This document shows, piece by piece, positions 1 to 51,151 of a stretch of DNA of 51,151 nt; the stretch's first letter is position 1, and each line of letters begins with the position of its first letter. Under the pieces are notes generated by a model, which had not been told where the DNA came from, did not search any database, and was given only the letters and a program-made list of their open reading frames with translations. Location of the stretch: NCBI GenBank assembly GCA_947426865.1, contig CANEFS010000005.1, forward strand, positions 1-51,151, in the 5' to 3' direction. This stretch comes from an uncultured Coriobacteriaceae bacterium. Lineage in GTDB: Bacteria; Actinomycetota; Coriobacteriia; Coriobacteriales; Atopobiaceae. The translations under genes were made by a program, and so were the position numbers.

Positions 1-75
1 GGCGCCACCTGCGGTAACGCCCAAAACTAGACACACTTTTTGTCCTATAACCCTCCCTTAGCCCCCCACAACACA

Positions 76-116
76 CAAAAAATCCGCCCATTCCAATCAA
101 CCTTGAAACGAGCGGA
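76..116 (-). terminator. Rho-independent terminator after the NlpC/P60 gene
   Basis: On the minus strand a 12-bp stem (arms 105-116 and 83-94, three G-U wobbles, loop of 10) is followed directly by six T residues. It lies about 90 bases beyond the stop codon of the NlpC/P60 gene and points the right way to end that transcript. Confidence 0.75.
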
Positions 117-203
117 CTCATTAATTTCTGAGCTATGAGTGCTTTTAGAGGGCGTTACGTTGTTCTAGAAAGAAAAACTTACGTACCCCTAAGCAAGAAA
201 GCT

Positions 204-1271
204 TTACGCAGGCCAGCCGCCTCCCACAAGCCACGAAGCCGAGCGGTAAGAAACACCCACGGTGGGGTTTCCGGCATCAATCATCATGCCGTTTCCGCAG
301 TAAATTCCGACGTGACCGCTGGTCCAAATGAGGTCGCCAGCACGACATTGACTAATCGGTTTGAAGTTAGTGATGCGGCCGCGTTGCGCCTCTGAGGAGT
401 GCGACAAAGAGATGCCCGCTTTGCTGAAGCAATACATCGTCAAGCCCGAGCAATCGAAGCGACGTCCCACAGGATCACACGCGCCGTAAACGTAGGCCGA
501 GCCAATCATCGAATAGGCAGCGTCGAGAACAGCCTGGCGAGCAGCATCGCCACCGGAATCGGGATGAGGAACGTCTCCGCCACCACCGCCACCCGAGGGC
601 TTAATGCCGTCTTGGGTCGAGGAATCGAGACTGTCAAAGTAGGCCTGAGCACGAGAAACACGCTTATCAAGCTCAGTCTTTTGAGCTTGCTGATCGTTGA
701 GAAGAGCTTGTTGTTGGTCTTTCTCGGCATTAAGGGTAGAAAGCGAGTTTTGAAGTTCATTCTTTTTGTTGTTCAGCTCGTTTTGAATGTTGCGAGCGTC
801 GTTGATGGCCTTCTCGTGGGAAGAAGCGACCATGTCCGTGTAGTGAAGCTTGGAAACGAGGTCTTCGAAGCTTGTCGATGTGAAGATGACGGAAAGAAGA
901 TCGATTCCGCCACTTTTGTAATCGTTTCTCGTTGACTCGGCGAGAACCTTTTGGCTTGCCGCGAGCTCTTCTTGCTTTTGCGCGATAACTTGCTCAGACT
1001 CAGCAATGGCAGCGTTGGCGGCATCGATTTTAGCCTTCGTGTCATTCAGTTGAACCGCCGTGTTGTTTAGGCACTCTGAGGCTTGTTCGGCCTCGTCATA
1101 CAAGCGATTAAGCTCGGCTTTTGCAGCCTCAACGGAAGGGGTTGCTGAAGCGGTTCGAGCACCTGTGAAGGAGGTTGCAACGAGGAGGGCGGATAGAACA
1201 AGAGCGGTTGCCCGTTTTGGAAGGGATACTTCTTTCTTAAATGAAAAACCTTTCATTTTTTTAAGTAACAT
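204..1271 (-). CDS. Secreted NlpC/P60 peptidoglycan endopeptidase with coiled-coil N-terminus
   Basis: This 355-residue protein probably hydrolyses peptide stems in cell-wall peptidoglycan outside the cell. The N-terminus has a basic stretch followed by a hydrophobic segment ending near ASA (about residues 20-43), a signal peptide. Residues 45-215 are a long, Glu/Gln/Ala-rich coiled coil of the CwlO/RipA type, then a Gly-rich linker (GGGGGG) and an NlpC/P60 domain from about residue 245. The catalytic Cys is in FDCSGL and the His in SGHVGIY. The ATG at 1269-1271 is preceded by AGGAG at about 6 bases. The gene stands alone, with a 304-bp spacer upstream and a strong terminator downstream. The coiled coil suggests regulation by autoinhibition or by a divisome partner, as known for this family; that is inference. 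Confidence 0.93.
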   Translation of the reverse strand: MLLKKMKGFSFKKEVSLPKRATALVLSALLVATSFTGARTASATPSVEAAKAELNRLYDEAEQASECLNNTAVQLNDTKAKIDAANAAIAESEQVIAQKQEELAASQKVLAESTRNDYKSGGIDLLSVIFTSTSFEDLVSKLHYTDMVASSHEKAINDARNIQNELNNKKNELQNSLSTLNAEKDQQQALLNDQQAQKTELDKRVSRAQAYFDSLDSSTQDGIKPSGGGGGGDVPHPDSGGDAARQAVLDAAYSMIGSAYVYGACDPVGRRFDCSGLTMYCFSKAGISLSHSSEAQRGRITNFKPISQCRAGDLIWTSGHVGIYCGNGMMIDAGNPTVGVSYRSASWLVGGGWPA

Positions 1272-1575
1272 GCTTCTCCTAAAAGTAGCTTACATTTTCT
1301 CGCGATTGTAAGGTCAATGCTTTTGAGATGAGCCTGTTGGTTTCTGTTTATCACTTTATCGTGGCCCATCGTCGTTATTTGTCATCAATCGCTTTCGGTT
1401 ACGCGTGCCTTTGGTTTCGTTGATTCTTCATTCTTGCAGCGCGTAAAACGCCCAACATTATACCGCTGCCCTAAAGAGGATTAAAGCGATTTGTGAAGAG
1501 TTTATGAAGACGGCCGAGGTGCGCAGAACGCGCGCGCCTGCCGTTTTTCGCCGTTTATTTCAGGTTCTTGGCAGC
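1272..1575. other. Intergenic region between fba and the NlpC/P60 gene
   Basis: This 304-bp spacer has no convincing gene. It holds a candidate minus-strand promoter near 1457-1485, and one TTTCTCG heptamer copy near 1295. No clear terminator follows fba. Confidence 0.5.
1457..1485 (-). promoter_or_regulatory. Candidate promoter of the NlpC/P60 gene
   Basis: On the minus strand a perfect TATAAT (1457-1462) is preceded at 17 bp by TTTAAT (1480-1485), a weak -35. It would give a leader of about 180 bases. The -10 match is seen; promoter activity is inferred. Confidence 0.4.
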
Positions 1576-2448
1576 TTATTTCCAGCCCTTATTGGCAGAA
1601 CCGAAAAGCTCAATCTTCTCAACGGTCTTTGCAACAATCGCCTCAGCGCCGTCCTTCAAGAGTTTGCGAGGATCAAAGCCCTTCTCAGCCTGATGCTTTT
1701 TCGCCTCAATGTAGGCAGCAGTCGCATCACAGAAGGCCACTTGAAGCTCAGTGTTTACGTTAATCTTGGCGATACCAAGGTTGATAGCTTTTTGAATCTG
1801 GTCGTCGGGAATGCCCGTGCCGCCGTGGAGAACGAGGGGCAAGTCGCCCGTCTTTGCCTTGATGGCCTCCAGAACGTCGAAGCGCAGGCCCTCCCAGTTT
1901 GCGGGATAGAGGCCGTGGATGTTTCCGATGCCCGCAGCGAGAAAATCGACGCCGGTCTCGGCAATCGTTGCGCACTCATCAGGATCTGCGCACTCCCCTG
2001 TTCCTGTGACGCCGTCTTCCGTGCCTCCAATCGAGCCAACTTCTGCCTCAATCGAGATGCCCTTGTCGTGGCAAATCTTAACGAGCTCTTTCGTTTTCGC
2101 CAGGTTTGTCTCGAAATTTTCTTCATGGGAACCATCATACATTACGCTCGTGAAGCCGGCATCGATGCACTCAAGGCAGGCTTCGTAGGTGCCGTGATCG
2201 AGGTGCAAAGCGACGGGAACCGTCAGATTCATGGCGTCGTAGACCGCGTGTACGAGTTCGGAAACGGTCTTGAAGCCGGTCTGATATTTGGCGGCACTCA
2301 TCGAGCACTGCACAATAACTGGCGAGTTCGTGTCCTCGGCCGCCTGCAAAATGGAGCGGCACCACTCAAGGTCGTTCGTGTTGAAAGCGCCGACCGCGTA
2401 ATGTCCGGCCTCGGCTGAATCGAGCATGTCCTTTGCATTAACTAACAT
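1576..2448 (-). CDS. fba: Class II fructose-1,6-bisphosphate aldolase
   Basis: Zn-dependent aldolase splitting fructose 1,6-bisphosphate into DHAP and glyceraldehyde 3-phosphate in the cytoplasm. The 290-residue TIM barrel shows the family motifs: HLDHG at 82-86 (catalytic Asp84, Zn ligand His85), EAEVGSIGG near 134-142 (Glu136), GIGNIHG (His178) and LHGGTGIPDDQI (His208), then KINVNTE. Length is at the short end typical of the GatY/KbaY/FbaA group, so a tagatose-bisphosphate aldolase activity cannot be excluded. The ATG has a strong AGGAG 8 bases upstream. It is separated from hypA by 477 bp that includes a leader able to form hairpins, so it is probably transcribed on its own. Confidence 0.93.
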   Translation of the reverse strand: MLVNAKDMLDSAEAGHYAVGAFNTNDLEWCRSILQAAEDTNSPVIVQCSMSAAKYQTGFKTVSELVHAVYDAMNLTVPVALHLDHGTYEACLECIDAGFTSVMYDGSHEENFETNLAKTKELVKICHDKGISIEAEVGSIGGTEDGVTGTGECADPDECATIAETGVDFLAAGIGNIHGLYPANWEGLRFDVLEAIKAKTGDLPLVLHGGTGIPDDQIQKAINLGIAKINVNTELQVAFCDATAAYIEAKKHQAEKGFDPRKLLKDGAEAIVAKTVEKIELFGSANKGWK

Positions 2449-2500
2449 TTCTTCTCCTCGTGTCTTTTTTTGGGTCTTCTTCTCAGACCTTCTTTTGCTT

Positions 2501-2537
2501 GTTGGGCGCTTCGCGCTTTAAATTTGCGAGCGCCAAC
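2501..2537 (-). promoter_or_regulatory. Stem-loop in the fba leader
   Basis: The arms 2501-2514 and 2526-2537 pair over 11-12 bp with two bulged bases around an A/T-rich loop, about 55 bases upstream of the fba start codon. Smaller hairpins flank it. There is no T tract, so it is not a terminator; a role in mRNA stability or regulation is only inferred. Confidence 0.35.
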
Positions 2538-2656
2538 GATGACGTTTCGCCCTTCTTTTCTCGGACGTTTTGTCCTTCTTTACAGTGGCGTTGCGTCTGT
2601 CTCTATAATGCCACAACGCGCTGTTGTTTCTTTTCTCGTGCGCAAGTTTTAGGCCA

Positions 2657-2676
2657 GATTCGTGTGGATTCGTGTG
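2657..2676. repeat. Tandem duplication of a 10-mer
   Basis: GATTCGTGTG occurs twice head to tail, perfectly matched, in the hypA-fba spacer. A second perfect 9-bp duplication (CTGAAGTTT twice) lies 70 bp away at 2749-2766. Confidence 0.8.
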
Positions 2677-2925
2677 GATGCTGGTTCGTCAATTTCATGC
2701 GAAGGAGAAGGTTCGCGAATGGTTTTGCATCTCAGGGGATCAGAGCGACTGAAGTTTCTGAAGTTTCTGGAAATCGCCTTGATTCTGGGGCCTTGACCCA
2801 GGGTCCGGGGTGGCGAGGCGCCCGGTGGCGATGCCTCAACGCAGGGGCAACCTTCGGCTAAGCCAGACCGAGATAACGACAAAGGCAACGTGCAAAGCAA
2901 CAGCGATGCAAGGGCGAAGCGTTCG

Positions 2926-3270
2926 CTAGCGGGCAGCGATATTTTTAATGATGGCACCCGAGCCTTGAATGAGGTGCGTGTTGGGACTCCCGCACGCGGG
3001 ACACGTTTTACCAAACTTGGTGGGGCTGAAGGTTTCTTTGCAATCATCGCACTGATTGAGCGCGGGTTGGACTTCGGTAAAAAGCGTCGCTTCGTCCATG
3101 ATGGGTTCGCGCTTAATAGCCCAGTTCCAAGCGTCTTGGAGAAGGTCGGGAACTACGCCTGACACTTCTCCAAGCTCAACGGTAACTGCCTCTACGCGGG
3201 AGACGTTATTGTCTTGAGCAGCAGCTTTAACGCCGTCAATAATGTAGAAAACGATTCCAAGCTCGTGCAT
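2926..3270 (-). CDS. hypA: Hydrogenase/urease nickel incorporation protein HypA
   Basis: A 114-residue metallochaperone that, with HypB, delivers Ni(II) to the active site of [NiFe]-hydrogenase (or urease). The nickel-binding MHE N-terminus (His2) is intact, and the structural zinc site is two pairs, C74-x2-C77 and C90-x2-C93. Length is normal for the family. It starts 6 bp after the stop codon of the Fe-S/FAD oxidoreductase, so the two are surely co-transcribed. hypB lies upstream of that oxidoreductase. No hydrogenase subunit or hypCDEF gene is seen in the window, so the client enzyme must be encoded elsewhere. Confidence 0.95.
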   Translation of the reverse strand: MHELGIVFYIIDGVKAAAQDNNVSRVEAVTVELGEVSGVVPDLLQDAWNWAIKREPIMDEATLFTEVQPALNQCDDCKETFSPTKFGKTCPACGSPNTHLIQGSGAIIKNIAAR

Positions 3271-3276
3271 GGAACG

Positions 3277-6200
3277 CTACGCCTCTGTGTTTTCTGAGGC
3301 CGCGCTTGCTGTGGCTGCGCTTTTCTCGGCCGCACCTTCTGTGACAGTGCCCCCTTTAGAGGCAATTTTTGCCGCGCGCTTCTCGGCCTTTTTCTGAGCC
3401 TTCTTATTCTTGCGAATGCGAATGAGGCGCTTCAGGGCGTAGGGCGCGATGGCCTTTAACTTGTCCTCGCTCCTGTACATCGTGGAGTTTTCGGGGTGGT
3501 CGCGGTGCAGGTGAATCGCGTCGAACGCGCACTTCGTGGTGCAGAGACCGCAGCCGATGCACTTGTTGGGGTCAACGTAGGAAACGCCGCAGGACAGGCA
3601 GCGCGCCGTCTCGGCTTTGACTTGATCTTCCGTGAACGTCTCGACGTATTCGGCGAAGGGGTTGTTGGCCGCGGCCTTTGAAGTCGCAGGGACGTTGCGC
3701 TGGGCGGTGTCGTAGGAGTCAAGCTCGACGTTGTCCTTGTCGAACTCCTTGTAGTAGCGCTGGTTGCGCCCAATCGTAAGCGTCGAGCCAGGATGGACGA
3801 AACGGTGGATGGAGATGGACGCCTCGTGTCCTTGCGCAATCGCGTCGATGGCAAAGCGCGGTCCTGTTACGACGTCGCCGCCCGCAAAAATATCGTCTAC
3901 GCTCGTCTGATACGTTTGTTTGTCGATGACAGGGGCGCCGGTTTTCTCGAAGGCCATCTCTTCACCTTTGAGCAAATCGCCCCAAATCGTTTTTTGTCCG
4001 ACCGAGAAAACCACGGTGTTTGCAGGGACCTCCTCGGTGACTTTTCCGTCGTAGAGCGGGTTGAATTTGCCTTCCTTGTCGAAAACGGAGGTGCACTTTT
4101 TGAAGGTGACGCCCGTCACGCCGGCGTCGTCGCGAAGAACCTCTGCGGGCCCCCAACTGTTCACGATTTTGACGCCGTCCTCTGTAGCCTCTTCAACCTC
4201 GTCGGGAGAAGCTGGCATCTCATTGGCTTTCTCTAAGCAGCGCATCTCAACAGATTTCGCGCCCAAGCGAGCGGCTGTGCGCGCGACGTCAATCGCGACG
4301 TTTCCACCGCCGATAACCACGACGTTGCCCAAATCTTCTCCTTTGAGCTCGCCTTCTGCGGCGGCGTGGAGGAAGTCAACGGCGGTCCAGGAGCCTTCTG
4401 CCTCTTCGCCTTCGATGCCGGCTGAGCGCGAACCTTGGCAGCCAATAGCCACGTAAAAGGCGCGATAACCCTGCTTGCGAAGGTCGTCAAGGGTGATGTC
4501 TTTTCCGACTTCGGTGTTCAACTTGATATCAACACCCATCGATTTGATAAGGTCGACTTCGGCGTCGATGATGTCTTTCTCGAGCTTGTAGGAAGGAATG
4601 CCGTAGGTCAGCATGCCGCCTGCGCGCGAACTTTTCTCGAAAACGGTGGGACGGTAGCCTTTCTCGGCCAGATAGTAAGCGCACGAGAGACCCGCCGGAC
4701 CGGAGCCCACAATCGCGATTTTTTGGTCGAACTCGCCGCGGACAGAGGGGATGACTTTTTCGGGCGTCTTTCGCGTCTTGGGGTCGAGCTCAAGGGCGGC
4801 GACGAACTTCTTCACTTCGTCGATAGCAACCGCGCCGTCCAGCTTGCCGCGCGTACACTCGTCCTCGCAGCGGCGATTGCAGATGCGCCCGCAAATAGCA
4901 GGCAGCGGATTTTCTTTGCGAATGAGCTCGAGGGCTTCTTGGTACTTGCCTTGAGCAGCAAGCTTCAAATAACCCTGCACGGAAACGTGGGCCGGGCAGG
5001 CCGTTTTACAAGGCGCGGTTCCCGACTCTTGCGTCTCAATGCGGTTCACGTCGCGGTAGTTGGGCGTCCATTTTTCTGAACCCCAGTCAACGTCGTTGGG
5101 CAGTTCGTGCTTGGGATAGACGGGCGGCTCGTGGGTGTCTTTCGAGCAAAGCTTCTGTCCTAGCTTGATGGCGCCTGCCGGACAGACCTCGACGCAGCGC
5201 CCGCAAGCAACGCACTTGTCCGGCTCTATCTTTGCCGTGTAGGCCGAGCGGCTCATGTTGGGCGTGTTGTAGAGCTGGCTGGTACGCAGCGCATAGCAAA
5301 CGTTGACGTTGCAGTTACATATTGCAAAGATTTTATTCTCGCCATCGATGTTGGTAATTTGGTGGACGAAGCCGTTATCCTCAGCTTTTTTGAGGATTTC
5401 CATAACCTCGTCGTAGCTGAGGTAGCGGCCGCGATCCGTTTCAACAAGCCAGTCAGCCATGTCGCCAACGCCTATGCACCAATCCTCTGGATCATCTGCG
5501 CAACCCTCCCCTAGGCGCTCGCGAGACATGCGACAGGAGCACGGAGAGCCAGCATATTTGGGAGCATATTTTTTCAACCAGTGGCTGATGTGCTCGACGG
5601 TGGCTGTTTCGTTTTCCATCGTAATGGCGCGCTCAACCGGGATGACGTGCATACCGATGCCCGCACCTCCTGGAGGTACCATCGGCGTCACCTTATCCAG
5701 CGGCAGGCGCGTCATGCGCTCGAACATCTTCGCCGACTCAGGGTGGGACTGAAGGTCTACGCTGCGGGAGTTAAAGAACTCAGCAGAACCGGGAACGAAA
5801 GGCGGCAGGACGTATTGCTTTTCGCGCTGGGGATTTTCCCAGTTGTATTCGATTAAGCCAATGTAGGCCATCTCGTTTAAGAGTTTCTCGAGAGCTTCTA
5901 AGTCGTTGCGCTTTGTGACCTTAGCAATTTGCTTCAGCGTCTTGGGCTTTCTCACCTTCATCTTGAGGGCAACCTCTGCCATCTCGTCGGTGATGTTGGC
6001 GGCAAAGCCCCAGTATTCAGGGTCGTCGGCGGTCACCTTCACGCCGATGCGGTCTGTGACCATGTTCGCAAGATCGATGATGGGTTTGCGGGGATGGGCG
6101 CGCTCCTCCTCAGAGATTTCGGGGGTCCAATCAATCGTTTTGAAGTCGGTGAATTCTTGCGCCAAAACGATGCGGCCCTCGTCGTCGAAGACGGCAGGCT

Positions 6201-6363
6201 CAAAGCGGTCAGGGTGAGTGATGCCATGCTTTTTGGAGCCCTTAGCGTGAGGGTCAAGACCTGCCTCTTCAGCGGTTTCCGGCGCGATGTCACCCGGTAC
6301 GAGCTCGCCATAGCCCGTGTGCGTCATCTCTTCATCTATCATGTCTGTTTTGTTTTTGGCCAT
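3277..6363 (-). CDS. Large Fe-S/FAD pyridine-nucleotide oxidoreductase (GltD-like, with ferredoxin domains)
   Basis: A 1028-residue cytoplasmic electron-transfer flavoprotein (residue numbers here count from a GTG two codons upstream). Residues 140-195 resemble a small helical, winged-helix-like module. Residues 275-360 carry clustered cysteines (SPCSC, GEGC, ICNCNVNVC). A 4Fe-4S motif C386-x2-C-x2-C-x3-C396 follows, then a GltD-type N-terminal cluster (CKTACPAH to CEDEC, 454-505), an FAD Rossmann fold (GSGPAG, 555-560), an NAD(P) fold (GGGNVAID, 687-694) and a second ferredoxin motif C937-x2-C-x2-C-x3-C947. The tail after 985 is Lys/Ala/Glu-rich and low in complexity. The ATG at 6361-6363 is chosen over the upstream GTG because AAGG is correctly spaced. 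It probably moves electrons between NAD(P)H and ferredoxin or an enzyme partner. Flanking hypA and hypB suggest a hydrogenase link, which is inference. Confidence 0.85.
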   Translation of the reverse strand: MAKNKTDMIDEEMTHTGYGELVPGDIAPETAEEAGLDPHAKGSKKHGITHPDRFEPAVFDDEGRIVLAQEFTDFKTIDWTPEISEEERAHPRKPIIDLANMVTDRIGVKVTADDPEYWGFAANITDEMAEVALKMKVRKPKTLKQIAKVTKRNDLEALEKLLNEMAYIGLIEYNWENPQREKQYVLPPFVPGSAEFFNSRSVDLQSHPESAKMFERMTRLPLDKVTPMVPPGGAGIGMHVIPVERAITMENETATVEHISHWLKKYAPKYAGSPCSCRMSRERLGEGCADDPEDWCIGVGDMADWLVETDRGRYLSYDEVMEILKKAEDNGFVHQITNIDGENKIFAICNCNVNVCYALRTSQLYNTPNMSRSAYTAKIEPDKCVACGRCVEVCPAGAIKLGQKLCSKDTHEPPVYPKHELPNDVDWGSEKWTPNYRDVNRIETQESGTAPCKTACPAHVSVQGYLKLAAQGKYQEALELIRKENPLPAICGRICNRRCEDECTRGKLDGAVAIDEVKKFVAALELDPKTRKTPEKVIPSVRGEFDQKIAIVGSGPAGLSCAYYLAEKGYRPTVFEKSSRAGGMLTYGIPSYKLEKDIIDAEVDLIKSMGVDIKLNTEVGKDITLDDLRKQGYRAFYVAIGCQGSRSAGIEGEEAEGSWTAVDFLHAAAEGELKGEDLGNVVVIGGGNVAIDVARTAARLGAKSVEMRCLEKANEMPASPDEVEEATEDGVKIVNSWGPAEVLRDDAGVTGVTFKKCTSVFDKEGKFNPLYDGKVTEEVPANTVVFSVGQKTIWGDLLKGEEMAFEKTGAPVIDKQTYQTSVDDIFAGGDVVTGPRFAIDAIAQGHEASISIHRFVHPGSTLTIGRNQRYYKEFDKDNVELDSYDTAQRNVPATSKAAANNPFAEYVETFTEDQVKAETARCLSCGVSYVDPNKCIGCGLCTTKCAFDAIHLHRDHPENSTMYRSEDKLKAIAPYALKRLIRIRKNKKAQKKAEKRAAKIASKGGTVTEGAAEKSAATASAASENTEA

Positions 6364-6400
6364 GCCCACCCTTTCTTAAAAAAATGAAACTCTTGTCGCG

Positions 6401-6505
6401 CTTGGCGCGCTACGTTTAATGCTTGGCCCACTACGTTTAATGCGTTGCACGCTATGCTCTGCGCGTTGCGTGCTAGGCTTGATGCGTTGCGCGCTACGCT
6501 AAATC
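6401..6505. repeat. Five-copy degenerate 21-bp tandem array at the 3' end of hypB
   Basis: Five consecutive 21-base units fill the spacer between hypB and the oxidoreductase gene. On the minus strand units share the core ACGTAGCGCGC followed by AACG, and begin CATTAA or similar. The last unit (6485-6505) contains the final codons and the stop codon of hypB (6494-6496), so the array grows outward from the gene end. Units differ from one another at roughly 2 to 7 positions. Confidence 0.85.
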
Positions 6506-7201
6506 ATATACCGAAATCTGGTCTTTTATCCAGCTGGCAAACGCGTCAATCCCCTCTCCCGTTTTTGCGCTCAGATAGATGATGGTCGCCTCGGGATTGC
6601 GCAGGTAGACGCCGTCCTCAAAATATTTCTTGTCGAAATCGAAGTGCTCCATGACGTCAATTTTGTTCACGAGAACCACGTCGGTCGTCTCGAACATGAG
6701 CGGATACTTGTAGGGTTTGTCGTCGCCTTCAGGAACCGAGAGAATCTCGACGTTAGCGTTTGCGCCGGTGTCAAACTCTGCCGGGCACACCAAGTTTCCG
6801 ACGTTTTCGAGAATAGCCAAGTCGACCGGAGCACCCGTTTCCTCCTGAGCATAGGCTTGCAGTTCGTTGACGCCCGTCTCGGTCATGCCGGCATCCAAGT
6901 GGCACATCCCTCCGGTGTGGATTTGGATGGAGGGGATTCCTGCGTCTAACATGTCGCGCGCATCGACATCCGAGTCGATATCTGCTTCCATGACGCCTAC
7001 CGAAATATCACCTTTGAGCTCAGCGATTGTTTTCAAGAGCGTGCTCGTTTTGCCGGCTCCGGGAGAGCCCATGACGTTCATGAGGAAGGTGCCCTCTTCT
7101 TTAAGGCGCGAGCGCAGTTTGTCCGCCGCCTCATCGTTTGCCGCAAAAACGGACTCTTTTACCTCAATAATGCGAACTTTTTTCTCATCTGCTTCAGTCA
7201 T
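6494..7201 (-). CDS. hypB: Hydrogenase nickel incorporation GTPase HypB
   Basis: A 235-residue SIMIBI-class GTPase that drives nickel transfer from HypA to a hydrogenase precursor. The Walker A is GSPGAGKTS (45-53); the interface metal site is C100-H101 in GGMCHLDA; ENVGNLVCP (132-140) and NKID (179-182) are diagnostic for HypB. The N-terminal CxxC nickel motif and any His-rich stretch are absent, so it is the minimal form without nickel storage. The ATG at 7199-7201 has AAAGG about 8 bases upstream and gives the usual family N-terminus. An in-frame TTG at 7252 would add 17 residues but has poor ribosome-binding context. It is followed by a tandem array and then the oxidoreductase and hypA. 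Confidence 0.94.
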   Translation of the reverse strand: MTEADEKKVRIIEVKESVFAANDEAADKLRSRLKEEGTFLMNVMGSPGAGKTSTLLKTIAELKGDISVGVMEADIDSDVDARDMLDAGIPSIQIHTGGMCHLDAGMTETGVNELQAYAQEETGAPVDLAILENVGNLVCPAEFDTGANANVEILSVPEGDDKPYKYPLMFETTDVVLVNKIDVMEHFDFDKKYFEDGVYLRNPEATIIYLSAKTGEGIDAFASWIKDQISVYDLA

Positions 7202-7281
7202 TTTCCAACCTTTTCGTTCCAACTCTCTTTCGAGCTCTTCATAGTTCTTCAAAGCTCTTCAGAATAAAATCCTTTAAGATT

Positions 7282-8832
7282 TTACGGCCAAAGGCCGAGC
7301 GCGAACGTGATAAAGCCAATCGAGGCAAGAGCGGGCGCTCCAATCACGATGGCCAGTTCGTATTTTTTCAGTTTTGTGTGGACTTTGCTTGATTTTGTGC
7401 CCCAGAAGAAAAAGATGAGAGAAACACAAAGGACACAGAGCCCAAAGAAGATGTGCACGAGTCCTGCCGAGATGACAACGAAGGTGCTAAAAGCGGTTCC
7501 CAAGATAGCTGCGATAAGCGCACCTATGCGCGCTGCCGGCCACGCCTTTGCGGGCTCACCAGCGGCGCCGCTGCCTTCCGACAGAACCTCGGACGCCTTA
7601 TCGTCTGCTTTCTCGCGGCTCTTCTCGGCCCAAAGGTCTTTCTCGAAAAAGACAAGCTTCAAAAGGTAGAACGTCACAAGGAAATAAACCGGACCGGCAA
7701 GCGTCGAGGTTAAGGAGACCATTTCCTGAAACGCCGCGTCACCAAAAACGATACCGCAAAGCATAAAGAACTCGACGAACAAAGACGTGATGAAAAGGCT
7801 TGCCACGGGAGCACCATGACTATTTCGCTGAGCAAACAGGGGCGGGAACGAACCGTTTTCTGCAAGGGTGGCGGGCATCTCGGCCTGGACTTGCGCCCAC
7901 ACAATCCAGCCAAAAAGAATGGAGAGAATGATACCAACCGAAATCAGAATGAGACCGAAAGGCCCCATCACCATCTGCAAAAGATATCCCGTCGAAGGCG
8001 TTTGGAGGTGGGCAAGCTCGACTTGATCCATAACGCCGTAAGGCAAAAGCGAGACGAGAATGTAGAGAATGAGCGTGATGAAGTAGCCAACCATCATCGC
8101 GCGCGCAACCGACTTCTGATTAACAGCGTCTCGGGAAACGACGACGGCCGTTTCGATGCCGATAAAAACCCAGAGCGTAACGAGAATGACATCCATGAGC
8201 TCGCCCATTGGCGTGTCGTTGGCGTTCATGACACTGGCACCGTGCCTAAGCTCGCCCCAAAAATCGGCGACGAAAAGGGCAGGCTGGAAAACGACAATCA
8301 TCGCGATGATAAAAATTGCAATAGGGATGAACTTGGCTATCGTGCCGACAACGTTCAAAATTGCCACCTTTTTGATGCCTAGTGTGCCGAGAAGAAATAT
8401 TGTCCAGACAATCACGCTGGCGGCGAAAAACGCAGGCCACGTGTTGCCGGCGCCAAAGGCGGGAACGAGGCTTGAAAGTGTTTTCGTTACGAGCAAGCCG
8501 TAGCTTGCCATGGCCCCAGCTCCTGCCGCCCAGTAGCCAAAGGCGGCAAGAAACCCTACGAGCTTGCCAAATCCTTCGTTTGCATAGGTGTATATGCCGT
8601 TTTTGAGTTTAGGTTTTTTAACGGAGATAATGGAAAAGCAGCGCACGATAAAAAAGATGCCAAGGCCGGTGATGACCCAAGCAACTAACGTAATACCAAC
8701 GGAGGAACGCTCGGCCACGGATTGGGGAAGAGAAAAAATACCGCCACCAATGGCTGCAGAAATCGCGAAGGCAACAAGACCTAAAAAGCCAACTTTTTTT
8801 GTCGTACCAAAAAGGGCGCGTTTTCTTTTCAT
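7282..8832 (-). CDS. APC-family basic amino acid/polyamine antiporter
   Basis: A 516-residue inner-membrane transporter with about 12-13 hydrophobic segments. The first helix carries the family signature AISAAIGGGIFSLPQ (24-38), the unwound substrate-binding segment of APC transporters. The overall pattern, including the ETAVVVSRDA segment, matches the basic amino acid/polyamine antiporter group that contains the ArcD-type arginine/ornithine exchangers. That makes arginine-ornithine exchange a reasonable guess, not a proof. A hydrophilic loop of about 35 residues (EKSREKADD to AKAWPAAR) before the last helices is larger than usual. The ATG has AGGA at 6 bases. No arcABC genes are in view. It lies between dnaE and hypB on the same strand, 171 bp and 80 bp away. 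Confidence 0.88.
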   Translation of the reverse strand: MKRKRALFGTTKKVGFLGLVAFAISAAIGGGIFSLPQSVAERSSVGITLVAWVITGLGIFFIVRCFSIISVKKPKLKNGIYTYANEGFGKLVGFLAAFGYWAAGAGAMASYGLLVTKTLSSLVPAFGAGNTWPAFFAASVIVWTIFLLGTLGIKKVAILNVVGTIAKFIPIAIFIIAMIVVFQPALFVADFWGELRHGASVMNANDTPMGELMDVILVTLWVFIGIETAVVVSRDAVNQKSVARAMMVGYFITLILYILVSLLPYGVMDQVELAHLQTPSTGYLLQMVMGPFGLILISVGIILSILFGWIVWAQVQAEMPATLAENGSFPPLFAQRNSHGAPVASLFITSLFVEFFMLCGIVFGDAAFQEMVSLTSTLAGPVYFLVTFYLLKLVFFEKDLWAEKSREKADDKASEVLSEGSGAAGEPAKAWPAARIGALIAAILGTAFSTFVVISAGLVHIFFGLCVLCVSLIFFFWGTKSSKVHTKLKKYELAIVIGAPALASIGFITFALGLWP

Positions 8833-8910
8833 GCGCTTCCTGTCTATCGATTTCTCAGAGCTGCTTGTTGGTTCGTTGCTTATTTTAGCGCCTGCCTAGG
8901 GCCGCGAGCC

Positions 8911-8966
8911 GCCGCTTGCCGCTTGCCGCCGAGCGCCTGCCGCTTGCCGCTTGCCGCCGGGCGCCT
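8911..8966. repeat. 28-bp tandem duplication downstream of dnaE
   Basis: Two adjacent 28-base units (8911-8938 and 8939-8966) differ at a single base. Each is itself built from repeated CGCTTGC-type blocks, and related GCCGCTC fragments continue to 9003. The GC-rich array lies directly beyond the dnaE stop codon. Confidence 0.85.
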
Positions 8967-9003
8967 GCAAGCCGCCGCTCGTCACCCAGCACTCGCCGCT
9001 CGC

Positions 9004-12000
9004 CTACCCTACCAGCGTCACACTACCTTCCGGTTCGACGAGTTGCTGCAGTTTGGCGAACAAAATCACGTTAGTAGCATCAATTTTTGCCGGCATCTCA
9101 AGGCGCATCTTTTCGCCGGAGGTATTCTGAACGAACAACTCGGCCGTATCGAGGCCCGGATGAGAGGTGAGAGCAGATGCCAGATGCTCCACCATCGAGT
9201 GCGAGAGTTTCTCGGAAGGAAGGGTAACCTCAAGCGTCTTCGGTAAGTTTTTGGCCTCATCAAGCTCCAGCGGCTCGATAGTGCGGGCCTTGAACTGATT
9301 GCCGCGGTCACTTCGCTCAAGCGTGCCCGTGACAGAAACGTAGGCTTCCCCCCGCCCGTTCGACTCCAAGTACTGCGCCGTTTTCGAGAAAACCTTGGGG
9401 AAAACGATGACCTCAATCTCGGCTTCCAGATCCTCCAAGTTGAAGCGGGCCATCGAGTCGCCCTTCTTCGTCGTGAGACGCAAAAAACCGCTCACCATGC
9501 CGGAGAGCGTGAATTCAACGTTTTCAGGCACTTCTCTTAAAACCACGTTTCCTGCCTCGTCCTTCTCTTCGACGCCTTCCTGAATCTGCGCAAGAGAATA
9601 CGTCCGAGTCTGCGCCAGCTGATACGTGTAGGGCGAGAGTGGATGGTCAGAAACGAAGATGCCCAAGACGTCGCGCTCGAACTGAAGCTTGATAGTGCGC
9701 TCCCATTCTGCGTCCACGTCAGGGTCGGGGATTTCGTCGGAGAGGCCTTCGATTTCGTTTTCTGCGCTTACAAGGTCGAGCAAAGAACTCTGTCCCGACG
9801 CTTCGTTTTTGGCGCGCGCGGCGTAAACGTCCACGATATTTTTAGGATTGTTTTTGTCGATAAAGCCCATCAGTTGCATGCGGGGATAACCCGAGAAATC
9901 GAAGGCGCCCGCTTTAATCAGCGCCTCCAAAGCTCCGCGCTTCAGCGCTTCCTTCTCGACGCGTGAAACAAGATCGTGAAGCGTTTCAAAAGGACCGTTC
10001 TTCTCGCGCTCGCCGATGATGGCTTGGGCAGCTGCGACGCCGACCCCTTTAATGCCGGCAAGACCGAAGCGAATGCCCTCCTCAACGGCGGTGAATTCGA
10101 TGCCGGACTCATTGATGTCAGGCGGCAAAACGTTGATGCCTTCGTGGCGACAGGCATTGATGTACTTTTGAATCTTGTCGGTCTTTCCGGTGTAGCTCGT
10201 GAGTACTGCCGCCATGTACTCGTGCGGGAAATACGCCTTTAACCAGGCTGTTTGCATAACGAGAATGGCGTATCCGGCCGAGTGCGACTTGTTGAAGGCG
10301 TAAGAGGCGAACTCCAGAACCTCGTTCCAGATGCGCTCTGCCGTCTCGCGCTTGAAGTTGTTGGCAACAGCGCCTTTCATCCAGTGGTCGTAGGTCGTCT
10401 CATGCGCGCCGTTTTCCCAGTCGAACTCCTGTTTCGTGAGCATCGCGAGTTTCTTTTTGGCCATGGGCTTTCTAATGCGCGAGTCACTCTCACCTGCCGA
10501 GAAACCACTCATCACCATAGAGATTTGCATAACCTGCTCTTGGTAGACGATGGTGCCGTACGTTTCTGAAAGAATCGATTCCAAGCGCGGATCGTAGTAG
10601 CGAACCTGCTCCTTGCCGTTCATGCGGCACACGTAGGATTGGACCATGCCAGAACCCAGCGGTCCCGGACGATAGAGTGCGATAAGAGCGACGACCTGGC
10701 GATATTCTTTTGGTTGCATTTGGCGAATCGTGGCTGTCATGCCTTGCGACTCAATTTGGAAGACACCCGAGGTTTTGCCTTTGCCCATAAGCTCAAAGAT
10801 GGCGGGATCGTCGAAGGGGATTTTGTCGACATCGATATCCAGGCTTGTGGCTTTATCGGCCGGCTCGCGCAGCGCTTCTTTCACCTTAGTCGGTGCTTTT
10901 GCGACCGCCTCAGCTGTGTTGTAGTTGGCCTTAATATTTTTCAGTGCCTTCGAGATAACCGTAAGCGTTCGAAGACCCAAAAAGTCCATCTTGAGAAGGC
11001 CCATGTCGGCCACGGAATGGCCTTCGTATTGGGTGATTTCCACACCACGGGTCTTATCAAGTTTCGTCGGCACGTGATCGTTTACCGGCGTTGGTGTGAT
11101 GAGGATGGCGCAGGCGTGCATGGAGTCAGCGCGCTTCAAGCCCTCAATGGACAAGGCTGTTTCCAAGACGCGCTCATACTCTTCGTTTTCTTGTGCCGCC
11201 TTCACGAGGTCAGCGTTGAAGGAATCTTCGTGGCCGGGGACTTTGTGCAAAACGTTGTACAGCTTCACGCCGGGGTCGGACGGAACCATCTTCGAAAGGT
11301 CGAGGCCCGTCGAGTACGGCAGCCCCAAAACGCGCGCGGAGTCTTGAATGGCCTGTTTCGCCTTGATCGTCGAGTACGTGATAACGTGACTCACGCGGTC
11401 CGAGCCGTACAGCTCACGCACGTGCTGGATGACCTCTTCACGTCGTTCGTCGTCGAAGTCCATGTCGATATCGGGCATTTCTGTGCGCTCAATCGAAAGG
11501 AAGCGCTCGAACATCAAGCCGTTTTCGAGAGGATCAATCGTTGTGATATTAAGGGCGTAAGCAACGATAGCGCCCGCGGCAGAGCCACGTCCCGGTCCCA
11601 CTCCGATGCCGTGATCTTTTGCCCACTGAACGTATTCCTGAACGATGAGGAAGTAGTCGGCAAATCCCTTCGTGCAAATAACGTCGTATTCGGTTTCGAA
11701 GCGCTCCTTGATATTGACGCCGTTGATCTCGCGGGTTTGCCAATCGTCACCGTAGCGCATGGCAAGGCCGGCCTCGCATTCCTTGCGGAAGCGCTCTTCG
11801 CTCGTCTCCCCCTCTTCCAAAAGCGGGAATTTGGGAAGGTAGAGTTTCGACCAATCCAGCTGGTAGTTGCACTTTTCGGCTATTTCTAAAGTGGTGTCGC
11901 AAGCCTCTTGGTTCCAATCAAAAAGCGCGCGCATCTCTTCTTCGGTCTTCATGTAAAACTCGCCGGTGCCGTCTGCGGCGCGGTCCATGCGAAGGCGGTC

Positions 12001-12879
12001 TGTCTGATCCAGCTGCGAGCCGGTGCCGATGCACTCCACGACGTCTTGCGTGTTGGCGTCGTCTCGCAACAGATAGTGAAAGTCGTTCGTGGCCACCGTT
12101 TTCACGCCAATGGAATGCGCGATCTCGGTGATAGTTTCTGCGAGCTTACGGTCCGGCCAGCCTGGTGTCACTTCCAGGCCGTGGTCTTGAATCTCTAGGT
12201 AGAAGTCGCCCGGCGCAAAGATATCTTTGAACGTTTTTGCCCAACGAAGCGCCTCTTCCGGATTGTTCTCCATGATAGAAACGGGAACAATTCCTGCCAC
12301 GCATCCGCTCGTACCTATGAGGCCCTCGGCATGTTTTTGCAGGTTTTCCAGCGTGACGCGCGGCTTGTAGTAGAAGCCTTCCGTTGCCGCTTCCGAGACA
12401 AGCTTCATGAGGTTCACGTAACCCGTCTCGTTCTTGGCAAGCAAAATCATGTGATAGAGCTGCGGCTTTTTGTCGCGCGCCAAAGTGGAGTCGGGCGTAA
12501 AGTAGATTTCGCAACCAAAAATGGGTTTCACGCGAGGAGCGGGCTTTGTGGTCTCAAGGAGGTTTCCTGCCTCAACCGCTTCCAAATCGTTTTGATATTG
12601 CGTGAAGGCTTCGCGCGGCGCGTCTGTGGCCGGCTCCGTTAGTTTCTGTCCGGCCTCCGCCGCTTTCTTGTCTTGTTTCCATTGCACAAAAGCAGGGTCG
12701 TTTGCGTTGACCGCGTCTGCCGCAAGCGCCAAATCAGGAATGCCGTACATGTAGCCATGGTCGGTGAGCGCCACTGCCGGCATGCGCAAATCAGCCGCAC
12801 GCTGAACCATGTCCTCAACGCGAGACGCTCCATCCAGCATGGAATAATCCGAATGGTTATGCAAATGCACAAATGCCAT
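9004..12879 (-). CDS. dnaE: DNA polymerase III alpha subunit
   Basis: The catalytic subunit of the replicative polymerase, about 1291 residues. The N-terminal PHP domain begins MAFVHLHNHSDYSMLDGA, with metal-binding His residues. The palm shows GPGRGSAAG and the catalytic aspartates in PDIDMDFDD (about 477-485 counted from an upstream TTG). The C-terminal part has helix-hairpin-helix and OB-fold regions (near VEFTLSGMVSGFLR). The protein is longer than the E. coli enzyme. One cause is a 55-60 residue charged insertion in the PHP domain between DLALAADAV and KPIFGCEIY. The ATG at 12877-12879 is preferred over the in-frame TTG at 12903 because it gives the conserved N-terminus. It appears monocistronic, with 235 bp upstream and a minisatellite downstream. 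Confidence 0.97.
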   Translation of the reverse strand: MAFVHLHNHSDYSMLDGASRVEDMVQRAADLRMPAVALTDHGYMYGIPDLALAADAVNANDPAFVQWKQDKKAAEAGQKLTEPATDAPREAFTQYQNDLEAVEAGNLLETTKPAPRVKPIFGCEIYFTPDSTLARDKKPQLYHMILLAKNETGYVNLMKLVSEAATEGFYYKPRVTLENLQKHAEGLIGTSGCVAGIVPVSIMENNPEEALRWAKTFKDIFAPGDFYLEIQDHGLEVTPGWPDRKLAETITEIAHSIGVKTVATNDFHYLLRDDANTQDVVECIGTGSQLDQTDRLRMDRAADGTGEFYMKTEEEMRALFDWNQEACDTTLEIAEKCNYQLDWSKLYLPKFPLLEEGETSEERFRKECEAGLAMRYGDDWQTREINGVNIKERFETEYDVICTKGFADYFLIVQEYVQWAKDHGIGVGPGRGSAAGAIVAYALNITTIDPLENGLMFERFLSIERTEMPDIDMDFDDERREEVIQHVRELYGSDRVSHVITYSTIKAKQAIQDSARVLGLPYSTGLDLSKMVPSDPGVKLYNVLHKVPGHEDSFNADLVKAAQENEEYERVLETALSIEGLKRADSMHACAILITPTPVNDHVPTKLDKTRGVEITQYEGHSVADMGLLKMDFLGLRTLTVISKALKNIKANYNTAEAVAKAPTKVKEALREPADKATSLDIDVDKIPFDDPAIFELMGKGKTSGVFQIESQGMTATIRQMQPKEYRQVVALIALYRPGPLGSGMVQSYVCRMNGKEQVRYYDPRLESILSETYGTIVYQEQVMQISMVMSGFSAGESDSRIRKPMAKKKLAMLTKQEFDWENGAHETTYDHWMKGAVANNFKRETAERIWNEVLEFASYAFNKSHSAGYAILVMQTAWLKAYFPHEYMAAVLTSYTGKTDKIQKYINACRHEGINVLPPDINESGIEFTAVEEGIRFGLAGIKGVGVAAAQAIIGEREKNGPFETLHDLVSRVEKEALKRGALEALIKAGAFDFSGYPRMQLMGFIDKNNPKNIVDVYAARAKNEASGQSSLLDLVSAENEIEGLSDEIPDPDVDAEWERTIKLQFERDVLGIFVSDHPLSPYTYQLAQTRTYSLAQIQEGVEEKDEAGNVVLREVPENVEFTLSGMVSGFLRLTTKKGDSMARFNLEDLEAEIEVIVFPKVFSKTAQYLESNGRGEAYVSVTGTLERSDRGNQFKARTIEPLELDEAKNLPKTLEVTLPSEKLSHSMVEHLASALTSHPGLDTAELFVQNTSGEKMRLEMPAKIDATNVILFAKLQQLVEPEGSVTLVG

Positions 12880-13114
12880 GAAAAAATCCCCACGAATCTT
12901 CAAATTTACGTTGGATTCCTACTGAATCCCCGGCTTTTTCCTAAGCGATTGCGTTTTATCTCCGAAGGGAAAAAGCACTACATGTGGCGTTTATGATAAC
13001 AAACTACCCCATCTTTTTGTGCGAGAAAATCATCGCAAAAAAGCGAGAAAAACGCGGAAGATACGCGAAAGACTAGCGCTTTGGGAAAAGAGGGGTCCCC
13101 TTTTACCTTTTGCT

Positions 13115-14419
13115 CTACGATTCGCCCTTTTCAAGACCGGTAACCTCATCAACGCTCATCGCGAACTCGTGCTTAGTCGGCACCCACTCAACCTTCTTGA
13201 AAAGAGCGATAACCGTGATGGGAATGTAGGTCATCTCCCAGAGGGGAAACGTGAAAACGTTACTTATGATGCGCCACTTCTTTTTTGCATGGATATGTTT
13301 GCGCTCAGTAATCGTGGTGAACCCGGCGATAAAAAAGAAGACAAAATAGATAGATAAAAACGTCATGATGAGAGAGCCGACGCACATGGATAGTTCGTCT
13401 TGCGTGGCGAGAAAACCGTTCGAGAGGGTTCCAATAAAGAGATAGACCGAGTTGACCAAAGCACTGATGAGCGTGAGAAGCATCGCCGGCCCTACCGTCA
13501 TCAGCATGTCGTAGGAGGCAAACATTCCCTTTCCCATGCCTTTAAAAAGGTCTCCTACGTAAGAGAAGAAAACTTGGTAAAAACCTTTCGTCCAACGGAG
13601 GCGCTGAATCCAAGAGGCCTTAAAGGTAACGGGTTGCTCATCGTAAAACTCAGCAGGAGCGTAGCCAATTCTTATGCCTTGCGCAGCGCAAAACGTAGAG
13701 AACTGAATGTCTTCTGTGAGAAGATGGAAGTCCCATCCTTGCATACCGCGAATGATATCTGCACTTACCATCCAACCCGAGCCAGAAATAGCACAGCTCG
13801 TGCCAAGTTGCATGCGGGCATTGTTGAGATAGCGCGCCTCTCGTAAAAACCAGATGGCGTTGGCAGCACTCACCCAAGACGAATCGAAATTCTTGGAATT
13901 GCGAAGAGACGTCCCTGCCAAATATCCCATATCAACGAGCTTGTTCATCTCGGCCAAATAATCTTTGGAGAGAAGATTGTCGGCGTCGAAAACGATGAAG
14001 GCATCGTAGTATGTTTTGCCTTTGTCTTTCAGCACCTTGTTAAAGCCCATGTCGAGCGCCCACGATTTGCCCTTGCGAGCCAAATCGTTTCTCTCGAAAA
14101 CGGTAGCGCCGGCTTCTCGTGCTCGCCGAGCTGTTTTGTCCGTGCAGGCATCGGCCACCACGTAAACGTCGAAAAGCTCTTTGGGATAGTTCTGATTGAG
14201 AATCGATTGGACGAGTTGGCCGATAACCACTTCTTCGTTATGCGCGGCTATCATGAAGCCAAAACGGTGCTGCTTTTTCGCTGCCGGCAAAACGATTTCA
14301 TTTTTAAAATAGCCTACGAGGAAGTAAACGATTTGATAGAAAAAACAAAGCGTAAAGAAAAGCCAAAGTATGAAATTGAAAAGAGTAATGGGAGTTATAG
14401 AGAGTCGAGACAGTTCCAC
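13115..14419 (-). CDS. Membrane GT2-family glycosyltransferase
   Basis: A 434-residue processive-type glycosyltransferase. One N-terminal membrane helix (about residues 12-37) precedes a GT-A catalytic domain with the donor site AAHNEE, the DxD motif FDADN, the acid residues TEDIQ and the QRLRW motif typical of the cellulose/hyaluronan synthase-like branch. Three or four C-terminal helices follow, then a short acidic tail. It probably polymerises or adds a sugar for surface polysaccharide; the product cannot be told from sequence. It starts with GTG (14417-14419) and AAGGA 6 bases upstream. It follows the pseudouridine synthase gene by 57 bp on the same strand and may be the last gene of the long operon. 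Confidence 0.88.
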   Translation of the reverse strand: MELSRLSITPITLFNFILWLFFTLCFFYQIVYFLVGYFKNEIVLPAAKKQHRFGFMIAAHNEEVVIGQLVQSILNQNYPKELFDVYVVADACTDKTARRAREAGATVFERNDLARKGKSWALDMGFNKVLKDKGKTYYDAFIVFDADNLLSKDYLAEMNKLVDMGYLAGTSLRNSKNFDSSWVSAANAIWFLREARYLNNARMQLGTSCAISGSGWMVSADIIRGMQGWDFHLLTEDIQFSTFCAAQGIRIGYAPAEFYDEQPVTFKASWIQRLRWTKGFYQVFFSYVGDLFKGMGKGMFASYDMLMTVGPAMLLTLISALVNSVYLFIGTLSNGFLATQDELSMCVGSLIMTFLSIYFVFFFIAGFTTITERKHIHAKKKWRIISNVFTFPLWEMTYIPITVIALFKKVEWVPTKHEFAMSVDEVTGLEKGES

Positions 14420-14476
14420 GCTTTTTCCTTCTTCGTCTTTGTTTATGCTCGGCCTTAAATTTTAGCGCTTTACCCT

Positions 14477-15595
14477 TTAAAGAACGCGGTCTTTCAAAGA
14501 ATCAAGAACGCCCTGCAAATCTTTAGGGAGCAGGTCTTCAAACGAGAGTTTCTCGCCGGTTTTAGGATGTACAAAGGAGAGTTTATAGGAGTGGAGAAAC
14601 TGACGCGGAGCCTCCGCATTTTTAAACTTATCGCCCGTTCCGTAGAGCGGGTCTCCTACCACGGGATGGTGAATGTGGTTCATATGCAAGCGAATCTGGT
14701 GCGTGCGCCCCGTCAAAAGGTGGCACTCCAAAAGAGAAAAGCCTTCGTCCTTAGGCCCTGCAGAGAAGCGCTCAAGCGTTTTAAAGGTTGTCACTGCATC
14801 TCTGGCAGACGGGTCATCACTTGCCATCATTTTTATGCGATGCCGAGAAGACCTTTTCATTCCAACGTCGATGAGGCCGGTCTCGGGCACGACGTTTCCT
14901 TGCACGAGCGTCAAGTAGCGTCTGTCGACCGCTCTCTCTTTGATGGCGTCTTGCAGCGCCTGCTGTGTCTCGTTGTTTTTTGCAACAAGCATGAGGCCTG
15001 TCGTGTCCATATCAAGGCGATGAACGAGGCCGAGCTTATCGGGCCCTTGAAGGGTGCCTAAGTTTTCTTTTCCAAAGCGGTTAACGAGCGCGTTTGCAAG
15101 CGTTCCCGTTTCATGCCCGGGACTTGGGTGCGAGACAAGGTTTGCTTGCTTAGAGATAACGGCGAGATCATCGTCTTCGTAGCGCACATCGAGAGGGATA
15201 TCTTCAGGCTCCAAAGGATAGAAATAGGCCGCACTTGTTTCGTGGGGATTTTCTGGGAAAGCTTGAAATTGTTGTGCGCCAATTTCACTCTTCGCTTCTT
15301 GCGTTCCCTTTCCACTCAGCGCTTCCTGCGCTCCCTCACTTTCATAATTTGTGCTTTGTTCATTTTCTGGAAGGCGTGAGCGCGCGGTGGAATCATGCAA
15401 CTTCGCATCATCAATTTGAACCATGTCGCCTGCGCGCAAGCGAAGATTTTTGCTCTTCTTTGTGACGTCGTTCACCTTGACCTCACCCGCCTCAATAAGG
15501 TGCGCTGCCTGGTTTCGACTGAGTGCCGGGAAAGCATCGGCGAGAAAAGAATCGATGCGCTCTTTATCTTCTGCTATGTCAACTTCTAAAAGCAC
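14477..15595 (-). CDS. RluA/RluD-family 23S rRNA pseudouridine synthase
   Basis: A 372-residue enzyme that isomerises uridine to pseudouridine in rRNA. An S4 RNA-binding domain occupies residues 10-75 (DSFLADAFPALSRNQAAHLIEAGEVKVN). The catalytic motif HRLDMDTTGLMLVAKN carries the essential Asp. LTGRTHQIRLHMNHIHHPVVGD is the second family signature. Between the two domains is a hydrophilic linker of about 60 residues with repeated GAQEA/GTQEA/GAQQ blocks, longer than in RluD of E. coli. The GTG start has GAGGG 5 bases upstream, and the gene follows lspA by 9 bp, an order (lspA-rluD) common in Gram-positive bacteria. RluD is the best guess for the exact paralogue. Confidence 0.92.
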   Translation of the reverse strand: MLLEVDIAEDKERIDSFLADAFPALSRNQAAHLIEAGEVKVNDVTKKSKNLRLRAGDMVQIDDAKLHDSTARSRLPENEQSTNYESEGAQEALSGKGTQEAKSEIGAQQFQAFPENPHETSAAYFYPLEPEDIPLDVRYEDDDLAVISKQANLVSHPSPGHETGTLANALVNRFGKENLGTLQGPDKLGLVHRLDMDTTGLMLVAKNNETQQALQDAIKERAVDRRYLTLVQGNVVPETGLIDVGMKRSSRHRIKMMASDDPSARDAVTTFKTLERFSAGPKDEGFSLLECHLLTGRTHQIRLHMNHIHHPVVGDPLYGTGDKFKNAEAPRQFLHSYKLSFVHPKTGEKLSFEDLLPKDLQGVLDSLKDRVL

Positions 15596-15604
15596 GTATC
15601 CCTC

Positions 15605-16258
15605 TTAGTTCGCATTGTGATTTTCTTGAGAGGCTTTTTGGTGCCTATCTTGTTCGCTGCTATTTTGCGGGTGCCCAAGTTCTTCTCGGATAAAAACGAT
15701 AGCGCCTATAAAAAAGCCAAATGTGATAGCCACATCGGCCAGATTAAAGATGGGAAAGGAAAAGAGGTCGTGAGGAAAGAAATCGAGCCAAATGAAATCG
15801 AGCACCTCTCCAAAATAGAGACGGTCAACGAGATTTCCTAAAGCGCCTCCGACGACAAGGGCGGCACATACAATGAGCGGTGTGGAAAGGCCCGTTTCCT
15901 CCGTGCGATTATTTTTTTTGTATTGCGCGTTTGCGTTTGCAGAATCTTTTTCTTTAATGGGTCTCGTTTTATAGAGAACCCAAAACGTGATGGCAACGAT
16001 GACGGCAATTGCAATGACGATAAAGAGAATCGTCTGTCCTGTGCCCATCGAAAATGCCGCTCCGTCATTTGTAACAGGACGAAGTTTAAAGAGCCCGTCA
16101 ACTCCTCCCACGTCGCGCCCCAGGCTATTTTCACTTGCCACCCTTATGAAAAATTTCGAGGCCTGGTCAAGGGCAAACGTGATGAGCGCAACAAAAAGAA
16201 AGATAAGCTGCGGTCGAAGCGCTGACTTGTAAGGGTACTTTAAGTCTGACGTTTTCAA
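15605..16258 (-). CDS. lspA: Lipoprotein signal peptidase (signal peptidase II)
   Basis: An aspartyl protease of the inner membrane that cleaves prolipoprotein signal peptides. Four hydrophobic helices are visible. The conserved motifs are TNDGAAFS, GGALGNLVDR (first catalytic Asp) and FNLADVAI (second catalytic Asp). At 217 residues it exceeds the usual 150-170: a cytoplasmic loop (KTRPIKEKD to NNRTEET) of about 30 residues and a charged C-terminal tail account for this. The TTG at 16256-16258 is chosen because AGGGGAG lies 5 bases upstream. An in-frame TTG at 16288 would overlap ileS. It sits 10 bp after ileS and 9 bp before the pseudouridine synthase gene. Confidence 0.92.
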   Translation of the reverse strand: MKTSDLKYPYKSALRPQLIFLFVALITFALDQASKFFIRVASENSLGRDVGGVDGLFKLRPVTNDGAAFSMGTGQTILFIVIAIAVIVAITFWVLYKTRPIKEKDSANANAQYKKNNRTEETGLSTPLIVCAALVVGGALGNLVDRLYFGEVLDFIWLDFFPHDLFSFPIFNLADVAITFGFFIGAIVFIREELGHPQNSSEQDRHQKASQENHNAN

Positions 16259-16268
16259 AACGTCTCCC

Positions 16269-19103
16269 CTACTTTCCTTGCCAAGCAACCGCCTCGTGGC
16301 AACGAGCGCAAAGGCCGTCTTCTCCTAGCTCGCGCCAGTTCCAACAGCGCGGGCACTTCTCGCCATGGGCAGGAATTACCTCAACCGAAAGCTCCTCGCC
16401 GGAAGCCGCATCTTTAATCTCTACCGAAGAGGCAACGAGAACCTCGGCCAGGTCCCCTAAAATCTCCGGACCCAAAAGCTCTTTCATGTCCGCGGGCAGC
16501 GTCACGACGGCACAAGTTGCTTGCGTGGTTTTCTCGGCGAAATGGTCTTCTGAGAGAGCCTCTTCGTAGGCCTTCGTGAAGGTCTCGCGGATTGTCACGA
16601 GCGCCTCATAGACGGGAGCAGCCTTTTCAACTTCCGCATCTGCCATAGGTGCCTTGAACCACTCGAGAAGAGCGGCGAATTTTTTGCCTTTGGAAAGAGA
16701 GGCGGGAACGTATTGCAAAACCTCGTCGGTTGTATAGCAAAGAATTGGCTGCAAGTCGCTCAGAAGCATCGCAAGGATGAAGTACCAAGCGGTCTGCGCG
16801 CTTCTGCGAGAAGCGGAATCTTTGGCGTCACAATACATGCGATCTTTCGTCGCGTTCAGGTATCCGTTGGAAAGTTCGGTGACAACGAAATCGTAGAGCG
16901 TGCGGAAAACGGCGTTGAAACGATACTCTTTGTAAGCCTTCGTAACCTCCTTGTGAACCGCACACGTCCTTGCAAGAATGAGGCGGTCGTAAAGTTCCAT
17001 ATCCTCTATCGCCACACCGTTTTCTTGCAAATCGAACTGATCTTCCAATTCACCCAGAAGGAAGCGGAAGGTATTTCTGAAACGACGATAGGCGTCACTG
17101 ACGCGGTTCAGAATTTCTTGGTCGCAGGGCATGTCCTGCGTCGCGTCAACTGAAGCCACCCAAAGGCGCACGATGTCTGCGCCAAGCGTCTTGCAAACTT
17201 TGTTGGGGTCGACCACGTTTCCTAAACTCTTGCTCATCTTGCGCCCTTGTCCGTCGAGCGTAAAGCCAAGCGTGAGAACCTCTTTATACGGCGCCTCCTC
17301 GTAGGCTCCCATCGACGTCAAAAGCGAGCTCTGGAACCAGCCGCGATGTTGGTCGGAACCTTCAACGTAAAGATCTGCTGGAAACTTCAAATCTTCTTGC
17401 GTCTTCAAAACGGCCGTATGCGAGACACCCGAGTCCCACCACACATCTAAAATATCTTTGTCCGGCACAAGGTTTCGAGAAGAGCATTCGGGGCAGACGG
17501 CGAGCTCGCCTAAGTAGTCCTTGGGGTCTTCGGTGAACCAGGCGTCCGAGCCTTTCTCGGCAAAAAGTTTTATGACGGCCTCTAAGATTTCGTCGCTGAT
17601 AACGGTCTTGCCACAATCCTGACAGGTGAAAGAAGGAATGGGCACGCCCCAAACGCGCTGGCGGCTCAGGCACCAATCGGGACGGTTTTCGACCATCGCC
17701 GTGATGCGCTTTTCAGATACGGCGGGATGCCACTGCACCTCGTTTTTGATGGCTGAGAGCGCCTTCTCGCGTAGATGCGTTTTATCCATTGAAACGAACC
17801 ATTGCTCGGTGGCGCGAAAGATGACGGGGTTGTTGCAACGCCAACAATGAGGGTAGCTGTGGACGATTTTTTTCTCGGCAATGAGAGTGCCTTTGTCCTT
17901 AAGCCATGAAATAATTTTGTGGTTTGCATCCCAAACGTTCTCCCCTGACCAAGGGCCTCCCGTTCCGTAGTCGTCGCCTTTGTAAAACGTTCCGTCGTCA
18001 GCGACCGGCATGATGACATCGATGCTATTTTCCATGCCGGCGTAGTAGTCGTCGACGCCGTGTCCGGGAGCAATGTGGACGATACCGGTTCCTGTTTGTG
18101 TCGTCACGTAATCGGCAAGAATAGCTTTTCCTGAAACATCGACGAAGATGGGTTGGACATACTCAGTTCCTGCGAGCTCTTCTGCCTTTGCAGTCCAAGG
18201 AGTACCGGGCGCCGTCTCAAAAAGAACCGCGTCCCAGCCGGCCGCCTCCGCGACCTCGTTTGCAAGATGCTCTTGGACGATGTAGATTTCATCTTCGTTT
18301 TGAAGGGCCACATACGTCTCTTCTGGCTTTAGGGCAACCGCCGCATTTGCAGGAAGCGTCCAGGGGGTGGTGGTCCAAATAGCAAAGTTCACTTTTTTGA
18401 TACCGCGCGCAGCTAGGTCGCCAAGACCAGAAATGTGGGAGGGGTCTTTAATTTGAAAGGCCACAAAAATGGAAGGTCCTTCGATGTCGTGGTATTCAAT
18501 CTCCGCTTCTGAAAGAGCTGTGTGGCAATGCATACACCAATAGATCGGCTTCTTTCCTTTGTAGAGAGCGCCGGTGTCGAAGAAGCGTTTGAGGACGGCA
18601 ACGTCTGCGGCATCGTGGTCGTGTGTGAGCGTGAGATAAGGATGTGCCCAGTCGGCTAAAACGCCTAAGCGACGAAAGCCTTCTTTTTGCAAATCGATAT
18701 TCTTGACAGCAAACTCTGCACACATCTTGCGAATCTCTGGGATGGGTGTGTCATTGAATTTTTTCGTACCGAGCTTTTGCTCCACCTTGTGCTCGATAGG
18801 TTGACCGTGACAGTCCCATCCAGGAATAAACGTAATCTTTTCGCCCTGCATGATATGAAAGCGATTAATGAAATCTTTCGTAATTTTATTGAGGGCATGC
18901 CCTAGGTGAATGGGCCCGTTAGCGTAAGGAGGCCCGTCGTGCAAGACGAAATGATAGTGGCCCTCATTTTGTTTGCGAGCAAGTTCGTAGACATCTTCTT
19001 CTTCCCACTTCTTCAAGCGCTCAGGCTCGGCGTTGGCAAGGTTGCCGCGCATGGGAAATTGCGTCGATGGCAAGTTCGTAGTGTCTTTGTATTCGTTAGC
19101 CAT
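16269..19103 (-). CDS. ileS: Isoleucyl-tRNA synthetase
   Basis: A 944-residue class I synthetase charging tRNA-Ile. It has the HIGH motif (PIHLGHAL, near residue 63), the long CP1 editing insertion with TTTPWTLPANAA, the KMSKS loop (RKMSKSLGN), and a C-terminal zinc site formed by CPRCWNWRELG and CARC, typical of the bacterial (mupirocin-sensitive type) enzymes. Length matches E. coli IleS. It is embedded between ftsH (38 bp upstream) and lspA; the ileS-lspA pair is a classic arrangement. No T-box leader was found upstream, which agrees with transcription from a distant promoter. Confidence 0.97.
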   Translation of the reverse strand: MANEYKDTTNLPSTQFPMRGNLANAEPERLKKWEEEDVYELARKQNEGHYHFVLHDGPPYANGPIHLGHALNKITKDFINRFHIMQGEKITFIPGWDCHGQPIEHKVEQKLGTKKFNDTPIPEIRKMCAEFAVKNIDLQKEGFRRLGVLADWAHPYLTLTHDHDAADVAVLKRFFDTGALYKGKKPIYWCMHCHTALSEAEIEYHDIEGPSIFVAFQIKDPSHISGLGDLAARGIKKVNFAIWTTTPWTLPANAAVALKPEETYVALQNEDEIYIVQEHLANEVAEAAGWDAVLFETAPGTPWTAKAEELAGTEYVQPIFVDVSGKAILADYVTTQTGTGIVHIAPGHGVDDYYAGMENSIDVIMPVADDGTFYKGDDYGTGGPWSGENVWDANHKIISWLKDKGTLIAEKKIVHSYPHCWRCNNPVIFRATEQWFVSMDKTHLREKALSAIKNEVQWHPAVSEKRITAMVENRPDWCLSRQRVWGVPIPSFTCQDCGKTVISDEILEAVIKLFAEKGSDAWFTEDPKDYLGELAVCPECSSRNLVPDKDILDVWWDSGVSHTAVLKTQEDLKFPADLYVEGSDQHRGWFQSSLLTSMGAYEEAPYKEVLTLGFTLDGQGRKMSKSLGNVVDPNKVCKTLGADIVRLWVASVDATQDMPCDQEILNRVSDAYRRFRNTFRFLLGELEDQFDLQENGVAIEDMELYDRLILARTCAVHKEVTKAYKEYRFNAVFRTLYDFVVTELSNGYLNATKDRMYCDAKDSASRRSAQTAWYFILAMLLSDLQPILCYTTDEVLQYVPASLSKGKKFAALLEWFKAPMADAEVEKAAPVYEALVTIRETFTKAYEEALSEDHFAEKTTQATCAVVTLPADMKELLGPEILGDLAEVLVASSVEIKDAASGEELSVEVIPAHGEKCPRCWNWRELGEDGLCARCHEAVAWQGK

Positions 19104-19141
19104 GTTTTTTCTTTCTATCTTTGTGCGATTAGCAAAGTGCG

Positions 19142-21103
19142 CTATTGTTTTTTGTCCTTTTCGGTTTCAGATGCTTGCGATGTGGAAGCTTGCGAGGCGC
19201 CAGTTTGAGGGATGTCCTTCAAGCCTTCATTTTTAAAAAGCCGCATAAATTCCTCGCCGGTAATGGTCTCTTTCACTTGGAGATAGCGGGCAAGTTCGTG
19301 CAGTTTGAATTGGTTCTCTTTCAGAATGCGAAGGGCGTTTTGGTGCGCGGTCTCAACGAGATTTTGAACCTCAATGTCAATCTCTTGCGCCGTTCCTTCC
19401 GAGCAAACCAAATCAGAATTGCCGCCTAAGTAACGATTGTTAATCTCGCCGAGGGCGACCATGCCAAACTTGTCGCTCATGCCGTATTGAGTGACCATGT
19501 TGCGGGCCAGTTTCGTCGCGCGCTCAATATCGTTGGAAGCCCCGGTTGTAATCTCTTTGAAGATAAGTTCCTCTGAGGCGCGTCCGCCGCAAAGAACGGA
19601 AAGTTGCTCCATCGCTTCCTGTTTGGAAACGAGAAAGTGCTCGTCCTCTTCAACTTGCATCGTGTATCCCAGCGCCCCTGATGTTCTCGGGACGATGGTA
19701 ATCTTTGAAACCGGCGCCTGCTTCTTTTGAGCAGCGGCCACGATGGCATGCCCTATCTCGTGATAGGAAACTATCTTTTTCTCTTCTTCCGAGAGAACCG
19801 TCGACTTGCGCTTTTCACCAGCGATAACAACTTCCACGGCCTCGGTTAAATCTTCTTGCGAGACCTTTTGGCGTCCCATGCGAACCGCACGAAGAGCTGC
19901 CTCGTTGATGATGTTAGAAAGGTCGGCACCGGAGGCACCAGGTGTTGCGCGCGCGATGATATCAAGGTCGATATCGGAGTCCATCTTCACATCGTTCGCG
20001 TGAAGTAGCAAAATAGCTTTGCGCCCCGCAAGATCAGGTAGCTCAACGGGAATGCGGCGATCGAAACGACCCGGACGAAGCAGGGCTTGGTCAAGGGTGT
20101 CGGGACGGTTGGTGGCCCCCAACACAACGATACCTTTATGGTTGTCGAAGCCGTCCATCTCTGTCAGCAGTTGGTTTAAGGTTTGCTCGCGCTCATCGTT
20201 AGTGGTGAGACCGGCGTCGCGACGCTTTCCGACCGTATCAATCTCGTCGATGAAAACGATGCAGGGCGCTTTCTCGTTTGCTTGCTTAAACAGGTCGCGC
20301 ACTTTTGCCGCACCGCGCCCCACAAACATCTCAACGAATTCGGAGCCAGCGATGTTAAAGAAGGGAACGCCTGCTTCTCCTGCGACCGCTTTGGCAAGAA
20401 GTGTTTTACCGGTTCCTGGAGGGCCCACAAGGAGCGCGCCGCGCGGAAGCTTCGCGCCGATAGATTCGTAGCGTTTGGGTTTCTCGAGAAAAGAAACGAT
20501 TTCTTCAAGCGATTCTTTCGCTTCGTCTTGGCCGGCGACATCTTTAAACGTAACACCGGTCGCCTTTTGTGCCACGACTTTCGCGCCTGATTTTCCAAAG
20601 CCCCCAAGGCCGCCAAAGCCTCCCGGAAATCCTCCGCCGCCGAAATTCATTGAAGGACCTTCATCATCGTCGGTCATCGATTTTTTCAACTGACGATTCA
20701 AAAGCCAGCCGCCCAAAACGAGCGCCAAAATAGGCAGACCGTAAATCATGAGAACAATCCAGCCTAAATTCGAGTTCGAATTTTGCACCGGTTCTGCCGA
20801 GAAAGGCACGTTGTGTTCAGTCAAACGCTTCACAAGGTCAGTGTCTCCAGGGAACTGATTCGTTTTGTAATAGGTGGCACTATCGCCGTCTCCCGTTTTA
20901 AACGATATTGTTTTGTTGTTCTCGTCGAGTTGAACTTGCGTGACTTGATTGTCGCCAACCATCGAAACGAACGTTGAGTAGTCGACCTCCGAAACCTTTT
21001 GCGTGTCGAAAGTTGGATAGACGACCGTACGCAATACGAGCAAGACCGCAATCGCGATCAGCACGTACAAAATCATCGATTGTCTTTTTTTCTTTTGGTT
21101 CAC
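19142..21103 (-). CDS. ftsH: ATP-dependent zinc metalloprotease FtsH
   Basis: A 653-residue membrane AAA+ protease that degrades misfolded membrane and regulatory proteins. Two membrane helices (about 10-30 and 114-135) flank an extracytoplasmic domain. A Gly-rich segment (155-172) leads to the AAA module: Walker A GPPGTGKT (227-234), Walker B in VFIDEID, and the second region of homology NRPDTLDQALLRPGRFDR. The zinc motif is HEIGH at 448-452 (usually HEAGH). The C-terminus ends in a Gln/Ser/Thr-rich tail. The GTG start overlaps the ffh stop codon in the four bases GTGA, indicating translational coupling with ffh. Confidence 0.97.
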   Translation of the reverse strand: MNQKKKRQSMILYVLIAIAVLLVLRTVVYPTFDTQKVSEVDYSTFVSMVGDNQVTQVQLDENNKTISFKTGDGDSATYYKTNQFPGDTDLVKRLTEHNVPFSAEPVQNSNSNLGWIVLMIYGLPILALVLGGWLLNRQLKKSMTDDDEGPSMNFGGGGFPGGFGGLGGFGKSGAKVVAQKATGVTFKDVAGQDEAKESLEEIVSFLEKPKRYESIGAKLPRGALLVGPPGTGKTLLAKAVAGEAGVPFFNIAGSEFVEMFVGRGAAKVRDLFKQANEKAPCIVFIDEIDTVGKRRDAGLTTNDEREQTLNQLLTEMDGFDNHKGIVVLGATNRPDTLDQALLRPGRFDRRIPVELPDLAGRKAILLLHANDVKMDSDIDLDIIARATPGASGADLSNIINEAALRAVRMGRQKVSQEDLTEAVEVVIAGEKRKSTVLSEEEKKIVSYHEIGHAIVAAAQKKQAPVSKITIVPRTSGALGYTMQVEEDEHFLVSKQEAMEQLSVLCGGRASEELIFKEITTGASNDIERATKLARNMVTQYGMSDKFGMVALGEINNRYLGGNSDLVCSEGTAQEIDIEVQNLVETAHQNALRILKENQFKLHELARYLQVKETITGEEFMRLFKNEGLKDIPQTGASQASTSQASETEKDKKQ

Positions 21104-22464
21104 TTAAGCCCCATCTCCTCCATCATTTGTTTCATAGCCGCAGGGTTTGGCATTCTGCCTTTTTTGCCCTGCGTCATTGCTTTGAATTTTCCCATCATCT
21201 TGTTCATCTCGCCCCACTGCTTCATGAGTTGGTTAACCTCTTGAACCGTGCGGCCAGAACCCTCAGCGATGCGTTTTCTGCGCATGCCGTTAATTATTTT
21301 TGGACGCTTACGTTCCTGCGCCGTCATCGATTGAATGATGGCCTCAATCTTATCGAGCGCGCCATCGTCTAGCTTGTCGCCTGCTTGTTTGAGCATCTTC
21401 GCGCCGCCGGGAAGCATGCCTAAGAGCTTGCCCACGCCCCCCATCTTGCGCACTTGCTGGAGCTGCTTCAGCATGTCATCCATCGTAAGGCCTTGCTCAA
21501 GCATGCGCTCGGCGTCTTCGAGTGACTGTTCGTCGGCTGCCTCTTGGGCCTTCTCGATAATGCCGTAGACATCTCCCATGCCAAGAATGCGCTTGGCCAT
21601 GCGGTCGGGATAGAACGGTTCAAGCGAGCTGGGTTTCTCGCCTGTCGAGACAAACATGATGGGCTTGCCGGTAACTTGGCGAACGGAAAGCGCGCCTCCG
21701 CCTCGGGCATCGCCGTCGAGCTTTGAGAGGATAACGCCATCGAAGTCGGTGCGGTTGGAAAACTCGGTGACGACGTTTACAATGTCTTGTCCGCTCATCG
21801 CGTCGACCACCATGAGGACTTGGTCGGGCTTTGTCGCACTTTTAATGTTGGCTGCCTCTTGCATCATCGCTTCGTCAATTTGCGTGCGTCCGGCCGTATC
21901 AATAATGACGACATCGTGAAGAGTATCGACCGCCTCTTTGATAGCATCTTGGGCAATCTCCACCGGATCTTTTCCGTCTTCGCGAAAGACAGGAATTTGA
22001 ATCTCTTTACCGAGGTCCTCTAGCTGATCGGCTGCAGCGGGGCGATAAATATCGCCTGCAGCAAGGAGCGGGTTTCTCCCCTTTTTCTTCAAGAGGTAGG
22101 CAAGCTTTACCGCAGCCGTTGTTTTTCCGGAGCCTTGTAGACCCACTAGCATGATGACGTTAGGGATACGATTTTGCGCAAAGACAAGACCTTGCTCGGT
22201 GTCGCCTAAAAGGTGGGTCAGCTGGTCCAAAACGATTTTGACAACGTTTTGTGAAGGCGTCAGAGAGGTCAAAACTTCTTCGGTTGAAGCCTCCTCTTTG
22301 CACTTGGCAACGAATTCTTTGACGACCTTATAGTTAACGTCCGCTTCGAGAAGAGCCAGACGAATCTCTCGCATGGCGACGTTTATGTCCTCTTCTGTGA
22401 GGCGCCCTTTTTTCGAGAGCTTCTCGAAAGAGCTTTGAAGTTTTTCAGAAAGACTAGAAAACAT
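21100..22464 (-). CDS. ffh: Signal recognition particle protein Ffh
   Basis: The protein subunit of SRP, which binds signal sequences of nascent membrane proteins and targets ribosomes to FtsY. An N domain (1-90) precedes the G domain with GLQGSGKTT, DTAGRTQID and SKLDGDARGGGAL, then the methionine-rich M domain from about 300 to 454 (MKQLMK-, MNKMM-, MKQMMEEM-type segments and the RNA-binding GSGRTV). Length is normal. The ATG lacks a close strong Shine-Dalgarno; AAAGG is 13 bases away. It lies between ftsY (39 bp upstream) and ftsH (overlapping). The SRP RNA gene is not in the window. Confidence 0.97.
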   Translation of the reverse strand: MFSSLSEKLQSSFEKLSKKGRLTEEDINVAMREIRLALLEADVNYKVVKEFVAKCKEEASTEEVLTSLTPSQNVVKIVLDQLTHLLGDTEQGLVFAQNRIPNVIMLVGLQGSGKTTAAVKLAYLLKKKGRNPLLAAGDIYRPAAADQLEDLGKEIQIPVFREDGKDPVEIAQDAIKEAVDTLHDVVIIDTAGRTQIDEAMMQEAANIKSATKPDQVLMVVDAMSGQDIVNVVTEFSNRTDFDGVILSKLDGDARGGGALSVRQVTGKPIMFVSTGEKPSSLEPFYPDRMAKRILGMGDVYGIIEKAQEAADEQSLEDAERMLEQGLTMDDMLKQLQQVRKMGGVGKLLGMLPGGAKMLKQAGDKLDDGALDKIEAIIQSMTAQERKRPKIINGMRRKRIAEGSGRTVQEVNQLMKQWGEMNKMMGKFKAMTQGKKGRMPNPAAMKQMMEEMGLK

Positions 22465-22503
22465 TTTCTTTGCGTAACCTTTGCAATCTTTTTCTTTTCA
22501 GTT

Positions 22504-23424
22504 TTATTCTTGTTCGCGCTTCTGTTCTTGCAAATCTCCAACGAGAGCATCGGCAAAATCCTTTGCATCGAAGTGCTCAAGATCAGAAATTCCCTCTCCA
22601 ATGCCTACGCGCAAGATGGGAAGGTTTAAATCGTGAGAGATAGTCGCAGCAATGCCGCCCTTGGCACTGCCGTCAAGCTTCGTCAAAATGAGACCGTCCA
22701 AATCAAGAGCACGGTTAAACTCTTGCGCTTGAATGAGGCCGTTTTGACCAGTTGTGGCATCAATGACAAGCACAACGTAGACGGGCATCGTTGCGCGTTT
22801 GCGTGTTACCGAGACAACCTTTTGAAGTTCGCGCATCAAGTCGTCGGAAGTATGAAGGCGTCCTGCGGTATCAATCAAGACGAAGTCTTTTCCCTCTCGC
22901 TCAGCAACGTCGAGGACGTCGTAGCAAACAGAGGCGGGGTCTGCTCCGCGCTCGCGCGTGATAAGAGGAACACCTGCGCGCTCAGCCCAGACGTCAAGTT
23001 GCTCGATGGCAGCGGCGCGAAACGTGTCAGCTCCACCCAACACAACATTTCTTCCGTGTGCCTTTGCAGCAGCTGCCAGCTTTCCAATCGTCGTCGTTTT
23101 TCCTGAACCGTTTATACCAACAAATAAAACGCAGACGGGGTTTTCAGCAAAGATGTCCTCCGCTGTTTTTGTAAAGACAAGAGAGAGTCGCTCTGCCAAA
23201 GCGCTTTTGATTTGCGAGGCCGTTGTGAGACCCTCTTTTGCCGCCATGTCGCGCATCTCATCAGAAACACGCGCAGCAACTTCTGCACCCAAATCAGAGA
23301 GCACCAACGTGTCTTCGAGCTGCTCCCAAAAATCTTCGTCAACCTCTCCACCAAAATAAAATAGTTCATTGAGGGCTTCTCGGGATTTTGTTAATCCGCG
23401 ACGCAGCCTATCTCTTAGTCCCAT
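22504..23424 (-). CDS. ftsY: Signal recognition particle receptor FtsY
   Basis: The membrane-associated GTPase receptor for SRP, 306 residues. It has the NG domain only: GINGSGKTTTIGKLA (G1), DTAGRLHT (G3) and LTKLDGSAKGG (G4 and closing loop). It lacks the long acidic N-terminal A domain of E. coli FtsY, the usual situation in Gram-positive bacteria. The N-terminal MGLRDRLRRGLTKSREALN is the amphipathic membrane-binding helix. A strong GGGGGGAG lies 5 bases before the ATG, only 12 bp after the smc stop codon. The smc-ftsY-ffh order is conserved in many actinobacteria. Confidence 0.97.
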   Translation of the reverse strand: MGLRDRLRRGLTKSREALNELFYFGGEVDEDFWEQLEDTLVLSDLGAEVAARVSDEMRDMAAKEGLTTASQIKSALAERLSLVFTKTAEDIFAENPVCVLFVGINGSGKTTTIGKLAAAAKAHGRNVVLGGADTFRAAAIEQLDVWAERAGVPLITRERGADPASVCYDVLDVAEREGKDFVLIDTAGRLHTSDDLMRELQKVVSVTRKRATMPVYVVLVIDATTGQNGLIQAQEFNRALDLDGLILTKLDGSAKGGIAATISHDLNLPILRVGIGEGISDLEHFDAKDFADALVGDLQEQKREQE

Positions 23425-23436
23425 TGCTCTCCCCCC

Positions 23437-26400
23437 TTAAGCTTCCAAAAATTTCTTCTCGTACTCATCAAGTTTTTGAGAAACCACTTTGGAAATGCCG
23501 TCGCTTTGCATCGAGACGCCATAGAGAACATCTGCCGCTTCCATCGTCCTTCTTTGGTGCGAGATGACGATAAGCTGCGTGTCTTTCTTCAGCATCATCA
23601 CAGCGTTTAAGAACTTGTCGAGATTTGCATCATCTAAGGCTGCCTCGACCTCATCAAAGACGTAGAAGGGAACGGTGTGCGTTTGATAGATGGCAAACAG
23701 GAAGGCAAGTGCCGTAAGCGATTTCTCACCGCCCGACATGAGCGCAATCTTGGGGATGCGCTTTCCTTTGGGCTGGGCCACAATTTCGATGCCAGTCTCT
23801 TCCAGATTCTCCGGATCACTGAGTTCCAAGTGTGCTTTGCCGCCGGGGAAGAAAAGCGCAAACGTTTCTGCGAAGTGCTTGTTGACCTCGGCGTAGGTCT
23901 CTTCAAAGGCTCCCCGCATGCGTGCATCGATTGTCTTCGTAATTTTGGCGAGGGCACGGCGCGCCAGTTTCAAATCTTCAAGTTGATTCTCATAGAAGGC
24001 GGCACGTTCCTTCAAGTCGTCGTACTCTTCAAGCGCGACTTGGTTCACAGGTCCAAGACTGACAAGAGCGGCCTTCACTTCCGCGAGGCGGCTCGCTTTC
24101 TCTTCTCGATTTTGAATAGGTTCGAACAGAAGGGCTTCGTCAACAGAGATGGAGGCAACCTCTTTGAGCGCCTCGACGGCTCCGCTTACCTGGACTTCAA
24201 TTTTGCCCTCTTCAATTTCAAGTTTGTTTTGGTCGGCAACAGCTTTCGTGTGGGCCTCGCGAGCTTTCTCCGCTTCTGCACGAGCGTCTTCAATCGTTTG
24301 GCGAAGCTCCTCAGAGTCCGAAGCTGCAAGCGTTGCGCTGTCCTGAAGTTTTGCGACCCACGTGCCCACTAATTCCAGCAATTTTTTAAGCTGGACCTGA
24401 GCTGCAGGAATGCGATCTTTTTGAATCTTTAAGCGCGTCTGGGTTTCACGAAGATTCTGGGTGAGAGTGGCAGAAGAATCCTTAAACGAGGCGAACTCCT
24501 CTTTCTCCTTTTCAATCCGAGAAATCCTCTCTTCGGCCGCCTCAAGAGAAAGCTTCGCTTCGTTCAAATGCCTTAAGTAGTCGATTTCTGCCTGTCGAAG
24601 GTCTGTGCGCTTTGCCGTGGCGTTTTCAATTTCTTCATCCAGCTTCGTCTGCTCTGCGCGCGCACCTTCCATTTTCTCCTGATATTCTGAAAGCTGCTTT
24701 TGCTTGGCCTCCCCCTCTTCGATGGCCTTCTTTTGAGAAGCTTCAATCGTTTCCAATTCTCCTTGCAAATCTTGCTTTTGCTTCTCTTGGTGCTCCGCCT
24801 CTTGTGTGGCGAAATTCACTGCGGAGGTTTTCTCGAGAAATTCTTGGTGGAGTGCATCAAGCGTTTTCTTCGTATCACTCTCTTGGGAAACCAACTGGTC
24901 AATGTGCCCGGCAAGTTTTTCAAGCTCTTTTTCCGCTTTGGGAAGAGAAGAGTTCAGCTCGCGAAGGCGCCTGGATTGCGCCAGCGAAGAACCTTCCTCC
25001 GAACGCATAAGGCCCAGGCTGACCACACCATTGCTAAAGGCGACAAGACCTTCTTTGGACGCAATGGTCAGCTGTGGGAAGCAAGCGGAAAGTGAAAGAA
25101 CTTCGTCGTTGGTTTCCACAAGGACAACGTTTCCAAATAAGCGCTTCACGAGAGAAACACTTGTTTTTTCCGGTGCAGTGCCTTCATTTTCAAGGGCTTG
25201 CTCGTAAGCTTTTGCAAAAGGCGTCACGCCTGCTTTCTTGGAAGCCTCGTTGACCTGGGGCGCCTCCGCCGCTTTCTCGCCTTCTGCGATAAAGGTTCCC
25301 TTAAAGTCGCGATAGTCAGAGGCCATCTGGGAAACGACCGCTTTAAGATCGGAGGCTGAGGCTACAACTTGAGCCTGAACAAAGTGTCCCAAGAGCGCTT
25401 CTGCTACCCCTTCTAGCTCTTTCGGGAAGGCAATAAATTGAGCAACGCTTGAAAGAAGCGTCTTTTTGTCCTTCGCTAATTTGATAGGTTCAGGCGTCTC
25501 TGCACTATCTACTTCACTGAGCAAATCTTCAAGCGCACCTTTTTCAGCCCTTTGCGAAAGAACATCTTTTTGAAGCTGGCTGAGGTTTTTTCGCTCAGAG
25601 GAAAGTTCGTCTTGCACCTTTCGCAAGGTTTCCTCGGTATCAGCTAAAGATTTTTCTGCCTTCTCTTGAGCAGCTTTTTCTGCGCTCAGCTTTGAGGTCG
25701 ATTCTTTCAAAGACGCTTCAAGGGAGGAAATCTCCTCTTTTAGGGAGGCAACTTTTTTCACCCAGATGCCGCCTTGGAGCTCCTGCGATTGGATTTCGTG
25801 CTCGAGCTTAGTGTGCGCGAGAAGCGCCTCGTCCGTCTCTTTGGCAAGCTGCATTTTTTTCGACTGCCACTTCGTGATATTGCCATCAAGCTCGGCGAGG
25901 CTCGTTTGGATCTCTTCCGTTTTTGGCTTATAAGCTGCGACGTTAGCCGTTTCTTTTCGCGTTACAGCGCGCGCTTCTTCAAGAGTGCGCTCGAAGTCGG
26001 CCATGCGTCGCTTGTTGGCACGAAGCTGCTCGGAGACGTTTGCCATTTGCGAGGCGGCAGAAGAGATGCGTTCCGTGAGGCTTCTTTCCTTCTCGGCGAG
26101 AAGAGAGAGCGTAGCCTCCACCTTCGTCTCCAAAGCACCAACGCGGCGCCTTTGCTCGCTGATGTCTCCTACGTAGAGTCCGCGCTTCTCGAGCATCGTC
26201 TGAAGCTTTTCAAGGTGCTCGCGCTTCTCTTTTTCCTCGAATTCACGAAGGGAAACTTGCGCTTCTACCTCTTGCTTTTTGACCATAAGGTCGTTGTAGC
26301 GGGTCTGTAAGCGGCGCACGTCGTCAACGGCAATCTCAGTCGAAAGGCTAATGCGCTCAGCTTCCAGCTCCTTAAATGTTTGCGCTTTGCCAACCTGGTC

Positions 26401-27018
26401 TTCCAGGGGACGCAGGCGGCGCTTCAATTCGCGGTTGATAATTTTTGCGCGAGCTACATGCTCGTCCATGCACGCCAGTTTTCTCTCCGCGCGCTTTTTA
26501 CGGCGACGATGCTTTGCGATACCTGCAGCTTCTTCAACAAGTTCGCGGCGCTCCTCTGGCCGGTTCGACAAAACCGCGTCAAGCTTTCCCTGGGAGATGA
26601 TAGAGGAGGTTTCGCGACCCAAACCCGAATCGTGCAGAATTTCCGTGATATCCAGAAGGCGCGACGGGGCGCCGTTGATGTAGTATTCCGACTCGCCCGT
26701 GCGATACATGCGGCGGGTGATAGCAATCTCGGCAAAATCAAGCGGCAGCGTTCCATCTTCGTTGGAAAGTACGAGCGTGACCTCCGCCACCGAGACGCTT
26801 TTTCGCTCGGCAGATCCCGAGAAAATCACGTCCTCCATGGCCTGTCCACGCAGCTGCTTGGCGCTTTGCTCGCCGAGAACCCAAAGGATAGCGTCGGCAA
26901 CGTTGGACTTGCCGGAGCCGTTAGGTCCCACAACAACGTTTAAGCCATCCTGAAAAATCATCGGGGTTTTGTCGGCAAACGATTTGAACCCCTTGAGTGT
27001 TAAAGACTTTAAATACAA
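23437..27018 (-). CDS. smc: Chromosome segregation protein SMC
   Basis: A 1193-residue condensin ATPase that organises and compacts the chromosome. The N-terminal head has VGPNGSGKSNVADAI (about 33-47). Two long coiled coils (about 170-510 and 670-1030) surround a hinge near 515-665. The C-terminal head has the signature SGGEKSLTALA (from about 1095) with Met in place of the usual preceding Leu, and Walker B VFDEVEAALDD. Start is TTG (27016-27018), supported by AGGA 6 bases upstream; the conserved MYLKSLTLKGFKSFA begins there. It follows rnc by 87 bp and is 12 bp from ftsY. scpA and scpB are not in the window. Confidence 0.97.
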   Translation of the reverse strand: MYLKSLTLKGFKSFADKTPMIFQDGLNVVVGPNGSGKSNVADAILWVLGEQSAKQLRGQAMEDVIFSGSAERKSVSVAEVTLVLSNEDGTLPLDFAEIAITRRMYRTGESEYYINGAPSRLLDITEILHDSGLGRETSSIISQGKLDAVLSNRPEERRELVEEAAGIAKHRRRKKRAERKLACMDEHVARAKIINRELKRRLRPLEDQVGKAQTFKELEAERISLSTEIAVDDVRRLQTRYNDLMVKKQEVEAQVSLREFEEKEKREHLEKLQTMLEKRGLYVGDISEQRRRVGALETKVEATLSLLAEKERSLTERISSAASQMANVSEQLRANKRRMADFERTLEEARAVTRKETANVAAYKPKTEEIQTSLAELDGNITKWQSKKMQLAKETDEALLAHTKLEHEIQSQELQGGIWVKKVASLKEEISSLEASLKESTSKLSAEKAAQEKAEKSLADTEETLRKVQDELSSERKNLSQLQKDVLSQRAEKGALEDLLSEVDSAETPEPIKLAKDKKTLLSSVAQFIAFPKELEGVAEALLGHFVQAQVVASASDLKAVVSQMASDYRDFKGTFIAEGEKAAEAPQVNEASKKAGVTPFAKAYEQALENEGTAPEKTSVSLVKRLFGNVVLVETNDEVLSLSACFPQLTIASKEGLVAFSNGVVSLGLMRSEEGSSLAQSRRLRELNSSLPKAEKELEKLAGHIDQLVSQESDTKKTLDALHQEFLEKTSAVNFATQEAEHQEKQKQDLQGELETIEASQKKAIEEGEAKQKQLSEYQEKMEGARAEQTKLDEEIENATAKRTDLRQAEIDYLRHLNEAKLSLEAAEERISRIEKEKEEFASFKDSSATLTQNLRETQTRLKIQKDRIPAAQVQLKKLLELVGTWVAKLQDSATLAASDSEELRQTIEDARAEAEKAREAHTKAVADQNKLEIEEGKIEVQVSGAVEALKEVASISVDEALLFEPIQNREEKASRLAEVKAALVSLGPVNQVALEEYDDLKERAAFYENQLEDLKLARRALAKITKTIDARMRGAFEETYAEVNKHFAETFALFFPGGKAHLELSDPENLEETGIEIVAQPKGKRIPKIALMSGGEKSLTALAFLFAIYQTHTVPFYVFDEVEAALDDANLDKFLNAVMMLKKDTQLIVISHQRRTMEAADVLYGVSMQSDGISKVVSQKLDEYEKKFLEA

Positions 27019-27105
27019 ACGTTCCTACCTTGTTTTTTGGCCAAAATACAGAGACGTTTATTTTAGCGCTTTTGCAGGAGTTTTTCAGCGTTTTACTGCA
27101 GGAAT

Positions 27106-27828
27106 TTAGCGAGTTTTCAGCTCTTGTAAGGCTTTCTCGGCAGCGGCGCGCTCCGCCTTCTTTTTTGACGTGCCTTCGCCTTGAGCTATGACTTTCTCGC
27201 CGATAAGAACCTCGAAGACGAACGTGGGCGTGTGGGCAGGGCCTTCTCTCTGAAGCATGCGATACACAGGGGTTTCTCCGAACTCTTTCTGAACGAGTTC
27301 TTGCAGCCTTGATTTGGGATCTTTGAGCTCTGAAAGATCTACGTTTTTGATTTGGTTCGCAAAAAGATTTTTTATAAACCGAGAAGCCACGGCGATGCCC
27401 CCATCCAAATAGAGGGCGCCAAAAATGGCCTCAAGCACGTTTTCCAAAGCCGCTTCTAGTCCGCGGCTATTGGATTGCCGCTCACTTTTTCCCAGAACGA
27501 TATAGTCTTGAAGCCCTAGTTCAGAGGCGATGCGCGAAAGATTTTCGCCGGATACAAGCGCCACTTTGATGCGGGTCAACCTTCCTTCATCAGCCGATGG
27601 ATAGGCCTTGTAAGCTTCCAGGGCGATAACGGCGCCCAGGATTGCGTCTCCCAAAAATTCCAAGCGCTCATACGACTCCGTGTCCCTTTTTTCCTCGACG
27701 GAAGAAGGGTGCGTCAGAGCACGAGCTAAAAGCGACGGGTCAGAAAATGTGTAGGAGAGTATTTCTTCTACGTGAGCAACAAATTTTTCCCTCAGCTTTT
27801 CGATTTTTTCTGTCGCTGAGTTTTCCAC
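27106..27828 (-). CDS. rnc: Ribonuclease III
   Basis: A 240-residue endonuclease that cleaves double-stranded RNA, processing rRNA precursors. The RNase III signature ERLEFLGDAILG and the second acidic motif ENVLEAIFGALYLDGG are intact; a C-terminal dsRNA-binding domain runs from about 165 (PKSRLQELVQ to AEKALQEL). Start is GTG (27826-27828) without an obvious Shine-Dalgarno. The stop of acpP is only 24 bp upstream, suggesting translation by coupling. The acpP-rnc-smc-ftsY order is a common operon. Confidence 0.95.
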   Translation of the reverse strand: MENSATEKIEKLREKFVAHVEEILSYTFSDPSLLARALTHPSSVEEKRDTESYERLEFLGDAILGAVIALEAYKAYPSADEGRLTRIKVALVSGENLSRIASELGLQDYIVLGKSERQSNSRGLEAALENVLEAIFGALYLDGGIAVASRFIKNLFANQIKNVDLSELKDPKSRLQELVQKEFGETPVYRMLQREGPAHTPTFVFEVLIGEKVIAQGEGTSKKKAERAAAEKALQELKTR

Positions 27829-27852
27829 GAGTAGAGTTTCTCGTTATTCTCT

Positions 27853-28095
27853 TTACTTATTCAGAGCAGCCAAAATGGCGTCAACAGCATCACCAACGGA
27901 GGTGATACTTTTCAGATCCTCATCTTCGATGGTGGTGTCAAACGTATCTTCCATGTCGGAAATAAGCTCAATGAGGTCGAGAGAATCAGCTGCTAATTCC
28001 TCAAACGTTGTCGCTTCTGTAATCTCTGCGACGTCCTTGTTCATTAAATCGGCAACCGCTTCTTGCACCTTATTGAAAACTTCTTCTCTTTCCAT
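27853..28095 (-). CDS. acpP: Acyl carrier protein
   Basis: An 80-residue acidic carrier that holds growing fatty acyl chains on a phosphopantetheine arm in type II fatty acid synthesis. The attachment Ser38 sits in ADSLDLIEL. The four-helix pattern and length are normal. AAGGA lies 7 bases before the ATG. It is between plsX, which uses acyl-ACP, and rnc, in the usual order. Confidence 0.96.
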   Translation of the reverse strand: MEREEVFNKVQEAVADLMNKDVAEITEATTFEELAADSLDLIELISDMEDTFDTTIEDEDLKSITSVGDAVDAILAALNK

Positions 28096-28170
28096 GCTGC
28101 GTCCTTTCCTGAAATTTGCAGTGACTACTTCGGCTTTTCCTAAGGGCTTGCCGAGGCAGTTCGCGAAAAG

Positions 28171-29328
28171 CTAATCTTTTTGCGCCTCGGCCTCGGTTTT
28201 TTCTTCTGCCGGCTTTTCTTCAACGACAGGCATACGAATGGGTTTCGGCCCCTCAACGGGAGGCTCCATCCCGTTCAGTTCTTTCTCGACACTGTCGCAA
28301 AGGCCCTTCTCGACCATTTCAGCGGCGGAAAGAATACCGTTGCAAACCGCCTTCGCGCTCGTCTTGCCATGTCCTATGAGCACGGGATTTTTAAGGCCTA
28401 ACAAAACCGCTCCCCCATAAGCCTCGCCCGACAAATCGAAGCCGATTTTTTTCAGGCGACCCTTGATTAAAAGAAGACCAAGCGCACGCAGCGGAGCCGC
28501 CCCAAGACCAGCTTTTAAGAAGTTGGCCACGTATTTCACAGCGCCCTCCATCGATTTCAGGGCCACATTGCCCAAAAATCCCGAGGCCACAATAACGTCG
28601 TAATTTCCCAGTAAAAGATCGTTGCCCTCGGCATTTCCTGCGAATGAATAGGGAGCTTTTTTAGCAGCGGCACTCAGCGCTTGAAAAGCTTCCAGCGAAT
28701 GCTCGGAGCCCTTTGAGTCCTCAGAACCGTTCGACAGAAGACCCACTTTGCAAACCTTATCTTCGACAACCGTGTGATAAAACGATACGCCCATAGACGC
28801 CAGTTGTGGATAGAGCTCAGGGCGCAAATCAGCGTTGGCGCCAAGGTCCAAAAATACCGTTTTGTGTTTGTCTCTTCCCGGCAAAACAGCGCCAAGAGCT
28901 GGGCGTTTAACGCCCTTCGTGCGACCGACGTTAAGGGTTGCCGCCGTTAAGACAGCACCTGTCGATCCTGCCGAGAAAAACGCATCCGCCTTGCCTTCCT
29001 TCACCGCCTTGCAGCCTTTTACGATGGAGGAATCTCTTTTGGTGCGCACCGCTTCTGCAGGATGCTCATCCATATCAATGTTTTGGCTGCAAGGAAGAGG
29101 AAGAGCATTTTCATACTCGGCGCACAGAGGCTCGATGATGTCTTCATCGCCGGCAATCAATACCTTCAAATTGTTTTTAGCGTGGAGAGCTCTAAAGATT
29201 CCTTCCAAAACAGGCTCTGGACCAAAGTCTCCACCCATCGCATCAACGCAAACGGTAACTGGTTTCTCGTTTGAAAGGAGTTTTTTCTCGACCTTTTTTC
29301 TTTTGGCAATCTCTGTAACCTTATTCAC
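28171..29328 (-). CDS. plsX: Phosphate acyltransferase PlsX
   Basis: Converts acyl-ACP to acyl-phosphate, the acyl donor used by PlsY in phospholipid synthesis; a peripheral membrane enzyme. The family motif VCVDAMGGDFGPEPVLEG starts near residue 27, preceded by a Lys-rich N-terminal extension. At 385 residues it is about 50 longer than typical because of this and a C-terminal Pro/Glu/Lys-rich tail (from MEPPVEGPKP). Start is GTG with AAGGAG 6 bases upstream. A hairpin followed by T residues lies between rpmF and this gene, so its expression may be attenuated relative to rpmF. acpP follows after 75 bp. Confidence 0.95.
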   Translation of the reverse strand: MNKVTEIAKRKKVEKKLLSNEKPVTVCVDAMGGDFGPEPVLEGIFRALHAKNNLKVLIAGDEDIIEPLCAEYENALPLPCSQNIDMDEHPAEAVRTKRDSSIVKGCKAVKEGKADAFFSAGSTGAVLTAATLNVGRTKGVKRPALGAVLPGRDKHKTVFLDLGANADLRPELYPQLASMGVSFYHTVVEDKVCKVGLLSNGSEDSKGSEHSLEAFQALSAAAKKAPYSFAGNAEGNDLLLGNYDVIVASGFLGNVALKSMEGAVKYVANFLKAGLGAAPLRALGLLLIKGRLKKIGFDLSGEAYGGAVLLGLKNPVLIGHGKTSAKAVCNGILSAAEMVEKGLCDSVEKELNGMEPPVEGPKPIRMPVVEEKPAEEKTEAEAQKD

Positions 29329-29353
29329 AAATTCTCCTTTTTATCTCCACATA

Positions 29354-29380
29354 GAAAAAGCCGCACGAACTGCGGCTTTA
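29354..29380 (-). terminator. Terminator or attenuator between rpmF and plsX
   Basis: On the minus strand a perfect 8-bp stem (AAAGCCGC pairing with GCGGCTTT, arms 29372-29379 and 29357-29364, 7-base loop) continues into a run of five T. Only about 25 bases separate it from the plsX start codon, too few for a complete promoter, so it probably acts as a partial terminator. Confidence 0.7.
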
Positions 29381-29399
29381 ACGTATCTTTTGAAAAGTT

Positions 29400-29579
29400 T
29401 TACTCCGCAGAGACAACTTCGCGGTCGCGGTAGTAACCACAACTGGGGCACACGTGATGCGGAAGCTTAACCGCGCCGCAGTGAGGGCACGTTGATTTTG
29501 CGGGGCTCTCAAGCACGGAATTTGCAGTGCGTCTTCTGTGAGTAGCTCCGCGGCCTTTTTTCTGTTTAGGTACTGCCAT
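29400..29579 (-). CDS. rpmF: 50S ribosomal protein L32
   Basis: A 59-residue ribosomal protein starting MAVPKQKKGRGATHRRR, with a zinc-binding site formed by C31-x2-C34 and C44-x2-C47 (the C+ form). The ATG at 29577-29579 has AGGAG at 8 bases; an upstream in-frame start is not needed. It stands between the DUF177 gene and plsX, the conserved bacterial yceD-rpmF-plsX order. A zinc-free L32 paralogue, if present, is not in this window. Confidence 0.97.
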   Translation of the reverse strand: MAVPKQKKGRGATHRRRTANSVLESPAKSTCPHCGAVKLPHHVCPSCGYYRDREVVSAE

Positions 29580-29675
29580 GTCTATCACTCCTATTGAGAA
29601 GAAAATCGCTCCCACGCAGGGAAGCCTTTTTTCATTCCTTTTTCGCGGCTTATTCTATCTTTTTTTCGGCTCTCT

Positions 29676-29684
29676 ATAATAGCA
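29676..29684 (-). promoter_or_regulatory. Candidate extended -10 promoter of rpmF
   Basis: On the minus strand TGC-TATTAT (extended -10) lies about 100 bases upstream of the rpmF start codon, in the 235-bp spacer after the DUF177 gene. No good -35 accompanies it. It would let rpmF be transcribed separately. Confidence 0.4.
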
Positions 29685-29814
29685 CGGAATAACGCTGGTA
29701 AAAAGAGGAATTAGCTAAGTTTAGCCTTCAGGGTCTCTCGAAGGGGCAAAATATTTCCTTGTTGCATTAGTTGTGAGAATCAAGCTTCAGGGCCTCTCTG
29801 GCCCTCTCAAACCC

Positions 29815-30393
29815 TCAGTCCTCTTGATCCTCAAGGCCATTAAGCTCTTTCAACTTGGCAAACGGATTCAGCTCAGGATCTTTAAATGCTTTCTCGTCGC
29901 AGTCGCACTTCTCGAAATTGAGATTAGCACCACAATGCGGACAAAGACCCTTGCAGTCCGTTTTACAAAGCAAAACGAAGGGTGTCTCGCCATAAATGCC
30001 CGCGATAAGGGCATCGGTCAGATCGATTTTTCCTTCTTTCGAGACGAACTCGTACTCGGCCTCCTCGCCTTCTTCGTCGTCTCCCGGATAAGCAGCTGAG
30101 GCTTCCCCGTCATCAAAGCGGAAATATTCTTCAATCTCTGAGGAAATATCAAAGTTGGCTTCTTCAAGGCAGCGGTCGCAAACTCCTCTGGCCCGACCTC
30201 GCAAAATACCGGTTACGAGAATGCCCTCCCCCGTGTTGGTGAGAAGCAAATCGTAGTCGAAACCGTCTTTTACTTGAAACTCGCGGTCCCCTAAAGAATA
30301 AGAAGAAACGTCTGCGTGACCTTTAACGGGGAAAGTATCACCGACGTTTCTCAGATGATCTTGTATGAGAACTTCAACTGGATCGATGTCCAT
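29815..30393 (-). CDS. DUF177 (YceD-family) protein with zinc-type cysteine pairs
   Basis: A 192-residue member of the YceD/DUF177 family, which in many bacteria is encoded immediately upstream of rpmF and is linked to 23S rRNA accumulation. The core cysteine pair is GVCDRCLEE (near 71-76). A C-terminal Cys-rich segment CKTDCKGLCPHCGANLNFEKCDC follows, probably a metal site. An acidic stretch (DDEEGEEAEYE) separates the two. The start ATG has only a weak ribosome-binding site (GGTTAAG). It lies 83 bp after the SepIVA-like gene. Confidence 0.85.
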   Translation of the reverse strand: MDIDPVEVLIQDHLRNVGDTFPVKGHADVSSYSLGDREFQVKDGFDYDLLLTNTGEGILVTGILRGRARGVCDRCLEEANFDISSEIEEYFRFDDGEASAAYPGDDEEGEEAEYEFVSKEGKIDLTDALIAGIYGETPFVLLCKTDCKGLCPHCGANLNFEKCDCDEKAFKDPELNPFAKLKELNGLEDQED

Positions 30394-30476
30394 AATGCTT
30401 AACCAGTCTGTCTAAAACATACCGCGCGACCAACCCGGCGGCCGCCCGGCAAGTTTCAACAAATTTTTAAACTCGC

Positions 30477-30983
30477 TTACCAGCCCTGATTTTGAGATGC
30501 GCCAACACCGGGCCCTTCAGAGACGTTCTCAGTGATGGTTTGGCGGGTGCGCGTCACTTGGCTGACGATGGACTTCAAATTGTCCTCAAGGTGGGTGAGA
30601 ACATCCTCAGCGTATTCCTCGGCGTTATAGCGCGTGTCGCGCTCGTACTGCTGAGCTGCATCGCGGATGTCTTGTGCTTGAGACTGGGCAAGGCGCACAA
30701 CCTCTTGGTCGCTCGCCAAAATCATGGCTTGTTGCTGTGCGTCAGCAATAATGGAATCAGCCTGTTGCTGCGCGTGCGCCAAGATTTCGTTTTGCTCACG
30801 AAGAATGCGGCGAGCAGCTTGGAACTCCTCAGGGAACCGATCGCGAATCTCGTCGAGAATGGCGTAAAGCTCCTGTGAGTCAACTACCTTTTTCTGACCA
30901 CCGCCTAGGGGTGCTGACTTCGATTGCTCAATCGCCTCTTCAAGATCGGCCAATAAATTTTCAATTTCTTCGCCCGGCTGCAT
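30477..30983 (-). CDS. SepIVA/DivIVA-like coiled-coil protein
   Basis: A 168-residue, mostly coiled-coil protein rich in Gln, Ala and Glu (helix from about 40 to 150: FPEEFQAARRILREQNEILAH, then repeated AQQQAD/AQQQAM blocks). It resembles the actinobacterial septum-associated protein SepIVA, and synteny supports this: in mycobacteria sepIVA also precedes a DUF177 gene and rnc. Its role there is in cell-envelope growth at the septum. The ATG at 30981-30983 is chosen because AAAGGAG lies 7 bases upstream; the open frame extends 23 codons further without support. A plausible promoter lies 57 bases upstream. Confidence 0.75.
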   Translation of the reverse strand: MQPGEEIENLLADLEEAIEQSKSAPLGGGQKKVVDSQELYAILDEIRDRFPEEFQAARRILREQNEILAHAQQQADSIIADAQQQAMILASDQEVVRLAQSQAQDIRDAAQQYERDTRYNAEEYAEDVLTHLEDNLKSIVSQVTRTRQTITENVSEGPGVGASQNQGW

Positions 30984-31039
30984 GAGGGCTCCTTTCAAAC
31001 TTGCGTATTGAATGAAAATCGATACCTTACCAAGAAACC

Positions 31040-31068
31040 AAAATACACACACCTTGAAATAATAGCAA
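31040..31068 (-). promoter_or_regulatory. Candidate promoter of the SepIVA-like gene operon
   Basis: On the minus strand TTGCTA (31063-31068) and TATTTT (31040-31045) are separated by exactly 17 bp, giving a leader of about 50 bases before a strong ribosome-binding site. It could be the head promoter of the long housekeeping operon. Confidence 0.45.
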
Positions 31069-31153
31069 TTATTCCGAGAATGTTAAAGGCTCGTTCGCAT
31101 TTTCTTCGACGCACCCAACCCAGCGGCCAGACCCTGCCGAATTCAGCTTCCAA

Positions 31154-31897
31154 CTATGAAACTTCTGTCCCAATGCGGTTGCGGCGCACTTTAAGCGCAG
31201 CAATCCGGTCCATCTCTTTCTTGGCTAGCGTTTTTCCCTTCACGGTGAGACGGAACTGCTCATTTTCCATCGAAGCTCTTCTCGGCGAGTCCTTTTCGCC
31301 TGACAATGAAAGCTTCCTTGCGCCTGTGCCTCCCGAGGAAGAAGTGGCAATCTCTTCTGCCAGCAACTTCTTGAAAACATTTCTTGTCGTGGGCAAAGAA
31401 AGCGCCAATGCCCGTGAAATTTGAAACACAGAGGCATTCGATTTATGCATCGCACCAAGTGCAAGGACAACCAGATCCTTGTTTGAGAGATTTTGCGACC
31501 CGACCGCATCGGCATACTTTGTCATGCGCTCAGGCGCGGAGCAATAAAGCGGAAAACTGGGGCTCGTTTGTTCGGAAAGCAACTTGCCCATATAATCCAA
31601 TTTCTCCTGTCCGGCTTCCTCGACAAAACAGGTTTTGAGGCGTTTGTCTTCGTCTGCCTCAATGCAGCGCAAGAGCCCAGACTTTTCGAGAAAAGAAACG
31701 CGCTGCGTCACCGTTGCCTTTGAAACTCCCTGGTAGTCAGCGAGTTCTGAAAGACTAGGTGGGCGCTTAGCTTCCTTAACATGAGCAAGAAGCGCGTACT
31801 CCTCAAAAGAGAGGCGCTTCTCAGCCTTCGCTTGAGGAAGAAGTTCCTTGGCACGATTGAAAAACACGCGGACGGCGAGAAACTCATGAACATCCAT
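31154..31897 (-). CDS. MarR-like regulator with two winged-helix domains
   Basis: A 247-residue cytoplasmic DNA-binding protein. The N-terminal half is a MarR-type winged helix (LSFEEYALLAHVKE, then LSELADYQGVSKATVTQRVSFLEKSGLLRCIEADEDKRLKTCFV). The C-terminal half looks like a second winged helix: VFQISRALALSLPTTRNV is a helix-turn-helix, with a Ser/Gly-rich wing and FRLTVKGKTLAKKE. Ordinary MarR proteins are about 150 residues with one such domain, so this may bind as a pseudo-dimer. The ATG at 31895-31897 has AGGTGG at 8 bases. Target and ligand are unknown. It follows argS after 130 bp that is mostly a tandem repeat. Confidence 0.75.
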   Translation of the reverse strand: MDVHEFLAVRVFFNRAKELLPQAKAEKRLSFEEYALLAHVKEAKRPPSLSELADYQGVSKATVTQRVSFLEKSGLLRCIEADEDKRLKTCFVEEAGQEKLDYMGKLLSEQTSPSFPLYCSAPERMTKYADAVGSQNLSNKDLVVLALGAMHKSNASVFQISRALALSLPTTRNVFKKLLAEEIATSSSGGTGARKLSLSGEKDSPRRASMENEQFRLTVKGKTLAKKEMDRIAALKVRRNRIGTEVS

Positions 31898-31934
31898 CGC
31901 AGCCACCTCGCTCTCTCAATCTCAATAAGCTTTA

Positions 31935-32030
31935 CAAAACGCCTTTGGAAACGTCGGTGAAACCGTTTCTGAAAACGTTTCTGGAAACGTCTTTCAAAAC
32001 GCCTTCGAAAGCGCTTCGCAAAATGCCCTA
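31935..32030. repeat. Eight-copy degenerate 12-bp tandem array at the 3' end of argS
   Basis: Eight 12-base units run without gaps from 31935 to 32030, with consensus close to GAAAACGTTTTC/ CAAAACGCCTTC. The right-most unit contains the argS stop codon (32028-32030), so the array begins at the end of the gene and fills most of the spacer to the MarR-like gene. Confidence 0.85.
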
Positions 32031-33869
32031 CATCTTCTCCGGAGCAGAGACACCAATCAGAGAAAGAGCGTTTTTAAGGGTGATGCGAACGGCGTCGCAT
32101 GCAGCAAGACGCGCCTTGGAGATGGCCTCATCTACCGGCTTGTTTTCACGGGGAAGAATGGGGCATTCGGTATAGAAGTGGTGAAAGTCCGAGGCAAGCG
32201 ATTGGACGTAGTGCGTAATGCGGAAGGGTGCGCGGTCACGCGCGCAACCGGCCACAAGCTCAGGGAACTCCGACAAGCGGCGAGCGAGTTGCACCTCGGA
32301 AGGCTCAACTAAAAGCGAAAGGTCGGGGTTTTCGCCCATCGCTTTTCTGGCCACGGCATCCATCCCCTTAGCCTGCGCTTCTTCTAGCGTGACGCTCGCG
32401 GCTTTTCTCAAAATAGAGCAAATGCGCGCGTGGGCGTACTGCACGTAGAAAACGGGATTCGAGCTTTCCTGCTTCATAACCTCGTCGATGTCAAAGTCGA
32501 TGGGTTGGGTGGAAGAGCGGGAGATAAGGGTGTAGCGGGTCGCGTCGGTTCCCACCTCGTCGAGAAGCTCATCGAAGCTGACCATGGTGCCGCGGCGCTT
32601 CGACATGCGAACCGGCTCTCCCCCACGAAGGAGGTTCACGAGCTGGCCGAGCACGACCTCGTATTTACCGAGATAGCCAAGGGCGTCTGCGACAGCTTGG
32701 ACGCGCTTGATGTAGCCGTGGTGGTCGGCGCCAAGAATATTGATTTCGTAATCAAAGCGGTCGAACTTGTCCCAGGTGTAGTAAACGTCGGAAGCGAAGT
32801 AGGTGTAGTCGCCGTCGGACTTGATAACAACGCGATCCTTGTCGTCGCCAAACTCGGTCGTTCTAAACCAGGTCGCCCCGTCGTCCGTCTTATAAATGAG
32901 GTCTTTTTCCTCCATCTTTGCCATAACTCTATCCAGCGGCGTTTGGCCATTTTCATCCGGCACGTAGAAAGTGCGCTCGCTTTTCCATTCATCAAAGCAG
33001 CAGTTCGCGTTGTCGCACGTCTTCTTGATTTTCTCGAGTTGGGCCGCGTAGGCCTTCTCGCGAAACGTAGAAATGGCCTCGTCGCCTTCAAGGGCAGCGA
33101 GCGCGTCTCCCTCTTGCTCGTAAAAGGCGCGAGCGATGTCGATAACGTAGTCGCCGCCGTAAGCGTTGTCCCCCAGCGCCTCATTAAAAGCCGCGGTAAA
33201 GGGGTAGTTTTCAGGGTGGGCGTCGGTCTCGTCTGCGATATAGGCTTCGCGGTCTTCGAGAAGGGCTTGGTAAGCCGCATCCAGCGTCTTGCCTTCCTTG
33301 ACGAGCTCGTTTAGTTGCTTGTAACGCTCGGCCACGCTGGCGCCAAAAATGTCCATTTGGGAACCGCGGTCGTTGATGTAGTATTCGCGCTGAACGTCGT
33401 AGCCAGCAAAATCTAAAACGTTGCAAAGGGAGTCGCCGATTGCCGCCCAGCGTCCATGCCCCACGTGGAGAGGTCCTGTGGGGTTGGCTGAAATAAATTC
33501 GACTTGGATTTTCTCGCCCTTGCCTGCGTCGGTGCGTCCGAAGTTTTTGCCTTCCTTTATAACCGTCTTGAAAATTTCATTGTTGGCGGCTGTATTGAGA
33601 TAAAAGTTGATAAATCCGGGACCTGCTACCTCGACTTTTTTTATGGAAGAGTCATCAGGCATGTGAGCGGCAATTGCCTCTGCAATTTGCTTGGGGGCGG
33701 CGTGGGCAAGCTTTGCAGAGCGAAGTGCTACGGTTGAAGTCCACTCGCCGTGTTCAGTGTCGGCGGGGCGCTCGATGCCGGTGTCGGAAATTTCGAATTC
33801 TGGCAGGTCCCCTGCGGCTTGAGCGGCAGCTATTGCACTTTTAATGAGTTCGTCAATTTTTTCAGGCAT
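32028..33869 (-). CDS. argS: Arginyl-tRNA synthetase
   Basis: A 613-residue class I synthetase charging tRNA-Arg. An N-terminal additional domain (1-115) is followed by the HIGH motif in NPTGPLHVGHGR, the class-specific YYINDRG segment, a KMSKS-like RMSKRRGTMV and a C-terminal helical anticodon-binding domain ending near SLIGVSAPEKM. Length is about 30-50 residues above average, with expansions in the catalytic domain. AAAGGA lies 7 bases before the ATG. The 276-bp upstream spacer holds the pncB terminator and a TATACT -10 candidate. Confidence 0.96.
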   Translation of the reverse strand: MPEKIDELIKSAIAAAQAAGDLPEFEISDTGIERPADTEHGEWTSTVALRSAKLAHAAPKQIAEAIAAHMPDDSSIKKVEVAGPGFINFYLNTAANNEIFKTVIKEGKNFGRTDAGKGEKIQVEFISANPTGPLHVGHGRWAAIGDSLCNVLDFAGYDVQREYYINDRGSQMDIFGASVAERYKQLNELVKEGKTLDAAYQALLEDREAYIADETDAHPENYPFTAAFNEALGDNAYGGDYVIDIARAFYEQEGDALAALEGDEAISTFREKAYAAQLEKIKKTCDNANCCFDEWKSERTFYVPDENGQTPLDRVMAKMEEKDLIYKTDDGATWFRTTEFGDDKDRVVIKSDGDYTYFASDVYYTWDKFDRFDYEINILGADHHGYIKRVQAVADALGYLGKYEVVLGQLVNLLRGGEPVRMSKRRGTMVSFDELLDEVGTDATRYTLISRSSTQPIDFDIDEVMKQESSNPVFYVQYAHARICSILRKAASVTLEEAQAKGMDAVARKAMGENPDLSLLVEPSEVQLARRLSEFPELVAGCARDRAPFRITHYVQSLASDFHHFYTECPILPRENKPVDEAISKARLAACDAVRITLKNALSLIGVSAPEKM

Positions 33870-33886
33870 TCTTTCTTCCTTTATTT

Positions 33887-33965
33887 TTATGTTCTTTCGT
33901 CTTTCGTCCTTTTGCTATTTCGTTCTTTGGCTTTTCGCCTTTTCGTCTTTCACTTTTTTCTCGTG
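33887..33965. repeat. Purine-rich degenerate 7-8 bp repeats in the argS leader
   Basis: On the minus strand the argS leader is a run of GAAAGAC, GAAAAGGC and GAAAGAAC-like blocks with a period near 8. It is almost free of pyrimidines, so it should stay unstructured. No function is known. Confidence 0.55.
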
Positions 33966-34047
33966 CATTTCTTTTTTTATATTTTTTGCGTTCTTTCGAA
34001 TCACGCCTTTAATGAAGCCTTTAGCAGGGGCTCTCATTTGGCTCTTT

Positions 34048-34053
34048 AGTATA
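34048..34053 (-). promoter_or_regulatory. Candidate -10 element of argS
   Basis: TATACT on the minus strand, 180 bases upstream of argS and directly beyond the pncB terminator. The -35 position is only A/T-rich. Position between two genes favours a promoter. Confidence 0.35.
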
Positions 34054-34065
34054 GTGCAAAAAATT

Positions 34066-34109
34066 GAAAAAAAAATAATGGCCATCGCGCAAAAAACACA
34101 ATGACCATT
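34066..34109 (-). terminator. Rho-independent terminator after pncB
   Basis: On the minus strand AATGGTCAT (34101-34109) pairs with ATGGCCATT (34077-34085) over 9 bp with one G-U, and is followed by a run of nine T. It lies about 40 bases beyond the pncB stop codon. Confidence 0.65.
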
Positions 34110-34145
34110 GCGAAACGGTATTCAAAAACGAGAAAAGCGCAGAAA

Positions 34146-35678
34146 CTACGTGAAGGACACGGGGTGGCCTGAGTTAACACTCTCCTCGCGGGCAAGAATG
34201 CTTCTGACTTTTGCTAGGTGCGGGCTTAAGGCTACAGGATATATCTCTGGGTTTAAGAAACGCTTTGTTGCAGGATCGAGCTTTTCAAGACTTTGCTTCG
34301 TGCGCGCCTTTGCCTCCACGAGAGAAGCGGGCGCGGCAAAAGGCTTTCCCTTTTTTATAACAGGTTCCAAAACCTTCTGGCAGCTTGCGGCTTTGATGGT
34401 GTAAGCCTTGTCCGCATCCATAATGTCAATCGCTTTAAAGCCGCCCGATGAGGCGTCTTTCTCGGCCATTTTTTCACGCTCTTTGCCCTCTTCGTCTGAG
34501 ATATCGAAAAGAACGTCGGCTATGAACTGGCCATCTGGGTCGCTAAAACGAACGATATCTTGAACGCCTGGAATGGTGCGCTTGAAGGCTTGCTCGGAAA
34601 GCTTCATAACAGGCTGCCAGGTTTTCGCGTCCTTATTCATGAATGCAGAAAGTTTGTAAACGCCGCCAAGGGAAGGCTGTGGATCGCAGGTTGCAAGCTT
34701 CGTTCCCACCCCAAAGGCGTCAATGGGCGCGCCCTGCTCGAAAAGCGATTGAATGGTGTATTCATCCAAATCGTTTGAGGCAGAAATCTTGACATAGTCG
34801 AGTCCCTCCTCGTCCAAGCGCTTCCGGCAGAGTTTTGAGAGCTTTGCCAGATCGCCCGAGTCAATACGAATAGCAGAGAGTTTCTCGCCTACTGCCTCCA
34901 TTTCCTTCGCCACAACAATAGCGTTTTCCACGCCTTGCGCGACGTCGTAGGTGTCAATAAGAAGCGTGCAGTTTTTGGGACTGGATTTGGCGAATGCGCG
35001 AAAAGCTTCCAGCTCAGTGTTGAAGCTCATTACCCAGCTGTGGGCGTGCGTTCCAAAAACGGGGATGTCAAAAATTTTTCCGGCGAGGACGTTGCTGGTA
35101 GAAGCAGCGCCTCCAATATAAGATGCGCGCGCAACCGTGAGCGCGCCGTCCGGGCCTTGTGCGCGACGCAGGCCAAAATCAGAAACGACCCTTCCCTTTG
35201 CGGCCTGTATCACGCGCGTTGTTTTTGTCGCGACAAGCGTTTGAAAGTTCACAAGATTCAAAAGCGCTGTCTCTAAAAGCTGGCATTGAATGATGGGGCC
35301 CTCCACACAAACCAAGGGCTCACGAGGAAAAACAAGGTCGCCTTCGGGAATGGCATAGATATCGACGTCAATCTTGAGGTCTTTCAAAAACTCGAGAAAC
35401 TCTTCTTTAAAAAGGGCGCCTCCTCCCGGAGCTTGAAGGCTCCTTAAAAAGGAAAGGGCGTCCTCTTCAAATTTGACATTCTCTACAAGGGCTTGAATCT
35501 GACCCGTCCCGCACGCTATGGCATAGCCACCGTCGTAGGGATTTTCTCGGAAAAAAACGTTAAAACATGCGCGTGTGTCGACCTTGCCTGCCTCGAAAAA
35601 GGCTTGGGCCATGGTGAGTTCGTAAAGGTCAGTGTTAAGCGCGATGTCAGTGGGTTTAGTAAAATCCGTTAGTGACAT
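34146..35678 (-). CDS. pncB: Nicotinate phosphoribosyltransferase
   Basis: Makes nicotinate mononucleotide from nicotinate and PRPP, the entry of the NAD salvage pathway. The 510-residue protein has the N-terminal DLYELTMAQAFFE motif, the phosphoribosyltransferase core with SDFGLRRAQGPDGA, the active-site GTHAHSWVMSF, LLIDTYDVAQGVENAI and RIDSGDLAKLS. It has an extended C-terminal domain common in Gram-positive NAPRTases. No Shine-Dalgarno is visible before the ATG (TTAGTTTCCC), so translation initiation may be weak or unusual. A tandem array and a small gene lie upstream, and a terminator follows. Confidence 0.95.
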   Translation of the reverse strand: MSLTDFTKPTDIALNTDLYELTMAQAFFEAGKVDTRACFNVFFRENPYDGGYAIACGTGQIQALVENVKFEEDALSFLRSLQAPGGGALFKEEFLEFLKDLKIDVDIYAIPEGDLVFPREPLVCVEGPIIQCQLLETALLNLVNFQTLVATKTTRVIQAAKGRVVSDFGLRRAQGPDGALTVARASYIGGAASTSNVLAGKIFDIPVFGTHAHSWVMSFNTELEAFRAFAKSSPKNCTLLIDTYDVAQGVENAIVVAKEMEAVGEKLSAIRIDSGDLAKLSKLCRKRLDEEGLDYVKISASNDLDEYTIQSLFEQGAPIDAFGVGTKLATCDPQPSLGGVYKLSAFMNKDAKTWQPVMKLSEQAFKRTIPGVQDIVRFSDPDGQFIADVLFDISDEEGKEREKMAEKDASSGGFKAIDIMDADKAYTIKAASCQKVLEPVIKKGKPFAAPASLVEAKARTKQSLEKLDPATKRFLNPEIYPVALSPHLAKVRSILAREESVNSGHPVSFT

Positions 35679-35750
35679 GGGAAACTAATCTGTCTCTTTC
35701 TCTTCTTTTGTCTCTCACTTCTTTTCGCTGATCCAAATGTGCCGCTTTTG

Positions 35751-35840
35751 ATGATTGTTTACGGTTGTTTGTGGTTATTTGCGGCTGTTTGTGACTGTTT
35801 GTGACTGTTTGTGGTTATTTGTGGCTGTTTACGGTCATTT
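35751..35840. repeat. Nine-copy 10-bp tandem array beyond the 64-residue gene
   Basis: Nine in-register 10-base units with plus-strand consensus GTGGYTGTTT run from 35751 to 35840, two being identical (GTGACTGTTT). The array begins 8 bases beyond the stop codon of the small gene (35849-35851) and fills most of the spacer to pncB. Confidence 0.88.
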
Positions 35841-35848
35841 ACGGCTTT

Positions 35849-36043
35849 CTATTCCGCTTCTTCTTTCTTACATTTTTCAGCGGCGGCTTTGTCTTTCGCG
35901 CGCTCTTGTTCGCGGGCGCGTTCCTCGCGGCGGTCGAGCTCTTCTTGCTCGTGCATTTTCTTTACAGCCTCTTCACGCTGCAGTTTCTCTTTTCCGCCGA
36001 GGCCCTCCCGGTTATTGAGAGGCTCATAAAATGCATCGTTCAT
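35849..36043 (-). CDS. Small highly charged hypothetical protein
   Basis: A 64-residue protein that I do not recognise. About half of the residues are Glu, Lys, Arg or Asp; from residue 18 it is a single predicted charged helix (KEKLQREEAV, then EELDRREERAREQERAKDK). No signal peptide, membrane segment or motif is seen. It is judged real because a textbook AAGGAG lies 6 bases before the ATG and because it sits between pncB and the radical SAM gene on the same strand, 35 bp from the latter. Charged single-helix proteins of this kind are often RNA- or protein-binding accessory factors, but no function is assigned. Confidence 0.7.
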   Translation of the reverse strand: MNDAFYEPLNNREGLGGKEKLQREEAVKKMHEQEELDRREERAREQERAKDKAAAEKCKKEEAE

Positions 36044-36078
36044 AATCGCTCCTTCGTCTCTTATCTCGAGTTTCTATT

Positions 36079-37248
36079 CTACCCACTCTGGGCATCTTCA
36101 ACTTTTTTCGAAGGGCTATCTTCTGCCTCGCCCACCACACCCTCCGCATCCTCCACATCTTCAACATCCTCCACGCCCTCTAAATCAAAAGCAGGAATGA
36201 ACGATTCGCTTACCGTCCCCTCCTCTTGTGACCAAACCTCCTCAAAGCCAAGTTTTGCCGCATAGTCGAGAACCTCTTCGTATTCGCTTGAAGAAAGCGA
36301 CCGGAGAAGGTCGGGGTAGCGCTCGAAAATTTTGCGCAAGGGAGCGGCTGCAGAAGGATTGCCCGTCGCCTGTGAGTCACCTGCCGGCGCCCGCAAAGCA
36401 ACAGCCGCGGCCTGCGAATCTCCTGCTGGATCTTGAAGGGCATCTGCTGGAGGCGTGTATTGGTTCATGATGCTAAGCGAAAAAGGCGGCTCAACACCGT
36501 ATTCTTTTTCAAAGACGTCGCGCGAACGCGCCAGCTCTTCCAGAACTTTTTTCGAATCTTCTACCTGCCCTGGCAAAACGAGGTGGCGCACCATAACGCC
36601 TTGCAAAAGCGTCCCGTCCGCGCGCTCGCGAAGACCGCCCTTTCGCATCGTCGATGCCACCATCGCCTTAAGATTTTCTCGGAAAAGGTTGAAGTAGCCA
36701 GGAGCTGAAGAGAGCTCTCTTGCCAAAGTTTCCGAGAAATACTTCGCATCTACCAGCCAGATGTCAATCATTGGCGAGAGCGCCTCGATGGTTTCTACGC
36801 TATCGTAGCCGCCGACGTTTGCCACCACCGGAATCGTAAGGCCTCTTCCTTGCGCGCGTTGCAAGGCATCGTAGACGGCGGGCGCAAAATGCATCGGCGT
36901 CACCAGATTGATATTAAGTGCGCCTTTCGCTTGAAGCTCAAGAAAAATTTGAGCCAGGCGCTCGGCCGTTATCGTCTTTCCGGCAACCCCGGAAGAGATC
37001 TTGCGGTTTTGACAATAGACACAGGTAAGCGGACAGCCGCTAAAGAAAACCGTTCCCGAACCTGGGACTTTTCCTGTCACATCCTCAAAACCAGAGAGCG
37101 GCGGCTCCTCCCAAAAATGAAGCGCAGCCCGGGCTACCTTGGGCGCTTCAAGCTGGCCGCAGGAACCGGGAGCCACGACGCGGTCCACTCCGCACTTTTT
37201 TGGACAAAGACGGCAGCCGTTTTCTATGAGCGCTTTTTCGAATTCCAT
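36079..37248 (-). CDS. Radical SAM protein of the PflX/COG1313 type
   Basis: A roughly 389-residue Fe-S enzyme. The N-terminus has a cysteine cluster NGCRLCPKKCGVDR and GSCG, and the radical SAM motif is GCPLTCVYC (C-x3-C-x2-C), binding the 4Fe-4S cluster that cleaves S-adenosylmethionine. It belongs to the uncharacterised group annotated as putative pyruvate formate-lyase activating enzyme (PflX); the true substrate is unknown. After about residue 280 the chain has low-complexity inserts: PAGDSQA occurs twice, and the C-terminal tail repeats VED (GVEDVEDVEDAEG). The start is placed at ATG 37246-37248, where the conserved region begins. The open frame upstream reaches 37320 and the ribosome-binding site is weak either way. 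Confidence 0.85.
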   Translation of the reverse strand: MEFEKALIENGCRLCPKKCGVDRVVAPGSCGQLEAPKVARAALHFWEEPPLSGFEDVTGKVPGSGTVFFSGCPLTCVYCQNRKISSGVAGKTITAERLAQIFLELQAKGALNINLVTPMHFAPAVYDALQRAQGRGLTIPVVANVGGYDSVETIEALSPMIDIWLVDAKYFSETLARELSSAPGYFNLFRENLKAMVASTMRKGGLRERADGTLLQGVMVRHLVLPGQVEDSKKVLEELARSRDVFEKEYGVEPPFSLSIMNQYTPPADALQDPAGDSQAAAVALRAPAGDSQATGNPSAAAPLRKIFERYPDLLRSLSSSEYEEVLDYAAKLGFEEVWSQEEGTVSESFIPAFDLEGVEDVEDVEDAEGVVGEAEDSPSKKVEDAQSG

Positions 37249-37281
37249 TTTATTTCGAATTCCCTTTGGATTTTTTTCCTT

Positions 37282-37287
37282 TATACT
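37282..37287 (+). promoter_or_regulatory. Candidate -10 element of the tRNA-Ala gene
   Basis: TATACT lies 40 bases upstream of the mature tRNA 5' end on the plus strand, with no good -35. A short GC-rich hairpin (GCGCG/CGCGC) sits between it and the tRNA. Confidence 0.4.
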
Positions 37288-37326
37288 CTTAGAACGTCGA
37301 CGCGCGCTTCGAACGCGCAAAGATGT

Positions 37327-37402
37327 GGGGCCTTAGCTCAGCTGGGAGAGCGCGGCGTTCGCAATGCCGAGGTCAGGGGTTCGATCCCCCTAGGCTCCAC
37401 CA
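37327..37402 (+). tRNA. tRNA-Ala (anticodon CGC)
   Basis: A full cloverleaf can be folded. The 7-bp acceptor stem (37327-37333 with 37392-37398) has one G-U pair. The D arm is GCTC-AGCTGGGA-GAGC. The anticodon stem CGGCG/TGCCG encloses loop TTCGCAA, so the anticodon is CGC, reading GCG. The T arm is AGGGG-TTCGATC-CCCCT. The CCA end is encoded (ACCA at 37399-37402). The sequence closely follows bacterial tRNA-Ala. Its 3' end overlaps the last codons of the WecA-like gene on the other strand by 13 bases. Confidence 0.97.
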
Positions 37403-38691
37403 TTTTCTTTCTTGTTTCCTTGAGACTCACTTTTCTCGAGAAAAACCTTATCGTCTTCGGTTTTTTCGAAACGCCCTTTGTGGATCCCCACTTTTCCCGA
37501 CAGGCTTTTCTCGGCAGCTTCAAACTTAGTGTGGCCGATGTTTTGGCGCTCGGCCTCTTCCTTGAACGCCGGGTCGTCGGGGGTGATGAGGGTGTCCTGG
37601 CCGGAGGCGGTGTAGTGGTGCAAAAGGACGGGCTTGAAAAGCTTGAGGTGGATGGCAAAAGCGCCGCTTACCACCAAGAGGAGCAAAAACACGAGGACGC
37701 GAATCTGCACCTGTACCTGCGTCATAATGACAGCTCCCAGGCAAAGAAAGGCCGTCCAAATCCAGATAATGATAACGGCTTGGCGCTGGTTGTAGCCTTC
37801 TTGCATAAGGCGATGGTGGATGTGGCCGGCGTCGGCGTGCGTAGGTGAGATGTGGGCTCGGCTTCGGCGAATGATAGCGGAAAACGTGTCGATGATGGGG
37901 ATGCCCGCGAGGACCAAGGGGATGATGAGGGTGGTAAGACCTGCGATGCGCGTGACCGACAAAAGCGAGATGGCGCCCAGGGCAAATCCTAAAAGAAGCG
38001 ATCCGGAGTCGCCCAAAAAGATTGAGGCTGGATAGAAGTTGTAGCGCAAAAAGCCAAGGGTAGCACCACAGAGAGCAATAGCGATGGCCGCCGCATCCAG
38101 GCGCCCAGCGTTAAAAGCGAGCACGAACATGGTAAAAGCCGAGATACACGAGACCCCAGAGGCAAGCCCATCGAGACCATCGATAAGATTGATGATGTTG
38201 GCAAAAGCCACCAAATAGACGACGGTAATGGGGTAGGCAAACCAGCCCAAAACGATGTTGGAGGCGCCAAACGGATTGGTCACGTTTCCTATAACGAGGC
38301 CGGAGGCGACCGCCACCACAGAAGCCACGGTCTGGCCCATAAGTTTAGGAAGCGGTTTCAGTGTCAAGACGTCATCTATTACTCCCACCAAAAAAATCAA
38401 TGTGAACGAGGCTGCCAAGCCGTAGTAGTTAACGTTCAAAAGGGCGGAAGGCACCAAAACCACCGGCCATCCCCACTCGCTCGTGCCCAGGTATTGCATG
38501 AGAGCGGCCACGATAAGGGCAACAAAAATAGCGATGCCGCCCATCCGAGGCACGGGCCTCGCGTTGATGCGACGCTTGGAGGGATAGTCGATTGCTTTGG
38601 CCCAAATGGCGATGAAGCGAGCCGCCGGCGTAAAGGCAAGAGCCGCCGCCAGCGCAACCAAAAACAAGCAAGAGAAAGGTAGCCAGAGCAT
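37390..38691 (-). CDS. Undecaprenyl-phosphate N-acetylhexosamine-1-phosphate transferase (WecA/TagO/MraY family)
   Basis: A 433-residue polytopic membrane enzyme with about 11 helices that transfers a sugar 1-phosphate from a UDP-sugar to undecaprenyl phosphate, starting teichoic acid, O-antigen-like or other surface glycan synthesis. Motifs are FLVGVIDDVLTLKPL, ANIINLIDGLDGLASG, SIFLGDSGSL and the AGHIHHRL histidine segment. The latter indicates the WecA/TagO branch (GlcNAc donor) rather than MraY. The C-terminal 70 residues are a hydrophilic tail absent from most relatives, and its DNA holds two copies of the TTTCTCG motif region. The ATG has AAGG at 8 bases. Its stop codon lies inside the oppositely oriented tRNA gene. 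Confidence 0.9.
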   Translation of the reverse strand: MLWLPFSCLFLVALAAALAFTPAARFIAIWAKAIDYPSKRRINARPVPRMGGIAIFVALIVAALMQYLGTSEWGWPVVLVPSALLNVNYYGLAASFTLIFLVGVIDDVLTLKPLPKLMGQTVASVVAVASGLVIGNVTNPFGASNIVLGWFAYPITVVYLVAFANIINLIDGLDGLASGVSCISAFTMFVLAFNAGRLDAAAIAIALCGATLGFLRYNFYPASIFLGDSGSLLLGFALGAISLLSVTRIAGLTTLIIPLVLAGIPIIDTFSAIIRRSRAHISPTHADAGHIHHRLMQEGYNQRQAVIIIWIWTAFLCLGAVIMTQVQVQIRVLVFLLLLVVSGAFAIHLKLFKPVLLHHYTASGQDTLITPDDPAFKEEAERQNIGHTKFEAAEKSLSGKVGIHKGRFEKTEDDKVFLEKSESQGNKKENGGA

Positions 38692-38779
38692 TGTGCGCCT
38701 TTTCTTCTCCTCAATTATTTCTCGAGAAAAGAAAAGGGTTTCTCGAGAAAACTCGCTTACCGAGAAAATCTTACCAAAG

Positions 38780-38799
38780 CGGGGCCGCCCCGGTTTTTT
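38780..38799 (+). terminator. GC hairpin with T run on the plus strand
   Basis: CGGGG-CCG-CCCCG followed by GTTTTTT reads as a small terminator on the plus strand, although no plus-strand gene lies within 1.3 kb upstream. On the minus strand it would fall in the leader of the WecA-like gene. It may end antisense transcription or isolate the RNA candidate to its right. Confidence 0.45.
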
Positions 38800-38824
38800 C
38801 TGCGTAGTAGTTTATACTATTCGA

Positions 38825-39036
38825 TAGTGTCGATTTCGTGACAACAACTGGGTGAACCGACGACATTTATTCGGGAGCTCAATTCGCGTCTTGAGTACAG
38901 GAATCCTCCGTTGTTGTGGAAGCTGGAAAAAGCGGTAGGAGCGCCCACCTGCGAGAGGCGGGTTCATTTCAAAGTTGCGAAATCGACCTACTCGTGACAC
39001 GAATGCACGAATCGAGCCTTATGGCTCTCAGATTTT
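38825..39036 (+). ncRNA. Candidate structured non-coding RNA
   Basis: A closing helix of 10 perfect pairs (38829-38838 with 38978-38987) continues into 5 pairs (38845-38849 with 38973-38977) and 8 pairs (38851-38858 with 38961-38968). The last helix uses two G-U pairs that only work on the plus strand. Inside are smaller hairpins (38878-38895, 38942-38960). A TATACT -10 at 38813-38818 would start transcription just before the first helix, and a 5-bp hairpin with a weak T-rich tail (39014-39036) could end it. It does not match tmRNA, RNase P RNA or SRP RNA signatures. A 6S-like RNA is possible but unproven. Confidence 0.4.
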
Positions 39037-39093
39037 GAAACTTTTGAGGAACGCAGCTCTACGAACTATTAAATTTTGAAAACGTAGGAAAGC

Positions 39094-39303
39094 TTAAACT
39101 TCGATCTTTTTGACGTGAGTTGCCTGGGGCTTTCCGTTAGAGCCCTCGGTAATCTCAAACTCAACGACATCGTCCTCACGAAGAGTTTTATAGCCGTCCA
39201 TCTCAATCTCGGAAAAGTGAACGAAAACGTCGTCTCCTTCTTCCTGCGAAATAAAGCCGTAGCCTTTTTGGGAATTAAACCATTTAACTTTTCCCTGTGC
39301 CAT
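39094..39303 (-). CDS. cspA: Cold shock protein
   Basis: A 69-residue single-domain OB-fold protein that binds single-stranded RNA and DNA and acts as an RNA chaperone. RNP1 is KGYGFI and RNP2 is VFVHF; the N-terminus [13 protein letters not shown] is diagnostic. The ATG at 39301-39303 has AAGGA 7 bases upstream. A TTG two codons further up is not needed. A weak promoter (TTTCAA, 16 bp, TATAGA, 39347-39374) is suggested. It is divergent from the HAD phosphatase gene and marks the point where gene orientation changes. Confidence 0.95.
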
Positions 39304-39383
39304 TTCCAATCCTTACTCTTTGACCTGCGGTTTTCGTCGTGCTCGCTCTATACTACTCTTCGAGCTTTTTGAAAATGCCTTTT

Positions 39384-39413
39384 TTGACAAGAACTTGGTT
39401 AACGGCGTATATA
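39384..39413 (+). promoter_or_regulatory. Promoter of the HAD phosphatase gene
   Basis: A perfect TTGACA (39384-39389) is followed after 18 bp by TATATA (39408-39413) on the plus strand. The transcript would have a leader of about 130 bases that includes a perfect 10-bp duplication, CGAGCCTTAA twice, at 39511-39530. Confidence 0.65.
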
Positions 39414-39510
39414 TTCCGTGAGTGGTAGGTAAACGCTTTTTTGGCGCAACCTCAACCCAACAAGCGAATGTGTTAGGTTATTCTTGAAAAAGCATTTACG
39501 AATCCCCACG

Positions 39511-39530
39511 CGAGCCTTAACGAGCCTTAA
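39511..39530. repeat. 10-bp tandem duplication in the HAD gene leader
   Basis: CGAGCCTTAA occurs twice head to tail with no mismatch, 20 bases upstream of the HAD start codon. Confidence 0.8.
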
Positions 39531-39549
39531 AGGAAATGGAAAAGAGAAC

Positions 39550-40272
39550 ATGACCTCATCGAAAACGCCAGCCTCTCCCACAAAAAATTTCGAGGCCCCC
39601 TTCAACCCTCCCAAGACGTATGCCTGTTTCGACTTCGACGGCACGCTTGCTAACACGCCAAAAGGAATTCTCAATACCGCCGAGAAGGTCTTGCGCGATT
39701 GGGGCCTTACAGACGAAGAAATGGGAGATTTAAACCGCTTGATTGGCCCACCTTTTCCCGAGGCCTTCGAGATGGTTTACGGCTTTTCGCCAGAAGACGC
39801 TGCTGCCGTTACGCAAAACTATCGCGATATCTACTTCAAGCTGGGCCCCGAATATTTTCCGGCCTACGAAGGCGTAAAGGAGATGCTCCAGGCACTCAAA
39901 GATGCAGGTGTCAAAATTGCGCTTACCACCTCAAAGCAGCAGGAACTTGCCGTTCGTATGTCTAAGACGCTCAGCATCCTCGATTACTTCGACGTCATTG
40001 CCGGAAATGTTGGCAACCACGGTGACAAGGCTGAGCTTGTCCGGCTCTCCCTCGAGCGCTTCGGGCTTGACCCCGAAGACCCTTCCGATCTCAAGAAGGC
40101 TTGTATGGTGGGTGACCGCTCCTACGACATTTTGGGCGCCAAGGCAAACGGCCTCGATTCAATCGGCGTCACCTACGGCGCGGGTTCTGAAGAGGAGTTG
40201 CTTGAGGCAGGTGCCACGCGCATCGCGAAGTCGCCCTTGCAAGTCGCAGAGGTTATTCTCGGCAGACGCTAA
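39550..40272 (+). CDS. HAD-superfamily phosphatase (phosphoglycolate phosphatase-like)
   Basis: A 240-residue cytoplasmic phosphohydrolase. Motif I is CFDFDGTLANT (nucleophile and acid Asp), motif II is in LTTSKQQ, motif III Lys near KAELVRL and motif IV GDRSYDILGAKANG. A helical cap lies between motifs I and II, as in the Gph/PpaX group, so small phosphate esters such as phosphoglycolate or pyrophosphate are likely substrates; specificity cannot be told. The ATG at 39550 is used; an upstream TTG at 39484 is in frame but has no support. The first 20 residues are variable and Pro/Thr-rich. It has its own good promoter. Confidence 0.88.
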   Translation: MTSSKTPASPTKNFEAPFNPPKTYACFDFDGTLANTPKGILNTAEKVLRDWGLTDEEMGDLNRLIGPPFPEAFEMVYGFSPEDAAAVTQNYRDIYFKLGPEYFPAYEGVKEMLQALKDAGVKIALTTSKQQELAVRMSKTLSILDYFDVIAGNVGNHGDKAELVRLSLERFGLDPEDPSDLKKACMVGDRSYDILGAKANGLDSIGVTYGAGSEEELLEAGATRIAKSPLQVAEVILGRR

Positions 40273-40444
40273 GGCTTTATCGTCGATGCTTTTCTCTTTC
40301 CCTCCTTCTTCTGCCCCTCCCTCCTCTTTTGCCGCTTTCTGACACGGTTCTTTTCCTTCTATCTCTTGGCGCAACAAATTGTGTAATAGCTGGGGCAATG
40401 GGTAGAAAATTTTTGCATAAAAACTTTTAACGGAAGGAATTATT

Positions 40445-40834
40445 ATGGCAACGAAAAAAGGTTTTGATATTTCAGATGCAGCTCGTAAGTTTTTTCTCGC
40501 CGGCGTAGGAGCCGTTTCGGTTACGGCCGAGAAAAGTAAGGATGTCGTCGACGACCTCGTGAAACGCGGAGAAATCTCGGTTAAGCAAGGGCGTGAGCTC
40601 AACAAAGAACTCACAAAAAAAGCTACCGAGGCCGTTCATGAGACAACGCAGAAAGCCATCAAGGCTCATCTTCAGAGCTTGACGCCTGAGGAGCGAAAGG
40701 AGTTTGTTGCAAACATTAACAATGCAGCAAAAGAGATTGACGGCACCAAAAAAGGCGGAGAAAAAAAGGCAACCGCTAAAAAGACGACCGCCAAAAAATC
40801 AACGGCTAAGAAAATGACAACCAAAAAGAAATAG
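40445..40834 (+). CDS. Phasin-like protein with histone H1-like Lys/Ala/Thr tail
   Basis: A 129-residue protein. Residues 1-90 are an amphipathic helical region (DAARKFFLAGVGAVSVTAEKSKDVVDDLVKRGEISVKQG, then a second helix) matching the phasin-like family annotated as polyhydroxyalkanoate synthesis regulators. Residues 95-129 are repeats of AKKT and AKKS types, as in histone H1-like tails, which could bind nucleic acid. AAGGA lies 7 bases before the ATG. The ubiB-like gene starts 3 bp after the stop codon, so the two are translated together. No PHA synthase is present, so the protein probably works with the UbiB kinase instead; that is inference. Confidence 0.8.
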   Translation: MATKKGFDISDAARKFFLAGVGAVSVTAEKSKDVVDDLVKRGEISVKQGRELNKELTKKATEAVHETTQKAIKAHLQSLTPEERKEFVANINNAAKEIDGTKKGGEKKATAKKTTAKKSTAKKMTTKKK

Positions 40835-40837
40835 CAC

Positions 40838-42583
40838 ATGACGGATCGCCTTAAAAAACAGACGAACAAAAAGAATGCTGCCCAAGAGCAGCTTCAAAAG
40901 GAAATGGTAGAGAAGGAACTCGCGGTTCAGGGCAAGCGCGAGGTTCTTCTCGGCCCGTTTGGCGAGCGCGTCATTACCTCGGGCGATATTTCTGCTAAAG
41001 CGCGGCGCAAGCGTCTTCACCAAATTATTGCCATCGCTCGCAAATACAAAGTGATGCGCGGTCTCACCCCCGCTAACTTGGTGAATATGCTTGAGGCGCT
41101 AGGACCCACCTTCGTTAAGGCGGGACAAATCTTGTCTATGCGCTCCGACATGCTTCCGCCGGAGTTCACAAAAGCGCTTGAAGTTCTCCGCGCTAATGTG
41201 GCGCCTATGGACTTCAGCGTCGTCGCAGAAGTTTTAGAAACCGAGTACCAAAAACCCATCAAAGAGGTCTTTTCTTCTATCGACAAAACACCTCTGGGGT
41301 CTGCAAGTGTGGCGCAAGTTCATCGCGCGAAGCTGAAAAACGGCGACGACGTTGCCATCAAAGTGCAGCGTCCGCGCGTCCGAGAAACGATGGCGCAAGA
41401 TATTGAGATTTTGCGCAATGTGCTTCGCCACTTAAAGCACTTCATGCCCGCTGACCAATTCATCGATTTTGACTCGGTTATCAACGAACTTTGGGCATCG
41501 TTCACGCAAGAAACTGACTTTCTCATTGAAGCCAAAAACCTTAAGGAGTTTCGCGCCAACAACAAAGATGTCGCCTTCGTGAGCGCGCCCAAGCCCTACC
41601 TTGATCTTTGCACCACGCACGTTTTGGTCATGCAATACATACAGGGCCCCACGATTGCTGAACCCAAAGCAATCGAGGAAGAAGGCTACGACCTCACAGA
41701 GATTGGCGAGAAGCTCGTCGAAAACTACGCCAAGCAGGTGCTTGACGACGGCTTTTTCCACGCCGACCCCCATCCCGGAAACATCATGATTGCCGATAAA
41801 AAAATCGTCTTCATCGACCTGGGCATGATGGGGCGCCTCTCCGATTCCTACCGCGCTATCCTGAAAAAGATGCTTCTCGCCGTGTCTTCTCGGGATTCTT
41901 TGACGCTCAAAAACGGACTTTTGGACCTATCTGAGGCGGTCCGTCTGGACGACATCGACCATAGTGCCTTTCTGGCGGACTTGGATTTCATCGTGCAGCG
42001 CTACGGTTCGGTGGATTTGAAAGATTTGGATTTGGGCGAATTTCTCACGGAGCTTATCGCACTTACGCGCCGCTACGGTCTTGAGCTTCCCGGCTCGCTC
42101 ACGATGATTGCGCGCGGCCTTATTACGCTTGAAGGGGTGCTCGACGAGTTCATCCCGGACGTTTCGATGGTCCAAATTATCGAGGAGCACTTGGAGAGAA
42201 CAGAGGATATTGTGAGCCTTCTCGAGAAGGACTTCTACGAGCTGGGCATCGACTCAAGACAGGCTCTCAAAGGCGGCTTGAAGGCGCTGAGCCAGGCAGG
42301 TCTTGTGACTGACATGCTTACGCGCGGGCAGCTCAAGGTCAACATGGACTTTTCCAATTCCGAGAATCCCGTGGAAGACCTGAATCACATCGCCGACCGT
42401 CTGACGATGGGCATCATCATCGCAGGCCTTCTCATCGCAAGCTCCATTATCTATTTTGCAGGGGCATCGCTCACGATTTTAGGCATCCCGCTTCTAGGCT
42501 TTTTGGGATATGCCATCGCCCTCATCCTCGCCCTTATCATGGCAAAAGATATTCTGGGGCACCGCAACAAACGGCGGAAATAA
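40838..42583 (+). CDS. UbiB/AarF (ABC1/ADCK) family atypical kinase
   Basis: A 581-residue membrane-anchored protein-kinase-like ATPase. The family-specific KAGQ motif is at 94-97 (FVKAGQILSMRSD), followed by the Ala-rich nucleotide loop GSASVAQVHRA (154-164), the VAIK lysine (AIKVQRP), DPHPGNIM and FIDLGMMG. Two membrane helices end the chain (about 525-570). In other bacteria UbiB assists isoprenoid quinone synthesis and lipid handling; this organism probably makes menaquinone or none, so the client is uncertain. It forms a two-gene unit with the phasin-like gene and converges on a P-type ATPase gene, with a weak GC hairpin between them. Confidence 0.9.
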   Translation: MTDRLKKQTNKKNAAQEQLQKEMVEKELAVQGKREVLLGPFGERVITSGDISAKARRKRLHQIIAIARKYKVMRGLTPANLVNMLEALGPTFVKAGQILSMRSDMLPPEFTKALEVLRANVAPMDFSVVAEVLETEYQKPIKEVFSSIDKTPLGSASVAQVHRAKLKNGDDVAIKVQRPRVRETMAQDIEILRNVLRHLKHFMPADQFIDFDSVINELWASFTQETDFLIEAKNLKEFRANNKDVAFVSAPKPYLDLCTTHVLVMQYIQGPTIAEPKAIEEEGYDLTEIGEKLVENYAKQVLDDGFFHADPHPGNIMIADKKIVFIDLGMMGRLSDSYRAILKKMLLAVSSRDSLTLKNGLLDLSEAVRLDDIDHSAFLADLDFIVQRYGSVDLKDLDLGEFLTELIALTRRYGLELPGSLTMIARGLITLEGVLDEFIPDVSMVQIIEEHLERTEDIVSLLEKDFYELGIDSRQALKGGLKALSQAGLVTDMLTRGQLKVNMDFSNSENPVEDLNHIADRLTMGIIIAGLLIASSIIYFAGASLTILGIPLLGFLGYAIALILALIMAKDILGHRNKRRK

Positions 42584-42642
42584 AAAGAACCAACAAATAA
42601 TCCAAAAACTTTAAGAGAAGCCCGCGAAAAAATTACGAAACG

Positions 42643-42656
42643 GCGCGAGAGCGCGC
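42643..42656. terminator. Weak bidirectional hairpin between ubiB-like and P-ATPase genes
   Basis: GCGCG-AGAG-CGCGC forms a perfect 5-bp stem with a tetraloop between convergent genes. On the minus strand a T-rich stretch follows about 8 bases later; on the plus strand there is none. It is the only terminator-like element in the 86-bp gap. Confidence 0.35.
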
Positions 42657-42669
42657 AGGGTTTCTCGGC

Positions 42670-44763
42670 TTAAAAGCGAGCGTGAAACGGCAGCATAAGG
42701 CGCATACCGTTCAAAACGACGATGAGGGTCACGCCCGTGTCGGCAAAAATGGCCCAACCCATTCCCACCATACCAAGCATCGCAAGCACAAGGATGGAAA
42801 TCTTGATGATAAGAGCAAAGGCGATGTTTTCTTTGACGACCGCCATCGTTTGTTTTGCCAGGCGGAAGAAGGGCGGGAGCTGCTCTAAGTCGCCTCCCAG
42901 AAGCGCAACCGTAGCAACCTCGAGGGCTGAGTCGGAAGCGGCGGCCCCCATCGTTATACCGAGGTTGGCTGTGGCCAGAGCTGGCGCATCATTGATGCCG
43001 TCTCCCACAAAGGCAACCGTCCCCTCCTTTTTCAGCTTTTCGATGTAGGCAACTTTGTCTTGGGGCAAAAGCTCGGCTTTTTCTTCAGTGACGCCAATCG
43101 TTTTTGCAACGGCACTTGCGGCTTGCTTGTTGTCGCCGGTAAGCATGACCGTCTTCATGTGGAGCTTGTTTTTTAACTGGGCAAGCGCCTCTTTTGTTGT
43201 CTCTCGTATGATGTCAGAAATTCCAAGCGCACCCACAATGACCGCTCCTTGGCTGAGCAGAAGGCAAGTTGCACCCTTTTGCGTAATGGCAACAATCTCT
43301 TCTTGCACTACATCGGGGAGCGCGGCGAGGCCCAGCTGCTCGCGGATAAAGTCAGGCTTGCCAATGGCGACCGGCTCTCCTGACAAGTTTGCCGTCACGC
43401 CGTTTCCGGGCTTCTCGGCAAAGTCGGTGAGGGCGAAGGTAAGGTCGATCGTCTTGGAAAAAACAACAACGGCTTTGGCTAAGGGGTGCGTAGAGTTCTT
43501 CTCGAGAGCGGCAGCAAGGGCTGCTACCTGGTCTTTCGAAAGATCTGCCTTGGGATAGCGCGGGGGCTCGTGCGGGGTCACGGAGCGCGCGAAAGGATGG
43601 ACGGCGACCACCTGGGGCTCGCCTTTCGTGAGCGTTCCAGTCTTGTCGAAGGCGACGATGCTGACGTGGCGGGCGGTGTCGAAAGCCGCTCCCCCTTTGA
43701 CGAGGACCCCTAGGCGCGCGGCTCGGGTGATGGCCGAGACAAACGAAACGGGCGTCGAGATAACAAGGGCACAGGGACAAGAAATAACCAGGAGCGTGAG
43801 GGCTCGGGCAATCCAGACGAACCAGATGTTAGAGATGGGAGAGGCTGCGATGCCTGCTGTGGGACCGACAAAGTTGGCAAGGTTTTCTGCGACTTCAGGA
43901 CCGCCAAAGGTGCCGATTAAAGAGAGGCCGGCCGGAATTCCGAAGCCCACGACAAGAGCGACAATCACGATAATGGGGGTGTAGACCGCGGCAAAGCGAT
44001 TGATGAACGACTCATAAGGCGCTTTCTGCTTCTGCGCGCCTTGAACCATCTCGATGATGCGCGAGAGCATGCCTCCGTCATAAGCCGCGTCAACACGCAC
44101 GAAAACAGGTGCGATGGTGTTCAGGGTTCCGCCGTAGACGAACTGGCCTGCCCCTCGGTCTTGCGGAATCGACTCGCCGGTAACAGGGGCCTCGTTGAAG
44201 GCCGACTCCCCTTCCACGATGACGCCGTCGAGAGGAACGCGCTCGCCCGGCAAAATTTTAACGACCGAGCCCACGGCCACTTCTATCAGATCTTCCTCTG
44301 CCAAAGGCAGCGCATCGTAGTTTGCAGCAGAGGTTGCCACGACACTGCCTTTTACCACGTGGGCGCGCTCTGGCGCGAGCTTCATGAGGCTTTTTATCGA
44401 ACCTTGGGTTTTCTCGAGAGACCAATCTTCAAGACGCTCGCCAATCTGGTAAAGGAAGATGACGATGGCCGCGTCTCTGAAAAGCTCCACGTCAAGCTCG
44501 CCGACGGCAATCTTGTAAAAGCCCATGATAAAGGCGCCAAAAACAGCGATTCCCATGAGGGTGTTCATATCGGCTGTGAGCTTTTTTGCCGATTTGACGA
44601 CAGCCGGCGAAACGTAGAGAAGGCCGGTGGAGGCGGCTGCTAGATAAAAAACGAAGGCTAGCCACTCAACGGGCGCAAAAATCTCCAAGACAACCCCTAC
44701 CACAAAGACGATTCCTGAGACGGCAAGTAGATACTTCTCCGTTTTTTCTGACCATTCCTTCAT
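42670..44763 (-). CDS. P1B-type heavy-metal-exporting ATPase (Zn/Cd/Pb type)
   Basis: A 697-residue inner-membrane pump. The metal-binding membrane motif is SCPCAL (CPC at 329-331), the phosphorylated Asp is in DKTGTLTKG (373-377), the actuator motif is PVTGES (193-198), and the nucleotide site has THPLAKA, MLTGDN and VGDGINDAPALA. The last helix ends GVTLIVVLNGMRL, typical of the Zn/Cd group rather than the Cu group. No N-terminal metal-binding domain is present; the chain begins directly at the membrane region. A longer than usual outward loop lies at about 280-313. AAAGGA precedes the ATG by about 10 bases. A 19-bp tandem array lies upstream. No metal-responsive regulator is adjacent. Confidence 0.93.
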   Translation of the reverse strand: MKEWSEKTEKYLLAVSGIVFVVGVVLEIFAPVEWLAFVFYLAAASTGLLYVSPAVVKSAKKLTADMNTLMGIAVFGAFIMGFYKIAVGELDVELFRDAAIVIFLYQIGERLEDWSLEKTQGSIKSLMKLAPERAHVVKGSVVATSAANYDALPLAEEDLIEVAVGSVVKILPGERVPLDGVIVEGESAFNEAPVTGESIPQDRGAGQFVYGGTLNTIAPVFVRVDAAYDGGMLSRIIEMVQGAQKQKAPYESFINRFAAVYTPIIVIVALVVGFGIPAGLSLIGTFGGPEVAENLANFVGPTAGIAASPISNIWFVWIARALTLLVISCPCALVISTPVSFVSAITRAARLGVLVKGGAAFDTARHVSIVAFDKTGTLTKGEPQVVAVHPFARSVTPHEPPRYPKADLSKDQVAALAAALEKNSTHPLAKAVVVFSKTIDLTFALTDFAEKPGNGVTANLSGEPVAIGKPDFIREQLGLAALPDVVQEEIVAITQKGATCLLLSQGAVIVGALGISDIIRETTKEALAQLKNKLHMKTVMLTGDNKQAASAVAKTIGVTEEKAELLPQDKVAYIEKLKKEGTVAFVGDGINDAPALATANLGITMGAAASDSALEVATVALLGGDLEQLPPFFRLAKQTMAVVKENIAFALIIKISILVLAMLGMVGMGWAIFADTGVTLIVVLNGMRLMLPFHARF

Positions 44764-44809
44764 GTGTTTTGGTTCCTTTAATTTGTGTGGTTTTGAGTCT
44801 TTGTTGTGA

Positions 44810-44921
44810 TTCGCGTTTTTTATGGTGGTTGTCGTTTTTGTTGGGTTTGCGTTTTTTATGCTGGTTTGCGTTTTTTATGCTGGTTTGCGTTTTTTATGCT
44901 GGTTTACGTTTTGTTTGCAAA
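44810..44921. repeat. 19-bp tandem array upstream of the P-ATPase and GntR genes
   Basis: Three perfect copies of TTTGCGTTTTTTATGCTGG (44846-44864, 44865-44883, 44884-44902) are flanked on both sides by diverged copies, making about five to six units in the divergent spacer. Each unit carries T6. Confidence 0.9.
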
Positions 44922-44970
44922 TTTTATTTTGTCACGTGTTGGCGAGCCTCGCAAGAGAGATGCAATCTTA

Positions 44971-44999
44971 TTGACAGCTCAACTTCCCCTGTGTATATT
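44971..44999 (+). promoter_or_regulatory. Promoter of the GntR-ABC operon
   Basis: Perfect TTGACA (44971-44976), 17-bp spacer, TATATT (44994-44999). A strong sigma-70 type promoter 50 bases upstream of the GntR start codon, overlapped downstream by a palindrome. Confidence 0.85.
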
Positions 45000-45019
45000 G
45001 TGTATATTGAATATATACA
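44992..45019. promoter_or_regulatory. Putative GntR operator
   Basis: TGTATAT (45001-45007) and ATATACA (45013-45019) form a perfect 7-bp inverted repeat with a 5-base spacer across the expected transcription start. A direct copy of TGTATATTG lies just before it, at 44992-45000, inside the -10. The position fits autorepression by the adjacent regulator. Confidence 0.65.
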
Positions 45020-45046
45020 GCACGCGAGACCGACAGGAGCTCCTTC

Positions 45047-45544
45047 ATGCAGATAATTCTTTCCAAACATGACCCTAACCCCATATATTTGCAGATAACG
45101 GTACAAATTCAGGCTCAGATTCTGGACGGCACTCTCGCAAAGGGCACCGAGCTCCCCTCAATCCGAGCCCTTGCCAACAATCTGCACGTCAGCGTCATCA
45201 CGACCAAGCGGGCCTACCAAGAATTGCAACGCTCCGGTTTTGTTGAAACCGTCGCAGGCAAAGCAACCTACGTCGTCGACTCACTTTCTTACACTTTCCG
45301 AGAAACCCAGCTGCTCGAACTTGAAAAGGAACTGGATGCTTTGGCTCTGCGGGCACACCAGCTTTCACTCTCACAAGATGAGTTCCTTAGCGCTGCTGAA
45401 GAGTCCTACGCCCAAGCAGCGGAACACAGCCCAGGTGTAGAAGGTAGCGGCGACCCGTCAACTCATGTTCCAGCGGCCGCTCACGATTCACCAAACCTAA
45501 AGCCGGTTTCGACACCCCAAGGCTCAAAAAGCAAGGGAGTCTAG
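45047..45544 (+). CDS. GntR-family (YtrA-type) transcriptional regulator
   Basis: A 165-residue repressor with an N-terminal winged helix (residues 10-78: PIYLQITVQIQAQILDGTLAKGTELPSIRALANNLHVSVITTKRAYQELQRSG) and a short helical C-terminus, as in the YtrA subfamily that controls neighbouring ABC transporter genes. The last 40 residues are Ser/Pro-rich and disordered. AGGAG lies 7 bases before the ATG. The promoter and an inverted repeat stand directly upstream, and the ABC genes follow, so it most likely represses its own operon. Confidence 0.9.
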   Translation: MQIILSKHDPNPIYLQITVQIQAQILDGTLAKGTELPSIRALANNLHVSVITTKRAYQELQRSGFVETVAGKATYVVDSLSYTFRETQLLELEKELDALALRAHQLSLSQDEFLSAAEESYAQAAEHSPGVEGSGDPSTHVPAAAHDSPNLKPVSTPQGSKSKGV

Positions 45545-45639
45545 TTCGTGAGCGGCGAAAGCTCCGTTACCGGCAAGACGAGAGTTTCTTGGAATCTTTT
45601 TGAAACGGAAGAGAAAATATTGGAAAAAAGGCGGAAGCA

Positions 45640-46581
45640 ATGACTGATTTTAATGAGGCGAAAGATCTTCATGAGGCACCAGAAGATGCGCCGGTGTTGC
45701 GCATCGACAAGCTAGAAAAACGCTACGACGATTTCACGTTGGAGCCGTTTTCGATGAGCATTGCGCGCAATCGCGTATGTGGGCTCGTTGGGTCGAATGG
45801 CGCGGGCAAGACGACGATTTTAAAGAGCATTTTGGCTGCTTACAGGCCTGATGGCGGCTCGGTTTCTTTGTTTGGGCACACGTTAGAATTTGGCGTGCGC
45901 ACCTACGACAGGCTCCGAGAAAAGATTGGATTTGTGTTCGATACACTTCCCTTCGGGCCGCTCACTATCAAGGGCCTTTCGCGGATTGGTCGGGCGGCGT
46001 ATGAGCAGTGGGACCAGGGCTATTTTGAACGCAGCCTTGCAAAGGCAGACATTAAGATCAACAAGAAATGCAACGAGTTGTCGCGCGGAATGGGGATGCG
46101 ATTGCAGCTGGCGTTTGCGCTTGCACACAGACCCGAGTTCCTCGTGCTTGACGAGCCGACGGCTGGGCTTGACCCCATAGCGCGCGAGGATGTGCTGGAC
46201 ATGCTGCGGAACTTTATGGCCAACGAACGGCACGCGATTTTGATTTCAAGCCACATTACCTCGGATATTGAAAGCATCGCTGACACCATTGTCTGCTTGG
46301 ACAACGGACGGACCGTTTTCTCGCTGAGTATGGACACGTTCCAAGATTGCTATGGGGTTTTCTTATGTACTGACACTCAACGAAAGGCGTACGTGAAGAA
46401 ACTCGCAGCGTGCGGCGTTGATTCATGGAGTATTGATAAAAAAATGCATAGCGAAATTTTGATGAACAATCGAGAGCAAGCAGAAAAAGTATTACCCAAG
46501 GTAGAGTTTGCGAGAAGCTCACTCGATGAAATGATGCTGCTCACCATCAAGGGCCACCATACGGCAGCGGAAAAGCAGTAG
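45640..46581 (+). CDS. ABC transporter ATP-binding protein
   Basis: A 313-residue ATPase. Walker A is GSNGAGKTT (51-59), the signature is LSRGMGMRLQLA (G-for-S variant of LSGGQ), Walker B is FLVLDEPTAGLDP and the switch His is in ISSHIT. The C-terminal 80 residues are a helical extension common in exporters of the YtrB/BcrA type. It pairs with the permease 54 bp downstream. Substrate is unknown; YtrA-linked systems often respond to cell-wall-active peptides. The gap to the GntR gene is 95 bp without a terminator. Confidence 0.93.
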   Translation: MTDFNEAKDLHEAPEDAPVLRIDKLEKRYDDFTLEPFSMSIARNRVCGLVGSNGAGKTTILKSILAAYRPDGGSVSLFGHTLEFGVRTYDRLREKIGFVFDTLPFGPLTIKGLSRIGRAAYEQWDQGYFERSLAKADIKINKKCNELSRGMGMRLQLAFALAHRPEFLVLDEPTAGLDPIAREDVLDMLRNFMANERHAILISSHITSDIESIADTIVCLDNGRTVFSLSMDTFQDCYGVFLCTDTQRKAYVKKLAACGVDSWSIDKKMHSEILMNNREQAEKVLPKVEFARSSLDEMMLLTIKGHHTAAEKQ

Positions 46582-46635
46582 ACAGAGCCAGCGCTTACGG
46601 GTACGCGAAGAAGATAAACAAATAAGGGAGTAAAC

Positions 46636-47349
46636 ATGAAATTGAGGACCGCGATACAAGAGATAAAAAGCGCCGTTGTGACGGATTGGAACATAACATC
46701 GATCTATTTGAAAACGACGTTGTTCCTCTGGATTTTTGTGGGAGTTCTCGTGAATTTTCTGCAGGGTGCGATGTTTTTCTCGCTCTGTGCCATTAACACG
46801 ACCTGCATTATTGGCTGTGTCATGCAACTTGCAACCAGCGACGAAGTAAGCGGGAACTGGCAGATGGCGCGCCTTACTTTTCCTGTTTCACGTACCTTAA
46901 CGCAGGTAGGACATTTTATTTTTATCATTTTCGTGACGTTCTTGGGATTTGTTGTGGGCGTTCTGGCCGCCGTGTTAACGCAAGTCTGGATGCAGATTCT
47001 TCAGACACCAATCTTTTTCCCCATGTGGCTGCAATATTATGTCGGGCTTTTTGTTACGTTTTGTCTGTTGATTCCTGCCGCAATAATGTTAGCCGTTATT
47101 TCTGCCTGCGGCTTCACTAAGGCGCTTCGCTTCTTTCCTGCAATAATCGTGCTTGTATGCTTGGCAGGGGGCGCCTGGATCTCGGGCAGCGGCATCATCA
47201 ACGAGAAAACCACCGCTTTTTTCACATCCCTCTTTTTAAGTCCCGGTCGCCTCGGCATGGTGTGCGTTATTACGGCTCTTCTATCGCTTGTCATCTATTT
47301 CGTTCTGATGATGCTAGCGGCCCGGTTCTATCGCAAGCGCCAATTTTAG
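46636..47349 (+). CDS. ABC-2 type transporter permease
   Basis: A 237-residue integral membrane protein with six hydrophobic helices (about 28-48, 52-68, 95-120, 130-155, 165-185, 205-232), the partner of the preceding ATPase. AGGGAG lies 6 bases before the ATG. The N-terminal cytoplasmic stretch and the loop before helix 3 (LATSDEVSGNWQMARLTFPVSR) resemble ABC-2 permeases of the antibiotic or lipid export class. It ends the GntR-ABC operon. A 7-bp inverted repeat (47366-47392) follows but lacks a T run. Confidence 0.88.
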   Translation: MKLRTAIQEIKSAVVTDWNITSIYLKTTLFLWIFVGVLVNFLQGAMFFSLCAINTTCIIGCVMQLATSDEVSGNWQMARLTFPVSRTLTQVGHFIFIIFVTFLGFVVGVLAAVLTQVWMQILQTPIFFPMWLQYYVGLFVTFCLLIPAAIMLAVISACGFTKALRFFPAIIVLVCLAGGAWISGSGIINEKTTAFFTSLFLSPGRLGMVCVITALLSLVIYFVLMMLAARFYRKRQF

Positions 47350-47472
47350 GGAGCTTAAGCAATTCTTAGGCTTGTAAATTTTCAGAGCCTAACGGCCGAA
47401 TACTAGCTTTCACGCCCCCGCCTTTGTGCTACGCTCATACCAGCAAACAAAAACCGCTTGAAAGGAGCGAAA

Positions 47473-48528
47473 ATGGGTGCAAGACCAATTAGGTATGTTC
47501 AATTTGGATGTGGAAAGATGGCGAAATATACCATCCGCTACGCGCACGAGCATGGCGCGCAACTGGTGGGTGCCATCGACGTAAATCCCGAGGTCATCGG
47601 TATGGATGCGGGCACTTTTGCCGGACTCCCCGTCGAGCTTGGCGTAAAAATTTCTGACGATGCCGAGAAGGTCTTGGACGAAGCTGCCCCAGACATCGCT
47701 ATTCTCGAGCTCTTCAGCCTCATGAGCGACATCGAGCCCATGGCACAAGCGTGCGCCGAGAGAGGCATTTCTGTCATCACAACCTGCGAGGAAGCAACCT
47801 TCCCCTGGACCACGAGCGCTCAAATCACCAATCGCCTCGATGCCATTGGGCAGGAGACGGGAGCTACCATCGTAGGAGCTGGTATGGAGGACATTTTCTG
47901 GATTCATCTCCCCGCCCTTATGGCCGCCGGCATGGACAAGCTTGAGCGCATCGAAGGCGCCGTTTCCTACAACGTTGAGGACTACGGTCTTGCCCTTGCA
48001 AAGGCACACGGCGTTGGCCTGACTGAAGAAGAGTTCGAGCAAACCCTTGCGCACCCTGACGAAATCGTTCCTTCCTACGTATGGAACTCCAACCAAGCCC
48101 TTGCTCAAAAGCTCGGTCTTACCATCAGTGAAATCATTCAGGAAAATGTTCCCTTCTTAGCCGAAAAAGACACCTACAGCGAGACCATGGGAGAGACTAT
48201 CAAAGCTGGTTTGGTGCTTGGCATGAACACGCGAGTGACCACCAAAACCTATGAAGGTATCGACATTGTGACCTCGCAAATCGGCAAGGTTTATGGTGAA
48301 GGCGATGGCGACCTTTGCGACTGGAAACTTGTCGGTGAGCCCACCACCACCGTCCACGTTGACAAACCGGCAACGGTTGAGCACACCTGCGCAACTATCG
48401 TAAACAGAATTCCTACGGTTCTTATGTCACCGGCGGGCTATCACACCGTCGATGAGCTTGAGCCCATTGAGTATCTGACTGAGCCTCTCGTTATTGATGA
48501 AGGCGATGGTTGCTCCTGCGGTTGCTAG
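47473..48528 (+). CDS. NAD(P)-binding dehydrogenase, 2,4-diaminopentanoate dehydrogenase-like
   Basis: A 351-residue oxidoreductase of the dihydrodipicolinate-reductase-like fold. The Rossmann motif is FGCGKMAKYTIRY (G-x-G-x-M) near residue 10. Length and overall pattern match 2,4-diaminopentanoate dehydrogenases, which act in anaerobic ornithine breakdown, and related proteins of unknown substrate. The C-terminus ends in DGCSCGC, a tight cysteine cluster not required for the fold. AAAGGAG lies 7 bases before ATG 47473. It is a single gene closed by a strong terminator. No other ornithine-pathway genes are near, so the substrate remains a guess. Confidence 0.75.
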   Translation: MGARPIRYVQFGCGKMAKYTIRYAHEHGAQLVGAIDVNPEVIGMDAGTFAGLPVELGVKISDDAEKVLDEAAPDIAILELFSLMSDIEPMAQACAERGISVITTCEEATFPWTTSAQITNRLDAIGQETGATIVGAGMEDIFWIHLPALMAAGMDKLERIEGAVSYNVEDYGLALAKAHGVGLTEEEFEQTLAHPDEIVPSYVWNSNQALAQKLGLTISEIIQENVPFLAEKDTYSETMGETIKAGLVLGMNTRVTTKTYEGIDIVTSQIGKVYGEGDGDLCDWKLVGEPTTTVHVDKPATVEHTCATIVNRIPTVLMSPAGYHTVDELEPIEYLTEPLVIDEGDGCSCGC

Positions 48529-48584
48529 TTTTTAACAAGAATCGGGTGCAGGCCGCATAACAATCTCAGCCTGCCCGTCGAACA

Positions 48585-48630
48585 GAAAGCCTCAAAAGCC
48601 GAGATAATCGGTCTTTTGAGGCTTTCTTTT
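48585..48630 (+). terminator. Strong Rho-independent terminator
   Basis: A 14-bp perfect stem (48585-48598 with 48613-48626), extended by four more pairs after one bulged base and closed by a 5-base loop, runs into TTTT. It ends the dehydrogenase transcript. The stem GAAAGCCTCAAAAG reads in both directions. Confidence 0.9.
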
Positions 48631-48771
48631 AGTGAAGGTCGCGGCCTTACTTAAACCGGGGCCAAAATTTCAAAACTTGGCGCAACACGCCCAATCAATC
48701 CTCCCGCCTCGCGCGTTTTAAGCCCTCCCCCAGGTTCAAGAGGCACGCCTTTTCTTTTTCGCTTAATAGTT

Positions 48772-48777
48772 TAATAT
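48772..48777 (+). promoter_or_regulatory. -10 element consistent with a leaderless transcript
   Basis: TAATAT ends 7 bases before the ATG of the TPR gene at 48784, and no Shine-Dalgarno is present. Transcription would start at or next to the A of ATG. The -35 position (T-rich) is not convincing. Confidence 0.45.
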
Positions 48778-48783
48778 AGAGTT

Positions 48784-50922
48784 ATGACTGATATTGAAAG
48801 ATTCATACAAAGCCTGGGCTTTGGAAAAGAGCCGGTTCAAAAACTACGCCAATTCGTACGCGAGGTTGAAAAACGCGAGGCCAATCTGAGCAACCCTGGA
48901 TTGGGTATTGGCTCCCATGCCTCGGCCTTTGCCAACCAACAAGCCGCCAACCAACCCACCGCCCTTGAGCTTTTTCTCGCCCACGAACTTCGCGAGGCCG
49001 GAGTCTTCGATCTTCCCCAACAAATGCCACCTCTGAAAGCCACGGTGCTCAAGAATTCTCACATGGCCTACCTCGCCATGTTCGACGAGCGCGTTTCTTG
49101 GGATGCAAAAACTGCTGTTATGCGTATAGAAAATGCCTTGAACCGCGCGCAATTTGCCGAGCGCGCCATGCAAGAAGGCTTTCTGCTGCCGGCCGCCACG
49201 GAAGCGGATTTTTATCTTTTCAACACCCGTCTCGAGAAGAACATCGCCATGCAGTTGAACGTTTTGAACCTTGAGACGGCGCATCAAACACAGAACCTGA
49301 AAGGCGAATGGGATGTGCGCTACGCCTTCGCCTCGGCCCTAGAGGAGTTTTCTCTCCCCTACCGCTTCCAGGGCGACTTTAGACTCAATCTTAAAGAGGG
49401 GCTTCTGGGCGTGGAAATTGAGGCGATGCCACCTGAGGCAATTGCTACAAACATCCTGCGTGAAGGCACTACGACCCTTTCCAAACGCTCGCGCACGGAA
49501 AAAGAGCAAGCTGCGACCGACCTTCTCGCCCGCGAGATTTTGATGACCGCGCTTGTCGCGACCACCCTCAGCCAGGAGATTGAAGAGATTTGGATTAAAG
49601 GCATCCACAAAGATCACAAAAACCACCTTTGCCTGGTAAGTGCCCTATTTTCCGCAAAAGACATCGCTCGGCTCACCAAGGACGATTTCGTCTTTCCGCT
49701 TAAGACCCTTGAGAACTTAGGGGCAACCTGCCAAATTGAAAACGCCATTTTTACGCCTGTCACCCCAACTTTTTCTCTCAACGACGAGCGCCTCTGCCCG
49801 CCCTATCGCAAAGAGCAGCCCGAGCTTTCTTCAAGCGTCCTCACGCCCGAACAAGCCAAAGCCCTCGGCGCGGAAGTCGTCTCTGACCTCGCGATTAACG
49901 AGGGGCGTGCGCGCTCTCTTATCGCCGAGAAAATCCTTCGCAACTTGAGTGACTCGACCCAACAAAACGTCTCGATGATTTTGGAGCTCACGCGAAACAA
50001 CGTGGACGAAAAGATTCGCAAAGCCGGCGAAGACATCTCCGAGAAGCTCATCGAAGGCGAGCTCACGGAGGCAAACTGGGATGTTTTGCTCGAAGAATTC
50101 CAGGAAGGCGACAGCTTATCGAAGGCCGTCAAGCGCGCGATGAAGGCGCAAAAAGACGGCGGCGGCGTGCCCTTCCAAGAGATTGAAGCGGAGCTTAAAG
50201 CGCTCGACGAGGCGCACACCTACGACGATACCGACGAGGTGGTCTGGCGCACCTTCAATTCCTACACCGACCGCGTGCTCTACAACCGCCTTTGCGAAGG
50301 AAATCGCGCTGTGAAACTGGTTCCGGAAGCCTACTACCTTGCCCATCTTCTCTCTGCCGTCGGTCTTCTCGCCGAGAAAAACGCGGAGGGCGCCCTTCTT
50401 CATGCGCTTCGAGCGTGCGAACTGAATCCTATGGATGCCACCGCGCATCTCTACGCCTCAAAGGCCTACGAACAGCTGAACGATTTGGAGATGGCAGCCT
50501 CGACCATGCAGGAGCTTTTGCAATACGCCCACCATCCAGAAGCGATTGCTCTAGGCTATTATCGGCTCGCCTATCTCATCTGGCATTTAGGTGACACGAA
50601 TCAAGCAGATGCCCTCTACCGTCTATCTATGCAGTTCCCCACCCCGATTGCGGGCATGGCGCAAATGGAGCTTCTGACGATGGAAAGCCAGACCAATCAG
50701 CGCCCCATCGAAACCGACGAGATTAAAGAGATTCTATCCCAACATTCGATTCCTTTGGCGCCAACCAAGCAGGTGGGCGATATTTTGCTGGAGGCAGCGA
50801 AGGCCTCAGTGGACGCGGCGATCTTTTTGGTGGCCGCTGATATCTGTGCTTTAGTGGGCGTCCTGAGTTCCGGAGACGCCATGGTAGACGTGGCAAAATC
50901 AATCGCTCACGAAGTTCTTTAA
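48784..50922 (+). CDS. Large TPR-containing protein of unknown function
   Basis: A 712-residue soluble protein with no signal peptide or membrane helix. Residues 1-540 are mostly helical without a motif that I recognise; the segment 330-470 is rich in Glu/Lys helices. Residues 545-650 are tetratricopeptide-like repeats (ALLHALRACELNPMDATAHLYASKAYEQLNDLEMA, then ALGYYRLAYLIWHLGDTNQADALYRLSMQ), normally a protein-binding scaffold. The C-terminal 40 residues are hydrophobic and helical. No ribosome-binding site precedes the ATG, so a leaderless mRNA is likely. It stands between two strong terminators as a single gene. Homologues would have to be sought by profile search. Confidence 0.75.
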   Translation: MTDIERFIQSLGFGKEPVQKLRQFVREVEKREANLSNPGLGIGSHASAFANQQAANQPTALELFLAHELREAGVFDLPQQMPPLKATVLKNSHMAYLAMFDERVSWDAKTAVMRIENALNRAQFAERAMQEGFLLPAATEADFYLFNTRLEKNIAMQLNVLNLETAHQTQNLKGEWDVRYAFASALEEFSLPYRFQGDFRLNLKEGLLGVEIEAMPPEAIATNILREGTTTLSKRSRTEKEQAATDLLAREILMTALVATTLSQEIEEIWIKGIHKDHKNHLCLVSALFSAKDIARLTKDDFVFPLKTLENLGATCQIENAIFTPVTPTFSLNDERLCPPYRKEQPELSSSVLTPEQAKALGAEVVSDLAINEGRARSLIAEKILRNLSDSTQQNVSMILELTRNNVDEKIRKAGEDISEKLIEGELTEANWDVLLEEFQEGDSLSKAVKRAMKAQKDGGGVPFQEIEAELKALDEAHTYDDTDEVVWRTFNSYTDRVLYNRLCEGNRAVKLVPEAYYLAHLLSAVGLLAEKNAEGALLHALRACELNPMDATAHLYASKAYEQLNDLEMAASTMQELLQYAHHPEAIALGYYRLAYLIWHLGDTNQADALYRLSMQFPTPIAGMAQMELLTMESQTNQRPIETDEIKEILSQHSIPLAPTKQVGDILLEAAKASVDAAIFLVAADICALVGVLSSGDAMVDVAKSIAHEVL

Positions 50923-51092
50923 AAAGCTGGCCACTTAAAAGGGGCTCGCTAAAAGGCCTGCTTAAAAAGGGACTGCCTAAATTTTGAATATAGGTTTTCC
51001 TACAGGCCGCCGCAAAGGTTCCTATAAACGCTGCCATAAAAAACTTTCACAAAAGCCCCCCACCATAGTTTGAAAGTTCTAAAAAAACAAAA

Positions 51093-51125
51093 CGGGCCCG
51101 AGATTTTTTCTCGGACCCGCTTTTT
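51093..51125 (+). terminator. Bidirectional terminator after the TPR gene
   Basis: An 11-bp stem with one mismatch (51093-51103 and 51109-51119) around a 5-base T loop is followed by CTTTTT. Upstream A-rich sequence gives a T run on the other strand as well. The 3' arm contains the TTTCTCG motif, an arrangement reminiscent of uptake sequences that serve as terminators. Confidence 0.8.
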
Positions 51126-51151
51126 GCGGATAAATTTTGAGACGATTGCCG

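Follow-up and report, generated by a model that had tools for sequence, protein, structure and literature searches.

The window, that is, the whole stretch of 51,151 nt analysed here from an uncultured Coriobacteriaceae bacterium, carries hypB, the gene of a very large Fe-S/FAD oxidoreductase and hypA, in this order on the minus strand. Hydrogenases are the usual recipients of nickel from HypA and HypB. The locus represents a hypB-isrA-hypA operon of the clade 9 kind, clade 9 being the wide set of IsrA homologs, with Actinobacteria among the hosts, and IsrA the putative isoprene reductase that Acetobacterium wieringae ISORED-2 encodes in its isr operon (Kronen et al., 2023, mSystems, PMC10134865). 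The features referred to below are:

6494..7252, minus strand: hypB, nickel-delivery GTPase of 252 aa (TIGR00073, PF02492), with an alternative ATG at 7201
3277..6369, minus strand: IsrA-family (clade 9) Fe-S/FAD oxidoreductase of 1030 aa, GTG start
2926..3270, minus strand: hypA, nickel metallochaperone of 114 aa (PF01155) with an MHE nickel motif and two CxxC zinc motifs
5296..5541, minus strand: six-cysteine "cluster V" site of the oxidoreductase (Cys277, 279, 298, 351, 353, 358; Cys6 site below), candidate nickel site
5179..5214, minus strand: first ferredoxin motif, CxxCxxCxxxCP, residues 386-397 (Fer4), invariant
3520..5031, minus strand: GltD/Nfn-like module, residues 447-950, comprising Fer4_20 and the FAD and NAD(P) sites (PF14691, PF07992)
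3529..3561, minus strand: C-terminal ferredoxin motif, CxxCxxCxxxC, residues 937-947, invariant in 112/112 and preceded by Cys924 and Cys927

The locus and its three products

The preliminary description had hypA and hypB flanking a giant oxidoreductase, and all three genes lie where it placed them, each on the minus strand. Its call of hypB as a gene stands as well; its start at 7201 is an internal ATG of a longest open reading frame beginning at TTG 7252. Gaps of 124 nt and 6 nt separate the oxidoreductase gene from hypB and hypA, respectively. Upstream of hypB lies an amino-acid permease gene whose end is 29 nt away, and a class II fructose-bisphosphate aldolase gene lies on the other side of the trio, after hypA. 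The permease was rejected as a part of the operon, beside which it is not found in relatives (their flanks are often short). Promoter- and terminator-like matches within the locus are about as frequent as in shuffled sequence, and no transcript boundary between the genes could be discerned. The G+C content of the window is 52%, compared to 56–71% in loci of the same bacterial family. In the tree, the window protein falls into one group with the sequences of its own family (support 93), and recent transfer is therefore not required.

HypB reaches 223 bits against the NCBIfam model TIGR00073 (cut-off 121). Its G domain contains the metal ligands Cys117-His118 and Cys156, which are invariant among the 71 aligned HypB sequences covering these positions; an N-terminal His-rich or CxxCGC region is lacking. 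HypA scores 99 bits with PF01155, above the Pfam cut-off, and 71 with NCBIfam TIGR00100, under the cut-off of 88; His2 and Glu3 of the MHE motif and the four zinc cysteines are conserved in 89/89 sequences. The MHE motif of HypA and the CH...C site of HypB are known nickel ligands. Since metal ligands are conserved in all three proteins of the locus, these appear to be functional and HypA and HypB to be nickel-competent.

The features that the preliminary description had listed for the oxidoreductase, namely a length of about 1030 residues, a GltD core, clustered N-terminal cysteines and two ferredoxin motifs (386-396 and 937-947), were all recovered. Profile searches assigned the domains Fer4, Fer4_20 (two 4Fe-4S clusters) and Pyr_redox_2; four canonical 4Fe-4S motifs as well as the FAD and NAD(P) sites are present, and all canonical cluster cysteines are invariant in 112 aligned oxidoreductases. 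Seven further cysteines lie in the N-terminal part between residues 277 and 358. Six of them, which form the Cys6 site, are identical in 112/112 sequences, as is His336, and the two CxC motifs of this site (Cys277/279 and Cys351/353) are 74 residues apart. Residue 713 is Glu in 93 of the 112 proteins and Arg, typical of NADPH binding, in the remaining 19. NADPH enzymes have Arg at the equivalent position, and the acidic Glu713 suggests NADH as the hydride donor.

Among solved structures, the oxidoreductase is closest to GltD-like chains of two bifurcating transhydrogenases, NfnABC and StnABC. In its AlphaFold2 model (mean pLDDT 81, pTM 0.83), the GltD-like half aligns with the NfnABC chain 9bov_A over 472 residues (VIA-align Z 38.3, 2.3 A rmsd) and residues 447-950 with 8oh5_C (Z 37.4). 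The N-terminal part of 350 residues, which includes the Cys6 site and reached a pLDDT of 81 when folded alone, matches no Pfam family above cut-off. Its Cys6 half also yielded no clear structural match, which does not prove a new fold. A winged-helix identity considered for residues ~84-225 was discarded, as the likeness is weak (best Z 7.4, within background; Foldseek E > 0.03).

Distribution of the trio and nickel inventory

The oxidoreductase is present in 71 of 121 genomes of the same family. HypB, counted when over its cut-off, occurs in 67 of these 71 and in 0/50 of the genomes lacking the oxidoreductase (Fisher p = 1e-29, a value that overstates independence, since kinship was left uncorrected); accordingly, all HypB-bearing genomes contain the oxidoreductase (67/67). 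This near-exclusive pairing within one family is new here. Four oxidoreductase genomes have no HypB call: the HypB of G097 is a fragment at the edge of a contig, the assemblies of G076 and G103 are incomplete, and G047 (98% complete, 2 contigs) lacks both HypA and HypB and is, as far as discernible, a true exception. Full-length HypA tracks the oxidoreductase likewise and is found without it in G100 and G118, both drafts of ~87% completeness. Moreover, seven genomes spanning several genera (G005, G030, G051, G061, G063, G065, G074) have hypA and hypB adjacent to each other and apart from the oxidoreductase gene, with all three kept; in G051, the two parts lie ~0.8 Mb apart on one contig. HypD (p = 0.42), LarA (p = 0.84) and UreG-like proteins (p = 0.52) do not track the oxidoreductase, whereas LarC correlates with it (58/71 vs 17/50, p = 1e-7). 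Ten oxidoreductase genomes, including that of the window, show no match to HypD, LarC, LarA, UreG-like proteins or CODH, and all ten are HypB-positive.

The preliminary description had also called for a check of whether the gene order hypB-oxidoreductase-hypA recurs. It is found again in most loci of the same family and also in Lachnospiraceae, other Bacillota and further loci; in a Treponema locus (Spirochaetota), hypB follows hypA on the opposite strand. This recurrence, together with the co-occurrence, rules out a chance neighbourhood. The next commonest neighbour is a DUF5692 membrane protein, which follows in 25/79 loci outside the family; no gene of this type lies beside the operon in the window. 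In five Lachnospiraceae loci, lar genes are located directly upstream of hypB.

The window belongs to a draft genome of 1.04 Mb (94% complete; G000 in the comparison). That hydrogenase genes are missing, as noted before from the locus, holds genome-wide: the [NiFe]-hydrogenase large subunit (PF00374) has no match in G000 or in any of the 121 family genomes, while E. coli and other controls match, and it is likewise absent from 35/40 oxidoreductase-bearing genomes outside the family. Of HypC, HypD, HypE and HypF, the one searched for individually was HypD (PF01924), which is absent from G000 as well. Family searches for urease, CODH, LarA and LarC, of which the first two had been suggested at the outset, were equally empty in G000, and a role as nickel user in this genome was therefore rejected for lactate racemase, urease, CODH and hydrogenase. 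A gene of the CbiM type, the kind of nickel transporter covered by the searches, was not found. Such a reduced genome, with no further nickel marker among the families searched, is likewise new here.

A separate observation concerns the relatives, in which hypF-C-D-E lie within a run of nitrogenase-like genes together with hydE, in a family devoid of [NiFe]-hydrogenase. This cluster is absent from G000 and is possibly more surprising than the trio locus.

The oxidoreductase as a candidate nickel client

IsrA has already been proposed as a nickel client with the Cys6 "cluster V" as possible site, and isoprene induces the protein together with its HypA and HypB (PMC10134865). For the window, the flavoprotein is favoured as the client of HypA and HypB because HypB pairs near-exclusively with this enzyme and no other nickel marker was found. 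We consider it reasonably probable that HypA and HypB load nickel into the Cys6 site and that electrons from NADH reduce a substrate there, probably at a C=C bond. In such a mechanism, HypB would take up nickel and GTP and hand the metal to HypA, which would place it in the N-terminal six-cysteine site, yielding a nickel-iron-sulfur centre or one like it. Within the GltD-like half, FAD would accept a hydride from NAD(P)H, with NADH as the probable donor, and from there a chain of four 4Fe-4S clusters would pass electrons to the six-cysteine centre for the reduction of an unsaturated substrate. The chances appear about even that the oxidoreductase constitutes a class of nickel enzymes new to biochemistry, an NADH-driven Fe-S flavoprotein with a nickel site in its Cys6 pocket loaded by HypA and HypB, common in gut anaerobes and perhaps the sole client of HypA and HypB in this organism.

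Several lines of evidence argue for the flavoprotein as client: the trio is retained also by genera in which its genes lie apart; [NiFe]-hydrogenase is absent and HypD, LarA and UreG-like proteins follow a different distribution; the Cys6 site is invariant with a spacing matching that of IsrA, and the nickel ligands of HypA and HypB are intact; and the GltD-like half matches NfnABC (Z 38). Against it speaks the lack of a CbiM-type uptake gene in G000, and G047 keeps the oxidoreductase without HypA and HypB. The latter genome would also fit a co-option of HypA and HypB for another metal or for Fe-S repair. The six cysteines could then hold a plain or an unusual Fe-S cluster without nickel, as might be expected of a site that terminates the Fe-S cluster chain in the published IsrA model (PMC10134865). 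We regard such a co-option as improbable, given that the MHE ligands of HypA and the CH...C ligands of HypB are invariant.

The preliminary description had left two options: either the module transfers electrons in connection with a nickel enzyme that is encoded elsewhere, or HypA and HypB serve a different nickel enzyme. The latter gained support, the simplest client being the flavoprotein itself, an idea already published for its family (PMC10134865). The former is weakened, since no such enzyme was found in the genome and HypB follows the oxidoreductase and not hydrogenase, HypD, LarA or UreG. In this reading, the oxidoreductase would be the electron donor or acceptor of a separate, unrecognised nickel enzyme loaded by HypA and HypB. 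The clients of HypA and HypB are classically distinct proteins, and the searches covered known families in a draft with 6% missing. However, none of the known nickel families searched for is present, no second gene is steadily linked beyond the trio (even DUF5692 reaches less than a third of the loci outside the family), and the genomes with unlinked genes still retain just these three; we thus hold a separate enzyme to be rather unlikely. Far less credible is that HypA and HypB serve a nickel enzyme of an already known type in the host, such as a member of the lactate racemase family, urease or CODH, with the oxidoreductase as a historical neighbour. The correlation with LarC and the lar genes upstream of hypB in Lachnospiraceae point in this direction and weigh to that extent against the flavoprotein, but LarA itself shows no such correlation, and LarC, AcsF and UreG are already dedicated maturation factors for these enzymes. 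G000 and nine other HypB-positive oxidoreductase genomes lack the respective markers altogether, and for G000 this explanation is contradicted unless such an enzyme is encoded in the missing part.

If HypA and HypB do supply the flavoprotein, the uses of nickel would extend to one more class of enzymes, widespread among gut anaerobes, for which hydrogenation of unactivated double bonds has been proposed. The pairing of HypB and oxidoreductase across a bacterial family makes the question of the client directly testable, and a small genome without another marker of nickel use offers a clean case. For metagenome annotation, a note of caution follows: HypA and HypB are not a reliable sign of hydrogenase.

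Comparison with IsrA and other known systems

The domain combination and the HypA and HypB pair each have known counterparts. HypA and HypB resemble those of the HypABCDEF system of hydrogenase maturation in their intact nickel ligands, but HypD and the hydrogenase large subunit are absent from G000. Residues 447-950 of the oxidoreductase share, in the predicted model, fold and cofactor sites with NfnA/NfnB, StnC and GltD; compared to Nfn and Stn, the N-terminal Cys6 part is extra and the neighbouring genes of the locus include no partner subunit.

The closest likeness is to IsrA. By its sequence features, the window oxidoreductase is a member of the IsrA family (clade 9). It shares the GltD-like core and the full-length domain order, and aligns over ~900 residues with family members from Lachnospiraceae and others at 47–68% identity, a comparison that did not include the IsrA sequence itself. 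The CxC spacing of 74 is the same in both (Cys277/279-351/353 here, Cys180/182-254/256 in IsrA), and a constant offset of +97 also relates the first ferredoxin motifs (386-397 here, 289-300 in IsrA). This offset corresponds to ~97 additional N-terminal residues in the window protein, mostly unordered in the model. The interval between the ferredoxin motifs seems, from published coordinates, shorter than in IsrA, which is consistent with the absence of the isoprene-type insert of 26 residues (IsrA 756-782). Isoprene is unlikely to be the native substrate. The isr operon further contains a 4Fe-4S ferredoxin and a second hypA, whereas the window locus has neither and a single hypA. In the literature collection searched, no paper on the IsrA family later than 2023 was found. 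In both systems, hypA and hypB are adjacent to the oxidoreductase gene in strict anaerobes without [NiFe]-hydrogenase; the A. wieringae genome also lacks hypCDEF, and among 988 homologs of IsrA, hypA is nearby in 73%, hypB in 56% and DUF5692 at 0.4 (PMC10134865). What is surprising about the arrangement in the window is therefore largely accounted for by this published work.

Lar genes and chaperones accompanying the oxidoreductase

The products of larB, larC and larE function in the synthesis of the nickel-pincer cofactor. Genes similar to all three lie directly upstream of hypB-oxidoreductase-hypA in approximately five Lachnospiraceae loci, and within the family of the window the oxidoreductase and LarC co-occur (p = 1e-7). 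The genome of the window itself encodes neither LarC nor LarA. The oxidoreductase is also present in G047, a near-complete genome of this family (98%, 2 contigs), in which neither HypA nor HypB was found over the cut-off. G047 represents a natural test of whether these chaperones are essential.

L103: 7006-9120, lar-like genes 5' of hypB (Lachnospiraceae)
L043: 6151-6912, lar-like genes 5' of hypB (Lachnospiraceae)
G047: contig C1 (loci L021 and L145), oxidoreductase without HypA/HypB

Other neighbours, copies and variants

In 25 of the 79 loci outside the family, hypA is followed by a DUF5692 (PF18948) membrane protein, which does not adjoin the operon of the window. One Lachnospiraceae locus has, approximately 1 kb 5' of hypB, a gene whose product carries the C-terminal domain of the iron-only hydrogenase large subunit; members of this protein's cluster occur in four loci. 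Tandem copies of the oxidoreductase occur in Oscillospiraceae-type loci, and two loci (L075, L106) contain a second copy on the opposite strand (~46% identical). An NADPH-type arginine pair replaces Leu-Glu in 19 of the 112 aligned oxidoreductases. The contig carrying the nickel-chaperone operon also harbors a heavy-metal P1B-type ATPase gene, assigned to the Zn/Cd class by family match.

L057: 13270-14310, DUF5692 membrane protein (likewise in 24 other loci)
L061: 6593-8044, iron-only hydrogenase-domain protein
L082: 7146-12751, and L100: 5800-11419, tandem oxidoreductase copies (Oscillospiraceae-type loci)
Window: 42670-44763, heavy-metal ATPase (TIGR01525, TIGR01512 matches)

hypF, hypC, hypD and hypE among nitrogenase-like genes

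In genomes of the window's family, hypF, hypC, hypD and hypE form part of a conserved gene run that also contains nitrogenase-like genes; these encode a NifH-like protein, a fused or split NifD/K-like protein and two additional NifD/K-like proteins. A second NifH is often present, and most runs include a HydE-like radical SAM protein.

L159 (genome G078): 2622-17191, hypF, hypC, hypD, hypE and nitrogenase-like genes
L128-L131, L156, L157, L158, L160, L161: further such runs

HypD occurs in 35 of the 121 family genomes, 14 of these 35 have no HypB over the cut-off, and none of the 121 encodes a [NiFe]-hydrogenase. One possible recipient of the product of the Fe(CN)2CO-making machinery in these runs is a nitrogenase-like scaffold; another is an unknown cofactor. 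Our literature search found no paper on this arrangement, and the cluster is possibly more novel than the hypB-oxidoreductase-hypA finding.
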